DNA from: Polytrichum commune
Taxonomy: Eukaryota; Streptophyta; Polytrichopsida; Polytrichales; Polytrichaceae
DNA length: 64,000 nucleotides
Assembly: GCA_950295325.1 (NCBI GenBank)
Contig: OX485804.1
Location: 62,650,533-62,714,532, forward strand
Reading direction: 5' to 3'
How positions within the stretch are numbered: position 1 is the first letter of the stretch; each line of letters starts with the position of its first letter. The notes beneath the pieces were generated by a model that had not been told where the DNA came from, did no database searches, and saw only the letters and a list, made by a program, of their open reading frames with translations. Of the stretch, positions 1 through 64,000 are shown one piece after another. A program made the position numbers and the translations under genes.

Positions 1-1169
1 CTCATTCAATTTCACATTGCCCTAGCTCCTTTTGGGTGTTCATCACATTAGTGGTTTGTGTATTTGATTGTGGAAGTACAATAGGCGTTTATAGATAAAT
101 TCTTTCATCAATGGAATACTCAATTTTGAACAGAGAGTAGAATGTTTGTCTTGCTCAAAAATAAGCTATAGCTATTATCAAAACATGCATGGTAGAGAAT
201 AATTAACAAGTGGAAAAACAATGGGACAAGTAGTTTTTTTTGTTGGTTCAAGATAATTTGAGTTTTGATTGACATCGAAACTACAAGATTCATACAAAGA
301 AAGTCTAGACAAGAACCACTTGAATCTAGAATTATCAAAATGTGGTAGACCAAAAAACTAACTCCAATTAAGGTTTGGTTTGTTGGGAGGGTTTATAAGG
401 TGTGTAGAAAATTTGGTAATATTGGTTGGAGTATAGGGATCCAATTGACTTGATGGACTATTCATGAGACATGGAGATTGGCTTATGTCAATATCAAAAA
501 GGCCAACAAGTGGACTTATGATCTTACTAATTATTTGATGAAAAACTTCTTAAGATCTTATTGGTCTTTTGAAACAATAATCACATTACCTTCTATGACA
601 TATATTGTAGACTTATATGCTTATGAGTTACATTTGGGGGATGAAAAAGTCTTCAACAACTTTATGATGAATGCTAGGATTTTGCATTTTACATGTGATA
701 GTGGTTGATTGTTATTCAAAAGCATATTTGTATACTTATGTAAATGACTATGTAGGAATGTAAACTTTTTTTCATGTATACGTATTGTCACTTGTATTTT
801 TATCATTGAAATTGTATGTGTATTGCTTGATTTTACCCCAAAAAACTTGTGTGTAAGGATTGTTGCAAACACACATGGTTCTTGGATTTTAATGAAAGGT
901 GCGCCCCGGGGTTTGGTGTTCACCTATATTTTGCAACGAGAGAACCCAAATAAAATGAATTGATTTTCAAAGTCTAGGAAGCCAAAAAGCTAGTGGGACT
1001 AAAAGTAGATTAGGATGGTGTCAAACCAACTAATTTCCGAGTTCCTTAGAGAGGCGGAGTGTGGTAGCCTAAGTGAGACAACGACTAATGTTGACTTGAT
1101 GGGTCCAATTGAAAGAAAGACTTGAGACTCCCTAATATTACATTCTCAAATAATAGTTTATATTCATAT
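1..1169. other. AT-rich intergenic DNA, no recognisable gene
   Basis: No convincing coding exon, RNA or repeat structure is visible. The longest open stretch (478-708, plus strand) starts at a TTG rather than an ATG, encodes an aromatic-rich 76-residue peptide and matches no family I recognise; I treat it as chance or as decayed transposon sequence. Confidence 0.5.
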
Positions 1170-1530
1170 CTAATGAGGACACTTCAACACAAGATGTGCC
1201 TCATTTTCAACGACTTTATAAGAGCAAAAACGGTAAACTCTATTATCTCTAGAGATAAGGATAGTTGACCACCATCCAATTTCAATGGCAAGTCTATGAT
1301 TCAAGATGCAATGATTTGCTATAGCAATGATTTTGTGTTGTGGTGGTCTCGATGGTTGCTTGAAGTACATTTCACATTCGTATTAGAGAAAATCCTCAAG
1401 GTGGAGGTAATCTAGTTTCTACCTTGAGAGATGCAAAGAGTTATACCACTCATTAGCAAGAAAAACCTCCTTGATATCATCAAATGTGTTTATTGATGAT
1501 GTTGGGTTGTCATAGGTTCCCCAATGAGAT
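1170..1530 (-). mobile_element. Decayed LINE-type retrotransposon 3' end (fragment)
   Basis: The minus-strand frame 1170-1370 reads a peptide with HRLAIEIGWWSTI, then RVYRFCSYK and ENEAHLVLKCP. This His/Cys pattern (C-x-x-C-like, then ExHxxxxCP) is what follows the reverse transcriptase domain in many plant LINE-like open frames. No reverse transcriptase is left in the window. A second diverged copy of the same stretch, including sequence beyond the peptide (the AGCAAGAAA..CCTCCTTGA segment), lies at 9590-9960 in the same orientation, which supports a dispersed repeat. It is a broken remnant with no functional product expected. Confidence 0.5.
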
Positions 1531-3529
1531 AAACCCCAAGATGCTTTCCATACAGGTGTAAATTTGTCCCAGGTGTGAATTCCTTGTTCTGCAAGGTGTC
1601 GGGAAAGTGAGGATGCTTGATTATGTGACCAAATAAGTTACTTGAGCCTAAAAACATCACTTTCAAAAATGTTTGCTAATTCATGTAGGTAAAATAGCTT
1701 GAAAATATTTCAAAACATTTTCATAGATTTTGGAATACTAGAAAGAGTCTACCCATTATTTTTTCAAAAAATAATATATTTATATGCAACCTCCATAAAT
1801 TTGCAAAGTTATTTAAATAAACATGCCTGTTACAATCCATAGGGGGTTTCCATTGATGTTGGATTGCTAGGTGAGAATCACCACAAAAACAATCTTATTG
1901 CAGGTGAGAGTCTTCTATTGAATGAAGGTGTTGTCCCCCTCTTTGTGGAGCAATTCTTACATTGCCTCATTGAGCAAAACTTACACTAGGGCATTGAGCA
2001 AATAGATCCTTGATTAACCATTATATTTGGCCAAAGTTCTTGATCTTTTTAAAGCTGCTACTATGAATGGCTAAAGAGTTGCTATTTTGTACTTGATGCC
2101 ACATATGATTTATTGCTTTTGACAAAGACTTACTTGATGGCACTTTTACACTCACTTGTTGTGGTTTGAAGATGAAAAATAGGTGTCACCAAAAGGAAGG
2201 TGTAATTGTAAGGCACTTGCCACCTTAGGTTGTCTTTGCAAAAAAGGAGGTTGACCATGTAAGAGAAAAATGCTATTTTCGGGGACATCTATAATTTAAG
2301 AATGCAAAATTTACTAAGGTTAATTTTTAGTTGTTTGATTAATTTTTATTGTTCTTTATTTCATTTCTAATGAAAACACTACATCCCAATTTGAATCTGC
2401 TTTACACTATTACACATGTCCAAGGCTTTTAAAATGTGACATGGATTTCTCTTGGCCATGGTCTTCAGACCGCAAACCATGATGACAATAAATCATAAAT
2501 CATTTTTTCTTGGGGTCACTGATCACGTGTGTACAATGGCCCTTAGGTCATTGCACCTGTAAGGTTTGTTGGAACCTGAAAAAGAATCTAGTAAGTCATA
2601 GTATGTAGATGTCAGCTAATCAATCAAGCACTGGAATCCAATAAACAACCACTTATCAAACCTTCTAAGACTTTTTGAGTCACCTTGGAGTAGAATAGAA
2701 TGCTACAAAAGATTACAAAATATGAGGTCTGCAAGGCACAGTCCAAAGAGATTGACCTTCATATAGGTCATCTGTCATACCTCTACAAGTGATTTATCAC
2801 ACATAAGTTGCTTTCCCACCCAATTATTTCCAACTTCATTCCCTACTGAGAAGAAAAAGATTGCTGGCATAAGAGCAACTCAAAATGTTCTCTCAATAAT
2901 CAAATTTCTAGGTTTTTTATGAGCAAAGCTACATACTCATCCCACCCACAAAGCCGAAATGACTTCCAAATCTCTATTGCCCACCAATCATTGAGAGAGG
3001 TCAAATTTACAGTGACCTCTGGAGTTACTGATGGACAATGTGTTGAGCAATCTAGGTAAGGCGTTGGTTGATAAAGGTAACAGCAATATACTCAGAGTGG
3101 GGCTTCTTGTCATTGCACTAAAGTTCCAGTAGGTTAGAGGTTTTACCAGCTCTTGAATCATCAATTTGACATGAGCACATCGTCGATGATATGTTGCATT
3201 AGGTTTGGGCCGCATCCAAATCCAAAAGGAATTTGCACACAGATTATCAAGTGCAAGGTGACACAAAGATCATCTGTGACATCAGATTTCATTTGTTTGG
3301 CTCTAGCTCTTCCTTATTCGTTGTGTCAAATTTTGACAGCATACAACCAGCAGATCATTCTGGCACCAACCACAGGACTTTAGAAACATTGCGGGAATAA
3401 AAATTCGCAAGGGTTGGTATCTCTATGTGTAAGGGAGAAAATTCATCCTGTACATGCCTCCAACTCCTTTGCAGATGGGACACAACTTCATGACAATATG
3501 TTTGAAAGTTTTGAAATCACATGCATGTA
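1531..3529. other. Intergenic, downstream of the CofE-like gene
   Basis: No gene recognised. Small open frames at 2988-3266 (minus) and 3153-3383 (plus) overlap each other, lack family resemblance and look like chance. The part next to 3530 probably holds the 3' untranslated region of the minus-strand gene that ends there. Confidence 0.45.
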
Positions 3530-6500
3530 TCACACAGTGGTGATGGTTGCTGTTGACGTGCGGACGAGCACAAGGGGTGTTTGTTCATCTGCATTTCCTG
3601 TAGAGTTTGCAGAACATAAAATATTGCACACTATTAGCCTTATTGCCAAATGCTTCATGTTGCATCTGACAATCTCAAAATGATATTGCAAGAGTTTAAA
3701 TTTGAGCAAGTGTTTTCGGTACATACTATTCAGGGTTTCAAATCTTTACATTGCTCATTCAAAATTTAGCCATTGATCTATCTAACATTGATTCAACTCA
3801 CATTTCATTTTTTTAGATTTTGCAATTATAAAATAAAGAGAAATAATAATTAAATTGCAATGCTACATTTGATGGGCATTGATTCAATGTTGTAATTTGA
3901 TGTGATTGAATCGGTGCTGATATATGGTTCCAGATATTTGTAATGTTCTGATGATGCATCCAGTATACACAACAGCAGCTGAAGTTCTGTTCATGCACCT
4001 TAAATTTCATATATACTGTGATCGAATGCAAAGCTAGGTCCTCAACTAAGTTTGTTATATTCTTATTCTCTAATTAGAGATGGATTTAACGATTCGACAA
4101 AAGGCTTATAAGTTTCATGTTTGTTGCAATGATCAATCCGTTTAGAAGCCAACTAAACCTGCAGCAATGCATATATTTCATGATGACTGCTTCAGGTACC
4201 TGCAGGGTTGTTTAGAAGAGCCGATTTGAGAGCTTTATGATCAACGCCGTTAGAAGCCTGAAAAACAGAATCAAGATAGGTTGTTAAATTTGCAATGCTC
4301 CTGAATGATAACACACCTCTAACTGTCTCCACAACTTGGTGAATGGTGATTGCATGATTCCTTATGTTGATGTGCTACCTAAGTGCATTCAGAGGTCAGG
4401 GGTTTAGGGTTTAGGGCTTAGTGGCAAGTGTTAAAAATAGATGAGATGAGCTTACTGCCAAGATCTGGACTTTCTTCAAATCATTCACATCAACAACAGC
4501 AACCTCACACCCTGTGCGCCATCACACAAAGAAGATTGGTTACTGTGAAGGAAGTTTTACATACCCTCCGGATTATCTTGCAAGCTGTACTCAAGTAAAT
4601 GACATTGTCAAAAGGAAAGTCACTGCTACAAACAAGAGACTGCATTCTAGGTGAACTTGGAAGATTTTTGCAGGCCCAAATAGACCAGTGGCTCCATGAA
4701 GAAAATGACTTTTGTTCAGGTATACATAGTATTTAAGCAATATATCAGTAACAGGTGAAGATATGAGCAGAAGGTGATAGATGGTAAGATAGAAGCCATC
4801 TAACCTGTTTTGGCTTTAAGGGCATCGACTGTATCCTGCACTCCCACCTGAAAGACATGAAATCTGCTAATCAGAAATGTTCTCCGAATCCTGAAATCAA
4901 AAACCACTACTGACAGACCGACAGGGGTAGCAAATGAGCACGTACTGGTCCAAGAGTAATAAACTGGTCATAAGGAGGTAGAGTTCCAGTGACATCATCA
5001 ATTAACCGTGCCTGCCAATGCCAAACATATCAGAAGCTCCAAATTATAAGGTTCATCCTCATTCCCATCATCTTCATCTATGAGAAGGGGTGCCTAAACC
5101 ATGACCAGAGCTGGAAATTGGGTATATACAAGCTCAGGTCTGAAGTAAGGTAAGAAAAGATGCTTTACTTTTGAAACAATCTAAGTTTTAAATCTCTGCC
5201 TCTTTGAAGAATGTGTTTCAAAGGCCAAAGATCCAACAGATTATTACGGAATAGAGCTTTCTCATCAAGAACCATGCTCCTCTTTTATGGAATGACAGTC
5301 AAAATAGATTGGTTGCAACTTCATGCTGTTGGATATGGAGCTTTGCAAGCAATCTCCCTGGAATTAGTTATCGAAACAGACTAACCTGAGCCCCTGCAAG
5401 TCTGTAGAACATGCCTCGAATACCCACCAATCTGCAGGAGCAACAAAGAGCAAGTCACACAGCCGCAGTCGACTCAAAAGAGAAGAAAACGTATGCGACA
5501 AACCAGAAAATGAATAATTCCAACTAGAATGGGATTAAGTTTATAAAGCACTCACCTTGCAACAACAGCAAAAATGACAGCAAATACAACTCTCAGTTGC
5601 CCTGTAATATCAATGAGAGACTGCAACAACCAGTAATACGAAAGTTAAGAAGCCAACTCATCACAGAAATGCCAAAATAGAGGGCTAGCTAAATTGGCTG
5701 AAAAACAAGTAAGTTTGTGTCTCTCTCTCATGACTTTGTGATACGTTGAAAAAAGAAACTCAACGAGGTGCTGCAATAAAAACCCAGGAAGTTATTTAGA
5801 CAGACATCCACCTGCATCCCACATGCAGTGGCTAGTGATGAAGTAGGATGAAACAGCTGACAAACCAACTTTGCTAACAAACCAGGCCGAACCCCTTGTG
5901 GATGCCGAAAGCGTCCTGCACACACACAGATATGAATATTTGGAAGTACAATCTTTGGGTTGCAGGACAATACGACCTTTACAAATGTAAGTCATATAGG
6001 GAACAATTTCTTATATTAGTGGCAGATAGATCAAATCTTGCTGGCTTAATATAGAATGCCAACAGCTGCCTTCAAAGACTCCTCTACTGCAAGAATCTTG
6101 AAGGACACAATTAGAATTTAGAAATAGAAATTTGAATAGCAGAGAATGGCAGAATATGAGACTTTCTGCATGGAGGCACCTTGAAATGAACTCAAAAGCT
6201 GATGCAGATGTTGCCACATTGACTTGTGTGTCGTTTTAAAGGTACAAATTAAATGAAAGACTACCAGCTATTAAGGCTTAGAACTTACCTTGCATTATTG
6301 CCAGGGGTGTTTCGCCAATAGCAATGACATCTCCGACTTTTGCATGTGGCAGCACGTACCTGCAAAGTTTATTTTGGTAAAGCTATACCTTCTCAAGCAA
6401 CATCTTATCAAATTGCTCTACACCTTGGACTAATGAAGTAAGGTGTCGAAGAGAGTATAAGTCCCAACATACACACTTTGCAACAACAATGCACAAAGAC

Positions 6501-9164
6501 TCTAATATGTTAAGAAATTGTCAAACTTTGCAAAGAACTACAATGGGACAAGAGAAGATCTGTACATTCGCAGTACTTGCAGTGGATCATCAAGATGGGA
6601 GAGCAGGTGTGTGCTGATTGGAAGTACGCTCCCAACATTCTCCACCCTGTTTGATTTAAATTTACAACAATTTTTCTAAAGTCCATGTATGTTGGTTTCA
6701 ATAGACCATTGGTGACTGCAAAACAAATATCAACCCTATATAGGAGATGGAAATACAGAAACATTGAAAGTGGCCTTAGAGCCACTTTAAACATTAAAAC
6801 ATTTAAAAGGAGCTAGACATTTACCCTGTACTTACTTGCGCCACTTTGCACTGCCTAAAGGCTTGACTGAATAATGAACAGGTAGTATGACATGTTGGCT
6901 ATGGGCTGTCCTGCCATGTGGACCATACGAGATATAATCCACATCAATGCGTATTGCCTGCATAACACACATTTGAGCATTAACTCTCTCTGCTGCTTTT
7001 TCTCAATGCGCAAAATAGCATGTTCCATTGTATACTGACACGAGAATTCCTCAATATGTCAAACACATATCTAGAATTCTAGGAACGTCAATTTTACTGT
7101 CCTAGTATGCAAGCCGCCCATCAAAGTACTCCGATGAGCATAAAACTGTAGCATCACCAAAATGATGAATTCATGCCTGAAGTTCTGCAAGAGATGCCCC
7201 ATCACTAGCTTGTATGTCCACCAGGACCTGCAAATTTAAGAATTTAAGACTTGATTCCACATCTCCATAGTCCCTGAGCTTGTAAAATGCTGCAGTGGCC
7301 TGACTACGGTGAATAGAGAAACAACTCAATAAAAAAATTGCTCAAGCAAAACTGGTCAGAGAGCTCAGCAAGAACTCATATGTGACAAATAACCAAATCA
7401 AAGATTAGCCTGTGTAGTTATATGTACTTCCATGGCTGTTGACTCTCCAGCACGAGTGATGTAAGATCGCCAGTATCCATCCTTTCGCTTTGGTGGATTA
7501 TCAGATGGATGCCTTGGAGAAATCTGAACACAAAAACAACCTTAGTCTCAAAAAGAGTGCTTAGAGAATGTGGAGTTGGATTTGATTACTTACTAAGAAA
7601 TCAGACATGGATGTGCCTGAATGCCTACTATTAGGGAAGAATTTTGGACCTGTACAGTTGCCTTAATGGAATCAAGTGATGCGCTGGACAGCATCTGTAA
7701 CTTGGCAGAGACTTCTGGTACGAAAAGCTCAAACCGACTTGAGATATTGCAGAACCTGTGTGCAACATTTTGTCATCAAATTCACTTATCTCTATGTAGA
7801 TTGAGCTGAGTTTAGATTTTTTGATGAAAAGATATGTAAGCTGTAGTTATGACGTAAAAGCAATCACCTAATAAATAGGGAACCTGCGCAGGAATGTGGA
7901 AGGGAAGGGGATCTGACAAAATGCAAATTGGACATACTGCATAAGTCCATTCATTTGGTAGTGATGTGGCTCTTGTACATCCCAGCTCCACTGGCCACGT
8001 GTCAATACCAATCCATCACCTGGACTTTTCTGCACAGCCATCCCACTCCTATTCACGCCCTCATGTTACAGGGAAGGGACTTGCAAGAATTTGAAGTCAA
8101 ACATACACATATATTCGGCTATTTTCTCAGTTCTCTGGTCCCAATGTACACTGAAAAGAAGTGAATTCCATCCCAAAAGTGCACTGGATGAATTCACATT
8201 TAGAAAAATGACAATTACATGGATATCCATATACCTCTCCCCCAGTGCTTCTATCGAAATCACAAGTACAAGGTGCAATTTCAGGGAATGGTTAGAGATG
8301 TTTTTCGCAGAACATTTGAATATCATGCAAAAGAAGCTACTCAGGGAGCCTCACAAAGGAATGTAGGAGAATGACCCATGAATGAGATATGCACACCTAC
8401 CAGAAGTATAATTCTTGAGCCTCCCAGTTCCTTTGAGAGTCTTTAAGGAGTAATTCAAAAATATCTTGAGACACCATTTGTGACCAAGTGTGACCAAGAT
8501 CCAGCGACTAAACTGCTTAAACAAATTCGGTGATTGAAATCCATGCTTCGGTGAATTTGAACCCCCACAATGTAACATCAGAATCCTATGTCCTTCATAA
8601 TTTGGGAATCGCCTTGTACATTCTAGAATTATGTCCAAGACAGTGGGTTAACTTGAATGTTAACGTGAGGAGTACTTCAAAAAAATCTTGAGACACCATT
8701 TGAGACCAAGTGTGACCAAGTTCCAGCAATTGGACTGCTTAAGCAATTCGGTGGTTGAAGTCCATGCTTAGGTATATTTAATCCCACACAATGTAACATC
8801 AGAATCCCAGGTCCTTCAGAATTTGATGAAATCATGTTTGCACATTCTAGAATTATGTCAAAGAGAGTGGGTTAACCTGCATGGTAAGAAGACGTCGCAG
8901 CTCAGACGCCAGCCAGAGCACATTGAGGCCCCCGTATGTACATTGGCGTGAAGAAGGTTTGTCGACGCTCTCGGAGGAAGATGAAGGTTGGAAATTATTC
9001 AAGGTGGTCTCCACTGCCGCACATCTGCAACCTCTGAGGGCCACCTTGAAAACATTTCCTCTCACCTCGGATGGATTTCGCAAAGAGCGTAATGGTGTTC
9101 GTGGAAGAGAATCCAGGCGAGATGAGGCGGGAGCGATCAAATTGCAATGTAATGCACTCATCAT
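3530..9164 (-). CDS. Chloroplast-type F420-0:gamma-glutamyl ligase-like (CofE-like) protein, 14 exons
   Basis: I assembled this from splice sites and reading phase. Exons on the minus strand are 9164-8877, 7755-7650, 7523-7428, 7227-7177, 6957-6836, 6359-6289, 5915-5812, 5620-5556, 5431-5386, 5011-4946, 4847-4805, 4511-4456, 4257-4200 and 3597-3530 (TGA 3532-3530). From exon 2 onward all phases agree, giving a protein of roughly 410 residues. The first ATG after an in-frame TAG is 9164; the Ser/Arg-rich start looks like a plastid transit peptide. Conserved blocks include [55 protein letters not shown] and [17 protein letters not shown] associate these with cyanobacterial and plant proteins annotated as F420-0:gamma-glutamyl ligase; the substrate in plants is unknown to me. 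Oddities: exon 1 (phase 0) does not join exon 2 in frame by the splice sites I can see, and exon 4 leaves through a GC donor (CAG|GCATGA). The gene is very probably real; the family name is less certain. Confidence 0.8.
8446..8879. repeat. Tandem duplication (~222 bp x 2) inside intron 1
   Basis: Copy 1 (8446-8654) and copy 2 (8668-8879) share TCTTGAGACACCATTTG, CACAATGTAACATCAGAATCC and ATTCTAGAATTATGTC, with scattered substitutions. The second copy ends exactly at the exon-1 donor (GTTAAC on the minus strand), and the first copy carries the same GTTAAC. The duplication therefore placed two candidate donor-like sites in tandem and may explain why exon 1 and exon 2 do not join cleanly. Confidence 0.8.
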
Positions 9165-9183
9165 GCTTGCGTTCTTCCTGCGC

Positions 9184-9192
9184 AAACCCTAA
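9184..9192 (-). promoter_or_regulatory. Telo-box-like motif in the 5' leader
   Basis: AAACCCTAA on the plus strand (TTAGGGTTT on the coding strand) lies 20 nt upstream of the proposed ATG at 9164. Telo-boxes are common near transcription starts of plant housekeeping and plastid-protein genes. The position fits a 5' untranslated region; no TATA box is evident close by. Confidence 0.4.
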
Positions 9193-9589
9193 TTGCACGA
9201 GTTTGTTTCTGTCCTCGATTCCTGGAATGTTATCTCCGACATGGATCGCAGACCTCATTCGGAGTCGTCTGCTTTCTCAAGACCTGTCCATCGTCTTCAT
9301 TCACTCCTCATTCCTTTCTACCGTTGAGGCCTCGGGGCACCCTATTTCATCTTTACATGTGCCATGCCGGAATGTTGTTTCCACGTGGGATACAGGTGGT
9401 AGTAGCGAATGTGAGCATGACACGTTAAAACTTTTTTATTAGGTTAAAAGAATCGTTCTCTCGGTTGAAATAGAATTCCTTCTACAGTATTGATGTTCAA
9501 ATCACCCCAATATCTCACAATGACATCTGGACCAATTTGAACCCCAAAAAAAGTGTTCAATATGACTTTGCATTGTAAAGTAACAACTT
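9193..9589. other. Upstream flank of the CofE-like gene
   Basis: This should contain the promoter. It is moderately GC-rich up to about 9420 and then turns AT-rich. A 123-codon open frame on the plus strand (9071-9442) overlaps exon 1 antisense and is judged a shadow. No classical TATA element was identified. Confidence 0.4.
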
Positions 9590-9960
9590 ATCTCTAATGG
9601 AGTTGTAGAGGAGATTTGACACTCTAATACAAAGTGTGCTTAATTTATAATTATGTTATACGAGAAAAAGTGACATAATATGTTATTTCTAGGGATTGGG
9701 ATAGTCGACCAATGGCCAATTATCAATGCAAGGTCTTAACTTCAAGGTGTGTACAGTAGCAAAGATTTTACGTTGGTGTGGTGTCAATGGTTGCTTCAAC
9801 TACGATTCACATAGTTGAGAAAGTCCTTGACATGCAAATAAACTAATCTCTTCCCTGTGAGGTGGAAAGAGTTTTACTCTTTAGCAAGAAAGGCCTCCTT
9901 GAGAGCATCATATGTGATTTTTGGTGGTCTATAAGTCTCTTATGTGACAACCACTAACTT
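9590..9960 (-). mobile_element. Second LINE 3'-end fragment
   Basis: Diverged copy of the segment at 1170-1530. Shared strings include the GATAGTCGACCA/GATAGTTGACCA block, the GTGGTGTCAATGGTTGCTT block and AGCAAGAAAGGCCTCCTTGA. It has no intact reading frame. The paired fragments are about 8.4 kb apart in the same orientation. Confidence 0.5.
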
Positions 9961-10680
9961 AGTCCTAGATTTGCCATAAAGCAAGCCTAATGGTACTAGC
10001 TATATCCCAGTTCCAAGTAATGGTGCTTAACAACTTGTTTAGTGACAAGAAATAACTTACCCTTCATTCAAGGTTTCAACACTTACAGTTCAACAATTGC
10101 CTGACTTAGTCACCTAAGTTGGAGAGAGGGGATCATTTCCATATGAATGTACCTCTCATTCATCCAACATAAAGCCCTAAACTTCTATGCAACCCGGATG
10201 TTGCTACTTTTATCTTATTTACTATTCGGCAGCATAATTAGCTTGAAAGACCCCAAGGTTGTCTTGTCCAAATCATTTGAGATGAATTGGTCAGTCACAA
10301 ACTTATAGGCATTAAGTTTTTATGTTGAATAAATGTGAGGTGCATTCATACGCGATATAATCCCCTCTCTCCACATATGTTAGTAGAAAGCTAAAGAAAA
10401 ATTCCAGTACCCATATTCATTGGAAAAAAGGGTACCTCTCATTCATTCACATGAGAACTCCAAATTATTGTGTAGCTTGGAGGTTACTTTTCAAGTTAAT
10501 TTGAACTTTAAAGACCCCAAATTAGTCTAATCCAAGTCATGTGAGATGATCTCTCTCTATGCGCAAGTTGGATGTCTAGCATGGATGAAGACAATGGTGA
10601 ACACCATTAACACATATGTACATAAGATAAAAACATATACTAAAGAGAATAGTGCTAGTAAACCTGTAATCTAGATATGT
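9961..10680. other. AT-rich intergenic DNA
   Basis: No coding exon, RNA gene or inverted repeat recognised. The sequence has loose internal similarity (two blocks reading CTCTCATTCATTCA), consistent with decayed repeats. Confidence 0.4.
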
Positions 10681-10830
10681 GAGTATGTGGCAGGGGGGAC
10701 GTTAAATACCCCCCCACGAACTTTTCGGGGTCTCAGAGTCGGGCTGGGGCAGCCGCCCGTCCAGAAAATCTGGATTTTTTGGACCCGACCGAAAATTGCT
10801 GCCCGCCCGCCCGATTTCGAAAAAAACCAT
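10681..10830. other. Short GC-rich island, probable transposon remnant
   Basis: About 150 bases rich in G and C runs (GGGGGG, CCCCCCC, GCCCGCCCGCCCG) sit abruptly in AT-rich DNA. Open frames on both strands are low-complexity and not protein-like. I take it as a piece of a GC-rich mobile element; no termini or target duplication are visible. Confidence 0.3.
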
Positions 10831-11183
10831 TGCCCTTGCATTCTTGAAGGCCACTTACTCACAAATCCCATATTGAGTGCACTTCACCTTCAAGGGCCAA
10901 AATCCAATATATATGTTCACTTCCATTGACTACATAAGCAATTGATTGGGGTTTCATTGTCAAAGTGAAACCGTCAATAAAACATGTAATTAACTTGGAA
11001 GTCAAAAATATTACAAAACCCTCACTAGCACTGAGGTTATAATTTTTGTGACTCACAATTTGGAATTGTCTTTGTCATTCTAAAATGACACTTAAATTTA
11101 GTGTGCTGATTAGTATGTGTATTTTATAATATTTTAGGTAATGCCGTCTACTTTCACAAGTATTCATACGCATTCATTAACAA
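10831..11183. other. AT-rich spacer
   Basis: I see no gene or structured element in this stretch. Confidence 0.35.
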
Positions 11184-11585
11184 ATTATTAGAATTAATTC
11201 ATTGGACTTAATTATTAGAACTAATTCAATGGAATTAATTATTATAATTAATTCACTGGACTTAATTATTAGAACTAATTCAATGGAATTAATTATTATA
11301 ATTAATTCACTGGCATTAAATTCCAGAAATTAGTTATTATAATTAATTCACTGGAATTGATTCCAGAAATTAATTATTATAATTAATTCACTGAAATTGA
11401 TTCCAGAAATTAATTATTATAATTAATTCACTGAAATTAAATTCCAGATATTGATTATTATAATTAATTCACTGAAATTAAATTCCAGATATTAATTATT
11501 ATAATTAACTCACTGGAATTGATTCCAGAAATTAATTATTAGAATTAACTTACTGGAATTAATTCCAATAATTAATTAATTACAG
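11184..11585. repeat. AT-rich tandem array (~55-bp unit)
   Basis: Repeated units built on ATTATTATAATTAATTCACTG followed by GAATT/AAATT and CCAGAAATTAA run for about 400 bases, some eight or nine imperfect copies. Neighbouring units differ by a few substitutions and small length changes, as in a locally expanded satellite. TTAATTATTATAATTAA cores make it strongly self-complementary, a possible matrix-attachment or replication-slippage hotspot; that role is inference. Confidence 0.85.
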
Positions 11586-11653
11586 TAAGTACATTACAGC
11601 CAACATGGCACCCCTAAATCTGCCATGCCTCCGGTCTTTGTACCAAAGCTTGC

Positions 11654-11678
11654 CCCCTCCGCTAACAATGCGGAGGGG
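11654..11678. repeat. Perfect 9-bp hairpin
   Basis: CCCCTCCGC, a 7-base loop TAACAAT, then GCGGAGGGG. It sits in a GC-richer patch directly after the AT-rich array. No T-run follows it, and in a plant nucleus a terminator role is not expected. It may be a piece of a transposon end. Confidence 0.6.
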
Positions 11679-13177
11679 TTCTAGGGCCGCTAATATCCAG
11701 CTGCAGTGGCATCGGATTGGCCATTGCAGGGTTTTAGTTATCTAGCCTTCCCGCCTGTCTTTACCGTTAAGACTGAAGAGGTCCACTCTCGGACTTCGAC
11801 GAGGGGAAAAGATAATCTAACCCCGCCCCAAGCTTTCTCATCAGTGCAAAGACCCTCCCCTCCTCTGAAGTGCAGAGATTTCGTCAAGAATTCCGTTGGT
11901 GTATCGCCGCCTTCATGTAGAACTGAATGGTTCAGCATACCGTTAGCCATGCGCCGGTTGAAACGGGAATCTCCCCTAAGAATTCCGGCAGAGTTAAGAA
12001 TGTAGTTAAGTAACCACGTTAAGACAGCCCCGGGTATTAGGGCCAAACCTGCCACCCTTGCTAAACCTGATGTCTGACACTAATACCCGGGTCCCGCCTA
12101 TAACGGCCGGTTTTAGCTATGAGACCAGGTTTTAGATAAAGTCAGGTGGGGAGGGCCCATAAGGGCCACTTCACACACAAGCCAAGTGCCATGACCATGA
12201 AATTGTGAGGGCCCAGAATAAGTGTCCAAAGGCCGTCCCAAGACACTTCCAAAATCATATAGTGTGAAACATGCCCTCAAGTGTAGTGTGAAGTCATTTG
12301 TGACCGGGCCCTCAACCAAATGCTATTTCAAGAAATTTTCATTCATGCATGATCCTCACTCATGATAAAATATAATAAATCAGTAGTTGTGAGATTTTGG
12401 AGTGGGATAGTCTCCCAGTTTTGAGTTAGGCTGTGAGCCCAAAATGGTGCCCACATGTGGTGATTAACTCTTCGAAACCAATTTTAGTTTGACTTTGATG
12501 TGTTATGATTATTTACAAAACATAAAAAGAGTGAAGTATGGTTTGGATTTAAGTTTAGGCTTTAGAATGTGTTGTGTGATTATTTCAAGGTTGAATTCAA
12601 TAAGAGTATGCCTTGATATTGTGAGTAGGGGGTAAGGTGAAGCAAGGTGAGCTCCGCAGGTTAAATGCCCACTTTTGGATCCACCTTGGTAGTTTAGGAA
12701 GAAGGAAGCTTGGTGGAAGGGGATTAGTCCCTACTTTGAAGGTGAAGGTTAAGGGATTGTGATTGGAGATGCTAATCCTCTCACCCTATCCTCACCTCTC
12801 TCTCCCTCTCTCCCTCTTTGCTACTTAAGGTGGTTTCTCTCTCATTTTCCTCTCTCTCCATCAAGCGCTCTCAAGAGAGCAAGCTCTTAAAGAGCTTGAG
12901 CCACGTGTGTGAGACATTAGTTCTTAGTGAAGTTAATTAGTTAAGCTCTCTCTCTCAATGCCTCCCAATTGAGGGAGCTCTTAGAGTTTAAAGTTGCACG
13001 TGTTGATTAGTTAGTAGTTAGTGGAATTAGTGTGTTAGATTAGTTTATTATTTAGGAGCAAGGAAAAAGAAAGAAGAAGAAAAACTTAGAAAACATGTGA
13101 TTAGGGAAGGAGAGAGTTTGGATTAGGGTGCAAGTAGTGGTTGGGATACCCATTCGGGTATTATAACTTCATATACT
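11679..13177. other. Mixed repeat DNA, no gene
   Basis: Contains TTTTAGATAAAGTCAGGTGGGGAGGG near 12130, related to the arm of the MITE at 17506-18036, and GGGCCACTTCACACAC near 12163, shared with the inverted repeat at 14385-14625. A pyrimidine-rich tract (12785-12860) is followed by small palindromes (GCTCTCAAGAGAGC, AAGCTCTTAAAGAGCTT). It looks like a mosaic of decayed elements. Confidence 0.45.
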
Positions 13178-13655
13178 GAAATCAGAAGGCAGCTGGGCTT
13201 GGAGGTTAGACCACCCGGGACTGGAACAGAAGGCAGCTGGGCTTGGTAAGTTAGGCCACACCGCAACTGGAATCAAAGGCAGTTGGGCTTGGTAAGTTAG
13301 ACCACCCGGGACTGGAACAGAAGGCAGCTGGGCTCGGTAAGTTAGGCCACACCGCGACTGTAATCAGAAGGCAGCTGGGCTTGGAGGTTAGACCACCCGG
13401 GATTGGAACAGAAGGCAGCTGGGCTCGGTAAGTTAGGCCACACCGCGACTGTAATCAGAAGGCAGCTGGGCTTGGAGGTTAGACCACCCGGGACTGGAAC
13501 AGAAGGCAGCTGGGCTCGGTAAGTTAGGCCACACCGCGACTGTAATTAGAAGGCAGCTGGGCTTGGTAAGTTAGGCCACACCGCGACTGTAATCAGAAAG
13601 CAGCTGGGCTTGGAGGTTAGACCACACCCGGGACTGGAATCAGAAGGCAGCTGGG
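13178..13655. repeat. Minisatellite, ~46-bp unit, 11 copies
   Basis: Eleven copies of a unit containing GGCAGCTGGGCTTGG and TTAGGCCACACCGCGACTG or TTAGACCACCCGGGACTGG. Two unit types alternate, so a roughly 90-bp higher-order period is visible (the GAGGTTAGACCACCCGGG type alternating with the GGTAAGTTAGGCCACACCGCGACTG type). Copies are very similar, which indicates recent expansion or homogenisation. It is GC-rich compared with its surroundings. No frame stays open through it. Confidence 0.93.
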
Positions 13656-14384
13656 TTGCCTAGCAACAATTCATTTAGACTATCTAGGGGTTAGCAAGGC
13701 TAGCTCAAGTAGTAAGTATTAGCACATAAAAAACTAGATCACATTAGGCCATCTTTAGTGGTAGCTAAGAAGTTATATTCATTTAGGCTAGTTGGTGCCA
13801 CGTGTGGGTTTGTATGAGTGTGTTTAACCATTGAGAAAAGTGTTTTTCAACACTTGCACCTCTTGGTCAAAATAACTCACTTGCATTATTAATGGAGAAT
13901 GTGGAAGATTCTTGCAATGGCAAGAAAAAGGAAGTGAAGATTAAACGAGCGAGGGGAATGTCCTTAAGGGCATGTGTGGTTAAAGCCACGGGTTGGACGC
14001 TTGAGAAAGCCAACTCTACCACAAGCCAAGAGGCTAACATTAATAAAGTACAATGAGTGGAAACAATATGTGTTCTTTTGGACATAAAAATTACTTTGCA
14101 CATGGTTCAAGTTTGTAAGAGATACATGTGACTCGCAAAGCCATCACCCGGACTAGGACGCTTAAGGGTGGTGGATTTGGCCTCACATAGGCCTACCTCC
14201 AAAAGGTGGTTTTGGAGAATAGTCCAAGTGACCATGAAACATGATCCATTTGATGCCATGTATGAGTCCGTGTAGACTTTACATCCATCTTGCATTCACT
14301 TACTCCGCCTGTCCCTCAACATCGTGTGAAGTGAACTTGGACCGGCTCCACCTTTTCCTCCATTGAGAGTGCTTGAAGTGCGAT
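13656..14384. other. Repeat-like DNA, no gene
   Basis: No credible gene. Minus-strand open frames of 62-78 residues (13867-14295) are unlike any family I know. Confidence 0.4.
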
Positions 14385-14625
14385 GGTCACGGGCCCTCAG
14401 TCTTGTGTGTGAAGTGGACCTAATAAGGTTGGGGAAGTAAAGCCTGCCACATTGGTACTCTTGGGATCCCCTTGCTGAGAAGTGTTGCCATAGGGATTTT
14501 CCAATGGGCATTTGGAAACCAACCTCTCACAAATCCAAGGCAATTTAGCCAAAACCATGGGAGTTAAAAAGGTTCAAGACATGGGCGTCAAATAGCTAGC
14601 AACACATGCAAGGTGGCCTAGAAGA
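14385..14625 (+). repeat. Arm 1 of a distant inverted repeat
   Basis: The segment (GGGCCCTCAGTCTTGTGTG, GAGAAGTGTTGCCATAGGG, GTCAAATAGCTAGCAACACA) reappears in reverse orientation at 20828-21062. Both arms read through the same blocks over about 235 bases with substitutions. It is probably a dispersed repeat (LTR or end of a large element); no reverse transcriptase is found between the arms. Confidence 0.75.
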
Positions 14626-14690
14626 CTTGTGCATGAGAAGTTCAAGGAAGACAGGGATCAGCCAAGCAAACAGTCTTGTCTAAGGAGAGT

Positions 14691-15330
14691 GCGCTTAAAC
14701 CAACATTTTAAGCTATTGCACATACATATGCTTATGTGGTTGAAACAAAATAAAAATCATACTAGCCTTTGGGCTAAACATAGGTATAAAGAAAATAGAT
14801 AGCCTTTGATGAATATTCAAAGTCAAAACCACTAGCTTCTTCAAACCAATCTCTAGGCCCTGTGTATGACAATCTTGTATATGATGAGGACCCCCACCTT
14901 CATTGCCTAGAACCAACATTAGATTGCCTAAAACCAACACAACATAGTTGGGTACTAGACCCAAGCTAGATCAAAGTCCAACACGGCCACCTCTATTATC
15001 CACTTGGTTCAGTTTTAAAACCGCCCCCTTGCATCTTGGCACTAACCCCCTTAGCATTGTGAGCTTGAACCGTCCCCCCCCCCCCCCAACCCTCTAGTGA
15101 ATAGAATGGCTATAATAGGCATTGACAAGCCATCCTAAACCCACCTTGAACCAACCCGAGATAAAGTGGAGGTTGTTATCAACCTCCTTTACTATAGTAA
15201 TGGAGGCTGGTAAGCGGAGGTGCCACTAGTGGCACCTAAACTTGTCACTTTGTGGGCCCATGCACTCCTTTTCCATGGGGAACAATTGTTGATTGGGAGG
15301 CGTTTATAGGTGTTTCTTTTAGCACCCTCT
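14691..15330. repeat. Direct repeat copy 1
   Basis: Shares ordered blocks with 16768-17425: TTAAGCTATTGCACATACATATG, AGCCTTTGGGCTAAACATAGGTAT, GATGAATATTCAAAGTCAAAACC, GGTACTAGACCCAA, GACAAGCCA and TGGCACCACTA-type strings. It has a 14-base C run at 15074-15087. The two copies are about 2.08 kb apart, with a GC-rich block and a TA microsatellite between them. Confidence 0.8.
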
Positions 15331-16157
15331 GCCTTTTATGATTCCCACCTGCAAAATCTTGTGAAAAAAAAAACTTGATGATGTGGCGCACTCTACAATC
15401 CAATCTTGGCACATATGGTTTCTAATAGCCCACCCACACAGACTAGTGTGGGCCACCAATGAGCGGTTCCTACCCGCATTGGTCACATCCAATGGCTCTT
15501 ACTAGCCAAACCAACTCTAAAAGTGGCCTCTACTGGTAGGAGTTGTTTGTTGGTCGCCCCCATCAATAAGTGTGGGCATGCTATAAGATTCATGTAAACA
15601 AAGACTATTTGGACAAATGCTATAAACAACATGTACAATTCGGTATGGATTCCAACAACCTACTTAATTTGCATTTCATTAGAGTTTTCCGTAAAGTTAA
15701 CCAGTTGAAACCACATGTTCAGTCCCAAACCCTGAATTTATGAGAATTAACACAAAGTCGCCCAAGTTTCTCTAATGCTTAAATTTATCCTACACAAAAG
15801 AGTGGCCTCGGACTATTAAAAACGAACTTTCTAACTTGTCCTACTAGGATAGGTGGGCCAGGCCAAGCTAAGCCTTGCATAGGCCAATTTAGGATAGTGG
15901 GTCCCATGCGCATGTCCTATTTTAGATCCTAAAATTCTCTTAAAATTTGAGAGGTGGAAAAGGGATGTCCCATAATTTTCAACCAACTTTCAAAATAGGC
16001 TCCAATTCACGACAAGATAGTGAACTCTTATTAGAGAATTTCCTCAAAGAAGGATCAAACCCACAATTTTGTGAGTTTTTGAGGGACTTTACTGAACACT
16101 CTAATATTATTGTTCAAACACAATAGAATCCCATATCGCATATAGTTTGGCAGGCTA
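15331..16157. other. Spacer without recognised features
   Basis: Nothing supported here beyond short low-complexity runs. Confidence 0.35.

Positions 16158-16190
<33 letters not shown>
16158..16190. repeat. (TA)n microsatellite
   Basis: Uninterrupted TA dinucleotides over about 33 bases, at the edge of the GC-rich block that follows. Confidence 0.97.
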
Positions 16191-16191
<1 letters not shown>

Positions 16192-16767
16192 CCCTGTGGC
16201 AGGAGAAGGGCAAATATGAATGATTTGTATGTTTCTGTGGAGCCAGTTATAAGTTTACAACCGGCGCCCTCAAGTCCCAAAGCCAGATTCAGAGTTGAGG
16301 CTGATTTAGGCCGCAACCATACAAGCGGTAGGCAGCTTGACCTGGGGCTTCTGATTGGTAGCACCCAACGTCTTGCCACCACACCGTGGGTAGCCACCTC
16401 GCCGGCAGTCCCCCGTGGCGTGGAGGAGCGGCAGCACCGGCCTACCAGGGGAAACCCACTGGTAGGAGAGGCAGCCGGTGCCACCTCGGCATGTGGCCCA
16501 CCTCCACGTCGAGTTCCCACCTCCCCCGACTCGCTGTCGACCTCCCACCTTCCCCAGCTCGCCTGCAAGTACCGGGCAGCTTCCCTCGCCGGGAGCTGCC
16601 GGCCCCCTCGTGTGGCGACATGGGTCTCCTGCGGGCCTGCGTGGCACCAAATCCCTAGCCCACGGCCTAGCCTACAGGCTCCAAGAGCCTGCCTCTAGTC
16701 TGGTAACGGCCTTAGATGCGTTGGTTATGAAGTGATGACGTGGCTCCACATAAGGTAGAGGGTGCTT
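16191..16767. other. GC-rich island between the direct repeats
   Basis: 16260-16700 is strongly GC-rich, with overlapping open frames on both strands (up to 160 codons, Pro/Arg/Ser-rich). Their composition follows base bias, no domain is visible, and frames on opposite strands are equally open, so I do not call a gene. Its location, bounded by direct repeats 14691-15330 and 16768-17425, suggests sequence inside a larger mobile element. Confidence 0.4.
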
Positions 16768-17425
16768 AAACCAACACTTTAAGCTATTGCACATACATAT
16801 GGCTATGTGGTTGACATAGAAAATATATATTCATATCAGCCTTTGGGCTAAACATAGGTATCAAGAAAGAAAAATATTTTTAGTCTCTATTGAATATTTG
16901 ATGAATATTCAAAGTCAAAACCACTAGCTACCTTGAACCAATCCATAGGCCCCGTGTATGGCAACCTTGCATATGAGGACCCCCACCTTTATTGCCTAGA
17001 ACCAACACAACGTAGTTGGGTACTAGACCCAAACTACATTAAAGCCCGAGTAATACGCAAAGCCACACGGCTACCTCCATGATCCCTCCCGGTTCGCTTG
17101 CAAAACCATCACCTTGCATCCCGGGAAATGACCCTTTTGTGCTTTGTGGGCCTACCTCCTTGGCGTTGTGAATAGAATGGTCAGAATAGGCATTGACAAG
17201 CCACCCTAATCCCACCTTGAACCAATCCAAGATAGAGTGGAACCCGTTACCTACCCTACATGGAGGTAGTGGAGGCCGCTATGAAGTGGCACCACTAATG
17301 GCACCTAAAACCGTCACTCCGCGGGCCCAGACCCTCCTACACCACCATGTACGGTTCAAGGTTGTGGAGTGTTGGCAATTGGGAGGTGTTTATAGGTGTT
17401 GGTTTTGGATGGGGTGTTGGTTTTA
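16768..17425. repeat. Direct repeat copy 2
   Basis: Partner of 14691-15330 with the same block order. Divergence is moderate and includes small indels, so this is not a very recent duplication. Confidence 0.8.
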
Positions 17426-17505
17426 GCACCCTCTACCTTAGATGAATACTGGACACAACCGGTTTTTGGCTTGGTCAAGCCGTTAGATCTTTAGCATGCT
17501 AATAA

Positions 17506-18036
17506 TGCCCCTTTCCCACCTGACTTTAGCTAAGACTAAAAGTTGGTTCTAACAACTTGGCCTTCACACCATCGACATTATCTAGTGCCAAGCCTAGTTG
17601 GCAAATGATGTGGCATGGTTTAAAAGTGGAGGTTTTTAAGCCTCAAGCACTGGTCCTCCCATCGGTACTTAAACACGAGGCAAGAATATAGGACCTTTAA
17701 AAGTGTCGCCTCCCGCCCTTGTGATTGGTTGCTTTTTAGTCTTAGCTATGAGGGCACGAGGAGCTTCATTAACAAAAACAAATGGTAAGATAGGTGAGTA
17801 ATAAGGCATTTGGAGATGGGACAAAAACTACCCAACATCTCATTGCTTGGTAGATAAAACAATGAAACATGTGTGAAAGCTACTTAACTAAAACCTACTT
17901 GAAAATCTCCGGAGCAAGTTCTTGTAGGTGCAGTGGGATAGCCGGATGCCTCCGCTATAACCGAGGGAGCTTTACCCGGTTTTTAGGAAATACATTTAGG
18001 AAATACTTAGCTAAAGTCAGGTGGGAAGGGGGCATT
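17506..18036. mobile_element. MITE-like element with ~30-bp inverted arms
   Basis: Left arm ATGCCCCTTTCCCACCTGAC.. (17506-17535) and right arm ..GTCAGGTGGGAAGGGGGCAT (18005-18034) are inverted copies differing at one position in 30. The total length is about 530 bases with no coding frame. TAA/TTA lies at the outer edges, but I cannot assign a clean target duplication. Related arm sequence occurs near 12130. It is probably a non-autonomous DNA transposon of unknown superfamily. Confidence 0.65.
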
Positions 18037-18813
18037 AGATCTGGATACTTAACTTGGAAGTCTAATTTGAGCTGTATGATGTTCAGGTCACTTTAGATCT
18101 GGACCATTAATTTGGAATTTGAGTGCTGTCTCATATATATTTGAACACCAAATCCAGAAATCGAAGCAGATTTACATTGCTTGTAAAACTTGAATCTGGA
18201 ATTCTGAATCTGTTTTCTGCAATTGAAGGGAAGAAAATTATTGAGTATGAAGAGCGCAGCGGCTATGGCTCTAAGCTGGCCTTCTCAGATCCAATGATAT
18301 CGTTGGTGAGAAAACAGCCAAAAGACTATCTATGCTCATTGGGAAGGTCTATGGATTCTACTAACTTTCACCTTGACACCAATTTCGAAACCTGTGAAGC
18401 TCATGTTGTTGCGTTAATTTCATATGTTGCATGCATTGATCAGCAGTTTGTGTTTGATTGGGAGGTCGTTTACGTTTAGCTCTGAAACTTTTGTCCACGT
18501 GATGATCCATGGCAAACTTGGGAGGCTGATCCAACCATCCATGCCACCTTCCAACTGCAAATTCTATATTGGTGCTCTCGAATTTAAAATTTAGGGCTTC
18601 AACTTGGAGAAATTGTAGATCACTCAACACGGATATCACCCAACTCACACTTTTCTGAACAATTTCATTCGACTCGGTTGCAGCGAATTTTCAGCTGCCT
18701 ATGTGGTGGTCACCTTCTCTCTTGGATTGCCTGAACCCAGGCTTGAAATCAACATATCAGCCTTTGAATTCTCCGGGAGCTTGCGTTTTCGTTGATTACG
18801 AAATATCAGAAAA
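18037..18813. other. No recognised gene
   Basis: A 118-codon open frame (18123-18479, plus) begins with GTG rather than ATG and has no family resemblance. A longer one (18701-19066) runs antisense through the U6 copy and is a shadow. Confidence 0.4.
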
Positions 18814-18915
18814 AAAATTTGGACCATTTCTCGATTTGTGCGTGTCATCCTTGCGCAGGGGCCATGCTAATCTTCTCTGTATCATTCCAATTTTATCAGA
18901 TGTCTCCGTAGAGAC
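18814..18915 (-). ncRNA. U6 spliceosomal snRNA (full-length copy)
   Basis: Read on the minus strand, this is a full-length U6. It has a 5' stem-loop GUCUC-UACG-GAGAC, then ACAUC, the ACAGAGA box, the AGCAUGGCCCCUGCGC stretch with the AGC triad, GAUGACACGCAC, GAGAAAUGGUCC and a terminal T run. U6 pairs with the 5' splice site and with U4/U2 in the spliceosome core. Compared with the usual plant U6 I see C-to-T changes (CCG to CTG, AACG to AATG) and a paired change in the 5' stem (C-G to U-A) that keeps pairing. Upstream, near 18971-18980 on the plus strand, only a weak match to the plant upstream element is present, and there is no TATA at -25 to -30. It could be an expressed variant or a pseudogene. 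Confidence 0.9.
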
Positions 18916-20827
18916 AACAATCCCGGAAACCTTCCGGTACCTGAACTTTCTTCGGTTAGATGGACCAATCCGTATGGGTTCCAGGAAAAACAACCCTCAG
19001 ACTAGCAATCCAATGCTCTTGCTGGATCGAAATCTCTGTGTCATTCCACGAGAATGGAGCAATTAGAGCGTTCAACAGGGATCGTGGGAAAAGAAAGAAA
19101 CAGCTCATAATTTGATTTCCAGAACTTCATGTGCTTGAAATTCTGGATCGTTACACTCACGCTGACAACATGAATCCGCACCTGAGTTTATATCTCAGGT
19201 AGCTCCAACTGACACTCTTGTTGGGAATGAGGGGACTGAACTAAGGTCATGACAGGAATTTTGCATTTGTTGCTTGGATATGCATTAAGGTATGTGGGTG
19301 TTATCCGGTTCAATCTTCATGTTCTTTCAACCTCTACCGATTAGATTTGCATAACGAATTTTGTGCTGCAATAACAAATCTACAGTGAAGCATCGGCAAA
19401 AATCGTATTGAGATCTAGACCTCCCTTGATTTAGTTATGATTATTTGGTGTGCATGTTTGTTCATTCCTTGGATAATTACATAGGTCCTTTCAATGGTGA
19501 ACTTCACTATTGAGTGTGGATTCCTCAACTAAATTCAGAGGTCTTCCCAATTGTGTGCTTCACTATTGAGTGTGGAGTACTTAATAAAATTTGAAGACGT
19601 ACTCCAATCTCTATTCAACATGTGTCTTTATGGTACTATTTGTTCTTTGATCATCACCGTAACCACACACCAATCTGATATAGGGGTCACAATTAAGAAA
19701 AGTAACTGAATAACACCCACGTATCTCAACCCTTAAAGGCCACCGTGTTTCTTGTAAGTGAGATGACTTGAGACGAACAACATTCAATGTTCAAGTGTTT
19801 TTCAAACAAAAAAAGAGGAAGTTGTTACAAAGCACATATTACACACCATATGCACACAATTCCTTTAAAAAAAAACTCTTCTGACATGACATAATTCTAA
19901 TATGTTTAAGATTACAATTGTAAATATTTATATGAATGTATTATACAATGAGATCATGTCCCAAGGCTCAAAACTAACTTATGTACAACATAGTTTGAAG
20001 GGTTGTGAAAATGCCAATATGTGTGGAAATCTTGAAGGGTGGCTTAAATTCAAGGCCTTAACCTAGATCCCATGGGAACTTTGAAGTGAAGCTGCCTATG
20101 GCCAGAATAATCACCAAGCTATTAAGAGAACGTACATCTTTTGCAAGAGCATGTGACACACTGTGGGCAATCCAATGTGTCTATTTGGATGGAAATTACG
20201 ACCAAGAAGAAAACTAAGAAACCTCAAATGCGCATTTCATCAGTGATAATCAATGCAGCACATGGTGCAAAACCACTCACAGGATTTAAGATTCACATAC
20301 AGTAACATATGCCTGTCGGATGTAAGTAAATTGAACTCTGAATCCTGTTCAGTGATCGGGGAGATTGTTTGGGCATTCATAATCGGTTGAGATCCATGTG
20401 TTTGCAAGTGCAACCGGTTACATGTTGGCATCCTCCGGTTTTCCTTTATTAATTTGGGGTATATTCTTCTATGAATTCCTCTAAAATGATCGGTAATTTT
20501 CCTGAAGTCTCGAACTTCAACCGGATATTTCTCAAACTCAACCGGTTTATCTGTAACTAACTGCCGATTCTCCCCGATCATTGATCCTGTTCGGATGTTG
20601 TTTGGGAAGTGGTAATTATTCCCCAAAGTCCAGTAGCTCAAAAGCAATGAATGGGGAGTGGGGTTGATCAATGACAATCAGTGCACGTGAGCCTCCCTGA
20701 GACCCTTTGACAAAGTTACCATATCTCTTAAAAATGTTTAGCACCATGTTGGTTGGTGACACAAATCCGGCATTTGAACACCAGATTGATGGTTTTCTTT
20801 GTTTTCTTTTCTCGCAAAGAGTCTTCT
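18916..20827. other. Intergenic; no gene recognised
   Basis: A short partial tandem (CTTCACTATTGAGTGTGGA twice, near 19500 and 19560) and several CCGGTT-containing strings (20410-20560) suggest repeat debris. The 145-codon minus-strand frame 20240-20677 shows no recognisable domain, so I do not call it. Confidence 0.4.
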
Positions 20828-21062
20828 GGGCCACCTTGCATGTGTTGCTAGCTATTTGACGCCCATGTTTTGAACCTTTTTTGAGTCCCGTGGTTTTGGC
20901 TAAATTTCCTCGGAGTTGTGAGAGGTTGGTGCCCAAATGCTCGTTGGAAAATCCCTATGGCAACACTTCTCAACAAGTGGGTCCCAAGAGTACCAACGTG
21001 GGGGGCTTTACTTCCCCAACCTTATTAGGGCCACTTCACACACGAACTGGGGGCCTGTGACA
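20828..21062 (-). repeat. Arm 2 of the distant inverted repeat
   Basis: Reverse-oriented partner of 14385-14625: CCTTGCATGTGTTGCTAGCTATTTGAC, AATCCCTATGGCAACACTTCTCA and CCTTATTAGGGCCACTTCACAC are found inverted there. The arms bracket about 6.2 kb that contains the direct repeats, the MITE and the U6 copy. Confidence 0.75.
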
Positions 21063-24009
21063 TGTCTTTGCATGTTGGAACCACATCCGGTGGTAGTGGA
21101 AGTAGTCCGTCCAGAACGGCATGTCTTCATTGTGTTTAGTGAAGATCCAATGTCACAACCCCTTGCTAGCGCCCCTTAATTGTGTTGACCATTTCTCAAT
21201 TCTAGCAAGGGTCACGAGCGCTAACCCTTCGCATTTTGCCATGCGAATGGTTAGGTCCCCATACCGCGGACCTCCAAACTCATGGCTTGGTCACCAAACC
21301 CTCCTACACATACATTTGGGACTCTCCCCTTAGTAGGTAGCCAATGGTTAGATGTGGACTTCCATTCATGGAAGTCCACTCTTGAGTTGATTATGGTGTT
21401 GCAAAAGCAACACTACAACAACCCGAAGCATAGTTGCCAAGTATGCTCCGGGTGGGGTTGGTCGGCTAAGCCACCTCACCCATATAACCCTCTAGGGCTT
21501 TGGGCAGGGCCCCTACCCCACCGTCAAGTATCCTTTTGTCTCTCTATAAGGGTTGGGGCCAAGTAGACATTTTCCCTCAACCGTTGGGGCTAGAAGCCCT
21601 GAGCAACTTCAGACCATCATAACTTCTTCATATGATCTCTAATGCTATCAAGCGACCACTTTATTGACATTTACTCTTCGTGCGGATGCCAATGGACCCC
21701 TCACTTGCCCCATTCAGGCAAATGTTGAGGAAGTTATGCATGTTCAAACCTAGCCAATCCCGTGTGTCACTCACAAGTCACTGCTATCCTAGAGCGCTAT
21801 CCCGGGACATTGCCCCACTCAAATTTCCATATCTCCTACCTCACGCCTCCGATTGAGGTGTTTATGAGCATTCTAGAATTTGGATGCCATAACGTACTCA
21901 TAACTCCTGGCCTTACCCTCATGGCTCCTAGTCTCCGTGGGTGGGAGGCATTCTCAACGCCCGGGGCCCTTACTCACACTAGGATCACTTGGGCCCTCTC
22001 ACCAATGGCGCCACAAGTCCTGGGTGTCACTCCGGGGTCCCCCTTGTGCCCATGATGTTTTGGGCACTCCTCATGGAGAGGTGCACAATACTCAGTGTCT
22101 TCATTGAGTGTAAATAGTGGCTACATAACCATCAATAGCATTATCATGTTGGGTAGTTTGTAGCATGTCACTTTCAATAATTGGTTCCAAACATGATATT
22201 TGCATTAGGGAAATGATTATGATCAACGTTTATATTTGGACAAATTGGAGAATCTATGGACATAGAGTAATGGCTATCTATGTTAGTTTCCAATTAATTT
22301 TTTTTTTGCGTAGGTTTTGATGTTGGTATATTTGATGTCACACCTTGTGCTTTGCTAGCCATTATTGGAATAGGTTGCTCTTTGAGATTATTATGTAGAT
22401 ATTTGAATATTTCTCTTAATGTTTTGAATGTCTTTGTTGTGAATCTAAGGGCATTATTATGCACAAGTAAGTTCCATTGAGGTTGTACAACTCATTTCCA
22501 ACAAAGGAATTTTCTTATGTCCATTCATCCTCTACCATAAGACGAGTGAAGTATTAGGGTCCAATTCCACATAGTCCACAACCTTGATCTCAACATCTGT
22601 ATTTGGAGCCAGTTCATGTCCTATTACATCATCATCCATGTTTGGTGATCTCTTCAATATGGTGCCCTTGCACTTATCACTAAGCTCAGGGGCTCATCGA
22701 TTACAAAACATGAATTCTATTTCCCATAGTACAACCTTTGGTTGACCTTTAAGGACCCTTGGATCTTCATGGTCATGGCTTGTGGTTTGTATGTAAAGAA
22801 ACTCTTAGTCCGGTGGGCAACCTACATTGCTATGTGCAATTAGGTTGCCTTTGCAAATATGATGCCTCTTTACCCATGCAATTAACATTGGGTCAAAATC
22901 AAATCACAAAAATTGATAATTTTGTTCAATTATTCATATGTATATCAACCATAGTATAACTTAATCTTTGTATTATATTATTGTGCTATTATATTTAGAA
23001 AAATGTAGAACATCAATAAAATATCATGGGAAACTTGCTTTGCATATTTCATTACAACTTAGAGTATGTTATTTGATGACATGTTAATTAAACATTGAGA
23101 AATTGTGGTTTGGTGCATTGTAAATTAGAATATGTAAGCTTGTACTTTCATAGTAAGTCATGTGGGCCACCCCACGTTAGAAGGTCATGCCTCCCGTTCA
23201 TTTGTATTAATGTTGTTGTTGTGGGAAACCAGGGAAAGGGATGGGGTTTGGGATTGTTTTGCCCACCTTGCCCTAATCCTAGAGTGGGTCTAGCTAGGGA
23301 GGGGAGGGGATCTAATTGATGTGTGTGCATTACTATGAAATGAAATCCTCTATGTATAAAAAATTTATAGAATGAAAAAAAGATACATGGCCCCAAGACA
23401 ATTCAAGCAAATTGTTGTGATTTCTTTATTTATTTACAAGATCACATTGTCTAGTCTTTTCCCAAAACCAAAATCTTTAAAACATTCTACAAACCTCCAA
23501 ATAATATGATTAACACTAAAATCATCATGATACTATGTTGTACATACTAATGGTATGCTAGATTACAGACTCATGCAATTATGCTAAGGTTTTTAGTTTA
23601 ATAAATTAAATTCTTCCCCAAATGCTTCAAATACATACACAAATAATAATTAAATACACTTATCTTATGTGTGATCTGTTCCACTTTCAAATGAGAAGGT
23701 GCTTTATAGCATATTTTGAATGCCTCTGTGAGCAAATGAATCAAGTTAAAAAGTAAGTACTAAGAAAAAGACAAAAAAGCAAATGAGCATTACTCAACTA
23801 TTTCCCAAATATAATTATATTTTTTACAAAGAAATTATTATTATCTTCAAGATGTTGCTAACAATAACTTGAAACATACTTAAGAGTCCATGATAATTTG
23901 TAAGGGAGATTAACTTGTACAAAAAATTCAAGGAGTATTCATAATATAAAATATGGTGTTGACTTCATATTCAACACAACTTGTAGCTTATAAATGACAA
24001 CGACGATGA
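21063..24009. other. Intergenic; no gene recognised
   Basis: 21063-22070 is relatively GC-rich with short open frames on the plus strand (70-97 codons) that match nothing I know. 22070-24000 is AT-rich with no protein-like frame. One GGGGAGGGGA tract near 23300 is low complexity. Confidence 0.4.
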
Positions 24010-24011
24010 CA

Positions 24012-24058
<47 letters not shown>
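24010..24058. repeat. (CTA)n microsatellite
   Basis: About 15 repeats of a trinucleotide (ACTACTACT...). Confidence 0.97.
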
Positions 24059-24289
24059 ATATGTGATCATGTTGATTAGTTCTATATGGTATGAACCAAC
24101 ATAAGTCCCAAGGCTCACCTCCAAAAAGCGTTGCCATGTAGGCATCCATGTCATAGTTGGGAGTCAAGACTTGGGACCCCGTGGGAAGTGGTAAGTCCCA
24201 ACTTTCATGCTCTCAATGGCTAAGATTGCACGATTGACCTCAAGTTACTTGGGTCCCCATGTGGACCGGCCTTAAGATACTGGAGCATT

Positions 24290-25206
24290 TCTTGGGTCAA
24301 CGTTACCATGCTTGCACCCATCAACATTTTACTTATACCTAATGCTACGATCTCTTGTGAGGCTCTTAACATGCTTGTAATCAAAATAATGTTCCATAAT
24401 GATGAACATGATATGGTTTGGGATGGTGCGTGACCTCAATTTATTAAGGTCACTCTCGATGCTTAGTCATTTTGTACAAAATGCAAGCAATAAGTTGGCA
24501 TATCTAGAAAAATCGTCTCCCAAACTCTTTCATTATTGCCATCTTTCACAAATTATCATGATGTACCTTATTTGACATGACATGATAGGGCATGTCTTTG
24601 GACGGTGCATGACGTCAATTTATCAATGTCATTTTCTATGACTCATGTACATGGATAGCAATAATGCAAGCAACAGTTGTCATGTGCAAGGTTCAAGGAC
24701 AAGCCCATGTGTCTCCTCACATCAACATTTTATTTGTTACCTATTGTTATAATCTCATGTGAGGCTCTTGTTATGCTTGAAATTTAAGTTATCTCTCTTC
24801 ATGAAACTATGACATGACATGACATGGCTATGGACGGTGCATGACCTCAATTTATCAATGTCATTTTCTATGACGTGGTCATACGTACATAGATAGCAAT
24901 AATGCAAGCAACAGTTGTCATGTGCAAGGTTCAAGGACAAGCCCATGTGTCATCTCACATCAACATTTTATTTGTTACCTATTGTTATAATTTCATGTGA
25001 GGCTCTTGTCATGCTTGAAATCAAAGTTATCTCTCTTGATGCAAAATATGACATGACATGACATAGCTATGGACGGTGCATGACCTCAATTTATCAATGT
25101 CATTTTCTGTGACTCGGTCATACGTACATGGATGGCTATAATGACCTCAATTTATCAATGTGGCTCTCAACGACTTAGTCGTTATAGTTGGCAAGTGGAA
25201 GAGTTA
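24290..25206. repeat. Tandem ~240-bp repeat units
   Basis: The block ACGGTGCATGACCTCAATTT, TCAATGTCATTTTCTATGACTC, ATAATGCAAGCAACAGTTGTC, GTGAGGCTCTTGTCATGCTTGAAAT and ATGACATGACATGACAT recurs about every 235-240 bases (near 24430, 24600, 24835 and 25075). Further copies lie at 27180-27500, 43490-43812 and 57880-58150. The (ATGAC)n micro-repeat marks unit ends. No frame runs through the units. Confidence 0.85.
25203..25206. other. Empty (pre-insertion) TTAA site matching the piggyBac insertion
   Basis: In copy A, GCAAGTGGAAGAG, a single TTAA and AGGACAAGCCT are contiguous. In copy B the same flanks are separated by the 12,450-bp element and the TTAA is doubled (43813-43816 and 56267-56270). 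This directly shows the ancestral target and the precise element boundaries. Confidence 0.95.
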
Positions 25207-25752
25207 AAGGACAAGCCTATACAACACCTTGAAATAACAATGTCCTTATGACCAATAGTTGCAATGTCCTGTGAATTTTTTGGCATGCCCAAAAATATTT
25301 CAATCGTATTTCAAGTAGTGTATCCCTTAAAATGCCTACCCGTTGGTAGCCCCAAAATGATCTTGGAAGTTCATTTGTGAGTTTCAAACCTTTTGACAAT
25401 TGTCATGGCCAAGCCTAATGTGTTGACACCCAATCCAACCATTTATATGTTTGAAGCATAATTTAAACGATACGTGACCCAACACATTTTCCCTCATGCA
25501 AGCATCTTGTGCTAGACAATTTTAATGTTTATGTGATGAGGTGTCAAAAAGGGAGATATATTGTTTCACCCTGATTTCATATTGAGATTGATACTTTTTA
25601 AGGCTTTACATTGATTTTGTAAGATGCCAATAGAAAGGTAATAGAGAAGCCACATATATTAGGCATTTAGGGTTAATAGAGGTGACACATTATCATATGA
25701 AAATGGTAGCTACATATAATTAAACAAAATTAGGTTTGTATTTGTTTCTCTC

Positions 25753-26248
25753 CTAGGGAGTGCACTATTCATTAAAACCAAGCATCACGTGCGTGCATGC
25801 CCCTTATTAAAATACCCCTGTATACATTTTATTTTTGCTAAAATCAAGCAATATACTTACAAATCTCATTGCTTCAAAATACATTTCCATACATACACAA
25901 GGGTCCAAAAACAAATACAGAAATTGTATATAACATGTGTACAAATGTTTGGAAATGCAAAAATATGGCCCTATTATATGTATAATATCAAATCATAGAT
26001 TTTTAGTTATAAAGTCGTTACTTAGTGGATGAAAAAACACATGATTCTTGGTCCAGGTCTGACTTGAACGCGTAAACGCGTAAATGCGTACTTTACATAT
26101 ATTTTTCTATAGCCTCATGTATATCTACTTCTTGCTTAATAGCAATATGTCTCTTGTACGTACATTTTGTACATGCTTGTTTTAAATAATACCCCTTTTG
26201 TGCACCCACATGTATAAATACAGTACTTGAACAGTGCACTCCCTGGGG
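25753..26248. mobile_element. hAT-like MITE with 8-bp target duplication
   Basis: 496-bp insertion present in copy A and absent from copy B (compare 56815-56825). It is flanked by TTTCTCTC direct repeats (25745-25752 and 26249-26256). Its ends are similar inverted repeats sharing AGGGAGTGCACT and TTCA. An 8-bp duplication and CnAGGG-type ends suit hAT non-autonomous elements. No coding frame is present; a small ACGCGTAAACGCGTAAATGCGTA motif lies inside near 26069-26092. The right boundary could shift by two bases because of the G run. Confidence 0.75.
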
Positions 26249-26256
26249 TTTCTCTC

Positions 26257-29200
26257 TCATTGTGTCATCCTACCTTCTTTGATACTTTTACCATCATACA
26301 CATAACAACATTACCGAGTCCAAGATTGTAGCTATGTATTATGAGGCAATAATAGAGGCATGCAAGAAACAATGACGTACCCAAGGAAAGTAAAACACAT
26401 GAAACCATTATTTGACACAAGAAACGATGTATATAGATGGCCGCGATTGTTCACTAAATCCTTGAATTTGATAGCAGGGGTCGTGATTGTCCATCCATGC
26501 GCACATGGCCCGATAAGTTTTGGTGTCAATTTCTCACTCATTTTTTTAAGGCTCATACCACTCATAGATCCTTGCTCTCATTGCTTGTTGATATTAAGAT
26601 TCTAAATATTTATCCCCCACCCTCTCCCCCCCCACCCCCCAAGGACTTCAATTTTTTCTTGCAAAGGGTTGGAAATACGTAGAAATGGTTTTCATGAAGT
26701 GAAAATAGCATCTCAATGCTAAGTGGGTGCATGTGCATAGAATGAGATTCAAATCTACATCCTTCCATTTCAAAAGATATACTTGCTATGCTCACTTATT
26801 CTTCGCGGAGATCAACTGCAAAAAGGAAGACCGTAATATGAAAAAAAAGGCGAAAATCTTTGGGACCACAAAACATTATTACTGTGGAAAATTGCAACAT
26901 TAAAGCACTACTATAAGGTAACAATGGTGTAACAATCAAACATTGCCAACATAATATTTAATGGAGAGATGGTATCACACATGTGTCAAAATCTTGTAGC
27001 GGCATGGGTAGGCATGGTAGATAATGAAAGAATCATGGGGTTAGGCACACAATAGATGTTGCTTCTAATTATCAACATCATTTTCAAAGTCATCCAAATC
27101 TTACTTGCAAAGTTGGCAAATCTAGAAAAATCTTCTCCAAATCTCTTTCATTATTGCCATCTTTCACAAATTATCATGATGTACATGACTGACACGACCC
27201 CAATTTATCAATGTCATTCTCAATGACTCGGTCATATGTATGGATGGCAATAATGCAAGCAACAGTCATCATGTGCAAGGTTCAAGGACAAGCCCAAGTG
27301 TCACCTCATATCAACATTTTACTTATTACCTAATATTGTAATCTCTTGTGAGGCTCTTGACATGCTTGAAATCATAGTTATCCTACGTCATGAAGAACAT
27401 GACATGACATGACATGATTATGGACGGTGCATGGCTTCAAATTATCAATGTCACTCTCCACTATAATAATGCAAGCAATAAGTAGCATGTGCAAGAGTCA
27501 AAGTCGGACAAGTCTATGCGTTACCTTCAAATATCATTATCCTTATTACCCATTTTTCCAATGCCCCATAAATATTAACTTGCTCATATTTTGTTTTACC
27601 TTTGCTTCAAGTAATGGATGCCCTTAAAGAATGTCCCACATCATTATAATGTTCTAAACATGACATTACAACAATCTCATAAAACAAATAGTGAACTTAA
27701 TGTAAATAATGAAAATCCGAATGGTACATGCACTTTGGTTGGTGATTGCCTCCCCCTCCCTCCAAAATTAACGTTGTTGTCCGTTTGATTTTGTCATACC
27801 TTGCATGTTTAAAAGAGAAAAGGGAAACTCTCATTATAGATACCCAAACAACATCCAAAAAAGGACAATTCTATACAAACACTACTCTTAAACAATTGGC
27901 CTCTACTTAATCCCTTAAGGACTGTAGGGCCAAATTTGGATATTTGGCCATTTTTTACTTGGTCCATAGACTTTGTCTCCCCTTGGATTTGAGTACTTAG
28001 GAAATGTGTTTTTTGTGGAATAAATTTCTCAAGTCAACCCATATTTGATATTTTCCCCAAAGCAAGCCTAGGGAACACATTAAACAACTCCAAAAGTAAC
28101 TATTTCCATCTTGTAGATGGGCCAAACTCACATGTGGAGGTCTAGAAGGAGAAAGATCACCTCGGAAACAATAATACGACTATCAATGAGGCAATACCAA
28201 CCAAACACTAGATTTGAACATCCCATAGATTATTCCATCATTGGGTTTTCACACCTTGATCTCAATAGTCAAAACACTCTAAAATAATATAGGAATAAGA
28301 TATCGGCACCCTCAATACTACTATATCTAACCCATGACGATGGCTTGGAAAAACATTCCTAGACTAACACCAACTTTAACGTCCACAATTTAAAACATAA
28401 AAATTGTTGTAAGTTCTACTTTGCTCTAAACATGTTTGTTTAGGGGTTAATCAACAAGTTCACCCCATAATACCTAAGACAAGCCCAAACACTATTCCCT
28501 CTTATATACTTGGTAACTCTTTAAAGGAACTTTCTATGTGGAGTTCTTTGGAGGTTCTTGTGTTGGTGCCTAATTTTAAAAAATGGGTGAATCTCCTTGA
28601 ACATATTTGAAGGTAGCCAACATGTAGGTAGTCAAAGTAGAAAACTTCCATGGAAACCTTTGAAATCTCAAAAATATTTTATGTGTATTTTAGCACATTC
28701 TAGCCCCGAACTAGAGGAATTAGCATGCCATACCAACATACACATTTGTGTTATATATCTTCAAATGTGGGACACCTGGATGGTTAAAATTTTGTATGAA
28801 CAATCCTAACCACATGAAGATTCTCTCTTTATAGTCAAATCTACCATTAGAGGTACAAATCTTCCTGAATGAGCTGATGTATTGGAATAGACTATTTAAG
28901 ACAATTTTGGGTAGATTTCACTTCAACATTTAGAGGTTAAGCGGGGATGAATCTATCATAAACATGTTATGGGTAGGGTTTCAATGGACCCTCTTGCATG
29001 CCACCACATAACCTCCACACGGTATGTCCACTGCATATATAGTGACATGGTGCTCAAGGAGCATTCAAAGTACATTGTAGACCATATATGATTGCTCTCC
29101 TAAATTTGACACCTATATTTGGATAGTACATGGTAGCGCGCGTGGTTAAGAATGCACACTAACTTATTGGACAATATGCACAATATGATATGAAGAGTCA

Positions 29201-30046
29201 TCCTTAGCAAAAGAAAAAAATCTAGATGTACTAGCTATTGAACTTCCTTGTCTATGATATTATTCGATTGATCCTATATGTTAGGTGGGGCCGGGAATAA
29301 ACTAGGTTCTATACATAATTATACTCAAATTATTCTCATAGGAGAGCACTACATTAGTAGATTTAAGCTGAAGAAACTGGGGTGAAGCAGTGTACTGTTA
29401 TTACTAGAATGAAACAATTGATAGCAACTAAATAATGTTAGGTCACCTCCAGAAATTTGATAAAACCAATTCATGAAGGGTTTGCATATCAATTGGTTCA
29501 AGAATTAATTTCCAACTAGGTTTCTAGTCATATTAAACATTTAATTTGAGATGGCCTTTAAGATCCCCTACTCTGTAACAATGCCACTATAACTAGTCCA
29601 CTAATTATTTGATTTAATGACACTTTATATTTGGAGTTACACAATGCTATATCTTTGTAAATTCTTACCAAGGTAAGATGTTAGTGTTCTATAATGTCCA
29701 AACAACCAATTTGACGTTTTGTCATAACAATATTATGTTATACAATATTTAGTATTGAAGCATCTTATGTTGTATTGTTTCAAATCTGCCCCGGAGCTAC
29801 CCCTTTGCCGCATTGAATTCGCACATGCTTGAGAAATAACAATCAATAGTCTCATCAAACCCTCTATTGATACATTGCATTGTCATGCCTTAAATGCAAA
29901 TTTTGGTGAAATTCAATGGTCCAAGTTGTTGTAATCTAGCATTCAAAATGGGCTTTCCTCATTGATGAACTTTATGGATTGGTCCGAGAGATCCTAATTG
30001 GGACTAACAAACTACAAATTCACATAGTTGATCACAAGGAAAGAGG
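26257..30046. other. Copy-A interior, no gene
   Basis: Non-coding by all signs: short open frames only, matched by similarly broken frames in copy B. It includes the second group of 240-bp units (27180-27500), poly-C runs near 26615-26640, and the empty site ATTCCCTC (28494-28501) of the hAT-like MITE found in copy B. Confidence 0.5.
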
Positions 30047-30294
30047 TACATTAAACATTGTATTTAGTGTCACCAATTCTATTTGTCTCACTCGATACTG
30101 ATTGTAAACCGCCTGTGTAGTGTCACCGACACTAAATGTAAACCTATCAATATTTGTCATTTTTGTGTAAGAAGATTTGGGCATTATAGATCTACAATGT
30201 GGCAATTATTGTAACTTAATCAGTGGATTTTCATCCAAATTTCAATCATCCATGACAATATTCTATTATGGAGTTGGTCATATGCGTAATATAA

Positions 30295-31516
30295 GGGGCG
30301 GTTTACACTATGGACCATGAAGTTGGACCAGGGCTCTGCAAGGCAGCTGATTGGTTCTTGAAGTTGTCCCGGGACAACTTCGGTTTACACTAAGGAAAAA
30401 ATGGCAGAGGGACCACGGAGGTTGAGGTCCCCAAAATATAATTTTTAAGGCCTAATAAATGCACTGACATGGTCCAACGGGTTTTTCGTTGAGAGAGGCA
30501 AGAGAGGTGGTCTGGTAGGAAAAGGCAAGGGCCCATGTCAGAGAAATGCCATTTCACGAATGTTTTAATGAATCTACCTTTTATGTGCCTTAATTATATT
30601 ATAGCCCATGAGACACACCAGCACTACCTTGCCCTACCCTTTAAACCCGCTTACACGTGTTTCATCAAACAACGCGGGACATCTAGAACTCAAGAATTCA
30701 AGTGCAGATTTGTTTTTTTGGTCTACCAGCTGCAATGTTTGGAATTTGGAGGCGTGTAATATACCATTGGAAAGGTCTTGAAAATACCTTTCCAACGGTA
30801 TATTACACGCTCCAAAATGTTTAAAACATACAGTTGAAAAAGAAATAAGAAAATACATAGTCGTTTAGTGACTGTAGATCAGGGTGGTCAAAAGAAGCGC
30901 AATGGGAAATCTTCTAACATTAATTATCAAAGAATTGAAATTTAGTGTTGAGGAAGGTTGGGTGGTAACAACATCAAATATAATCAAACACTAAATATCC
31001 TATTTAGTGTAGTGAAACACAAGGTACATGTCACATGTAAATTACATTGAACATTTACAATTGCATCGCTCATTTTTTTTTTGTAAAAATTGTTGTGAGA
31101 AGATTTGCAAGCCACATCTTCGACACATTTAACAAAAAGTGAAGACAATTGAAGCCCAAGAGATGACAAGAGAATGATCAAACTTTAAGGTGAAAAGAAG
31201 AAAAAACTAATTGACAAGATAAGTGAAGGCATGTGTAGGCAAGTGAAGGCAAATTGAAGTCAACAAAATGCTCAAACTTCATTTTCCCCCAAAACTGCCC
31301 TTTTTGGGCTTATATTAAAAAAATCAGCACATCCACTTCTTGCCGCATGGTCATTCTTCATGGTCCACATTCGGTTTACACCTAGTGAAGGGCCCATGAA
31401 CCATGAAAACTAATATTTTAGTAACTCGGACCATGGAAGTCGTCCCATGAAGTCGTCCCACGCAAAATAGACCTCTTACATGGGACGACTTCATGGTCCA
31501 TAGTGTAAACCGCCCC
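30295..31516. mobile_element. PIF/Harbinger-like non-autonomous element, 29-bp perfect TIRs
   Basis: 1,222 bases starting GGGGCGGTTTACACTATG and ending with its exact inverted complement over 29 bases, flanked by TAA on both sides (30292-30294 and 31517-31519). Three-base TAA/TTA duplications and G-rich ends fit PIF/Harbinger. Extra GGTTTACAC copies at about 30379 and 31371 form inverted subterminal repeats, as expected for transposase binding sites. There is no transposase frame. The related element at 33133-33520 shares the GTTTACAC end motif. It may be mobilised by a PIF transposase other than the one at 38368, whose ends differ. Confidence 0.88.
30745..30816. repeat. Long near-perfect hairpin inside the MITE
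   Basis: TTGGAGGCGTGTAATATACC.. pairs with ..GGTATATTACACGCTCCAAA across a short loop (about 30778-30785), giving arms of about 31 bases. Transcription would yield a small stable stem-loop, a possible small-RNA source. Arm length is short for a canonical plant microRNA precursor. Confidence 0.8.
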
Positions 31517-33132
31517 TAAGTACCTAACTTTGTTTCAATGTTTGGCATGGATGTCATCCAAGTTTCAGTCATCCATGACGGCACTTGTGCATTTATCTAT
31601 AAGAAGTGTCATTAGGAGTTACATGCTGGGAACTCTAATCCCATTTATTCAAGGTTTTGGTGCTTCAAACTTTCACATTTGGTGGGGAGAGATATGGGGA
31701 GGTGGTTTGAACAACTACGCTATATATTGTATTTTAGTGTCATATGGTATGTTATGTCATTGTGATAACTTTTCTAATGACAGTCCTTATGAATAAGTTT
31801 ACAAGTGTTAAAAATCATATGGTAATATATCAAGGATAATTGAAAATTGGATGAAGAATCACTTTGTAAGTGACAATAAATGCAAGATTGTAGATCTATA
31901 ATGCCCACTTTCTTTTTACAAGGAATGACAAATACATGTTAGCTTTACATTTAGTGTTGGTGACACTACATAGACGGTTTACAATGAGTATTGAGCAAGA
32001 CAAATAGAATTGGTGACACTATATACAATATTCAGTGTACCATTGGCACTAATTAGGATCTTAACGTCCCTTTTTAATGTGTGTGCCTCTAATTTTACTA
32101 CTATAATCAAGAACTTTTGAATAAAGTGTGGGATAGATGTGTGAATTTGTTAGGTTAGTGCACAAACTGTTATAGTGCACGTAATGTGCCCAAATATCAT
32201 TTAAGTCACAAATTTTAAACGTAATATCCATTTTTCTCTTGCAATAGTAAATGTGGTAATTCTAGTATGATTTCAACCCCATAATTGAATACACAATTTT
32301 TAAAGATATCCATATAGTCCAGATGTTGTTAACCGAGTCTCCAAACCATATGATATTAATGCACAACTTTCAACTCAAGAAACCATTTTCAAACAATGCA
32401 ATTCTTAGAAGTACAGGATTTTAGATTACCATAGACCATTCAATTGTCACTCATTTATGATCCTTCAGGAGTTGAGGTGCTTGCTAACACTAGTTTAAAT
32501 ACGGTTAAATGTTGGCATCATGTGGTCATTCTTTTTTATCAGACACATATGTTTGAAAGATATATCAGAATATAGACATCATTCTAGGTTTAATAGCTAA
32601 CAAAATTGACAAGATTTATGTGGTCATTCACAGAGAAAAGGAACTCTCACTTCGATCTCTTATAATTTTTGCATCTCAACTCTGATGATACCAAATCTTG
32701 GGATCACAATTGTTTTTTTTTTTTTTTTAAAATAATAATTTTGGAAGCATGTGGTGTTTTCCATCCTTATAAAAAATGGCACCTCAAAAAGCAACTCATT
32801 AATCTCAAGCCATGCTCGAGAGAGCAACAAGTAGAAAACCCACAACACGACCGAACCTAATGTGCACGTTGTCACACAAACAACACAAACCAAACTCCCA
32901 TAAATCCAAGTAACACAAAGCAAACCAAAGGCCAAGAGCCGCCAACTCCATCTCAACATGGTTGGCGGCACAAATCATGAAGTTAATCTTGTTTACATCA
33001 TGTCACTCCACACCATAACTAGTCTATGACAAATTTTGCACCTCATAATTGCTAACTGTATGACAAAAGTCCCGAACTTATCCAATGTACATAATTATCC
33101 ATGCAGTTGGAGGGGCTTAACCCACTAAAAAA

Positions 33133-33520
33133 GGGCATGTTTTACACGAAAGGCATTAGGACATGGCTCTTAAATGACCAGGGTACCCCACTTTCTGGAT
33201 GACACCATCGAGAAGTCCATGGTCCAAAGTCTTTTGAAGGGCACAAGCCCTTAGTGCAAACCCGAATTCATGTTGCAAATTTCATTGTGCTTACTTTCAA
33301 GAGCCGTCCCTAAAAAGATACCCTACAATCCCGGCCAACTCTATCCACACTTGCCATGTGGAAATCCATGTAGATTTTTCATCCATTGAAGATGTTATGG
33401 GCCGTGGTCCAAAACTACCCTCATGTAAACCTAAAGTGGATAGCCTGCGACGCTCTCAACCAAGGAGGATTCAAGGATTGTTAAGAGCCATGGCCTACTG
33501 GCTCTCGTGTAAACAGGCCC
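33133..33520. mobile_element. MITE with GGGC ends related to the 30295 element
   Basis: The left end GGGCATGTTTTACACGAAAG is inverted at the right end (complement GGGCCTGTTTACACGAGAGC), and similarity continues to CATGGCTCTTAA, about 40 bases in all. It is 388 bases long and has no coding frame. The target duplication is not clear (AAA left, TAC right), suggesting age. Copy B keeps the right half (to about 62356) but has lost the left. Confidence 0.65.
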
Positions 33521-33727
33521 TACGGCTACTTAAACTTAGCTTACCTTAGAAAAACAACTTGCATCTCACACTGGTCAGAGACCAGGTTGTAAAAACCATC
33601 ACTTCTTCAACGTCATCTTCACCTGACTTGAGATCGGTTAAAATCACGAGCTCTCACACTTCAGAGAAACAACAATTTACGAGGGACATAACCAATGAAG
33701 GTAACTCCAACCAAGTCAGCCAGCCTG

Positions 33728-33734
33728 TATATAA
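33728..33734 (+). promoter_or_regulatory. TATA-box-like motif conserved in both repeat copies
   Basis: TATATAA followed after 25-30 bases by CTCCATAGCTCATCTTCGCC and a pyrimidine-rich leader, a layout like a plant core promoter or LTR promoter. The same arrangement is kept in copy B (62556-62562). The transcript it would drive is unknown, since frames downstream on the plus strand are short. Confidence 0.35.
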
Positions 33735-34021
33735 CTGAGGAGTGAGCTGCGAGACTCCATAGCTCATCTTCGCCTTCTGCACGCTCTTTGTGCTCCTCTC
33801 CTACTCTCCGTTCCTCAACATCTCACACTCGCTGACTCAGTAGAGAAGTCCTGTAGACCTAGACTTCTTGGGCAGGATAGAATTCTCTTTGAAGTATCGA
33901 CAAATCTTATATCTCAGCTGGTCCTTTAGTTCCTTACACAATAGAAGAGAACTTGTCCATTACAACCATCCGTTGCAGCTTGTCCATCGCAAACTCATAT
34001 CGAGAATATGCATGAACAAAT

Positions 34022-34561
34022 TTATTTTGTTGTCAAGCTGAGGTTTTTGGTTACATGTTTTGGGTAACCTTCAATTGAAGACCTCTTGTTGACAACCACA
34101 ATGATGAATTTATGCATTTTCTCATCATGAGCTGCGATGTACGAATTGCAATGGTCGGTGACTTGATAATGGGCAAGATAATCCCACCTTCCTTCAATCC
34201 ACACTCTTTGCTTTCCTCCTCCTTGGTGTGAGATGAGCTCCCTTTGATATTCAGCTGAAGAAGGAGACTTTCTTTTCAAAAGTTTTGCATTTGGTTACTA
34301 CAAGGAGCGTGTAGCCACAATTGCCACTGGTTCATTGCCATTAGGATTTAGATTGTTGGTCTCAAAATCAACTCGACAAATACATCTGGATACCAAAAAA
34401 CTACCTGTGTGGCGAAGAACCAGCGAAGAATCAACGATACATGATCCCTGCAGTGAGTGAAAGGGAAAAAAACATTGTCCATTCACTTGGTAGGGAATAG
34501 CTGTTGCCTCACCAATGATCACACTCTTGCAAAACATTCTGGGAGTATGATGGATAAGCAA
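34022..34561 (-). other. Unrecognised pair of reading frames, duplicated in copy B
   Basis: Two adjacent minus-strand frames (34298-34561 and 34022-34279) read protein-like sequence (VIIGEATAIPYQVNGQCFF, GRWDYLAHYQVTDHCNSYI). In copy B (62878-63360) the same stretch is present, but the second frame is changed by indels. I recognise no family. The first frame starts at a TTG, so these would be internal exons or debris rather than a whole gene. Confidence 0.3.
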
Positions 34562-35364
34562 GCAACTACTTGTACTAGGTAACTTGTACGTTCCACAACT
34601 CCATGTCTCAACAGTCAGTCTTTGGAGTATGAAAAATTGAGGTAAAACTAAAGATTAAGAGCAAGGTGCTGTAGTTTTGAATCTTAATTATTAGTATTAG
34701 GCCTTGTTATACCTCACAAGTTAGAAGATAGGTGAACTTGTTGAAATGTGGCGTCAAGGAAGCGTTCTGGTTTCTGTGCATTTAAATCAGTGATGGATAG
34801 GCCTTGCTCAGATGTTCACTACTGGCCATCATGGATCTTGTTTAGAAATCTTCCTTCGCAAGATAAAATTGCACTGTAGATTAACTTTTTGTGTTCCTGA
34901 GGAGGTTAACAATGCTGGAGGACCCTCTGTGACTCATATATTTGTTCACTAAATCCCCTTGCTCTGGCATCCAGTTGCAATGGAAGGCAAGTGATGGAGA
35001 TGAGAGAGAAGGAACTCAATGTTTATAAAATAGTCCTTCTCATAGTTTCGAGTTGAAGATGTTTACATTTCTTGATGTAATAATAATTGTGACAATTTTA
35101 TTTGAACCAGAGGTGTGGAGGGCGCGATTTCAACATCTCAACTTCATACAACTACTTTGATGTTTAGGGTGGTGCGAGCCGGAAATGCAACTGTGGTTTC
35201 TTGTTTGCTTCTTGTGGTTGAGGAGCGTAAAGTAGACAGGTGAGAAGCCAATTCCTCATTTCTGAATTGTTGTATGACAAGCTTCCACTAAGCATTCATG
35301 GCCTTCTTCTCGCGTTTATTACTCTCAAAATTTTGAGATAGATTGTAGATCCCTCATCTTGATA

Positions 35365-35600
35365 TGAGAACTACACTAAATATGATATGAAGTGTCACCA
35401 ATTCTACTTGTCTGTCCCAATACTAATTGTAAACCACGGTGTAGTGTCACCAACACTAAATGTTAACTCAACATTATTTGTCATTCCTTGTAAAATTTAT
35501 GGGGGATTATACATCTAAAGTGATGCAATTACTAACGCTTACCATGTGATTTTTCATAAAATACCATATGACACCGTATATCATATGTAGTGTAGTAAGA
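35365..35600. repeat. Third copy of the foldback-element arm
   Basis: Contains GTGTCACCAATTCTACTTGTC, TAGTGTCACCAACACTAAATGT and TTTGTCATTCCTTGT, related to the arms at 30047 and 31866. It is a solitary fragment outside the collinear part of copies A and B. Confidence 0.6.
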
Positions 35601-38046
35601 TCTTAGTATGAACTTTGGTACATGTGAAGACTCTTTTGGTTAGTGCGTTTTGACTGAGTGAATGCCACCTTACTGCACACCATAATGTCACAAAGTGGGC
35701 ATTCTAAGCTTCTGTTGAGAGAGAATATCCACTTTTTGACATTGTAATGTGGAGTAAGGTGACAATCAATTCAGTCAAGACGCATTTAAAGTGTGCCCAG
35801 TTAAGTTATTGCGAGCCATTGGCATGCAGTTCAGTGTGTAGACTTTTGAGAGATTTCTTGATGTTGAGGCGGAGATGCATAAATTCATGGGGTGATCTAG
35901 TTAGTGTCATGGAAGGCCGGGTTTCCAATTGTGATCCTGGAAATTTGTTTCACTGTCCAACTAAGAGAGGGAAGTCCATCGATTTCGTCAATAGCAATAT
36001 CACATTTAATTCATTGCATTTACCAGCAGTTTCTTCAACCTAGCCCTTGAGATGTTGCAATGCTTGTACACATGTTGTCCATAGAATCTAGTGAACTTTT
36101 TTTTATAGCGGAATAATTTTTCAAGATTAGTAGTTGATCCTTGACCAAATTGTTTGTTGATTCCTGGTGGTTGCAGGTCTAAAACCAAAAAAGGGGGGGG
36201 CGTCAATGGAAACTCCAGATGATGAATGCTAGTTTTGTGAAGGTTTTGCACGTAGTGCATGGAGTATTATTTCCCAGTTCTTTCTTCATTTGAATTCGTC
36301 ATTAGAGTTATCCTTTGATTCAGCCGGAGCTTTGGTTGTAAGTTGGTTGCTTTGCATACAAATTTTTTCATGTTTCCGCAATGTGTTTGGGGCATACTTT
36401 AATTTGGTGTGGAGGTTTCAACACCGAACATTCCATATTGATTCATTGGTGCCAATTTCATTCAGGCATGGCAAGAGGTTGTAAAATGAGTTCGGCCCCG
36501 AATGAACCAATACAAGATGTCCTTTGTTCAAAACTCCACAACGATTTCAAACATGCACCCAACACTTTACGGAAACATGGAAAGTTTTGTAGGCAAAACA
36601 ACCAACTCGCAACCAAAACTCATGTTGAACGAAAATGATAAGTCTATTTAGCAGCAAGAATCTATAGCACGACTTCTTCTCCACGCAAAGCAAAAAAATT
36701 GGATGGACACTCCAATGTTGATGTAGGTGTAGAATCATCTGCATGAAACTTGAAACATGTTGTGATACATTGAATGTTTTTGCCTAGTGCTTGAGATTCT
36801 TTCATGTTACTTGTAGTGGCATTGCTAGAATGATGTTCCGCCTTAAAACTGCATGCAATCGAACCATGAAAAGTTGTGCTATCAAGGGTCATATCCATTT
36901 GGAATGTTTTTACTGTGCATGTTGATTTCATTTAATGTACACCTTAGAGCTTAGAAAGGAGGGTTAGCTTGTCTTTATGGATGGATGGATGCATGCGTTG
37001 TGCATAGTTACATTTCAGTCTAAATTAATTGGGTATTTGTCATAAGGACTTGGGCCTCTTTATTGGTCGGAAGTGGCTGCAGTAACCTAATGTATGTGTG
37101 TGTATACATGAAAATTGCAAACTTATGAGGGGATCATTTTAATTCCAGTAGAGATACCATGAGGTATGTGACATGCTCATTTTGAGTACTTCCACTTCCA
37201 CCTCCACAAACCATGACTAAATGATGAGGGCATTGCCACGGCCTAGGGCATCTTGATCTTTATAAGATAAGTAAACCACCATCCTAGTTTGCTAGTCGTA
37301 AAAGCTTGCCTTGACAGGGGTCCACTTCATGTAGAGAACCAAAAACACATGAGTGCATAACTTTGACTCCATAAATTTAGTAAACACAATTGATATAGAA
37401 GAAAATATGAAAATAGAATATTCATGTTAAAAGTTGTGCAAATTCTATGTGGTAAAAAATGTATTCATAATGTGTTGTCATTTATGTTCTGAGCTGTTGA
37501 AAACATTACAATTCACCCCAAGTCTTGAAGACCACATTTAATATGGATGTTGTTTCTCATCAAATGAAACAATTGTGAGTGAATTATGAGATAATATCCA
37601 ACAAAAATTGGACCCTAAAAATTGTCATGGTAAATGTACATATGGAGGCATTACCATATTTTCACATTCACGTGCTTGTGGTATTTGAGTTTTGCTTAGG
37701 CTATTTTAATGTATTTGGGTAGCTACTTTCAATGCTTAAAATTAAATATGTCAGTTTCTAGGACGAAACTAATGCCAAGTGGTGGTAAAGGTTCTAGTCT
37801 AGGCTAAATTACGATATAAACATATCCAAATAGCTATAAAGCAACGGGAAAGTTAGTGAGGTCACAAAGGTAGTTGCACTTTTTGGAAGAGTCTCCCGAC
37901 ACTTGCATTAGAATCCTCTTTGATACCTTTTTGAAGCTATTATATTTGATTGATTTTCCATTCATTCACCCTTGCTTTGCAAACTTTTCCCTTCTTGTTG
38001 AGGTAATATTATGGGTACTCAAAGGGTACCATGCTAGCATTGCTAC
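35601..38046. other. AT-rich DNA left of the Harbinger element
   Basis: Several open frames below 100 codons on both strands (35747-36931), none recognisable. A GGGGGGGG run lies near 36192. No RNA gene or structured repeat identified. Confidence 0.4.
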
Positions 38047-38367
38047 TTAGGCCCTTGCCAGACGACCGGCAGGGCTTTCTGCCGGCTTGGCTAGGCGCCT
38101 GGGTCTCATAGATGTGCCCCGTAGGAAGCTGCCTGCCACCGGCACCACACGACCGGCCCTGGCAGGCCGTCATCACCGGGTCGCCACGTCATACCCTGCA
38201 CCACAGCTGCGGCTTCCTCCAGCAGACCCACTCCAGCAGGCTTCCTCCAGCAAGCAGTCTGTCCTCCAACAGAGACCTCCAACAAACCCTCATCTCGCAA
38301 ACTTTCATTTTTTGATGCGAATTCAAGGCAGCTGCACCTCACATTAGCAATCTGGAACTCTCTCGTA

Positions 38368-39774
38368 ATGGATGTTGAGGTCCAAAGGCTCTTAACATGT
38401 CTTATATTTCAGCTTACTTTGTTCTCCACTTTGGAAACGTTCTCAAGAGATGAGGGAGCGCTTCTTGTTTGGCATTGGCAACAACTTTGTTGCTTGACTC
38501 TCGTGATGCAAGGATTGAAGAGACTTCAAGGAAGGCAGCCTCGACGATTGTGGGCACACGACCGAGGTTTGCACCGTCCCGGATTTTTTGATCAAAACTT
38601 GTTAGGGTCTTTTAATACGAGAGAGTTCAAAGGTCGAATGCGCATGGACGTGTCGAGCTTCGAATATTTGTGTAGCACTCTCGCGCCATTGCTACAGAGG
38701 CAAGATACAAACATGAGAGCTGCCATTCCAGTTCAGGTTGAGGTTGCAGTGTCGATATCGAGGTTGGCCACAGGCAATTCTATGCAAAACATTACAGATT
38801 TGTATAAAATTGGGCTATCTACCGGTCAACTTGCAGTGTCACAATTTTGTGGTGCCATTAAAACACTTTTGCTCAGAAAATTTATATGTTGGCCTTCAAT
38901 TGAGAAGATGGACAAGTTCGCCAAAGAATTTGAAAGCTTACATCAAATTCCATATGTCGTGGGAATTGTTGATGGTTCCCACATTCCAATTGTGGCGTCC
39001 CGTCTGCATGCCGCTGATTACTACAATCGGAAAGGTTTCCATTCCGTTCTCTTGCAGGGTGTTGTGTCAAGCACATGTTTGTTTTGGGATTTCGATATTG
39101 GTTGGGCCGGGTCGATGCACGATGCCAACTTGTGGGCAAGGTCAGACATCGGACAATTTTGTGAGGCCGGGAGATTGTCGCCTTACGCCCTAGTGGGGGA
39201 TGCAGCCTATCCTTGCCGGCCATGGATGTTGGCCCCCTTCAAGGGCCACAAAGATGGCCTCTCACGTGAAGAGTACAACTAGAACTACGCACAAAGCTCG
39301 ACACGCATGTGCATTGAACGAGCCTTTGGAATGCTAAAGGGAAGGTGGAGGATACTTTTAAAGAGGATTGATGTGCATTTGAGAAATGTTCCTGACCTAG
39401 TGGCCACATGTTTGGTTCTTCATAATATGTGTATTATTTTTGGAGACGGATTTTGGAAGAGTGAGTGGATGCAAGAGGCGACGGATGAAGTCCACACCGG
39501 AATGTCACACAACCTCGGTGCAAGTACATCCACACAAGAGAGAATAGTTGTGGCCAACCATGCCCTAGAGAGCTTGGCGGGAATCGATGAAAATGCACGT
39601 GAATCTTTGGAGTACAAAAAACAAGAAGCTGCAATGGAGTACGAGATCGCTATGAGCACCGATGGCAAGACATTCAAGGAACTTTGTGCGAGAAGAAATG
39701 GAATAGCAAGAAGCCTATGGATGGCCAAAACAAAAGCTTGTATTGCAGAAACATTTACAATGGATAGTGATTGA
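38368..39774 (+). pseudogene. PIF/Harbinger DDE transposase, one in-frame TAG
   Basis: Cuts and joins the element ends. The reading frame begins at ATG 38368 and is open to TAG at 39280-39282, then continues in the same frame to 39774: 304 residues, stop, then 163 more. The N-terminal third has a helix-turn-helix-like segment (ATGNSMQNITDLYKIGLST). The catalytic triad is all present: D202 (IVDGSHIPI), D278 (VGDAAYPCRPWM) and E at frame position 317 (CIERAFGMLKGRW). The stop falls between the second Asp and the Glu, so an ordinary product would lack the Glu. Total length without the stop is normal for the family. One nonsense change is the only lesion I see; it may be a dead copy or a sequencing difference. 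Confidence 0.92.
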
Positions 39775-39786
39775 CACGTAGTGCAC

Positions 39787-41455
39787 TTAAAGTTTTTCTA
39801 CCAACTTCTGCATAGTAGCTTGCATGCTCATCAATAAAGACATTTTCATGTCATCGCTCGCCTTTAAGCTTTCCATAAGAGTCATACTAGTCTCCCTAAT
39901 CTCCCCAATGCACCGTTCCATATACATGTCGTCCTTGCGCTTAGGTTCGGGGGACTTCAATGTGCTCTCCCGGCTTCGTGGCTCCGAAGTGTTAATGTCC
40001 GATGAAGCGTACGTATCGGACTTCGGGCCGTCGGGATTCACGGCGCTCGCGTGCGCATGAGAAACCACATTCGCCCTGTCATACATGAATTCATCCACGA
40101 GGGTGTACCACCGACACTTCTCCGATCGTTGCGACCCCGACTTCGAATTCATCGCCTTGTCCTCCTTGTAGTCGTTGTAGATGGCACTCCACTTCTTCCG
40201 GCATGCCTCGGAGTCTTTCGTGAAATCCGGGCACAACGACACCAACTTCGTGTGTAGCCGCGACCAATTGTCCACACCTGCAAGGGACCGCAATTGTGAG
40301 TGACAATGAAAATAGAGTATCAACCTATCCTTATTCCATAAATTCAATGTCATTCGTAAACAACATATACATAATGTTTTCCCTGCTGTACCTTCCATCC
40401 AAATGAACACCCAGTGGAAATTGAAAGACAACATGCAAGAGAAATATAAAAACAGCAGACCCAGGCAATGCGAATTGAGAAATTAAAACATTTCAGAGTC
40501 TGCTGCCTGCAGACTCGGAAACAATAGATTCCAGCACAGTCTGTTGTCTGCAGACTGTGGCCACATCAGCTTCCAGCCTCGAAAAAACAGAGTCTGCTGC
40601 CTGCAGACTCAGAAAGATAGAATTCCAGCACAGGCTGCTGTGTGCAGACTGTGCCTAAACCAGCTCGCAGCCCCGGAAATACAGAGTCTGCCATATTACA
40701 GCAGCAAAAACCAGATTCCGCTGCCCAGCAGCAGAAGAATAACAGACTCTGCTGCCCATCAGTAGGGTAAAAACAGAGTCTAATGTATTCGCGCAGAAGG
40801 AAAACAACCAATTCTACAAGTGCAGGGAAATAATTGCAAGAAAAAAACAAAGTGTGCTAGCGAACAGCAGGGAAAAAATTCTGCAGCCTAGCAACAAGAA
40901 ATGTGAACTATGTTATGATGGAAAGCTTGTCAGAAAGCAAAGAAGAAATCATTGAGGGAAAAAAAATTGTGAAAATAAATACATCCATACCTTGCTTGGG
41001 AGCTGCACTGAACGTGTTCTGCATCTCTCCACGGATGGACATGAGCTGGATCACCCAGTGATCCTTCCAGTGTCCCGCACTCTTCACAAGGTCCACGTCA
41101 TCTTTGGTGTCGTCCAATTCAACAATTTCAACTTTCTTGCGAGGAGCTCTCCGCTTCTTTTTGGGTTTGGATTGCTCCGCGCCGCATTCACTTGATACTC
41201 GTTTTTGCGAACCTTCCGTAAGGTCGATCGTCGTCGGTGTCGTGGCCTGGGGGGGAGGTGCGAAACCTGGTAATGCGGATGGAGGCATGAAGGGATGAGG
41301 AAACATGTACGGAACTTGATTCCCCAATCCGCTGAAGCCCTGGAAAAATGGCGAATGGGGAATGCTAGGCCGTGTCGAATAGAAGTCGTTGGCGGGAGCG
41401 TTGGGAGGTGCACCTGGGTTAACATTTGGGTCGCCGCTAACCCTTGGAAATCCAT
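39787..41455 (-). CDS. Harbinger-associated Myb/SANT-like DNA-binding protein (partner of the transposase)
   Basis: Two main exons on the minus strand: one ending at 40991 (donor AAG|GTATGG) and 40277-39787 (acceptor GCAG, stop at 39789-39787); phases agree. The N-terminus is rich in Pro, Asn and Gly (PNVNPGAPPNAPANDF), then comes a basic KPKKKRRAPRKK nuclear-localisation stretch. The trihelix-like Myb domain spans the intron, with its spaced tryptophans (HWKDHW, DNWSRLH, RKKWSAIY). The end is helical (KMSLLMSMQATMQKLVEKL). In PIF/Harbinger elements this protein helps import the transposase and bind the ends. The only good ATG (41455, MDFQG) is one base out of frame with the rest, so a one-base deletion or an undetected 5' exon is likely. 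The exact start is uncertain. Confidence 0.8.
40495..40700. repeat. Intronic tandem repeat with small palindromes
   Basis: Inside the intron of the Myb-like gene, units of about 46 bases alternate AGTCTGCTGCCTGCAGACT and CAGTCTGTTGTCTGCAGACTG, each able to fold on itself, with CAGCTTCCAGCC/CAGCTCGCAGCC spacers. About five units are recognisable, and related GAGTCTGC strings continue to 40790. Confidence 0.8.
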
Positions 41456-41956
41456 TGGAAAGACGATTGGGGCACGAAGAAAATTTGAGTCAGTGGCAAG
41501 CAATTGTTTTGCACTGCAAAAACCAAAAAAAAAACCCAGCAAAAACCAAAAAAAATGGCCGATGCGGTCAACAAGATGTGAAATGGTGGGAGTGCTTGTT
41601 GGCGTCTTGGAGGAGGGGTTGTGAAGAAGCAGGGTTGTCAGAAGCAGGGTCGCGAAGCAGGTTGCTGCGAGGCTGGGGACTTTGGCAGCAGCTGTTCGAA
41701 GGCGTGGCGCAAGGGACCTTGGCGAGGAGAGAGGGCGAGATGCCTATGGTGGACGGCAGAGTGGGCCCGGGCATCTCTAGCCCCGGGAGAGTAGGACTTC
41801 CAGGGGCCTTCCCCTGGAAGTTGAGCGGCAGTGTAAAGACATGCCACGTAGACCTGCCGGTCTACCACCTGCCGGCCGTCTGGTACTGCTGCCAGGCTGT
41901 GGGCCAATGGGGGCCCTCGAATCCGGCTGGCTGCCGGTCGTGGGGCATGCCCCTTA

Positions 41957-43379
41957 ATGTTGTGAGGTGATACTAAATTTCTAGTACATTATGAAATTAG
42001 TGCCACCAAAAGATCTAGGAAACATTGTTCATCTCGGTACTATCCATTGACATACTATTTATAGACGCCTTATTTATTGAAAGCACCGGCATTGTTCATC
42101 CTGACACTATTCTCTGACAAACATGTGTGTTTGCATTTTATTTTATTTTATTTTATTACTCTACAAGCACCTTAGAGCACACATTAATTTTTGGATCATT
42201 ATAATTGGTTCCACTATAAGGATCACGTGGTCATCCAAATGGACCATGTCACCAGGTTCAATATTTTAACATAAAATGGGAGAAAAGGGTTGAAACTATT
42301 GTCGCAACTAGTTTTGAGTTCATTTGAGGAGCTCAAGTGTACTAGAAAATGATTCCCACCGGATCATTATTGCGGCCCACACTAATAAGAGATACTAGTA
42401 TATCTCATTCACAAACTATAGAATACCTAAAAAATCTCTATCATATATACAATCCATTTTCACTTTCCAATGAGAGATTTTCAAAGAAAACAAATCAACC
42501 TTAGAATGTAAGTTATGATAATTTGACCATGCTACATATAAGTTGAAACATACATAAGAAACCATGGTTGTTTTTATATGGGACATGGGATAATATGTAT
42601 GGACTTCCGAGGAGTATTCATATAATAAAATATGGTCTTGAGTTCATGTTTAGAACAAATTATAACACATACGAAATGAAAACTAAAACATATATGACAA
42701 GGTTGATTGTTTATACATGATACACACCCAACATATTTTTGAATCAAGGTGTTTCATATCTCTCCAATATTCGATCTAAACATATCATAACCTTAAGTAT
42801 TGGGGTACTAGCACCTAGCTCTCGATTTCAAGGGATATTTACAAAGAACTAGAGGTTCAAGAGTCTAAGCATTGAGTGAGAAATGTAGAAGACTCTTTTG
42901 TGCAACATGCCAACCTTTTTTTTTCACTAGTATCTTTCTATTATCAATTTTGTAGCCTTTTAGAAAATGTTAGAAATTAGAGTCATCCCGGATTGGAACC
43001 CCTACACTAATTTCATGTCCAATTTGGTCACATGACTGCATTCTAGAAGTCTAATTTTTCTTATGTTGATAGTAAATAATACCTAAACATGAAAGAAAAC
43101 ACAAATATGGTCTACGTTTTGTATGAATGATTGTGCTACCTTTGCTATAAAAGAGCATCAAACTTTGCTTCCAATGTTTGATCTCCTTTGAAAAGGTAGC
43201 TTGAGGGTCAAATTTGAATAATACATGATGTTTGCTCCAATTGACTTATACATAAGAAAAATGGGCTATTTTACAATAGGGGTTAAAGCATAAACATAAA
43301 TATAGAGATACATAGGTTTCTAATTGATGTTGGCTCCAATATCAACATCAGTCTTGCTTTGCTTCAAGGTCATCGAAAC
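41957..43379. other. AT-rich DNA between Harbinger and copy B
   Basis: No gene. 42400-42720 shows weak similarity to 23800-24080 (AATATAAAATATGGTGTTGA-like strings), so the repeated segment may extend leftward in diverged form. Confidence 0.4.
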
Positions 43380-43816
43380 CTTACAATTGGCATACCTAGA
43401 GAAATCATCTCCCAGTCTCTTGCATTATGCCATGTTTCACAAATTATCATGATGTACCTTAATTGATATGCCATGACATAACATGTCTTTGGACGGTGCA
43501 TGACCTCAATTTATCAATGTCATTTTCTATGACTCACGTACATGGATAGCAATAATGCAAGCAACATTTGTCATGTGCAAGGTTCAAGGGCAAGCCCATG
43601 TGTCGTCTCACATCAACATTTTACTTGTTACCCATTGCTATAATATCATGTGAGGCTCTTGGCATCCTTGAAATTTAAATTATCTCTCTTCATGAAGAAT
43701 ATGAAATGACATGACATAACTATGGACAGTGCATGACCTTAATTTATCAATGTAACTCTCAATGACTTAGTCATTATACAATAATGCAAGCAATAGTTGG
43801 CAAGTGGAAGAGTTAA

Positions 43817-43832
43817 CCCTTAAAAGAGGTTG
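43817..43832 (+). repeat. piggyBac left terminal inverted repeat
   Basis: CCCTTAAAAGAGGTTG directly follows the TTAA at 43813-43816. It is identical to the reverse complement of 56251-56266. Sequence beyond 16 bases diverges between the ends. Confidence 0.96.
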
Positions 43833-44603
43833 CCCTCTGCGACAGAGCAGGTAGATTCTCGGTATTTTGGGGGGCAGGGTTAGGGTTTAGTCCATATGGA
43901 CCGGTATAGTTATGCCGATCAGAGACTAATTTTTTTGTCAAGTGGGCCCCGAAGTGTGCATGATACTGGTGAAGACCTTTCTGCAATTGGGTTTGATATG
44001 AATTACCCTGTAATTTTGGACTGCGGCCAGGTGCAGTGGGTCGAGGAAATTGGATACGTATACGAGACGTGTATATACGCTGTGAACAGGGGGGTTGCAT
44101 GGACGCCGTGCGGGGGTTGCGGGTCGTCCTTCGTGGCTGACGTGACACGCACCAGACAGTCCCCCGGTGACTTTGGTAACCGGGTCAGTATGTGAATGCC
44201 AATATGACGGATGTGTGTGACATCGTTCTAAAGGACTGCTGGCCCGGTGGACGAATGGGGAGAGGGTGTGAAGAGGTGCGGCACGTGGGGCCTGTCCCAC
44301 AACAACGGCTTCCCAACCGCGTAAATGTCCATGGAGTGCGGCAGGCTCTGTTTCGGTTACAAGTTTTGTGCTCATGGGATAAATGGAACATGGTGCGGAA
44401 ATTATACATTTATGTGCGCTAAACATTGTACATATAGCATGCCAAATTGGTCTTACATAGAAGGTCCACAAAAATCTTGCTATCCCACACACACAGATAG
44501 CCGCCCAATGCTGGAGTTATACTCGCTCTAACATATTAGGTGATACATCAGGCTGCCAAAACCTTCCCCGCCTCTGCGGCCTATGTACAGAGCTCATGTA
44601 TTC
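43833..44603. other. piggyBac left interior, unassigned reading frames
   Basis: Two plus-strand frames look moderately protein-like: 43896-44195 (..GFDMNYPVILDCGQVQWVE..) and a cysteine-rich one within 44325-44531 (CGRLCFGYKFCAHGINGTWC). A 184-codon minus-strand frame (43938-44492) overlaps them. None matches a family I know and no joining splice sites are obvious, so coding status is open. Confidence 0.3.
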
Positions 44604-44629
44604 ACAGTGGTATAAAGAGCCTAATTAGC
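44604..44629. repeat. 26-bp direct repeat, left of the B3 gene
   Basis: The sequence beginning ACAGTGGTATAAAGAGCC and ending TTAGC is repeated exactly at 46300-46325, 1,696 bases away. The pair brackets the whole B3 gene. Confidence 0.95.
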
Positions 44630-44789
44630 GTCACTTCTAGGCTTCCTCGGGAACTAAATGTGTCGATACTGTAGATGTCAGTTAGCACTGTCGACGGTGA
44701 CGAGTCCCAGTCCGGACTGCACAAACATGAAGAAAATACGACGCCTTCACATCCGTCTTCAGGGATTCGGCTCCAACGTCCTCCTTCGT

Positions 44790-45928
44790 TCAAACCTTGG
44801 TCACTTCAAATTCGACTGCTCCAGCCTTCGCGAACAACACCGAGTCGCCCAGCTTGAGTCTGTTGGCGGTGCAGAAGCCCGCCCATCCCTCAGTGAAAGA
44901 GCAAAACCTCTGCTTCCCGATTGTGTACGTAGCACTCTTCACCATCGATCCGGACACAGGGCCTCTGAGATAGTACCACATTCCATCGAACTCCTCATGT
45001 CCGTGTTTGCGCCAGTACACCACTGGGACGTCCTGCGCCCACCCAAATCAAGCTCTCACGGGATTGAGATGAAAGCACTCTCCGAATTGACAACGACAAC
45101 GGAACGACGGTGTTCCCAGGAATCCCCAAAACTTGCTACATGTTGCCGAAATAAAAAACAATTGGAAAACCAGCTTACAATTCGGCTGGATGCACACTTC
45201 TTTACGTGCGTCTTCCGAAGTTTCTTTTCGAAGTGCGGGCGGGCATCGCCGCGGACTTCGTGGACGCCGGGCCGAGGCGAGTGATCAGGACTAAGGTCGT
45301 CCACCTCTGGCTGCTCACGGGAGTCACACGCAAGGTGTGAGGCGTCCGGAAGCTGCTGAAAAGTCTGCGGTACTTTGAGAGCTGAGCGGCGGTGGATCCC
45401 GACCACGAGGCGTCTTTCATCTACTATCTCGAACGTCAATACCGCCCCGAGGCCAAGGCGCTGGTCACTCATGAACCTCGCCCACCCCTCGCCGATGCTC
45501 GCTGCGGACACCCCCCTGCGCATATCGGTGAGGAGGCGGAATCGTAACGGCCACTCCTTCTGAATGGCAATGGACGTCACCAACGCGCAATTCTCCGAGC
45601 GTGACCAGCCAGTTTCGGTAGTGAAGGTCGCAGGTATTTCCTGCGATTCACACAGACATCACTACCTATCATCGTGAGAACGACGAGCCTGACAACGCCA
45701 TGACCCTAGACTCACTACAAGCCCGCATGCCACCTGCAAACATACATACGCAAGCACACACGACAAGGGAGGCTTGAAACCGAAGTGCACACGCTAGGGT
45801 TTTAACAAACATAGAGTACATACCAGTTTGTACCGCTGCGCTTGAGATTTCACTGTGAGGGCGAAGTAGCATGCACCGGCTTCGTCCAGCTCCCGCAACA
45901 CCTCCGACCGACTCCATGAATCCGCCAT
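44790..45928 (-). CDS. B3-domain DNA-binding protein (REM-like), three exons, carried by piggyBac
   Basis: A plant B3 transcription-factor-type protein, expected to bind DNA in the nucleus. Exons 45928-45824, 45640-45179 and 45032-44790 join in phase 0 through GT-AG introns to give 269 residues with no lesion; the start ATG opens MADSWSRSEVL. The first B3 domain (about residues 20-110) reads FALTVKSQAQRYKLEIPATF, later EGWARFMSDQRLGLGAVLTF. A basic linker (KKLRKTHVKK, about 175-185) follows. The second B3-like domain (about 190-269) reads VPVVYWRKHG, FTEGWAGFCTANRLKLGDSV and ends FEVTKV. It lies on the same strand as the transposase, 3 kb downstream of that gene's end, inside a block bounded by 26-bp direct repeats. 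It may be a captured host gene or a true accessory gene of the element. The second domain is shorter and less typical than the first. Confidence 0.8.
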
Positions 45929-46299
45929 GGATAACGAGCGCAATGTCTTCAGGATCATCCACCAGGAGCGCCCAATATCCACCACTTGACCTCAGCATAC
46001 AACCACCCCGTGAGTTCTCAATGTCCTGACCTCGGCAGCAACAACTACAATTCTCGGTGAAAGGCAGAGCAATGTGAATCACGAAAAAGTGGAGAGGGAG
46101 TGGTAACCTGGGAGCAATGACGAGCCTGGGCTGACAAGTACACAGGGCTGGCAAGTACACAGGCCAGGGTTTAGCATTATTACCAAATCGCGGAGCGATC
46201 ACCACATCATCATGCACAACATGGTCACTTCAACCATCAGTGACCTTCACATGGTCGGCGGCCCATTGATAAACAAATCCACTTGAATGCTCCTCTGGT

Positions 46300-46325
46300 A
46301 CAGTGGTATAAAGAGCCTAATTAGC
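46300..46325. repeat. 26-bp direct repeat, right of the B3 gene
   Basis: Exact partner of 44604-44629. It lies 20 bases from the broken end of the cellulose-synthase fragment, so it may mark the junction at which the B3 block was joined in. Confidence 0.95.
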
Positions 46326-46345
46326 ATTCCAATGTACTTCATAAA

Positions 46346-47617
46346 AGATGTACTCACCTAGATATCCACATTAGCCAGCTGAGATGGTTCGCCTTCTTTC
46401 TCATACCTACAGACATGACCCAAGTTAGACATGAACGTGTAGTCACTAGTTCTGGCTATTGGCAGAAGATTGTAGACAAAAAGGCCATTTGACCTGCAGG
46501 TTTTAAAAGTGAGATTTGCTTTATCATATACAAAAAACAGACACCCTAAACTGAATGAACAGACTTATGTTGGACTCTATAAAATCCACAATAAGGATCC
46601 AAGGGTATTTGATGAACATTACTACTCACTGATTAGCAAAGTATGGTAGAACATAAAGCATTACCTACAAGCATGACAAACACAACGACAGGTTTACAGA
46701 AAGAACCTCGCATACCCAAACTGGGCAGCGTAGTGGAAAGTGAAACTGTAATTACCTGAGGGAAAGGCGGTCTAGGTAAGTCTCTCGGTTGATGGGTAAC
46801 CACTTTGGAAACTGATATAGGATCCAGGATACAGCAAACCAGATCTCACAGATGACAGATGTTAACCACAACCCATACGCCTCATTGACTGGGTTCAATA
46901 TGCGGTATCGGAAGAAGAAGCCTATTACTACAAGACGGATGACAATAATCATCATGTATGGATGAATCCTACTTGACGGAAACGGAACTCTCCTTGACTG
47001 TGGTTGCCTTGATTCATCCATTCTGTTGCAATCAAAAGCAAGGTCACAAATTTGATTTTAGTCGCAGTTCACAACCATTACAATCCACCAAAGTTAGCTC
47101 AAGAAATCCTCTAAGATTACTCCTGATTGAACATCACTTGAAGGTAAGTTCAGCAAGCTCCAGGTTTCAAAACAGAAAGATCCTACTTGAAGAATTAAAT
47201 CTATTAGACTAGTCTACATGTGTTTATAGTCATATGAAGCTGAGAAGCACGGCTGATATTATCCAACATAGGAAGTCTATGCCGGTGCAAAATATTGGTT
47301 GTTAACTGGTAACAAACCAGCAGATCGTACACACTCTTCCATCTATGGAGGTAGTATGCACATTAGATGGAATTTTTTCTGCTGATATGTGTAAACACAG
47401 TACAGGCATGATCTATACAAAGCAGTGCAATCTCTTAGCAGACGATAGAATTCACCTGGGATGCTACTATCAAGGTAAGGGATCGGATGAACCCTCTTTC
47501 CGCCCCCTGCAATCTGTGGAAGGACAAGAGCATGGTGCTCAGGTGAAGTTGCATTGGATTCACTTGTTCCAGAGACTTGCATTGAGGACATTGTCGCACT
47601 CATGAGGACAAGGCACT
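46346..47617 (-). pseudogene. Cellulose synthase (CesA) gene fragment captured by piggyBac
   Basis: Three exons of a plasma-membrane cellulose synthase are recognisable with their introns. 47617-47456 carries EHHALVLPQIAGGGKRVHPI from the variable region before the membrane part. 47022-46756 carries [12 protein letters not shown], then the first transmembrane segments [19 protein letters not shown] and [18 protein letters not shown], then [19 protein letters not shown]. 46406 onward reads YEKEGEPSQLANVDI, then an in-frame TAG and VST before homology stops near 46346. The exon that should lie between the first two (..DPTKDLAAYGYG..) was not found. The invariant ILDQFPKW reads ILYQFPKW. The RING finger, the catalytic D,D,D,QxxRW region and the remaining transmembrane helices are absent. 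Retained introns show capture of genomic DNA, not of a messenger copy. Confidence 0.9.
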
Positions 47618-48928
47618 CTGAAATTGGCAAACTGGTTTAATTACCACTACTCAGACTGGACCTGGTTCAGACATTTCTATCAGTGATGTGTGTAAGTGTT
47701 CAATTAGTGTTCAATGCCTGGGATCAGAATAAGCACACGTGATTTCGAAACAGTTACAGACCTCCAGGTGAAGTAACCCAAAAGCTGGGAGTTGGTAAAT
47801 TTATGAACATATATTTGCATGAACTCATTTAACAATACTCCACAAGCAAACTTAGACTTGGTAAACTTCAAATGTGGAGGAATTGTATCAGATCACTAAT
47901 TGCATACAGGTGGATGCACCTGCGCCCGCGAATTGTTTTGCTTAGAGACCGACCAAGGTATCTGAATAGCACTCCCAAGAAAGTGTGACCCCCCTATCGA
48001 TCACCTGCAAAATACTCACACAAATTGGCACTAAGAAGCTGGTAAATCCTTGCACAACTTTCTCTGCAATTATCCCCAATTAAATCGTCCTTAAATCCCA
48101 AGTAAATGGTCTGCTAGTATCACATTCAGACGACCCGGTCTCGTCCAGGATGACCTTCACATCCACGCCGGTCTCTCTCGAGAAATGGGCAGACGTGGCC
48201 TACACGCAATTTGCCTGCACAGATTTTACAGTCCCAAAAAGTCAGTGATAGGGAGTTGTTCAGATAGCAGGAACAATTCATGCAACCTAAGAAAGGGCTT
48301 TCACAAAGGCTCTGCCTCGAGGTTGGCACTGGGACGGCGAATAGCATAAAGCCATCGTCACTCCGTTTGTGAACATAATAGATGAAACTCCAAAAACAGA
48401 GCACAAGATGCAGCATTTACAATGTTGAGCATTTACAAGCAGAGACGACGGCCTATGACATGGTCGCGACAGAGGACGGGCTGTGATATGGAGTTACAAA
48501 AAATTCTGACAGTGGAAGCTCGAACTGCAGGAAAAAAAATGCCAGTGTTCCTATACTGCATGTGACCAAGGCCAAAATGTTTCCTAAGGGAGTCCTGAAA
48601 CGCATCGACCTCCACAAAAAAATTCGGCAACTGATGTTGAGGACCACAGGTGCCTGTACATCTACGAAAAGGCTGGTAGTGAACGGGTCTACTTCTGAGA
48701 CCAACTGTCATGTGTAATTTCAGTTCATCAAAAACCCCGTCCAGGTTGAGGATACTCAAAACGATCGCCGGCGGAATCGCGGTGGAGAAGATTGCCCGCA
48801 CTGGCTCTTCGCGGAGTCCACGCCAACGCCGAGATCCAAATCTGCTTCCGCCCACATCCGCTGCAAAGCTCCTTCCTGTTACAACATTCTTCCAGCATGT
48901 TAGATGCGACACTTGCATCGAAATATAA
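47618..48928. other. piggyBac interior: unassigned, one 193-codon minus frame
   Basis: 48433-49014 (minus) is open for 193 codons and overlaps the end of the transposase in another frame. The part beyond the transposase stop (GLREEPVRAIFSTAIPPAIV.., ..LPNFFVEVDAFQDSLRKHF) looks more protein-like than chance but matches nothing I recognise. 47640-48430 shows no convincing exon; further degraded CesA introns may be there. Confidence 0.35.
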
Positions 48929-51742
48929 CTATAACCTCTCGTGTTGTGCCTGGTAACATGATTCCGGGCACATCCACTTGTTTCCGCAGGAGGTGCAAAA
49001 CCACTTTTGCACACGGCCGCAGATCACACATCCTCGCTTTAATTTGGACCGCCGTAGTGTGTGGACAGGGTGATGGCGTCGAGTTCTGCGTGCAAGAGGG
49101 ACTTGCTGTCTTTGGCGGGCCTGTATTGCTTCTGTAGCAAGGTACTTGCCGACGGCGATCTTGAATGCCAGGTGTGAGGTGACGGGCAATCCGAGGTCCT
49201 CCATTTGCTTCACCCAAGTGACATAGGCGTTCACCATCGTCTGGTCCACAATGAGGTGAAAAATTTTCACCCACCACTTGTGGCACCGAAGCTGTGACGA
49301 ATAGTTGCCACGGAGCTGGTCCGTCACGTCAACTCCGCGCATGTACTCGACGTACTGCCGGTGCATGGGAGACGATGGCACCACCAATTGGCCTTGAAGG
49401 CCGGGTATTCGTCGGAGCACCTTACTGTTCGGCTCCCAAGGTGCAGCCGCAGTGCTCAGCAATGTCACCAACTTCTTGTCTTGCCAAGAAACAACGCCCA
49501 TTTGTCGATGGACGTGATTCCAGATAATCATGGATCCCCTCACGGCGGTGTCCGGGTCCCGATAGAGTCCACCGGGCAGATTTTTGCTTGTGCGGCGCAC
49601 GGTGCCCGTGGCCCATATCCCCTTGCACATGAGCTCATGGAAGAGGTTCACGCTTGCAAAAAAATTATCGATAACCAAACAGTGGCCCCGGTTTTCAAGA
49701 CCCTTCACCATCCGTTCGACCACGTGGTATCCCAACCCGTGAGGCCCCGCCCCTGTTCCTTCACCAAAATACACCTCCATTTGCCAAACAAACCTGCTCT
49801 TCGAGCTCGCCAACAACCAAACCTTAATCCCAAACCTTACAGGCTTGTCCGGCATGAATTGCCTAATGAAACAGTAACGCCCTTTGTAGGGGATGACACA
49901 CTCATCCACAGTTATCTCCCTCTCCAAATTATAAATATCCTTGGAAACGTTTACAAACATTTCTACAAGCCATCTTGTCTTGGCAATCCGATCAAACAAT
50001 GGGTCAGACACATCCCTCACTATACTGTTGTTATCCACTAGATGCAAACAACGCATGATCTGCTCCTACCTCTCTAGCGACATGATGGACGAGATGAGCG
50101 GACAATACAGGAAGGGTTGGCTACGCATCCAATACTGCCTCACGCTTGGGAGACGTTTGCACCCCATGAGGATACAAATTCCCAACCAACCCCGAATGTC
50201 GCATCGATTCACATCCTTCCACGTCCGTCCACCCTTTGTGTGTGGCAACTCATTCTCCACAGGAGGCAGAACGGCCCTCGCATACCTGTTGGTCTCAAGT
50301 ACAATTCGATCCACACAGGCATCAGTCCAGTACAAATCAAAAACCGTATGTGGCTGAGGAATTCCTTCTGGTCTAGGGGACTTCAAACCTGGCGCAGGGC
50401 CCGTGAAGTTGTCACGGGTTCTAACAAAATCCACGCTGGCAGAGTTCCAGGATTCCTTCCTGTAGTATTCAGCAAGTTCATCACTCTCCATGTGGACTGG
50501 CGTGAACGAATCCGGTGTCATGCACCACTGCTCTAAACCAGGCGCCATGTGCTCACTTTCATCTAAGTTATCAACATCGAAGTCCGAATCCGAGCTCTCC
50601 AAGGTATCACAGAACTCGGGGAGCCACTCCTCGCCACTAGAGTCCGCCGACATCATTAGCATTTCCGCATTACCGCCGGAGTGTATAGAAGTGTTAGAGC
50701 ATTGCATGTATTCTGGCAGCCCAATACTTACCTTCGGAAAAGTGTCCCTGGCTGTCGAGTCCTGCGTACCGTCGACCCCCTCAGTATCGGAGGGGGCATC
50801 GTAATCTGCAATGGGGAACTCATGTGGAACACCGGGTGTCACCTGCGCATCAAGGTTTTCAGCCACCTGCTCCGTTAGACCAGGGTCGTTGCCACTCCCC
50901 ACTCCGCTTGCAGATCCCCCTAAAAGCTCCGTGGCACTCACTCCCGCGACTGCACCAGCATAAACACCAGCCGAGTCAGGTGCAGGGCTGAAGCAGTGCT
51001 GCCTCTTCCACCAGCCGTAGCCATGTCCCCCCTCACTACCGTAGGCGCGAGCGTGCGGCCCATCTGCAACTCTTACGCTCTCCTCGTTTAGGTGGCACTC
51101 CATGTCGTATCCCCCTAGGTCGCACAACACCATCCGCTTCCCAGTCGCGGCATGCACACCCTCCCCGATGACATCCCCTTGCGTCCAAGATGGTGTGTCG
51201 CCAGTGTGGAACGAAAGCTCGGATAGAAACCTATTTGGGACTAGAACAACCCACCCTGCCCGCCTGCAACTCCACTGCACATACGTCCCTTGGAAACGGT
51301 CCGGCATAACACCGACCTCGAGAAGCACCGGCCTCTCCAAGGATCCGCCTGGGTGTGTAGCTCCAAAGCCCGTGTGCTTCGAAATAGGGGCTGCTGACCT
51401 CCAAGCGTCGTCGCGGAACACAGACTCCCAAAGGTCGATATTTACGGTATCCATGTTGCCAACGGAATGTTGCCCTTCAGGCGCCACAAAGTCTTCAAGG
51501 CCCTCGTACCCACCATAACTCGCCAACACCTCGTAGATCGCGTCGTCGTTCAGCACTTGCTGCTCATACATCGCCACTGTCCTTGCCAAAGCTCGCGTTC
51601 GAACACCGTCGGTGAGGTTAGGCTGGGGTGTTGGCGGCAACCATGCACGCGGCCTCCTCGGCTTGGAGCGCAACAGCTTCCCTTTCTCCTCCTTTGTGCA
51701 TCTTCCACTTGGAGCCCGCTGTCCACCTGTGCAGCGACGCAA
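48929..51742 (-). pseudogene. piggyBac transposase (DDE_Tnp_1_7 family), one in-frame TAG
   Basis: Excises and inserts the element at TTAA. The frame is open from 51742 to TAG at 50068-50066 and continues in the same frame through the ATG at 50056 to the stop at 48929: 558 codons, stop, then 378. The long N-terminal part has a basic stretch (KLLRSKPRRPR) and an acidic one (DTLESSDSDFDVDNLDE). The family domain begins around TVFDLYWTDACVDRIVLETN. Numbered from the ATG at 50056, catalytic residues are D51 (ITVDECVIPYKGR), D130 (LVIDNFFASVNLF) and D243/D246 (MRGVDVTDQLRGN). The C-terminal zinc-binding cysteine-rich domain has C343, C346, C354, C357, C363 and C367. Spacings fit the family. The single TAG (SLER*EQIMRCLH) lies in the conserved domain before D51. 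The 5' end is probably spliced, so the true start is unknown; the first internal ATG is at 51571. Confidence 0.93.
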
Positions 51743-54700
51743 GTGTCAGGAATCTCGAAATATATAGGCACACCTGCACATCCAACGCGACTAAACCAGC
51801 AACAACCACATTTTGCATGTCGTCAGCCAAGTTCCCCCAAGTGCACCCTTATTGGTAGAATTTACATGCAAGGTAGACAAATCAGGAGCGGTATGTGCTG
51901 TGAAGACACCATCGGGGAGATGCTACAATTCTGCTGAGACTAGTTGCGGCACTATTGACGTAAGATGGGACATTCCAGTTAGTGTTGTTTGGTGAAACTT
52001 GGACACGTTGCAATATACCCAACGATGCCCAGCCATGTCAGTGACGTGTTGAGCACATTCATAAGAGTTTTCAGCAAGCAGAAAAACGATAAATGCGCAA
52101 CACATCATTCTCCTAGTATTTGTCATCCTGCATCTTTCTCGCATTAGAGCAGTTGAAGCCTGCAAAATGGAGGGTTTGACTGTTGTATCTGTGGCATATC
52201 CGGCACTTTTTAGACTGAGAACCTGTTTCACCCTTCAAGTCTTATTGGGTTTGTGACTTGTTCAATAGGCAATATGTCTCATCTATACCCAGTGGTACTA
52301 AATATCCTTGGGACATCATTGTTCAGTTGGGAGGTCAGGTGAATTTTCGCCAACGATCCTTATACTGTCTCAATGCTCTGAAGCGTGCAATAAAATAATA
52401 AACAGAGTGCATGCTGCCTATGCTGTTGTAAACTCAATCAAACTTCCAACCACACTTCATATGTTGGCGTCACAATTATGTGCTGAACTGTGTCCCCGGG
52501 TGAAGAGTTATATATAAAGAAGTTGGTCTCTGCAAATTGGTCTATGTTATGTTTATACTAAACTGGGAAATGGGTTGTAGACATTGAGCAAGCTGTAGAC
52601 AACACGACATTGAAGAAGCTAAGTGCCCGATTGATTGTACGGCAATACATGGGAGGATTCATACTCCATCCGAGCAGCTCAGATCAAAGATTCTGAGAAG
52701 CTGCATATTGCGGAGATTATCTACACATGTCTCACCACGTTGGCGTGCAGGTGTCGAATCAGGGGGGGGAGGTCCGGATTCGTTTCCCACACCGCTCTCC
52801 GGCATGGGAGTCTGCAGCATGGGCGACAGATCCTGCAAACCGCAATCCGATGTGGTCACCTTCTTCGACCTCGATGACCTTCGAGGTTTCGGCGTAGTCT
52901 CCCCCAACTCTGCGAACGCCTCCTGATGTTGTTCCTTCATCGGGCGCTTCAAGCTTGGTTTGGCAGTCGTCCAGGGTGGCTGCGTGCACTGGGCAACATC
53001 GACTGCCTCTGCTGCGCCCCCTTCGTGAACCTGGAGCAACGGACCCACAACCACCTGCAGAGGCTCCGAACAGGACAACGGAACAACGCTCAAAATTTTT
53101 AGTGTCAGGCACGACTTAATCATGCAACAACAACTATCAGGAGGCACACAACTACTCGGTGTAAGCAAAAAACCAATTACCTTCTTCGCCCTGGCCTTCC
53201 GAGTAGGCTTTGATTTCGTGATTGGCTCGACATTCTCCTTCCCACTGTCCTGACCTATCCCGCACGTATCCTACAAGGTGTTCCACGACAACAAACAGTT
53301 ATTACGAATTATGTGGATCACACCTATTTCTCTGACATCACAACACGCATATGATTGTGTGCAATCAATGTACAGGGGAACAGTGGTTTAGGAATTTGCA
53401 ACCACTACCTTGGTCTGCAGAGGCACTCGCGGGTTCAGTGGTGGCCCTCTGCTCTCGTCCGCCGTGAGAGGAAGGCATACTTCCGCCTGCCATTTCTCCT
53501 GGCACGCAATTACATGACGGGAAAGAGTCAGTTGCCCACCTCCGCGCATATCTCAAACACCCAAAAACAGAGTAAGTCAGATAATCAACGGAGATTGACG
53601 AAATGTACCAAAGACGAGCAGTAATCCCTTTCAAAACACTTGTCTCCAGGTTTGGGTCAGTTCCCGTGCAGGCCGTGCACAGTGATGACCGGTTACACAT
53701 ACACAACGAGGATATATAGAGTATGTAACAACATGGCGGTCGTGATTACGTGTATGCAGGAGCTACGAGAATTTTTCCTACTGCATTGGATAAATGACAA
53801 GTTGGGGAGATTTCGGTTGCACATGTGGTCCAATAGCATAATCAGAGAGCTGGTCAGATGTGTGTGCGATTCAGCAACTCTGAGAGTGCCGGAATTGAGG
53901 TTAGTCGGCATAATCCACGTCCAAGTACTACGACCAGCAATTACAGGTTCCACCCTCTAAACCTCAAAGCGACTCATATAGATTATGAGTTGCTCGGTAC
54001 TGATGTGTCTTAACATCGAATGCCGGAAAGGAGATGTGGCAAAAGAGGATTTGCAACCACATGCACCAGCTATACAAAATCTCTCCTCAGAAGATCATCT
54101 CTGCAGATATTTGGCATCCATCAGGCATACGTGGTGGCAGCCATAGCTTACACAAACGAATATGACGTGAAGAATATCGGATCAATGAACCCATATGGCA
54201 TAGAGAGTGACCCCGAACTGATGGGTGGCAACATTCTATAGATGTCACGGCCACTTCGAAGGCGGGTCGAGGATGCGAAGAAAAGTCTTCAAATAGTCGT
54301 TAATTTGCACAAGCGAGAAGTATTGCAGATATATCAAAAGCAGCACAACACACAGATGATTGTCTACATATGGTTGTACTTACCACAAGGCAGCAACAAC
54401 GTGCAGGGCAAGTGCAGGTGGACATCATAGACATTACCTTGGTCTGCAGTGGCACTCCTTGATTCACTGGTTTCATCAAAGTCTGAGCAAACACCATAAA
54501 CTCAGAGCACAAATAGGTGTTGGACTCCAAATTCCGCACGCTACCAATATGGCCCAACTGTACTTACGAATTCACCGGGCAATAACATCACCCCCATACC
54601 CGCCGAAAGAGATGATGCAGGGGATATCAGGTTTCAACAAATAGGTTTCAACAAGTTCTCACTAAGAACCTTTAACCGAGAGTGAAAATAGGTGCCGGAG

Positions 54701-56250
54701 TCCAACACTACCAAGATGACCCAACTATGATGCAATTCCGGAAAGAACAGTACTGGTGGCACCCTTCGCCGTCGAAGATGGTGCAGCTGACCCCCGAGCG
54801 AAACACAGGATTCAACATAGGATTCTCAAATCTCACTTAAAATCCATAAACCCACAGCGCGTATTGATGTGAGAACGATAATGACATCACCCTTACCCAC
54901 AGATTTACATGGTGAAGCACATGATCTCTTCCCACAGCGGAGAAGGAAGAAAGCACACCACATGCATACATCGAAATATAAACAGTAGCAGGAACTAAGA
55001 CAAGTTACAAAAACACACATGATGTTCTTGTCGATGTCGACCCGCCGATGTTGGTCCAGGGATCATAGCTTTTCCCGGCGATCACTTCAAAGACACCTCG
55101 CCCTCACCAACGTCACTCCCCCCACAGAAACCCAAGAGAAAATGGCCGCACTCGACACATGCTCGGGGACTTACCTGCGTAGTGCTGATCGGGGTCAGCG
55201 GCGATCGATCCCGCATGTGTGTCGGCTGCGATCCTCCCCGAGCCATCCTCGCGAGGCGCTTCATCCCTCCCTCCTTCAGTGAGAAAAACGTGTCCACGTA
55301 GAATGCCCGTCACAATGTCGGGGAACCTCCTGCGCTCGCACCAACCAAGAATTCGAGCCGCGTGCCTGTACCACAGATAGCGGCACCGTTCTTGGATCCC
55401 AAATGTGCCTCTGCGATTCCACCGGCTCGGGCGTGGCTGTGCCAGCAGTGTGCTCACATCAAGGAGCCCAACCGCCCGTGCTGCGCCTTCCTCCGAAACC
55501 CCCTGCCTTGTGAACCACAAACACAATTCAGACTCCAAAGAAATGCGGTTAGCGCTCTCCCAGGTGTTTCTCCTCTCCATGTATACTCGACGCACGCGGT
55601 GAAACGAACTTGGATGTGCAACCACGGATCAGCTGCAGAGTTTGAAAAGGGCAATAGGACAATCCGCCGCAACCAAAGCCTCTTGTTCACAATCCGGAAC
55701 TCCATTTCCCCCCTCTCACAAAACCCAGTACCACAGACGTGGTGGTCACGATCGCAATAGCCACACTACAACATCAAAATCGCTAGCCACACTATCACAT
55801 CAAAATCGCCGGCGCCATGACGTCCGGTCTGCACTCAACAAAACACCGAGATCTACAAGAACCCTAAACCTGGAGTGGAGAAGGTGGAAGGCGTTGCAAA
55901 AGCGGGGGAATGCCCTCGCGAATGGATGTGCCACACGAGCGTGTCCTCCCAACGACCACGACCGGAGGAGGCGGTCACCAACGGCCTCATGATAGTGCGC
56001 TGCGTCACCACGAGGACCGTCCCTGCTGGCCCGTATACGTCTATAGTATTCGACAAGAAAGCGTAGAATACACAAAAATGCTCACTTATGTCGACCCCGA
56101 CATCGCCACACGGCTCCGAAAATTCCAAGAAAAATCTTGTAGGTTGCCTCTGGGTATTGCCGACATCTCCGTAGTTTGGAGTCAGCTCTGAATCGGTGAA
56201 GACAGTTCACCTCCAGCCCTAATCGGTGCACCGTAGGCCATATTGGCTCA
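51743..56250 (-). other. piggyBac right part: candidate 5' exons, gene not resolved
   Basis: Several minus-strand open stretches end at good donors. 55625-55175 (RYLWYRHAARILGWCERRR.., ending CACTACGCAG|GTAAGT), a stretch ending near 54437 (..SRSATADQ|G) and one ending near 53410 (..PASASADQ|G) show the same ADQ|G donor end twice, i.e. a local duplication. 53263-53182 (..TKSKPTRKARAKK) and about 53090-52740 (KPKPRRSSRSKK-type basic runs, ..PESGVGNESGPPPPDSTPARQ) follow. They could be upstream exons of the transposase or of another cargo gene. I cannot join them in one phase and recognise no domain. 51750-52650 holds nothing I can support. Confidence 0.35.
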
Positions 56251-56266
56251 CAACCTCTTTTAAGGG
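56251..56266 (-). repeat. piggyBac right terminal inverted repeat
   Basis: CAACCTCTTTTAAGGG, the exact reverse complement of 43817-43832, directly followed by TTAA at 56267-56270. Confidence 0.96.
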
Positions 56267-59220
56267 TTAAAGGACAAGCCTCTACAACACCTTGAAATAA
56301 CAATGTCCTTATGACCAATAGTTGCAATGTCGCGTGAATATTTTGGCATGCCCAAAAATATTTCAATCGTATTTCAAGTAATATATCCCTTAAAATTCCT
56401 AAATGCATACCTGTTGGTAGCCCCAAAATGATCTTGGAAGTCCATTTGTGAGTTTCAAACCTTTTGACAATTGTTATGGCCAAGCCTAATATGTTGACAC
56501 CCAATCCAACCATTTATATGTTTGAAGCATAATTTAAGCAATAAATGACCCAACACATTTTCACTCATCCAAGCATCTCGTGCTAGACAATTTTAATGTT
56601 TATGCGATGAGGTGTAAAAAATGGAGATATTGTTTCACCTTGATTTCATATCAAAATTGATACTTTTTAAGGCTTTACATTGATTTTTGTAAGACGACAA
56701 TAGAAAGGTAGTAGAGAAGCCACATATATTAGGCATTTAGGGTTAATAGATGTGACACATTATCATATGAAAATGGTAGCTACATATAATAAAAAAAGAT
56801 TAGGTTTGTATTTGTTTCTCTCTCATTGTGTCATCCTACCTTCTTTGATACTTTTATCATCATACACATTACAACTTTATTCAATCCAAGATTATAGCTA
56901 TGTATTATGAGGCAAAAATAGAGGCATGCAAGAAACGATGACATACCCAAGGAAAGTAAAACACATGCAACCATGATCTAACACAAGAAACCATGTATAT
57001 AGATGGCCGAGATTGCTCACTACATACTTGAAGTTGATAGCAGGGGTCATGATTGTCCATCCGTGCGCACATGGCCTCATAAGTTTTGGTGTCAATTTCT
57101 CACCCGTTTTTGAAGGTTCATACTACTCATAGATCCTTGCTCTCATTGCTTGTTGTAATTAAGATTCTAAATATTCATCCCCCCTCCCCCCCCTCATCTA
57201 ATGATCCAAATGGAATAAGACCCATATTAAGAGACAATGAGTTGTAATTTGCTTTCTCCTCTCAACAACACAATAGTGTTTACCCCCCCCCCCCTAGGAC
57301 TTCAATTTTCTCTCGCGAAGGATTGGAAATACGTAGAAATGATTTCCGGGAAGTGAAAATAGCATCTCAATGCTAAGTGGGTACATGTGCATAGAATGAG
57401 ATTCAAATCCATATCCTTCCATCCCAAAAGATATACTTGCTATGCTCACTTATTCTTCGCGGAGATGTGGTAAACCACTATATAAAGAAAAACCTTAATA
57501 TGAAAAAAAGAAGCCGAAAGTCTTTGGGAACACAAAACCTTATTACCGTGGAATATTACAACATTGGATCATTACTATAATGGATCATTATAACAATGGT
57601 GTAACGATTAAACATTACCAACATAATTTTTAATGGAGAGATGGTATCACCCGAATATCAACATGTGTCAAAATCTTGTAGTGGCATGGGTAGGCATCGT
57701 AGATAATAAAAGAATCATGGGGTTAGGCACACAATAGATGTTGCCTCTAATTATCAACATTATCTTCACTTTGCGTCAAAGTCATCCCAACCTTACTTGC
57801 AAAGTTGGCAAATCTAGAAAAATCTTCTGCAAATCTCTTTCATTATTGCCATCTTTCACAAGTTATCATGATGTACATGACTGACACGACCCCAATTTAT
57901 CAATGTCATTCTCAATGACTCGGTCATATGTATGGATGGCAATAATGCAAGCAACAGTCATCATGTGCAAGGTTCAAGGACAAGCCCAAGTGTCACCTCA
58001 TATCAACATTTTACTTATTACCTAATGTTATAATCTCTTGTGAGGCACTTCACATGCCTGAAATCATAGTTATCTCTCGTCATGAAGAACATGACATGAC
58101 ATGACATGATTATGGACGGTGCATGGCCTCAAATTATCAATGTCACTCTCCACTACTTAGTCATTGTAAAAAATGACTAAGCATCCTCCCCCCCCCCGCT
58201 CCCTCCTAAATTAACAATGTTGTCCATTTGATATTGTCATAAAAAAGAAATGGGAAATCCTCATTGTGGATACCCATACAACATCCAAAAAACGACAATG
58301 GCATACCAACACTGCTCTTAAACCACTGAACTCTAGTTAATCCCTAAAGGACCGAAGGGCCAAATTTGACTTTTTGCACAGTTGTTTTTTGGTCCATAGA
58401 TTTTGTCTCTCCTCTGTCTTAGAGCCACATACAAATATATATACATTAGGGGATCAATCTTCCAAGCCTTTCTCTTCTAGCTAGAAACAAAAGTCATTTG
58501 ATATTTAAAAAAAAAAATTTAGCTAACAAAAACATAGTGACGTTTGGGTTTTTTTGGACCCACTTTTAGACATTTTGGAGGCGTTTCGGCATCAAGCCAA
58601 GTAAACATGGATATGTCCAATTAATTTTATGATGGGCACATTTTTGTTTTTAAAAAACATTGTTTGTTTCTAAATATGTGCATTGTCTTATCTACCCCTT
58701 GGATTTGAGTACTTGGGACATGTGTTTTTTGTGGAATGAATTTCTCAAGTCAACCCATATTTGACATCCGCCCCAAAGCAAGCCTAGGGAACCACATTAA
58801 ATAACTCCAAAAGTAACTCTTTCCTTCTTGTAGATGGGCTAAACTCACATGTGAAGGTCTAGAAGGAGAAAGATCACCTCGAAAACAATAATGTGATTAT
58901 CAATGAGGCAATACCAACCAAACACTAGATTTGAACATCCCATAGATTATTCCATCATTGGGTTTTCACACCCTGATCTCAACAGTCAAAACGTTCTCAA
59001 ATAATTTAGGAAAAACAATATTAGCGCCCTCAATACTACTATATCTAATCCATGAGGATGGTTTGGGGAAAAACAATCCTAAACTAACACCACTTTAACG
59101 TGCATAATTTAAAACATAAAAATTGTTGTGAATTCAACTTTGCTCTAAACATGGTCCTTCAAGGGTTAATCAATAAGTTCACCTCAAAATGCCTAAGACA
59201 AGTCCAAAGTCTATGCCCTC

Positions 59221-59769
59221 CATGGGTAGATCACTCTAAGGCATTTTTGTGCACCACGTGCGGCTGGGGGTTTTTTGTTTTGGGGCTATTTACCTTCAAG
59301 GGCTGAATTAAAGCCTCCCTATAATTACTTAAATTTCAAAAATGGCCCATTTGTTTGCACCCTTCCATTACTTATATTGTCCAAGTCACTGCAATTTTTT
59401 GTACTCTATATTCCTTTTAAGTAATAAAAGCGTGGGGAAGACGACCCCAACGATGGCGCGTTCCCTCTTCATCCATTTTTGGACAGACGGAAATCCCAAT
59501 TATCATCCATCCCCGTGAGTCCTAAACCCATTTACATACCATACTAAACATACCTTGTAGGATCCTTATCTTCAGCCCCTATATTAATTTTACAAAAAAA
59601 TAATGGCCCACGTTTTATGTCCATCTAACTTACTTATAACGGGATTGTCTACATTTAATGGCCCCTTCATTATTTGGAATTCCTTTATAATTTTTATTTC
59701 AAATGATTTTAATCCTCTCTATATTATGCCGCACGTCGTTTTTAAAATGCACTAAGTGATCTACCCGTG
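59221..59769. mobile_element. hAT-like MITE with 8-bp target duplication
   Basis: 549-bp insertion in copy B. It is bounded by ATGCCCTC direct repeats (59213-59220 and 59770-59777), where copy A has a single ATTCCCTC (28494-28501). The ends CATGGGTAGATCACT and inverted CACGGGTAGATCACT match at 14 of 15 positions and are followed by similar GCATTTT strings. The 8-bp duplication and CAnGGG ends indicate hAT. It has no transposase frame; the 68-codon plus frame at 59100-59306 crosses the border and is chance. Confidence 0.9.
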
Positions 59770-62555
59770 ATGCCCTCTTATATACTTGGTGACTCTTTAA
59801 AGGAATTTCCTATTAGGAGTTCATTGGAGGTTCTTGTGTTGGTGCCTAATTTTGAAAAATGGGTGAATCTCCTTGAACATATTTGGAGGTAGCCAACATG
59901 TAGGTAGTCAAAGTAGAAAACTTCCATGGAAACCTTTGAAATCTCAAAAATACTTTATGTGTTTTTTAGCACATTCAAGCCCCGAACTAGAGGATCGGAA
60001 TTAGCATGCCATACCAACATACACATTTACGTTATATATCTATAGATGTGGGACACTTGGATGGTTAAAATTTTGTATGAGCAATTGATCCTTACCACAT
60101 AAAGATTATTTCCATCTAGTCAAATCTACCATTAGAGGTACAAATCTTCTTGAATGAGGTGATGTATTGGAATAGACTATTTGAGACATTTTTGAGTAGA
60201 TTTCACTCCAATATTTAGAGGTTAAGTTGGGATGCATCTATCATAAACATGTTATGGGTAGGGTTTCATTGGACCCTCTAACATGTCACCACATAACCTC
60301 CACACAACATGTCCAACACACATACTATGTGATGGTGCTCAAGGAGCATTCAAGGTACATCGTGGGCGTTATATGATCGCTCTTCTAAATTTGACACGTA
60401 TATTTGGATGGTACATGGTAACGCGCAGAGTCAAGAATGCACAGTGCTAACTTAATGGACAATATGCATAATCTGATATGAAGAGTCATCCTTAGCAAAA
60501 GGAGAAAAAGAAAATTCTACATGTACTAGCTATTGAACTTTTTTGTCCATGACATTATTCAACTGAGTCTGTATGTTGGGTGGGGCCGGGAATAAGCCAG
60601 ATTCTATACATAATTATACTCAATTTATTCTCATAGTAGAGCTTTACATTGGTAGATTCAAGTTGGAAAAACTCGGATGAAGTAGTACACTCATATTATT
60701 AGAATAAAATAGCTGATAGCAACCGACTAATGTTATGTTGCCTCCAAAAGTTTGATAAAACCAGTTCATGAATGGTAATCATCCTCTTTAAATGTCATGA
60801 AGGTTTAAATCCTCAATTGATTCAAGAATTGATTTACAACTAGGTTTCCAGTCATATTAAACATTCAATTTGAGATGGCCCTTAAGATCCCCTAATCCAC
60901 AACAATGCCACTATTAAGAGTACAATAATTATTATATTTAATGTCACTTGCTATTTGGAGTTACCCAATGCTATATCTTTTTATTATTAATGTAAGTTTT
61001 TACCAAGTAAACATGTTGATGTTTGATAATGTCCAGACAACTAGTTTGACCTTTTGTTAACAAAAATTGAGATATACTATGAATAGTTATAGCATTGTGT
61101 AATTCCAAATAGTAAGTGACACTAGATACAACATTTAGTACTAGTGAATTGAAACGTGTTATGTCATATTCTTTCGAATCACGCTTTTCCCCATTGAGTC
61201 TGCACACGCTTGAGAAATTACAATCAACGATCTTATTAAAACCCTCTATTGACACATGGCATTGTCATACATAGTATATCATGGATAATTAAAAACTGGA
61301 TGAAAAATCACGTAGTAAGTGACAATAATTGCAAGATTATAGATCTATAATGCCCACTTTCTTTTTACAAAGAATGACAAATACTGTTAGCTTTACATTT
61401 ATTGTTGGTGACACTACACAGACAGTTTACAATAAGTATTGAGCAAGACAAATAGAATTGATGACACTACATAAAATATTTAGTGTACTATTGGCACTAA
61501 TTAGGATCTTAACTTCCTTTTTTAATGTGTGTGCCTCTAATTTTAATGCTACAATCAAGAATTTTTGGATGAAATGTGGGATAGATGTGCGAATTTGTTA
61601 GGTTAGTGCACAAACTGTTATAGTGTATGTAATGAGCCCACATATCATTCAAGTCATAATTTATAACTATAATCTTGATTTTCCTTTTGCAATAGTCAAT
61701 GTGGTAGTTCTAGTATGATATCAACCCTATCATCGAATACACAATATTCAGAGTTCTCCATATACTCTAGATGTTGCTAACCGAGTTTCCAAACCATATG
61801 ATGTTAATGCATGACTTTCAACCTAATAAATAGGTTTCAAATGATTCAATTCTTAAGAGTACATGCTTTTGAATTACCATAGACCATTTCAATTGTCACT
61901 CATTTATGATATTTTAGGAGTTGAAGTGCTTGCTAACACTAGTCTATCCGGTTAGCTGTTGGGGTCGTGTGGTTGCTCTTTTTGATCAGTCACCAATATT
62001 TGAATGACATATCAAATTATAGACATCATTCTAGGTTTAGTAGCTAAAATGTTTGACAAGGTTTATGTGGTCATTCAAAGAGAAAGAGCACTGTCACTTC
62101 GATTTCTTATAAACCTAAATTCCCACTGCAAATTTCGTCAGGCCTACCTTCAAGAGTCGTCCCTAAAAAGATACCCTACAATCCTGGCCAACAATCATGT
62201 GGAAATTCATCTAGATTTTTCATCCACTGAAGATGTTATGGACTGTGGTCCAAAACTACCCTCGTGTAAACCTAGAGTGGAAAGCCTTCGGCGCTCTCAA
62301 CCAATGAAAATTCAAGAACTCTTCATAGCCATGGCCTAATGACTTTCGTGTAAACAGGCCCTACGGCTACTTAAACTTAACTTACCTTTAAAAAACAATT
62401 TGCATCTCAAAGTGGTCAGAGACCAGGTCTTAAGAACCATCACTTCTTCAACGAATCGAGATCCCTTAAAATCACGAGCTCTTACACTTCAGAGAATCAA
62501 CAATTTACGAGGGAAATAACCAATGAAGGTAACTCCAACCAAGTCAGCCAGCCTG

Positions 62556-62562
62556 TATATAA
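62556..62562 (+). promoter_or_regulatory. TATA-box-like motif, copy B
   Basis: TATATAA in the same context as 33728-33734, with the downstream GAGACTCCATAGCTCATTTTCGCC leader kept. Conservation in both copies is by descent and does not itself prove function. Confidence 0.3.
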
Positions 62563-64000
62563 CTGAGGAGTGAGCTGCGAGACTCCATAGCTCATTTTCG
62601 CCTTCTGCACGCTCTTTGTGCTTCTCTCCTACTCTCCATTCCTCAACATCTCACACTCGCTGACTCAGTAGAGAATTCCTTTAGACCTAGACTTCTTGTG
62701 CAGGATAGATTTCTGTTTGAAGTTTCGACAAATCTTATATCTCAGCTGGTCCTTCACTTGCTTATACAGTAGAAGAGAACTTGTCTCTTACAGCCATCCG
62801 TTGCAACTTGTCCATGGCAAACTCATATTGAGAATATGCATACACAAATTTATTCCGTTGTCAAGCTGAGGTTTTGGTTACATGTTTTGGGTAACCTGCA
62901 ACTGAAGACCTCTTGTTGACAACCACAACGATGAATTTATGCATTCTCTCATCAAGAGCTGCGATGTACAAATTGCAATGGACAAGATGTTCCCACCTTC
63001 CTTCAATCCACACTCGTTGCTTTCCTCCCCCTTGGTGTGAGATGAGTTCCCTTCATATTCAGGTAAAGGAGACTTTGATTTTCTTAGATTTAGCATTTTG
63101 TCACTACAAGGAGCGTGTAGCCCACCATTGCCATTGGTTCATTGCCATTAGGATTTAGATTGTCAGTCTCAAAATCAACTGGACAAATACATCTGGATAC
63201 CAAAAAACTACTTGTGTGGCGAAGACCCAGCGAAGAATCAACGATACATGATCCCTACAGTGAGTGGAAGAGAAAAAAACATTGTCCATTCACTTGGTAG
63301 GGAATAGCTGTTGCCTCACCAATGATCACACTCTTGCAAAATGTTCTGAGAGTATGATGGATAAGCAAGCAACTACTTGTACTAGGTAACTTGTACGTTC
63401 CACAACTCCATGTCTCAACATTCAGTCTTTGGAGTATGAAAAATTGAGGTAAAACTAAAGATTAAGAGCAAGGTGCTGTAGTTTTGAATCTTAATTATTA
63501 GTATTAGGCCTTGTTATACCTCACAAGTTAGAAGATAGGTGAACTTGTTGAAATGTGGCGTCAAGGAAGCGTTCTGGTTTCTGTGCATTTAAATCAGTGA
63601 TAGATAGGCCTTGCTCAGATGTTCGCTACTGGGTCATCATAAATCTTATTTAGAAATCTTCCTTTGCAAGATAATATTGTGCTGTAGAATGTGGATTAAC
63701 TTCGTGTATTCCTAAGGAGCTTAACAATGCTGGAGGACCCTCTGTGACTCATGAATTTTCACTAAATCGCATTGCTCTTGCATCCAGTTGCAATGGAAGG
63801 CAAGTGATGGAGATGAGAGAGAAGGAACTCAATGTTTCTAATTAGTCTTTCTCATAGTTTCAAGTTGAAGATGTTTCCATTTCTTGGTGTAACATTTCTG
63901 ACAATTTTATTTGAACCAGAGGTGTGGCGGGCGCGACTTCAAGATCGCGACTCTATACAACTACTTTGATGTTTAATGTGGCGAGAGCCAGAAATGCAAC
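62563..64000. other. End of copy B, no intact gene
   Basis: Matches 33735-35193. The minus-strand frames seen at 34022-34561 are present but altered by indels (62878-63096 open in a different register). Nothing new is added. Confidence 0.4.

Follow-up and report, generated by a model that had tools for sequence, protein, structure and literature searches.

The window analysed here, a 64-kb stretch of the Polytrichum commune genome, contains a piggyBac insertion of 12,450 bp at positions 43817-56266. Its 16-bp terminal inverted repeats, CCCTTAAAAGAGGTTG on the left (43817-43832, plus strand) and CAACCTCTTTTAAGGG on the right (56251-56266, minus strand), are perfect and are flanked by a TTAA target-site duplication (43813-43816 and 56267-56270); in the inverted-repeat listing, where they form the first of two entries for the region, the 20-nt arms are 100% complementary. 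When joined, the flanks align across one TTAA to a paralogous empty site within the same window (25141-25327, plus strand); the junction is free of gaps, and the left flank has a single one of 17 nt. Inside the insertion, PF13843 (DDE_Tnp_1_7) is matched on the minus strand by two pieces in one frame (E 6.9e-50 and 2.3e-12). The exact ends with their TTAA duplication, the piggyBac transposase and the empty site, all claimed in a preliminary description of this DNA, were thus confirmed.

The genome was searched with the element ends, using TTAA plus the end as pattern and allowing at most 2 mismatches. This gave 49 matches compared with 3 for the reversed pattern; 13 of the 49 had no partner by the pairing used and are outside the copy counts. 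Among the 19 copies examined, 17 have both ends, starting CCC/CCY, with TTAA on each side (size range 0.84-33 kb), and 15 have a transposase match. The 13 copies that are both two-ended and transposase-bearing span 7.5-33 kb, in agreement with the earlier suggestion of a lineage of large plant piggyBacs. Four copies have no transposase, three short ones (0.84, 1.6 and 3.9 kb) and a longer one of 18.3 kb; those of 3.9 and 18.3 kb retain exons of the B3 gene described below. Among the grounds named for doubting the first interpretation were much shorter elements that share the ends but have no cargo; short copies do exist, but all three also lack the transposase. The copy at C6:37.9 Mb derives by internal deletion from that at C6:41.6 Mb (identity of 100% in a stretch of 1,671 bp and of 99.95% in one of 2,086 bp), which together with the empty site argues that the family has been mobile. 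We regard the window interval as a member of a piggyBac family of low copy number, with a predicted cut-and-paste DDD transposase and TTAA as target, in a plant that PsaB also indicates to be a moss. Four ORFs from inserts in the 33-kb copy (C7:6.70 Mb) were compared with Pfam; two were unmatched and one had a match under the cut-off. The fourth is a repeat array, no stretch of its own being matched in Pfam.

The DDE_Tnp_1_7 domain lies in exon 5 of the transposase frame, ORF2 (48929-51726, minus strand), where an in-frame stop at 50066-50068 separates the two Pfam pieces. The transposase of the window copy is thereby broken, and intact copies (approximately 1,120-1,130 aa) are present elsewhere in the genome; ORF2 is broken in 5 of the 9 gene models of this family (family 1). 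The Asp residues in VDECVIPYKG, VIDNFFAS and GVDVxDQ are invariant in 10 aligned copies and align with piggyBat 9c0f, and we take these three to be the catalytic aspartates of the piggyBac transposase. The Cys-rich C-terminus, CxxCGRxQKWxCxxC...CPExCYQ, is likewise kept in 10 aligned copies. Median dN/dS is 0.066 for the transposase core and 0.149 for its N-terminal part. Two other piggyBac families of the genome (families 2 and 3), with ends starting CCCCTAA, have DDE_Tnp_1_7 at E 2.6e-80 and 4.1e-67 in Pfam.

A second gene on the minus strand is predicted to encode a protein of 269 aa with two B3 domains, from exon 1 with the start codon (45824-45928), exon 2 with the first B3 domain (45179-45640) and exon 3 with the second B3 domain and the stop (44790-45032). 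In the window copy the B3 matches are weak to moderate, at 30.4 and 28.7 bits against the curated Pfam cut-off of 30.1; the copy at C4:10.5 Mb scores above it (33.4 bits) and two more below (19.7 and 23.8 bits). B3 exons are matched in 15 of the 19 copies examined (the last exon in 15, the middle exon in 14) and in 13 of the 15 transposase-bearing ones, the copies at C7:20.35 and C2:67.12 Mb giving no match. In trees of 11 copies, B3 and transposase are in well-supported conflict only over the window copy, and the B3-matching loci found outside the family number 3, at 30-35%. The gene thus travels with other copies, and its original description as load captured by this copy was rejected in favour of a resident gene. 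Median dN/dS is 0.228 and 0.322 for the two B3 domains. An unpaired end match at C7:18.66 Mb adjoins a B3 match at 60%.

It is conceivable, if rather improbable, that the B3 gene is a passenger, captured once from the host in the ancestor of the family and without any role for the element. B3 proteins are common plant host regulators, two transposase-bearing family-1 copies have no B3 match, and none was found in families 2 and 3 among the copies examined, so some plant piggyBacs can do without such a gene. The retention of the exon structure in many copies, a median dN/dS of 0.23-0.32 and the congruence of the B3 and transposase trees, except over the window copy, nevertheless argue for a gene maintained with the element. 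We prefer a resident gene whose twin-B3 DNA-binding protein probably acts on the element's own DNA, through activation or anti-silencing, much like VANC in VANDAL elements. Binding to the element ends is not supported by k-mer counts in the subterminal 600 bp, where a few motifs lie above simple block shuffles but the signals are weak and come from related copies.

The transposase gene itself would have five exons and encode two proteins in overlapping frames, ORF1 first and the transposase from a start approximately 316 nt later in the +1 frame. Exon 1 (55175-55580, minus strand) contains the ORF1 start codon at 55580, the conserved ORF1 domain and the ORF2 start codon at 55264; exons 2 (53409-53498), 3 (53181-53270) and 4 (52736-53030), all on the minus strand, are read in both frames, with the ORF1 stop near 52761. 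In total, approximately 540 nt (180 codons) are read in both frames. This predicted second protein, the most unusual feature of the element, is absent from the preliminary description. Gene models were made for 9 of the 15 transposase-bearing copies, the other 6 not being fully matched by the anchors and several of them decayed or interrupted; splice sites were predicted from the sequence, and exon 2 was fixed at 90 nt in the modelling script. GT follows this exon in 8 of the 9 models, and 70 of the 72 splice ends are GT or AG, with one GC. The remaining donor, at C7:5.6 Mb, lies 6 nt past the position fixed by the script. Exon 1 has a length of 1 mod 3, and exon 3 of a multiple of 3, in 9 of 9 models. 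ORF2 starts with MKRLARxARGxxQ at an ATG in 8 of the 9 (7 aligned), and in 6 models ORF1 is 284-289 aa long and has a KRxRxS tail; in one it has 275 aa without this tail, and in two its sequence is frameshift-altered. Exons 3 and 4 are fused in three further copies, and frame B runs through in all three.

ORF1 combines a conserved, helical domain at the N-terminus with a C-terminal tail that is basic; its block has a median dN/dS of 0.326, a value that includes part of the dual-coded sequence and a dS of approximately 1, near saturation. Pfam gave no family for the ORF1 domain at E 0.01 or better (one member matched DUF6885 at E 0.089), the best match among PDB sequences had E 0.86, and with two poor AlphaFold models (pLDDT 57 and 64) Foldseek found no fold match below E 4. 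Scans for relatives returned none for ORF1 or the transposase in viral_contigs and none for ORF1 in genome_contigs.

Outside family 1, 18 of 20 ORF1 matches lie upstream of a same-strand transposase match. The +1 offset is common to all three families, and the start 310-316 nt downstream recurs in families 2 and 3. At further ORF1 loci, several of which are near-identical and hence not independent, a +1-frame ATG is found at 310-316 nt in 10 of 14; the frame is then open to the end of the fetched piece in 6 and has an early stop in 4. The second ATG is absent in the other 4, one of which (L048) is otherwise little decayed.

The shared +1 offset would also be expected if ORF1 and the transposase were one fused protein, whether through a programmed +1 ribosomal frameshift or through a splice that changes frame close to where the ORF1 domain ends. 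This domain would then serve as the transposase's DNA-binding N-terminal domain, and exon 1 joined directly to exon 5 would likewise be in frame. We consider such a fusion unlikely, because the second ATG is conserved together with its MKRLAR start, the ORF1 frame is still open far beyond any shift site, reaching a basic tail and a conserved stop, and in the C6:41.6 Mb copy the ORF2 frame opens just one codon before its ATG. A simpler variant, in which the ORF1 domain is the in-frame N-terminus of the transposase via exons 2-4, was rejected since the phases differ by one, which is accounted for by the second, +1-frame ATG.

Coding in the overlap was examined by synonymous-codon shuffling of 7 of the 9 modelled family-1 copies, the 2 frameshifted ones being excluded. 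When ORF2 was kept, the fraction of trials with an open ORF1 frame was 0.0001-0.0027 across all 7 of these copies and 0.0002-0.0019 across all 3 copies tested from the two other families. In the converse shuffle, with ORF1 kept, the ORF2 frame was open in 0.12-0.65 of trials, so its openness alone proves nothing, and the case for ORF2 in the overlap is made by conserved protein sequence and exon phases. That just one frame codes and the other is open through composition is very unlikely: the sequence is GC-rich and the ORF2 frame often survives ORF1-keeping shuffles (12-65%), but the ORF1 frame survives the reverse in at most 0.27%, the third frame has 5-11 stops, and residues are conserved in both frames.

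The window copy is a hybrid whose left and right parts derive from different element lineages, as indicated by the conflict between the B3 and transposase trees and by the break coordinates. Its left module (43817-46302) is 82.5% identical to the copy at C3:16.78 Mb, of the other lineage, and its right module (47902-56266) is closest to C7:6.70 Mb (88% over the transposase region and 83% at the right end). At the join are a 26-nt templated filler (46300-46325, plus strand), identical to 44604-44629, and a 1.55-kb CesA-like fragment (46350-47900, minus strand) that matches a host locus on another chromosome (C1:70.70 Mb) at 91% identity. The name CesA was given by eye from the translation, as in the earlier reading, and the 101-aa ORF has no Pfam family. 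A CesA gene common to the family was rejected, as no other fetched copy aligns there. The idea of a gene-capturing lineage draws on this single host fragment, present in the window copy only among those examined. That an assembly error, or the nesting of two unrelated insertions, produced the interval is scarcely credible: its halves come from different lineages with host DNA between them, but it has a single perfect pair of ends, one TTAA duplication and one empty site, and its gene order is common to other copies.

Taken together, we give a probability of roughly 0.75 to a two-gene family, with overlapping ORF1 and transposase and a resident twin-B3 gene, of which the window holds a hybrid copy with a dead transposase. 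Both proteins of the first gene most likely come from one spliced mRNA, ORF1 from the first ATG and the transposase by ribosomes that pass it (leaky scanning). Since the context of the first ATG varies, being weak in family 1 (pyrimidine at -3), with G at -3 in family 2 and good in family 3, such scanning is not uniformly favoured; one extra ATG lies between the two starts in 8 of the 9 family-1 models, and three in L033. ORF1 is most likely an accessory or regulatory DNA-binding partner, and intact copies elsewhere could move the window copy in trans. A broader scenario, which we put forward tentatively, is a plant piggyBac lineage with one mRNA and two frames overlapping by 390-550 nt, in which the spacing of approximately 310-316 nt is fixed so that scanning sets the ratio of the proteins; one branch would have acquired a B3 protein directed at the element itself, for its shielding or activation, letting large copies persist as many diverged lineages, several of them intact, in one genome.

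Eukaryotic DNA transposons are usually described as one protein per DNA stretch. A dual-coding region of approximately 180 codons, laid out alike in three diverged families, would give a cut-and-paste element a novel means of coupling a transposase to a partner and of fixing their ratio. IS3 (OrfA/OrfAB), PIF/Harbinger (Myb-like protein and transposase) and En/Spm (TnpA/TnpD) are two-protein systems with an accessory DNA-binding protein. The IS3 family uses a -1 frameshift; all three families of the moss have an offset of +1, and their ORF2 starts at a separate, conserved ATG. Harbinger and En/Spm are not known to use overlapping frames of such kind.

PiggyBac, familiar chiefly as a genetic tool and as an animal element with a single protein, would gain a plant branch with extra proteins testable for activity and silencing effects. 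The moss family resembles piggyBac of Trichoplusia ni and piggyBat in DDE_Tnp_1_7, the three Asp aligned with 9c0f, the Cys-rich C-terminus, TTAA and CCC(T/C) ends; it differs in a far longer N-terminal part, the second overlapping protein, the twin-B3 gene and the size of 7.5-33 kb. Animal piggyBacs measure 1.23-9.51 kb and "contain single ORFs" according to PMC10813416. Teratorn, a piggyBac fused to a fish herpesvirus, is also a giant piggyBac-related element (PMC6431247), but the moss element has a plant host, and none of the ORFs submitted to Pfam matched a viral family. Among plants, a fern repeat table has 1,230 PiggyBac entries (PMC6890710), and of the two occurrences of "piggybac" in PMC10619864 the one shown in the excerpt is "piggybacking". 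No plant piggyBac with a second ORF or B3 gene was found among the top 4-20 titles and abstract openings listed per search of open-access PMC, subscription papers and Repbase being outside this search.

VANC, the protein of Arabidopsis VANDAL elements, is not known to be a B3 protein, in difference from the moss one. VANDAL is, according to PMC5735166, a Mutator-like plant DNA transposon with a resident accessory gene for sequence-specific DNA binding; a VANC-type anti-silencing role of the B3 protein, with binding to motifs in the element, is putative here. Finally, Pack-TYPE elements such as Pack-CACTA are described, in PMC13317346, as two related elements joined with host DNA trapped at the join; the text of that paper has 0 occurrences of piggyBac. 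The window copy likewise has a host fragment (46350-47900) between its ends and is a two-copy hybrid at the captured DNA, but it is a piggyBac with a 26-nt templated filler and a matching host locus on another chromosome. Break repair with template switches, or the hybrid-element route of Pack-TYPE elements, would be expected to leave such a join. Since the breakpoints and the filler can be read, as can a close relative of the donor, the mechanism of capture is testable.

We report that the window copy (window 43817-56266) is a genuine insertion; it belongs to a known superfamily, piggyBac, and its organisation is unusual. The preliminary description, which gave the ends as TTAA with perfect inverted repeats, was right on this point: as read directly in the window, TTAA is followed by CCCTTAAAAGAGGTTG at the left end (43817-43832), and the exact inverse of CCCTTAAAAGAGGTTG is followed by TTAA at the right end (56251-56266). 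Moreover, the joined flanks align across a single TTAA to window 25141-25327, which is the empty paralogous site of this copy. The flanking sequence is repeated locally, with numerous copies in the neighbourhood on contig C2, where the window lies (C2:62650533-62714532); the assembly comprises 408 Mb in 64 contigs, of which seven are chromosome-sized (the size of C5 being inferred from match positions), and C8 was taken as the plastid because psaA- and psaB-like genes adjoin there. The best matches of the PsaB protein are the chains 8htu, 6l35 and 7ksq of Physcomitrium patens (1,701-1,705 bits, vs 1,667 for the next), so the host is probably a moss. Diverged local repeats flank the window copy (window about 24300-27600, 43300-43800 and 56300-58200) and are also present on C43, a small contig, and at C2:62.67-62.82 Mb. 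A Harbinger-like pair, with a DDE_Tnp_4 ORF on the plus strand (E 1.1e-16) and a Myb/SANT-like match below the cut-off (E 0.00057) on the minus strand, is positioned at window 38125-40482 in a stretch of raised GC.

A search for TTAA plus the end sequence, allowing at most two mismatches, gave 49 matches genome-wide vs three for the reversed pattern. From loci with pairing ends, together with two transposase copies having one recognised end, 19 copies of this family (family 1), including the window copy, were examined, and their sizes range between 841 bp and 33,267 bp. Two ends with TTAA on each side are present in 17 of them; in the remaining two the second end is altered in one and was not found in the fetched stretch of the other. 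The transposase is present in 15 of the 19, and the 13 two-ended copies that carry it span 7,468-33,267 bp. In eight copies its long exon has no interruption across 931-952 aa, but the full modelled protein is complete (1,123-1,132 aa) in just four of nine modelled copies. In the window copy, a stop codon at 50066-50068 breaks the frame. The median dS between transposase cores is large (0.84; 105 pairs), yet ends and duplications are mostly intact, which suggests many diverged lineages, each fairly recently inserted. A copy of 3.9 kb derives from another by internal deletion (100% identity over 1,671 bp and 99.95% over 2,086 bp), which is a sign of recent movement. The GC fraction of family 1, short flanks included, is 0.46-0.53 (0.42 in one copy), and in the window outside the window copy it is mostly below 0.42, though a few bins reach 0.50.

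The notable result of our analysis is an overlapping second protein, ORF1. Comparison of copies using tblastx gave conserved blocks far 5' of the transposase, beyond the transposase itself, and the long transposase exon lacks a conserved start codon, conservation starting at a CAG/GTGG acceptor. Donors and acceptors of four upstream exons were taken from the alignments. Across the nine copies modelled, GT or AG stands at 70 of the 72 splice ends; the exceptions are a GC donor after exon 1 in the copy at C7:6.70 Mb and an exon-2 GT located 6 nt further on in that at C7:5.6 Mb. Exon 2 was fixed at 90 nt in the models, and using the GT 6 nt on in the C7:5.6 Mb copy gives an ORF1 of 287 aa and an ORF2 of 1,123 aa. 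Counted from its ATG, exon 1 measures 394-409 nt (1 mod 3 in every model). Exon 3 has 84-99 nt (0 mod 3), and exon 4 has 286-298 nt (1 mod 3) in seven of the nine and is shifted in two. Read in frame A from the first ATG, ORF1 has 284-289 aa in six copies, with a KRxRxS tail plus two residues, and 275 aa in a seventh, and is altered by frameshifts in two. ORF2, the transposase, is read in frame B (+1) from an ATG at nt 316, or at nt 304 in a single copy that carries a deletion; its start, MKRLARMARGGSQP, is nearly invariant, with ATG there in eight of nine models (seven aligned). The dual-frame stretch is about 540 nt (509-551 in the seven copies tested). Three additional copies show a fusion of exons 3 and 4, through which frame B continues in every case. 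Part of exon 2 is seemingly duplicated upstream (window 53403-53442 and 54432-54471), also in two other copies.

The openness of frame A was assessed by replacing frame-B codons with random synonyms according to each copy's own usage. For seven family-1 copies, with 20,000 trials per copy and exon 2 of C7:5.6 Mb kept at 90 nt, frame A stayed open in 0.0001-0.0027 of the shuffles; the fractions were 0.00185, 0.00095 and 0.0002 for L031, L032 and L033, which are loci of two other piggyBac families (families 2 and 3) in the same genome. In the converse shuffle, keeping frame A, frame B was open in 0.12-0.65, so openness alone gives no support for frame B; that it is likely coding rests on the conserved protein sequence, the exon phases and the fused copies. 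ORF1 starts in a weak context in family 1, which is not the case in family 3, and between the two starts most copies of family 1 contain one additional ATG. Leaky scanning, our preferred mechanism for ORF2 translation, is therefore unproven.

Families 2 and 3, with transposases about 50% and 41% identical to that of family 1, have the same ORF1/ORF2 arrangement, overlapping without introns. In L031, L032 and L033, respectively, the starts are 310, 310 and 313 nt apart, the overlaps are 386, 524 and 392 nt, and ORF1 has 232, 278 and 235 aa, with KRAR or KRPR near its end. These elements are 5.6-6.3 kb long, with ends starting CCCCTAA and TTAA on each side, and no B3 match was found in the copies examined. 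Among 14 further ORF1 loci, some near-identical, ten have a +1-frame ATG at 310, 313 or 316 nt, the frame being open to the end of the fetched piece in six and stopping after 20-113 codons in four; of the four lacking this ATG, L039 and L050 are stop-broken, L052 is cut short and L048 looks otherwise little decayed. A same-strand transposase match lies downstream within about 5 kb for 18 of 20 ORF1 matches outside family 1, based on a transposase search that scored 109 of 219 candidates. L033 (1201-7172) and L034 represent a second, recently active family of 5.97 kb, the two copies being 99.85% identical over 5,982 bp.

The conserved part of ORF1 is about 105 aa, with the motif W...Q.V...LD...L..LPRP..W...RYLWYR.AA.ILGW..R..FP, and is predicted at low confidence to consist of helices only (pLDDT 57; 64 with 25 sequences). 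No credible relative was found in Pfam, PDB sequences or a fold search, nor any in IMG/VR or GTDB scans. By analogy, ORF1 would likeliest be a DNA-binding or assembly partner.

The window copy also carries a gene on the minus strand encoding 269 aa with two B3 domains (exons 45928-45824, 45640-45179 and 45032-44790, with inferred phase-0 joins). The preliminary description regarded this gene and a CesA-like piece as captured cargo; the latter is captured, while the B3 gene is resident. B3 exon matches are present in 15 of the 19 family-1 copies (13 of the 15 with the transposase, two without it), and trees of B3, transposase and ORF1 (11 copies) share well-supported groups, the window copy excepted. 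The two B3 domains have median dN/dS values of 0.228 and 0.322, compared with 0.066 in the transposase core; hence the domains are constrained yet faster-evolving than the core. B3 matches outside family 1 are distant (30-35%; three loci). Thus the gene is native to family 1 and probably serves it, and VANC of VANDAL elements (PMC5735166) is its nearest working analogy.

As for the exception in the trees, the B3 gene of the window copy groups with those at C3:16.78 Mb and C4:10.5 Mb (support 1.000), and its transposase with that at C7:6.70 Mb (1.000), as does ORF1 (0.798). Similarity to the left lineage stops at 46302, a 26-nt stretch at 46300-46325 is identical to 44604-44629, CesA-like host DNA follows at 46350-47900 (91% to C1:70.70 Mb, a locus with about 340 nt extra in the middle), and right-lineage similarity starts at 47902. 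Such a structure resembles the outcome of break repair in which the template switched between two copies of the element and a host gene; an alternative origin of the hybrid is the Pack-CACTA route from two neighbouring elements (PMC13317346). Finally, the copy at C2:24.0 Mb (L001-L002) has about five nested repeats, each roughly 970 bp and 94-97% alike, and the 33-kb copy at C7:6.70 Mb has a long array that repeats about every 96 nt (L022 about 8060-10000, L023 about 1-1920), one stretch of which is open over 361 codons.
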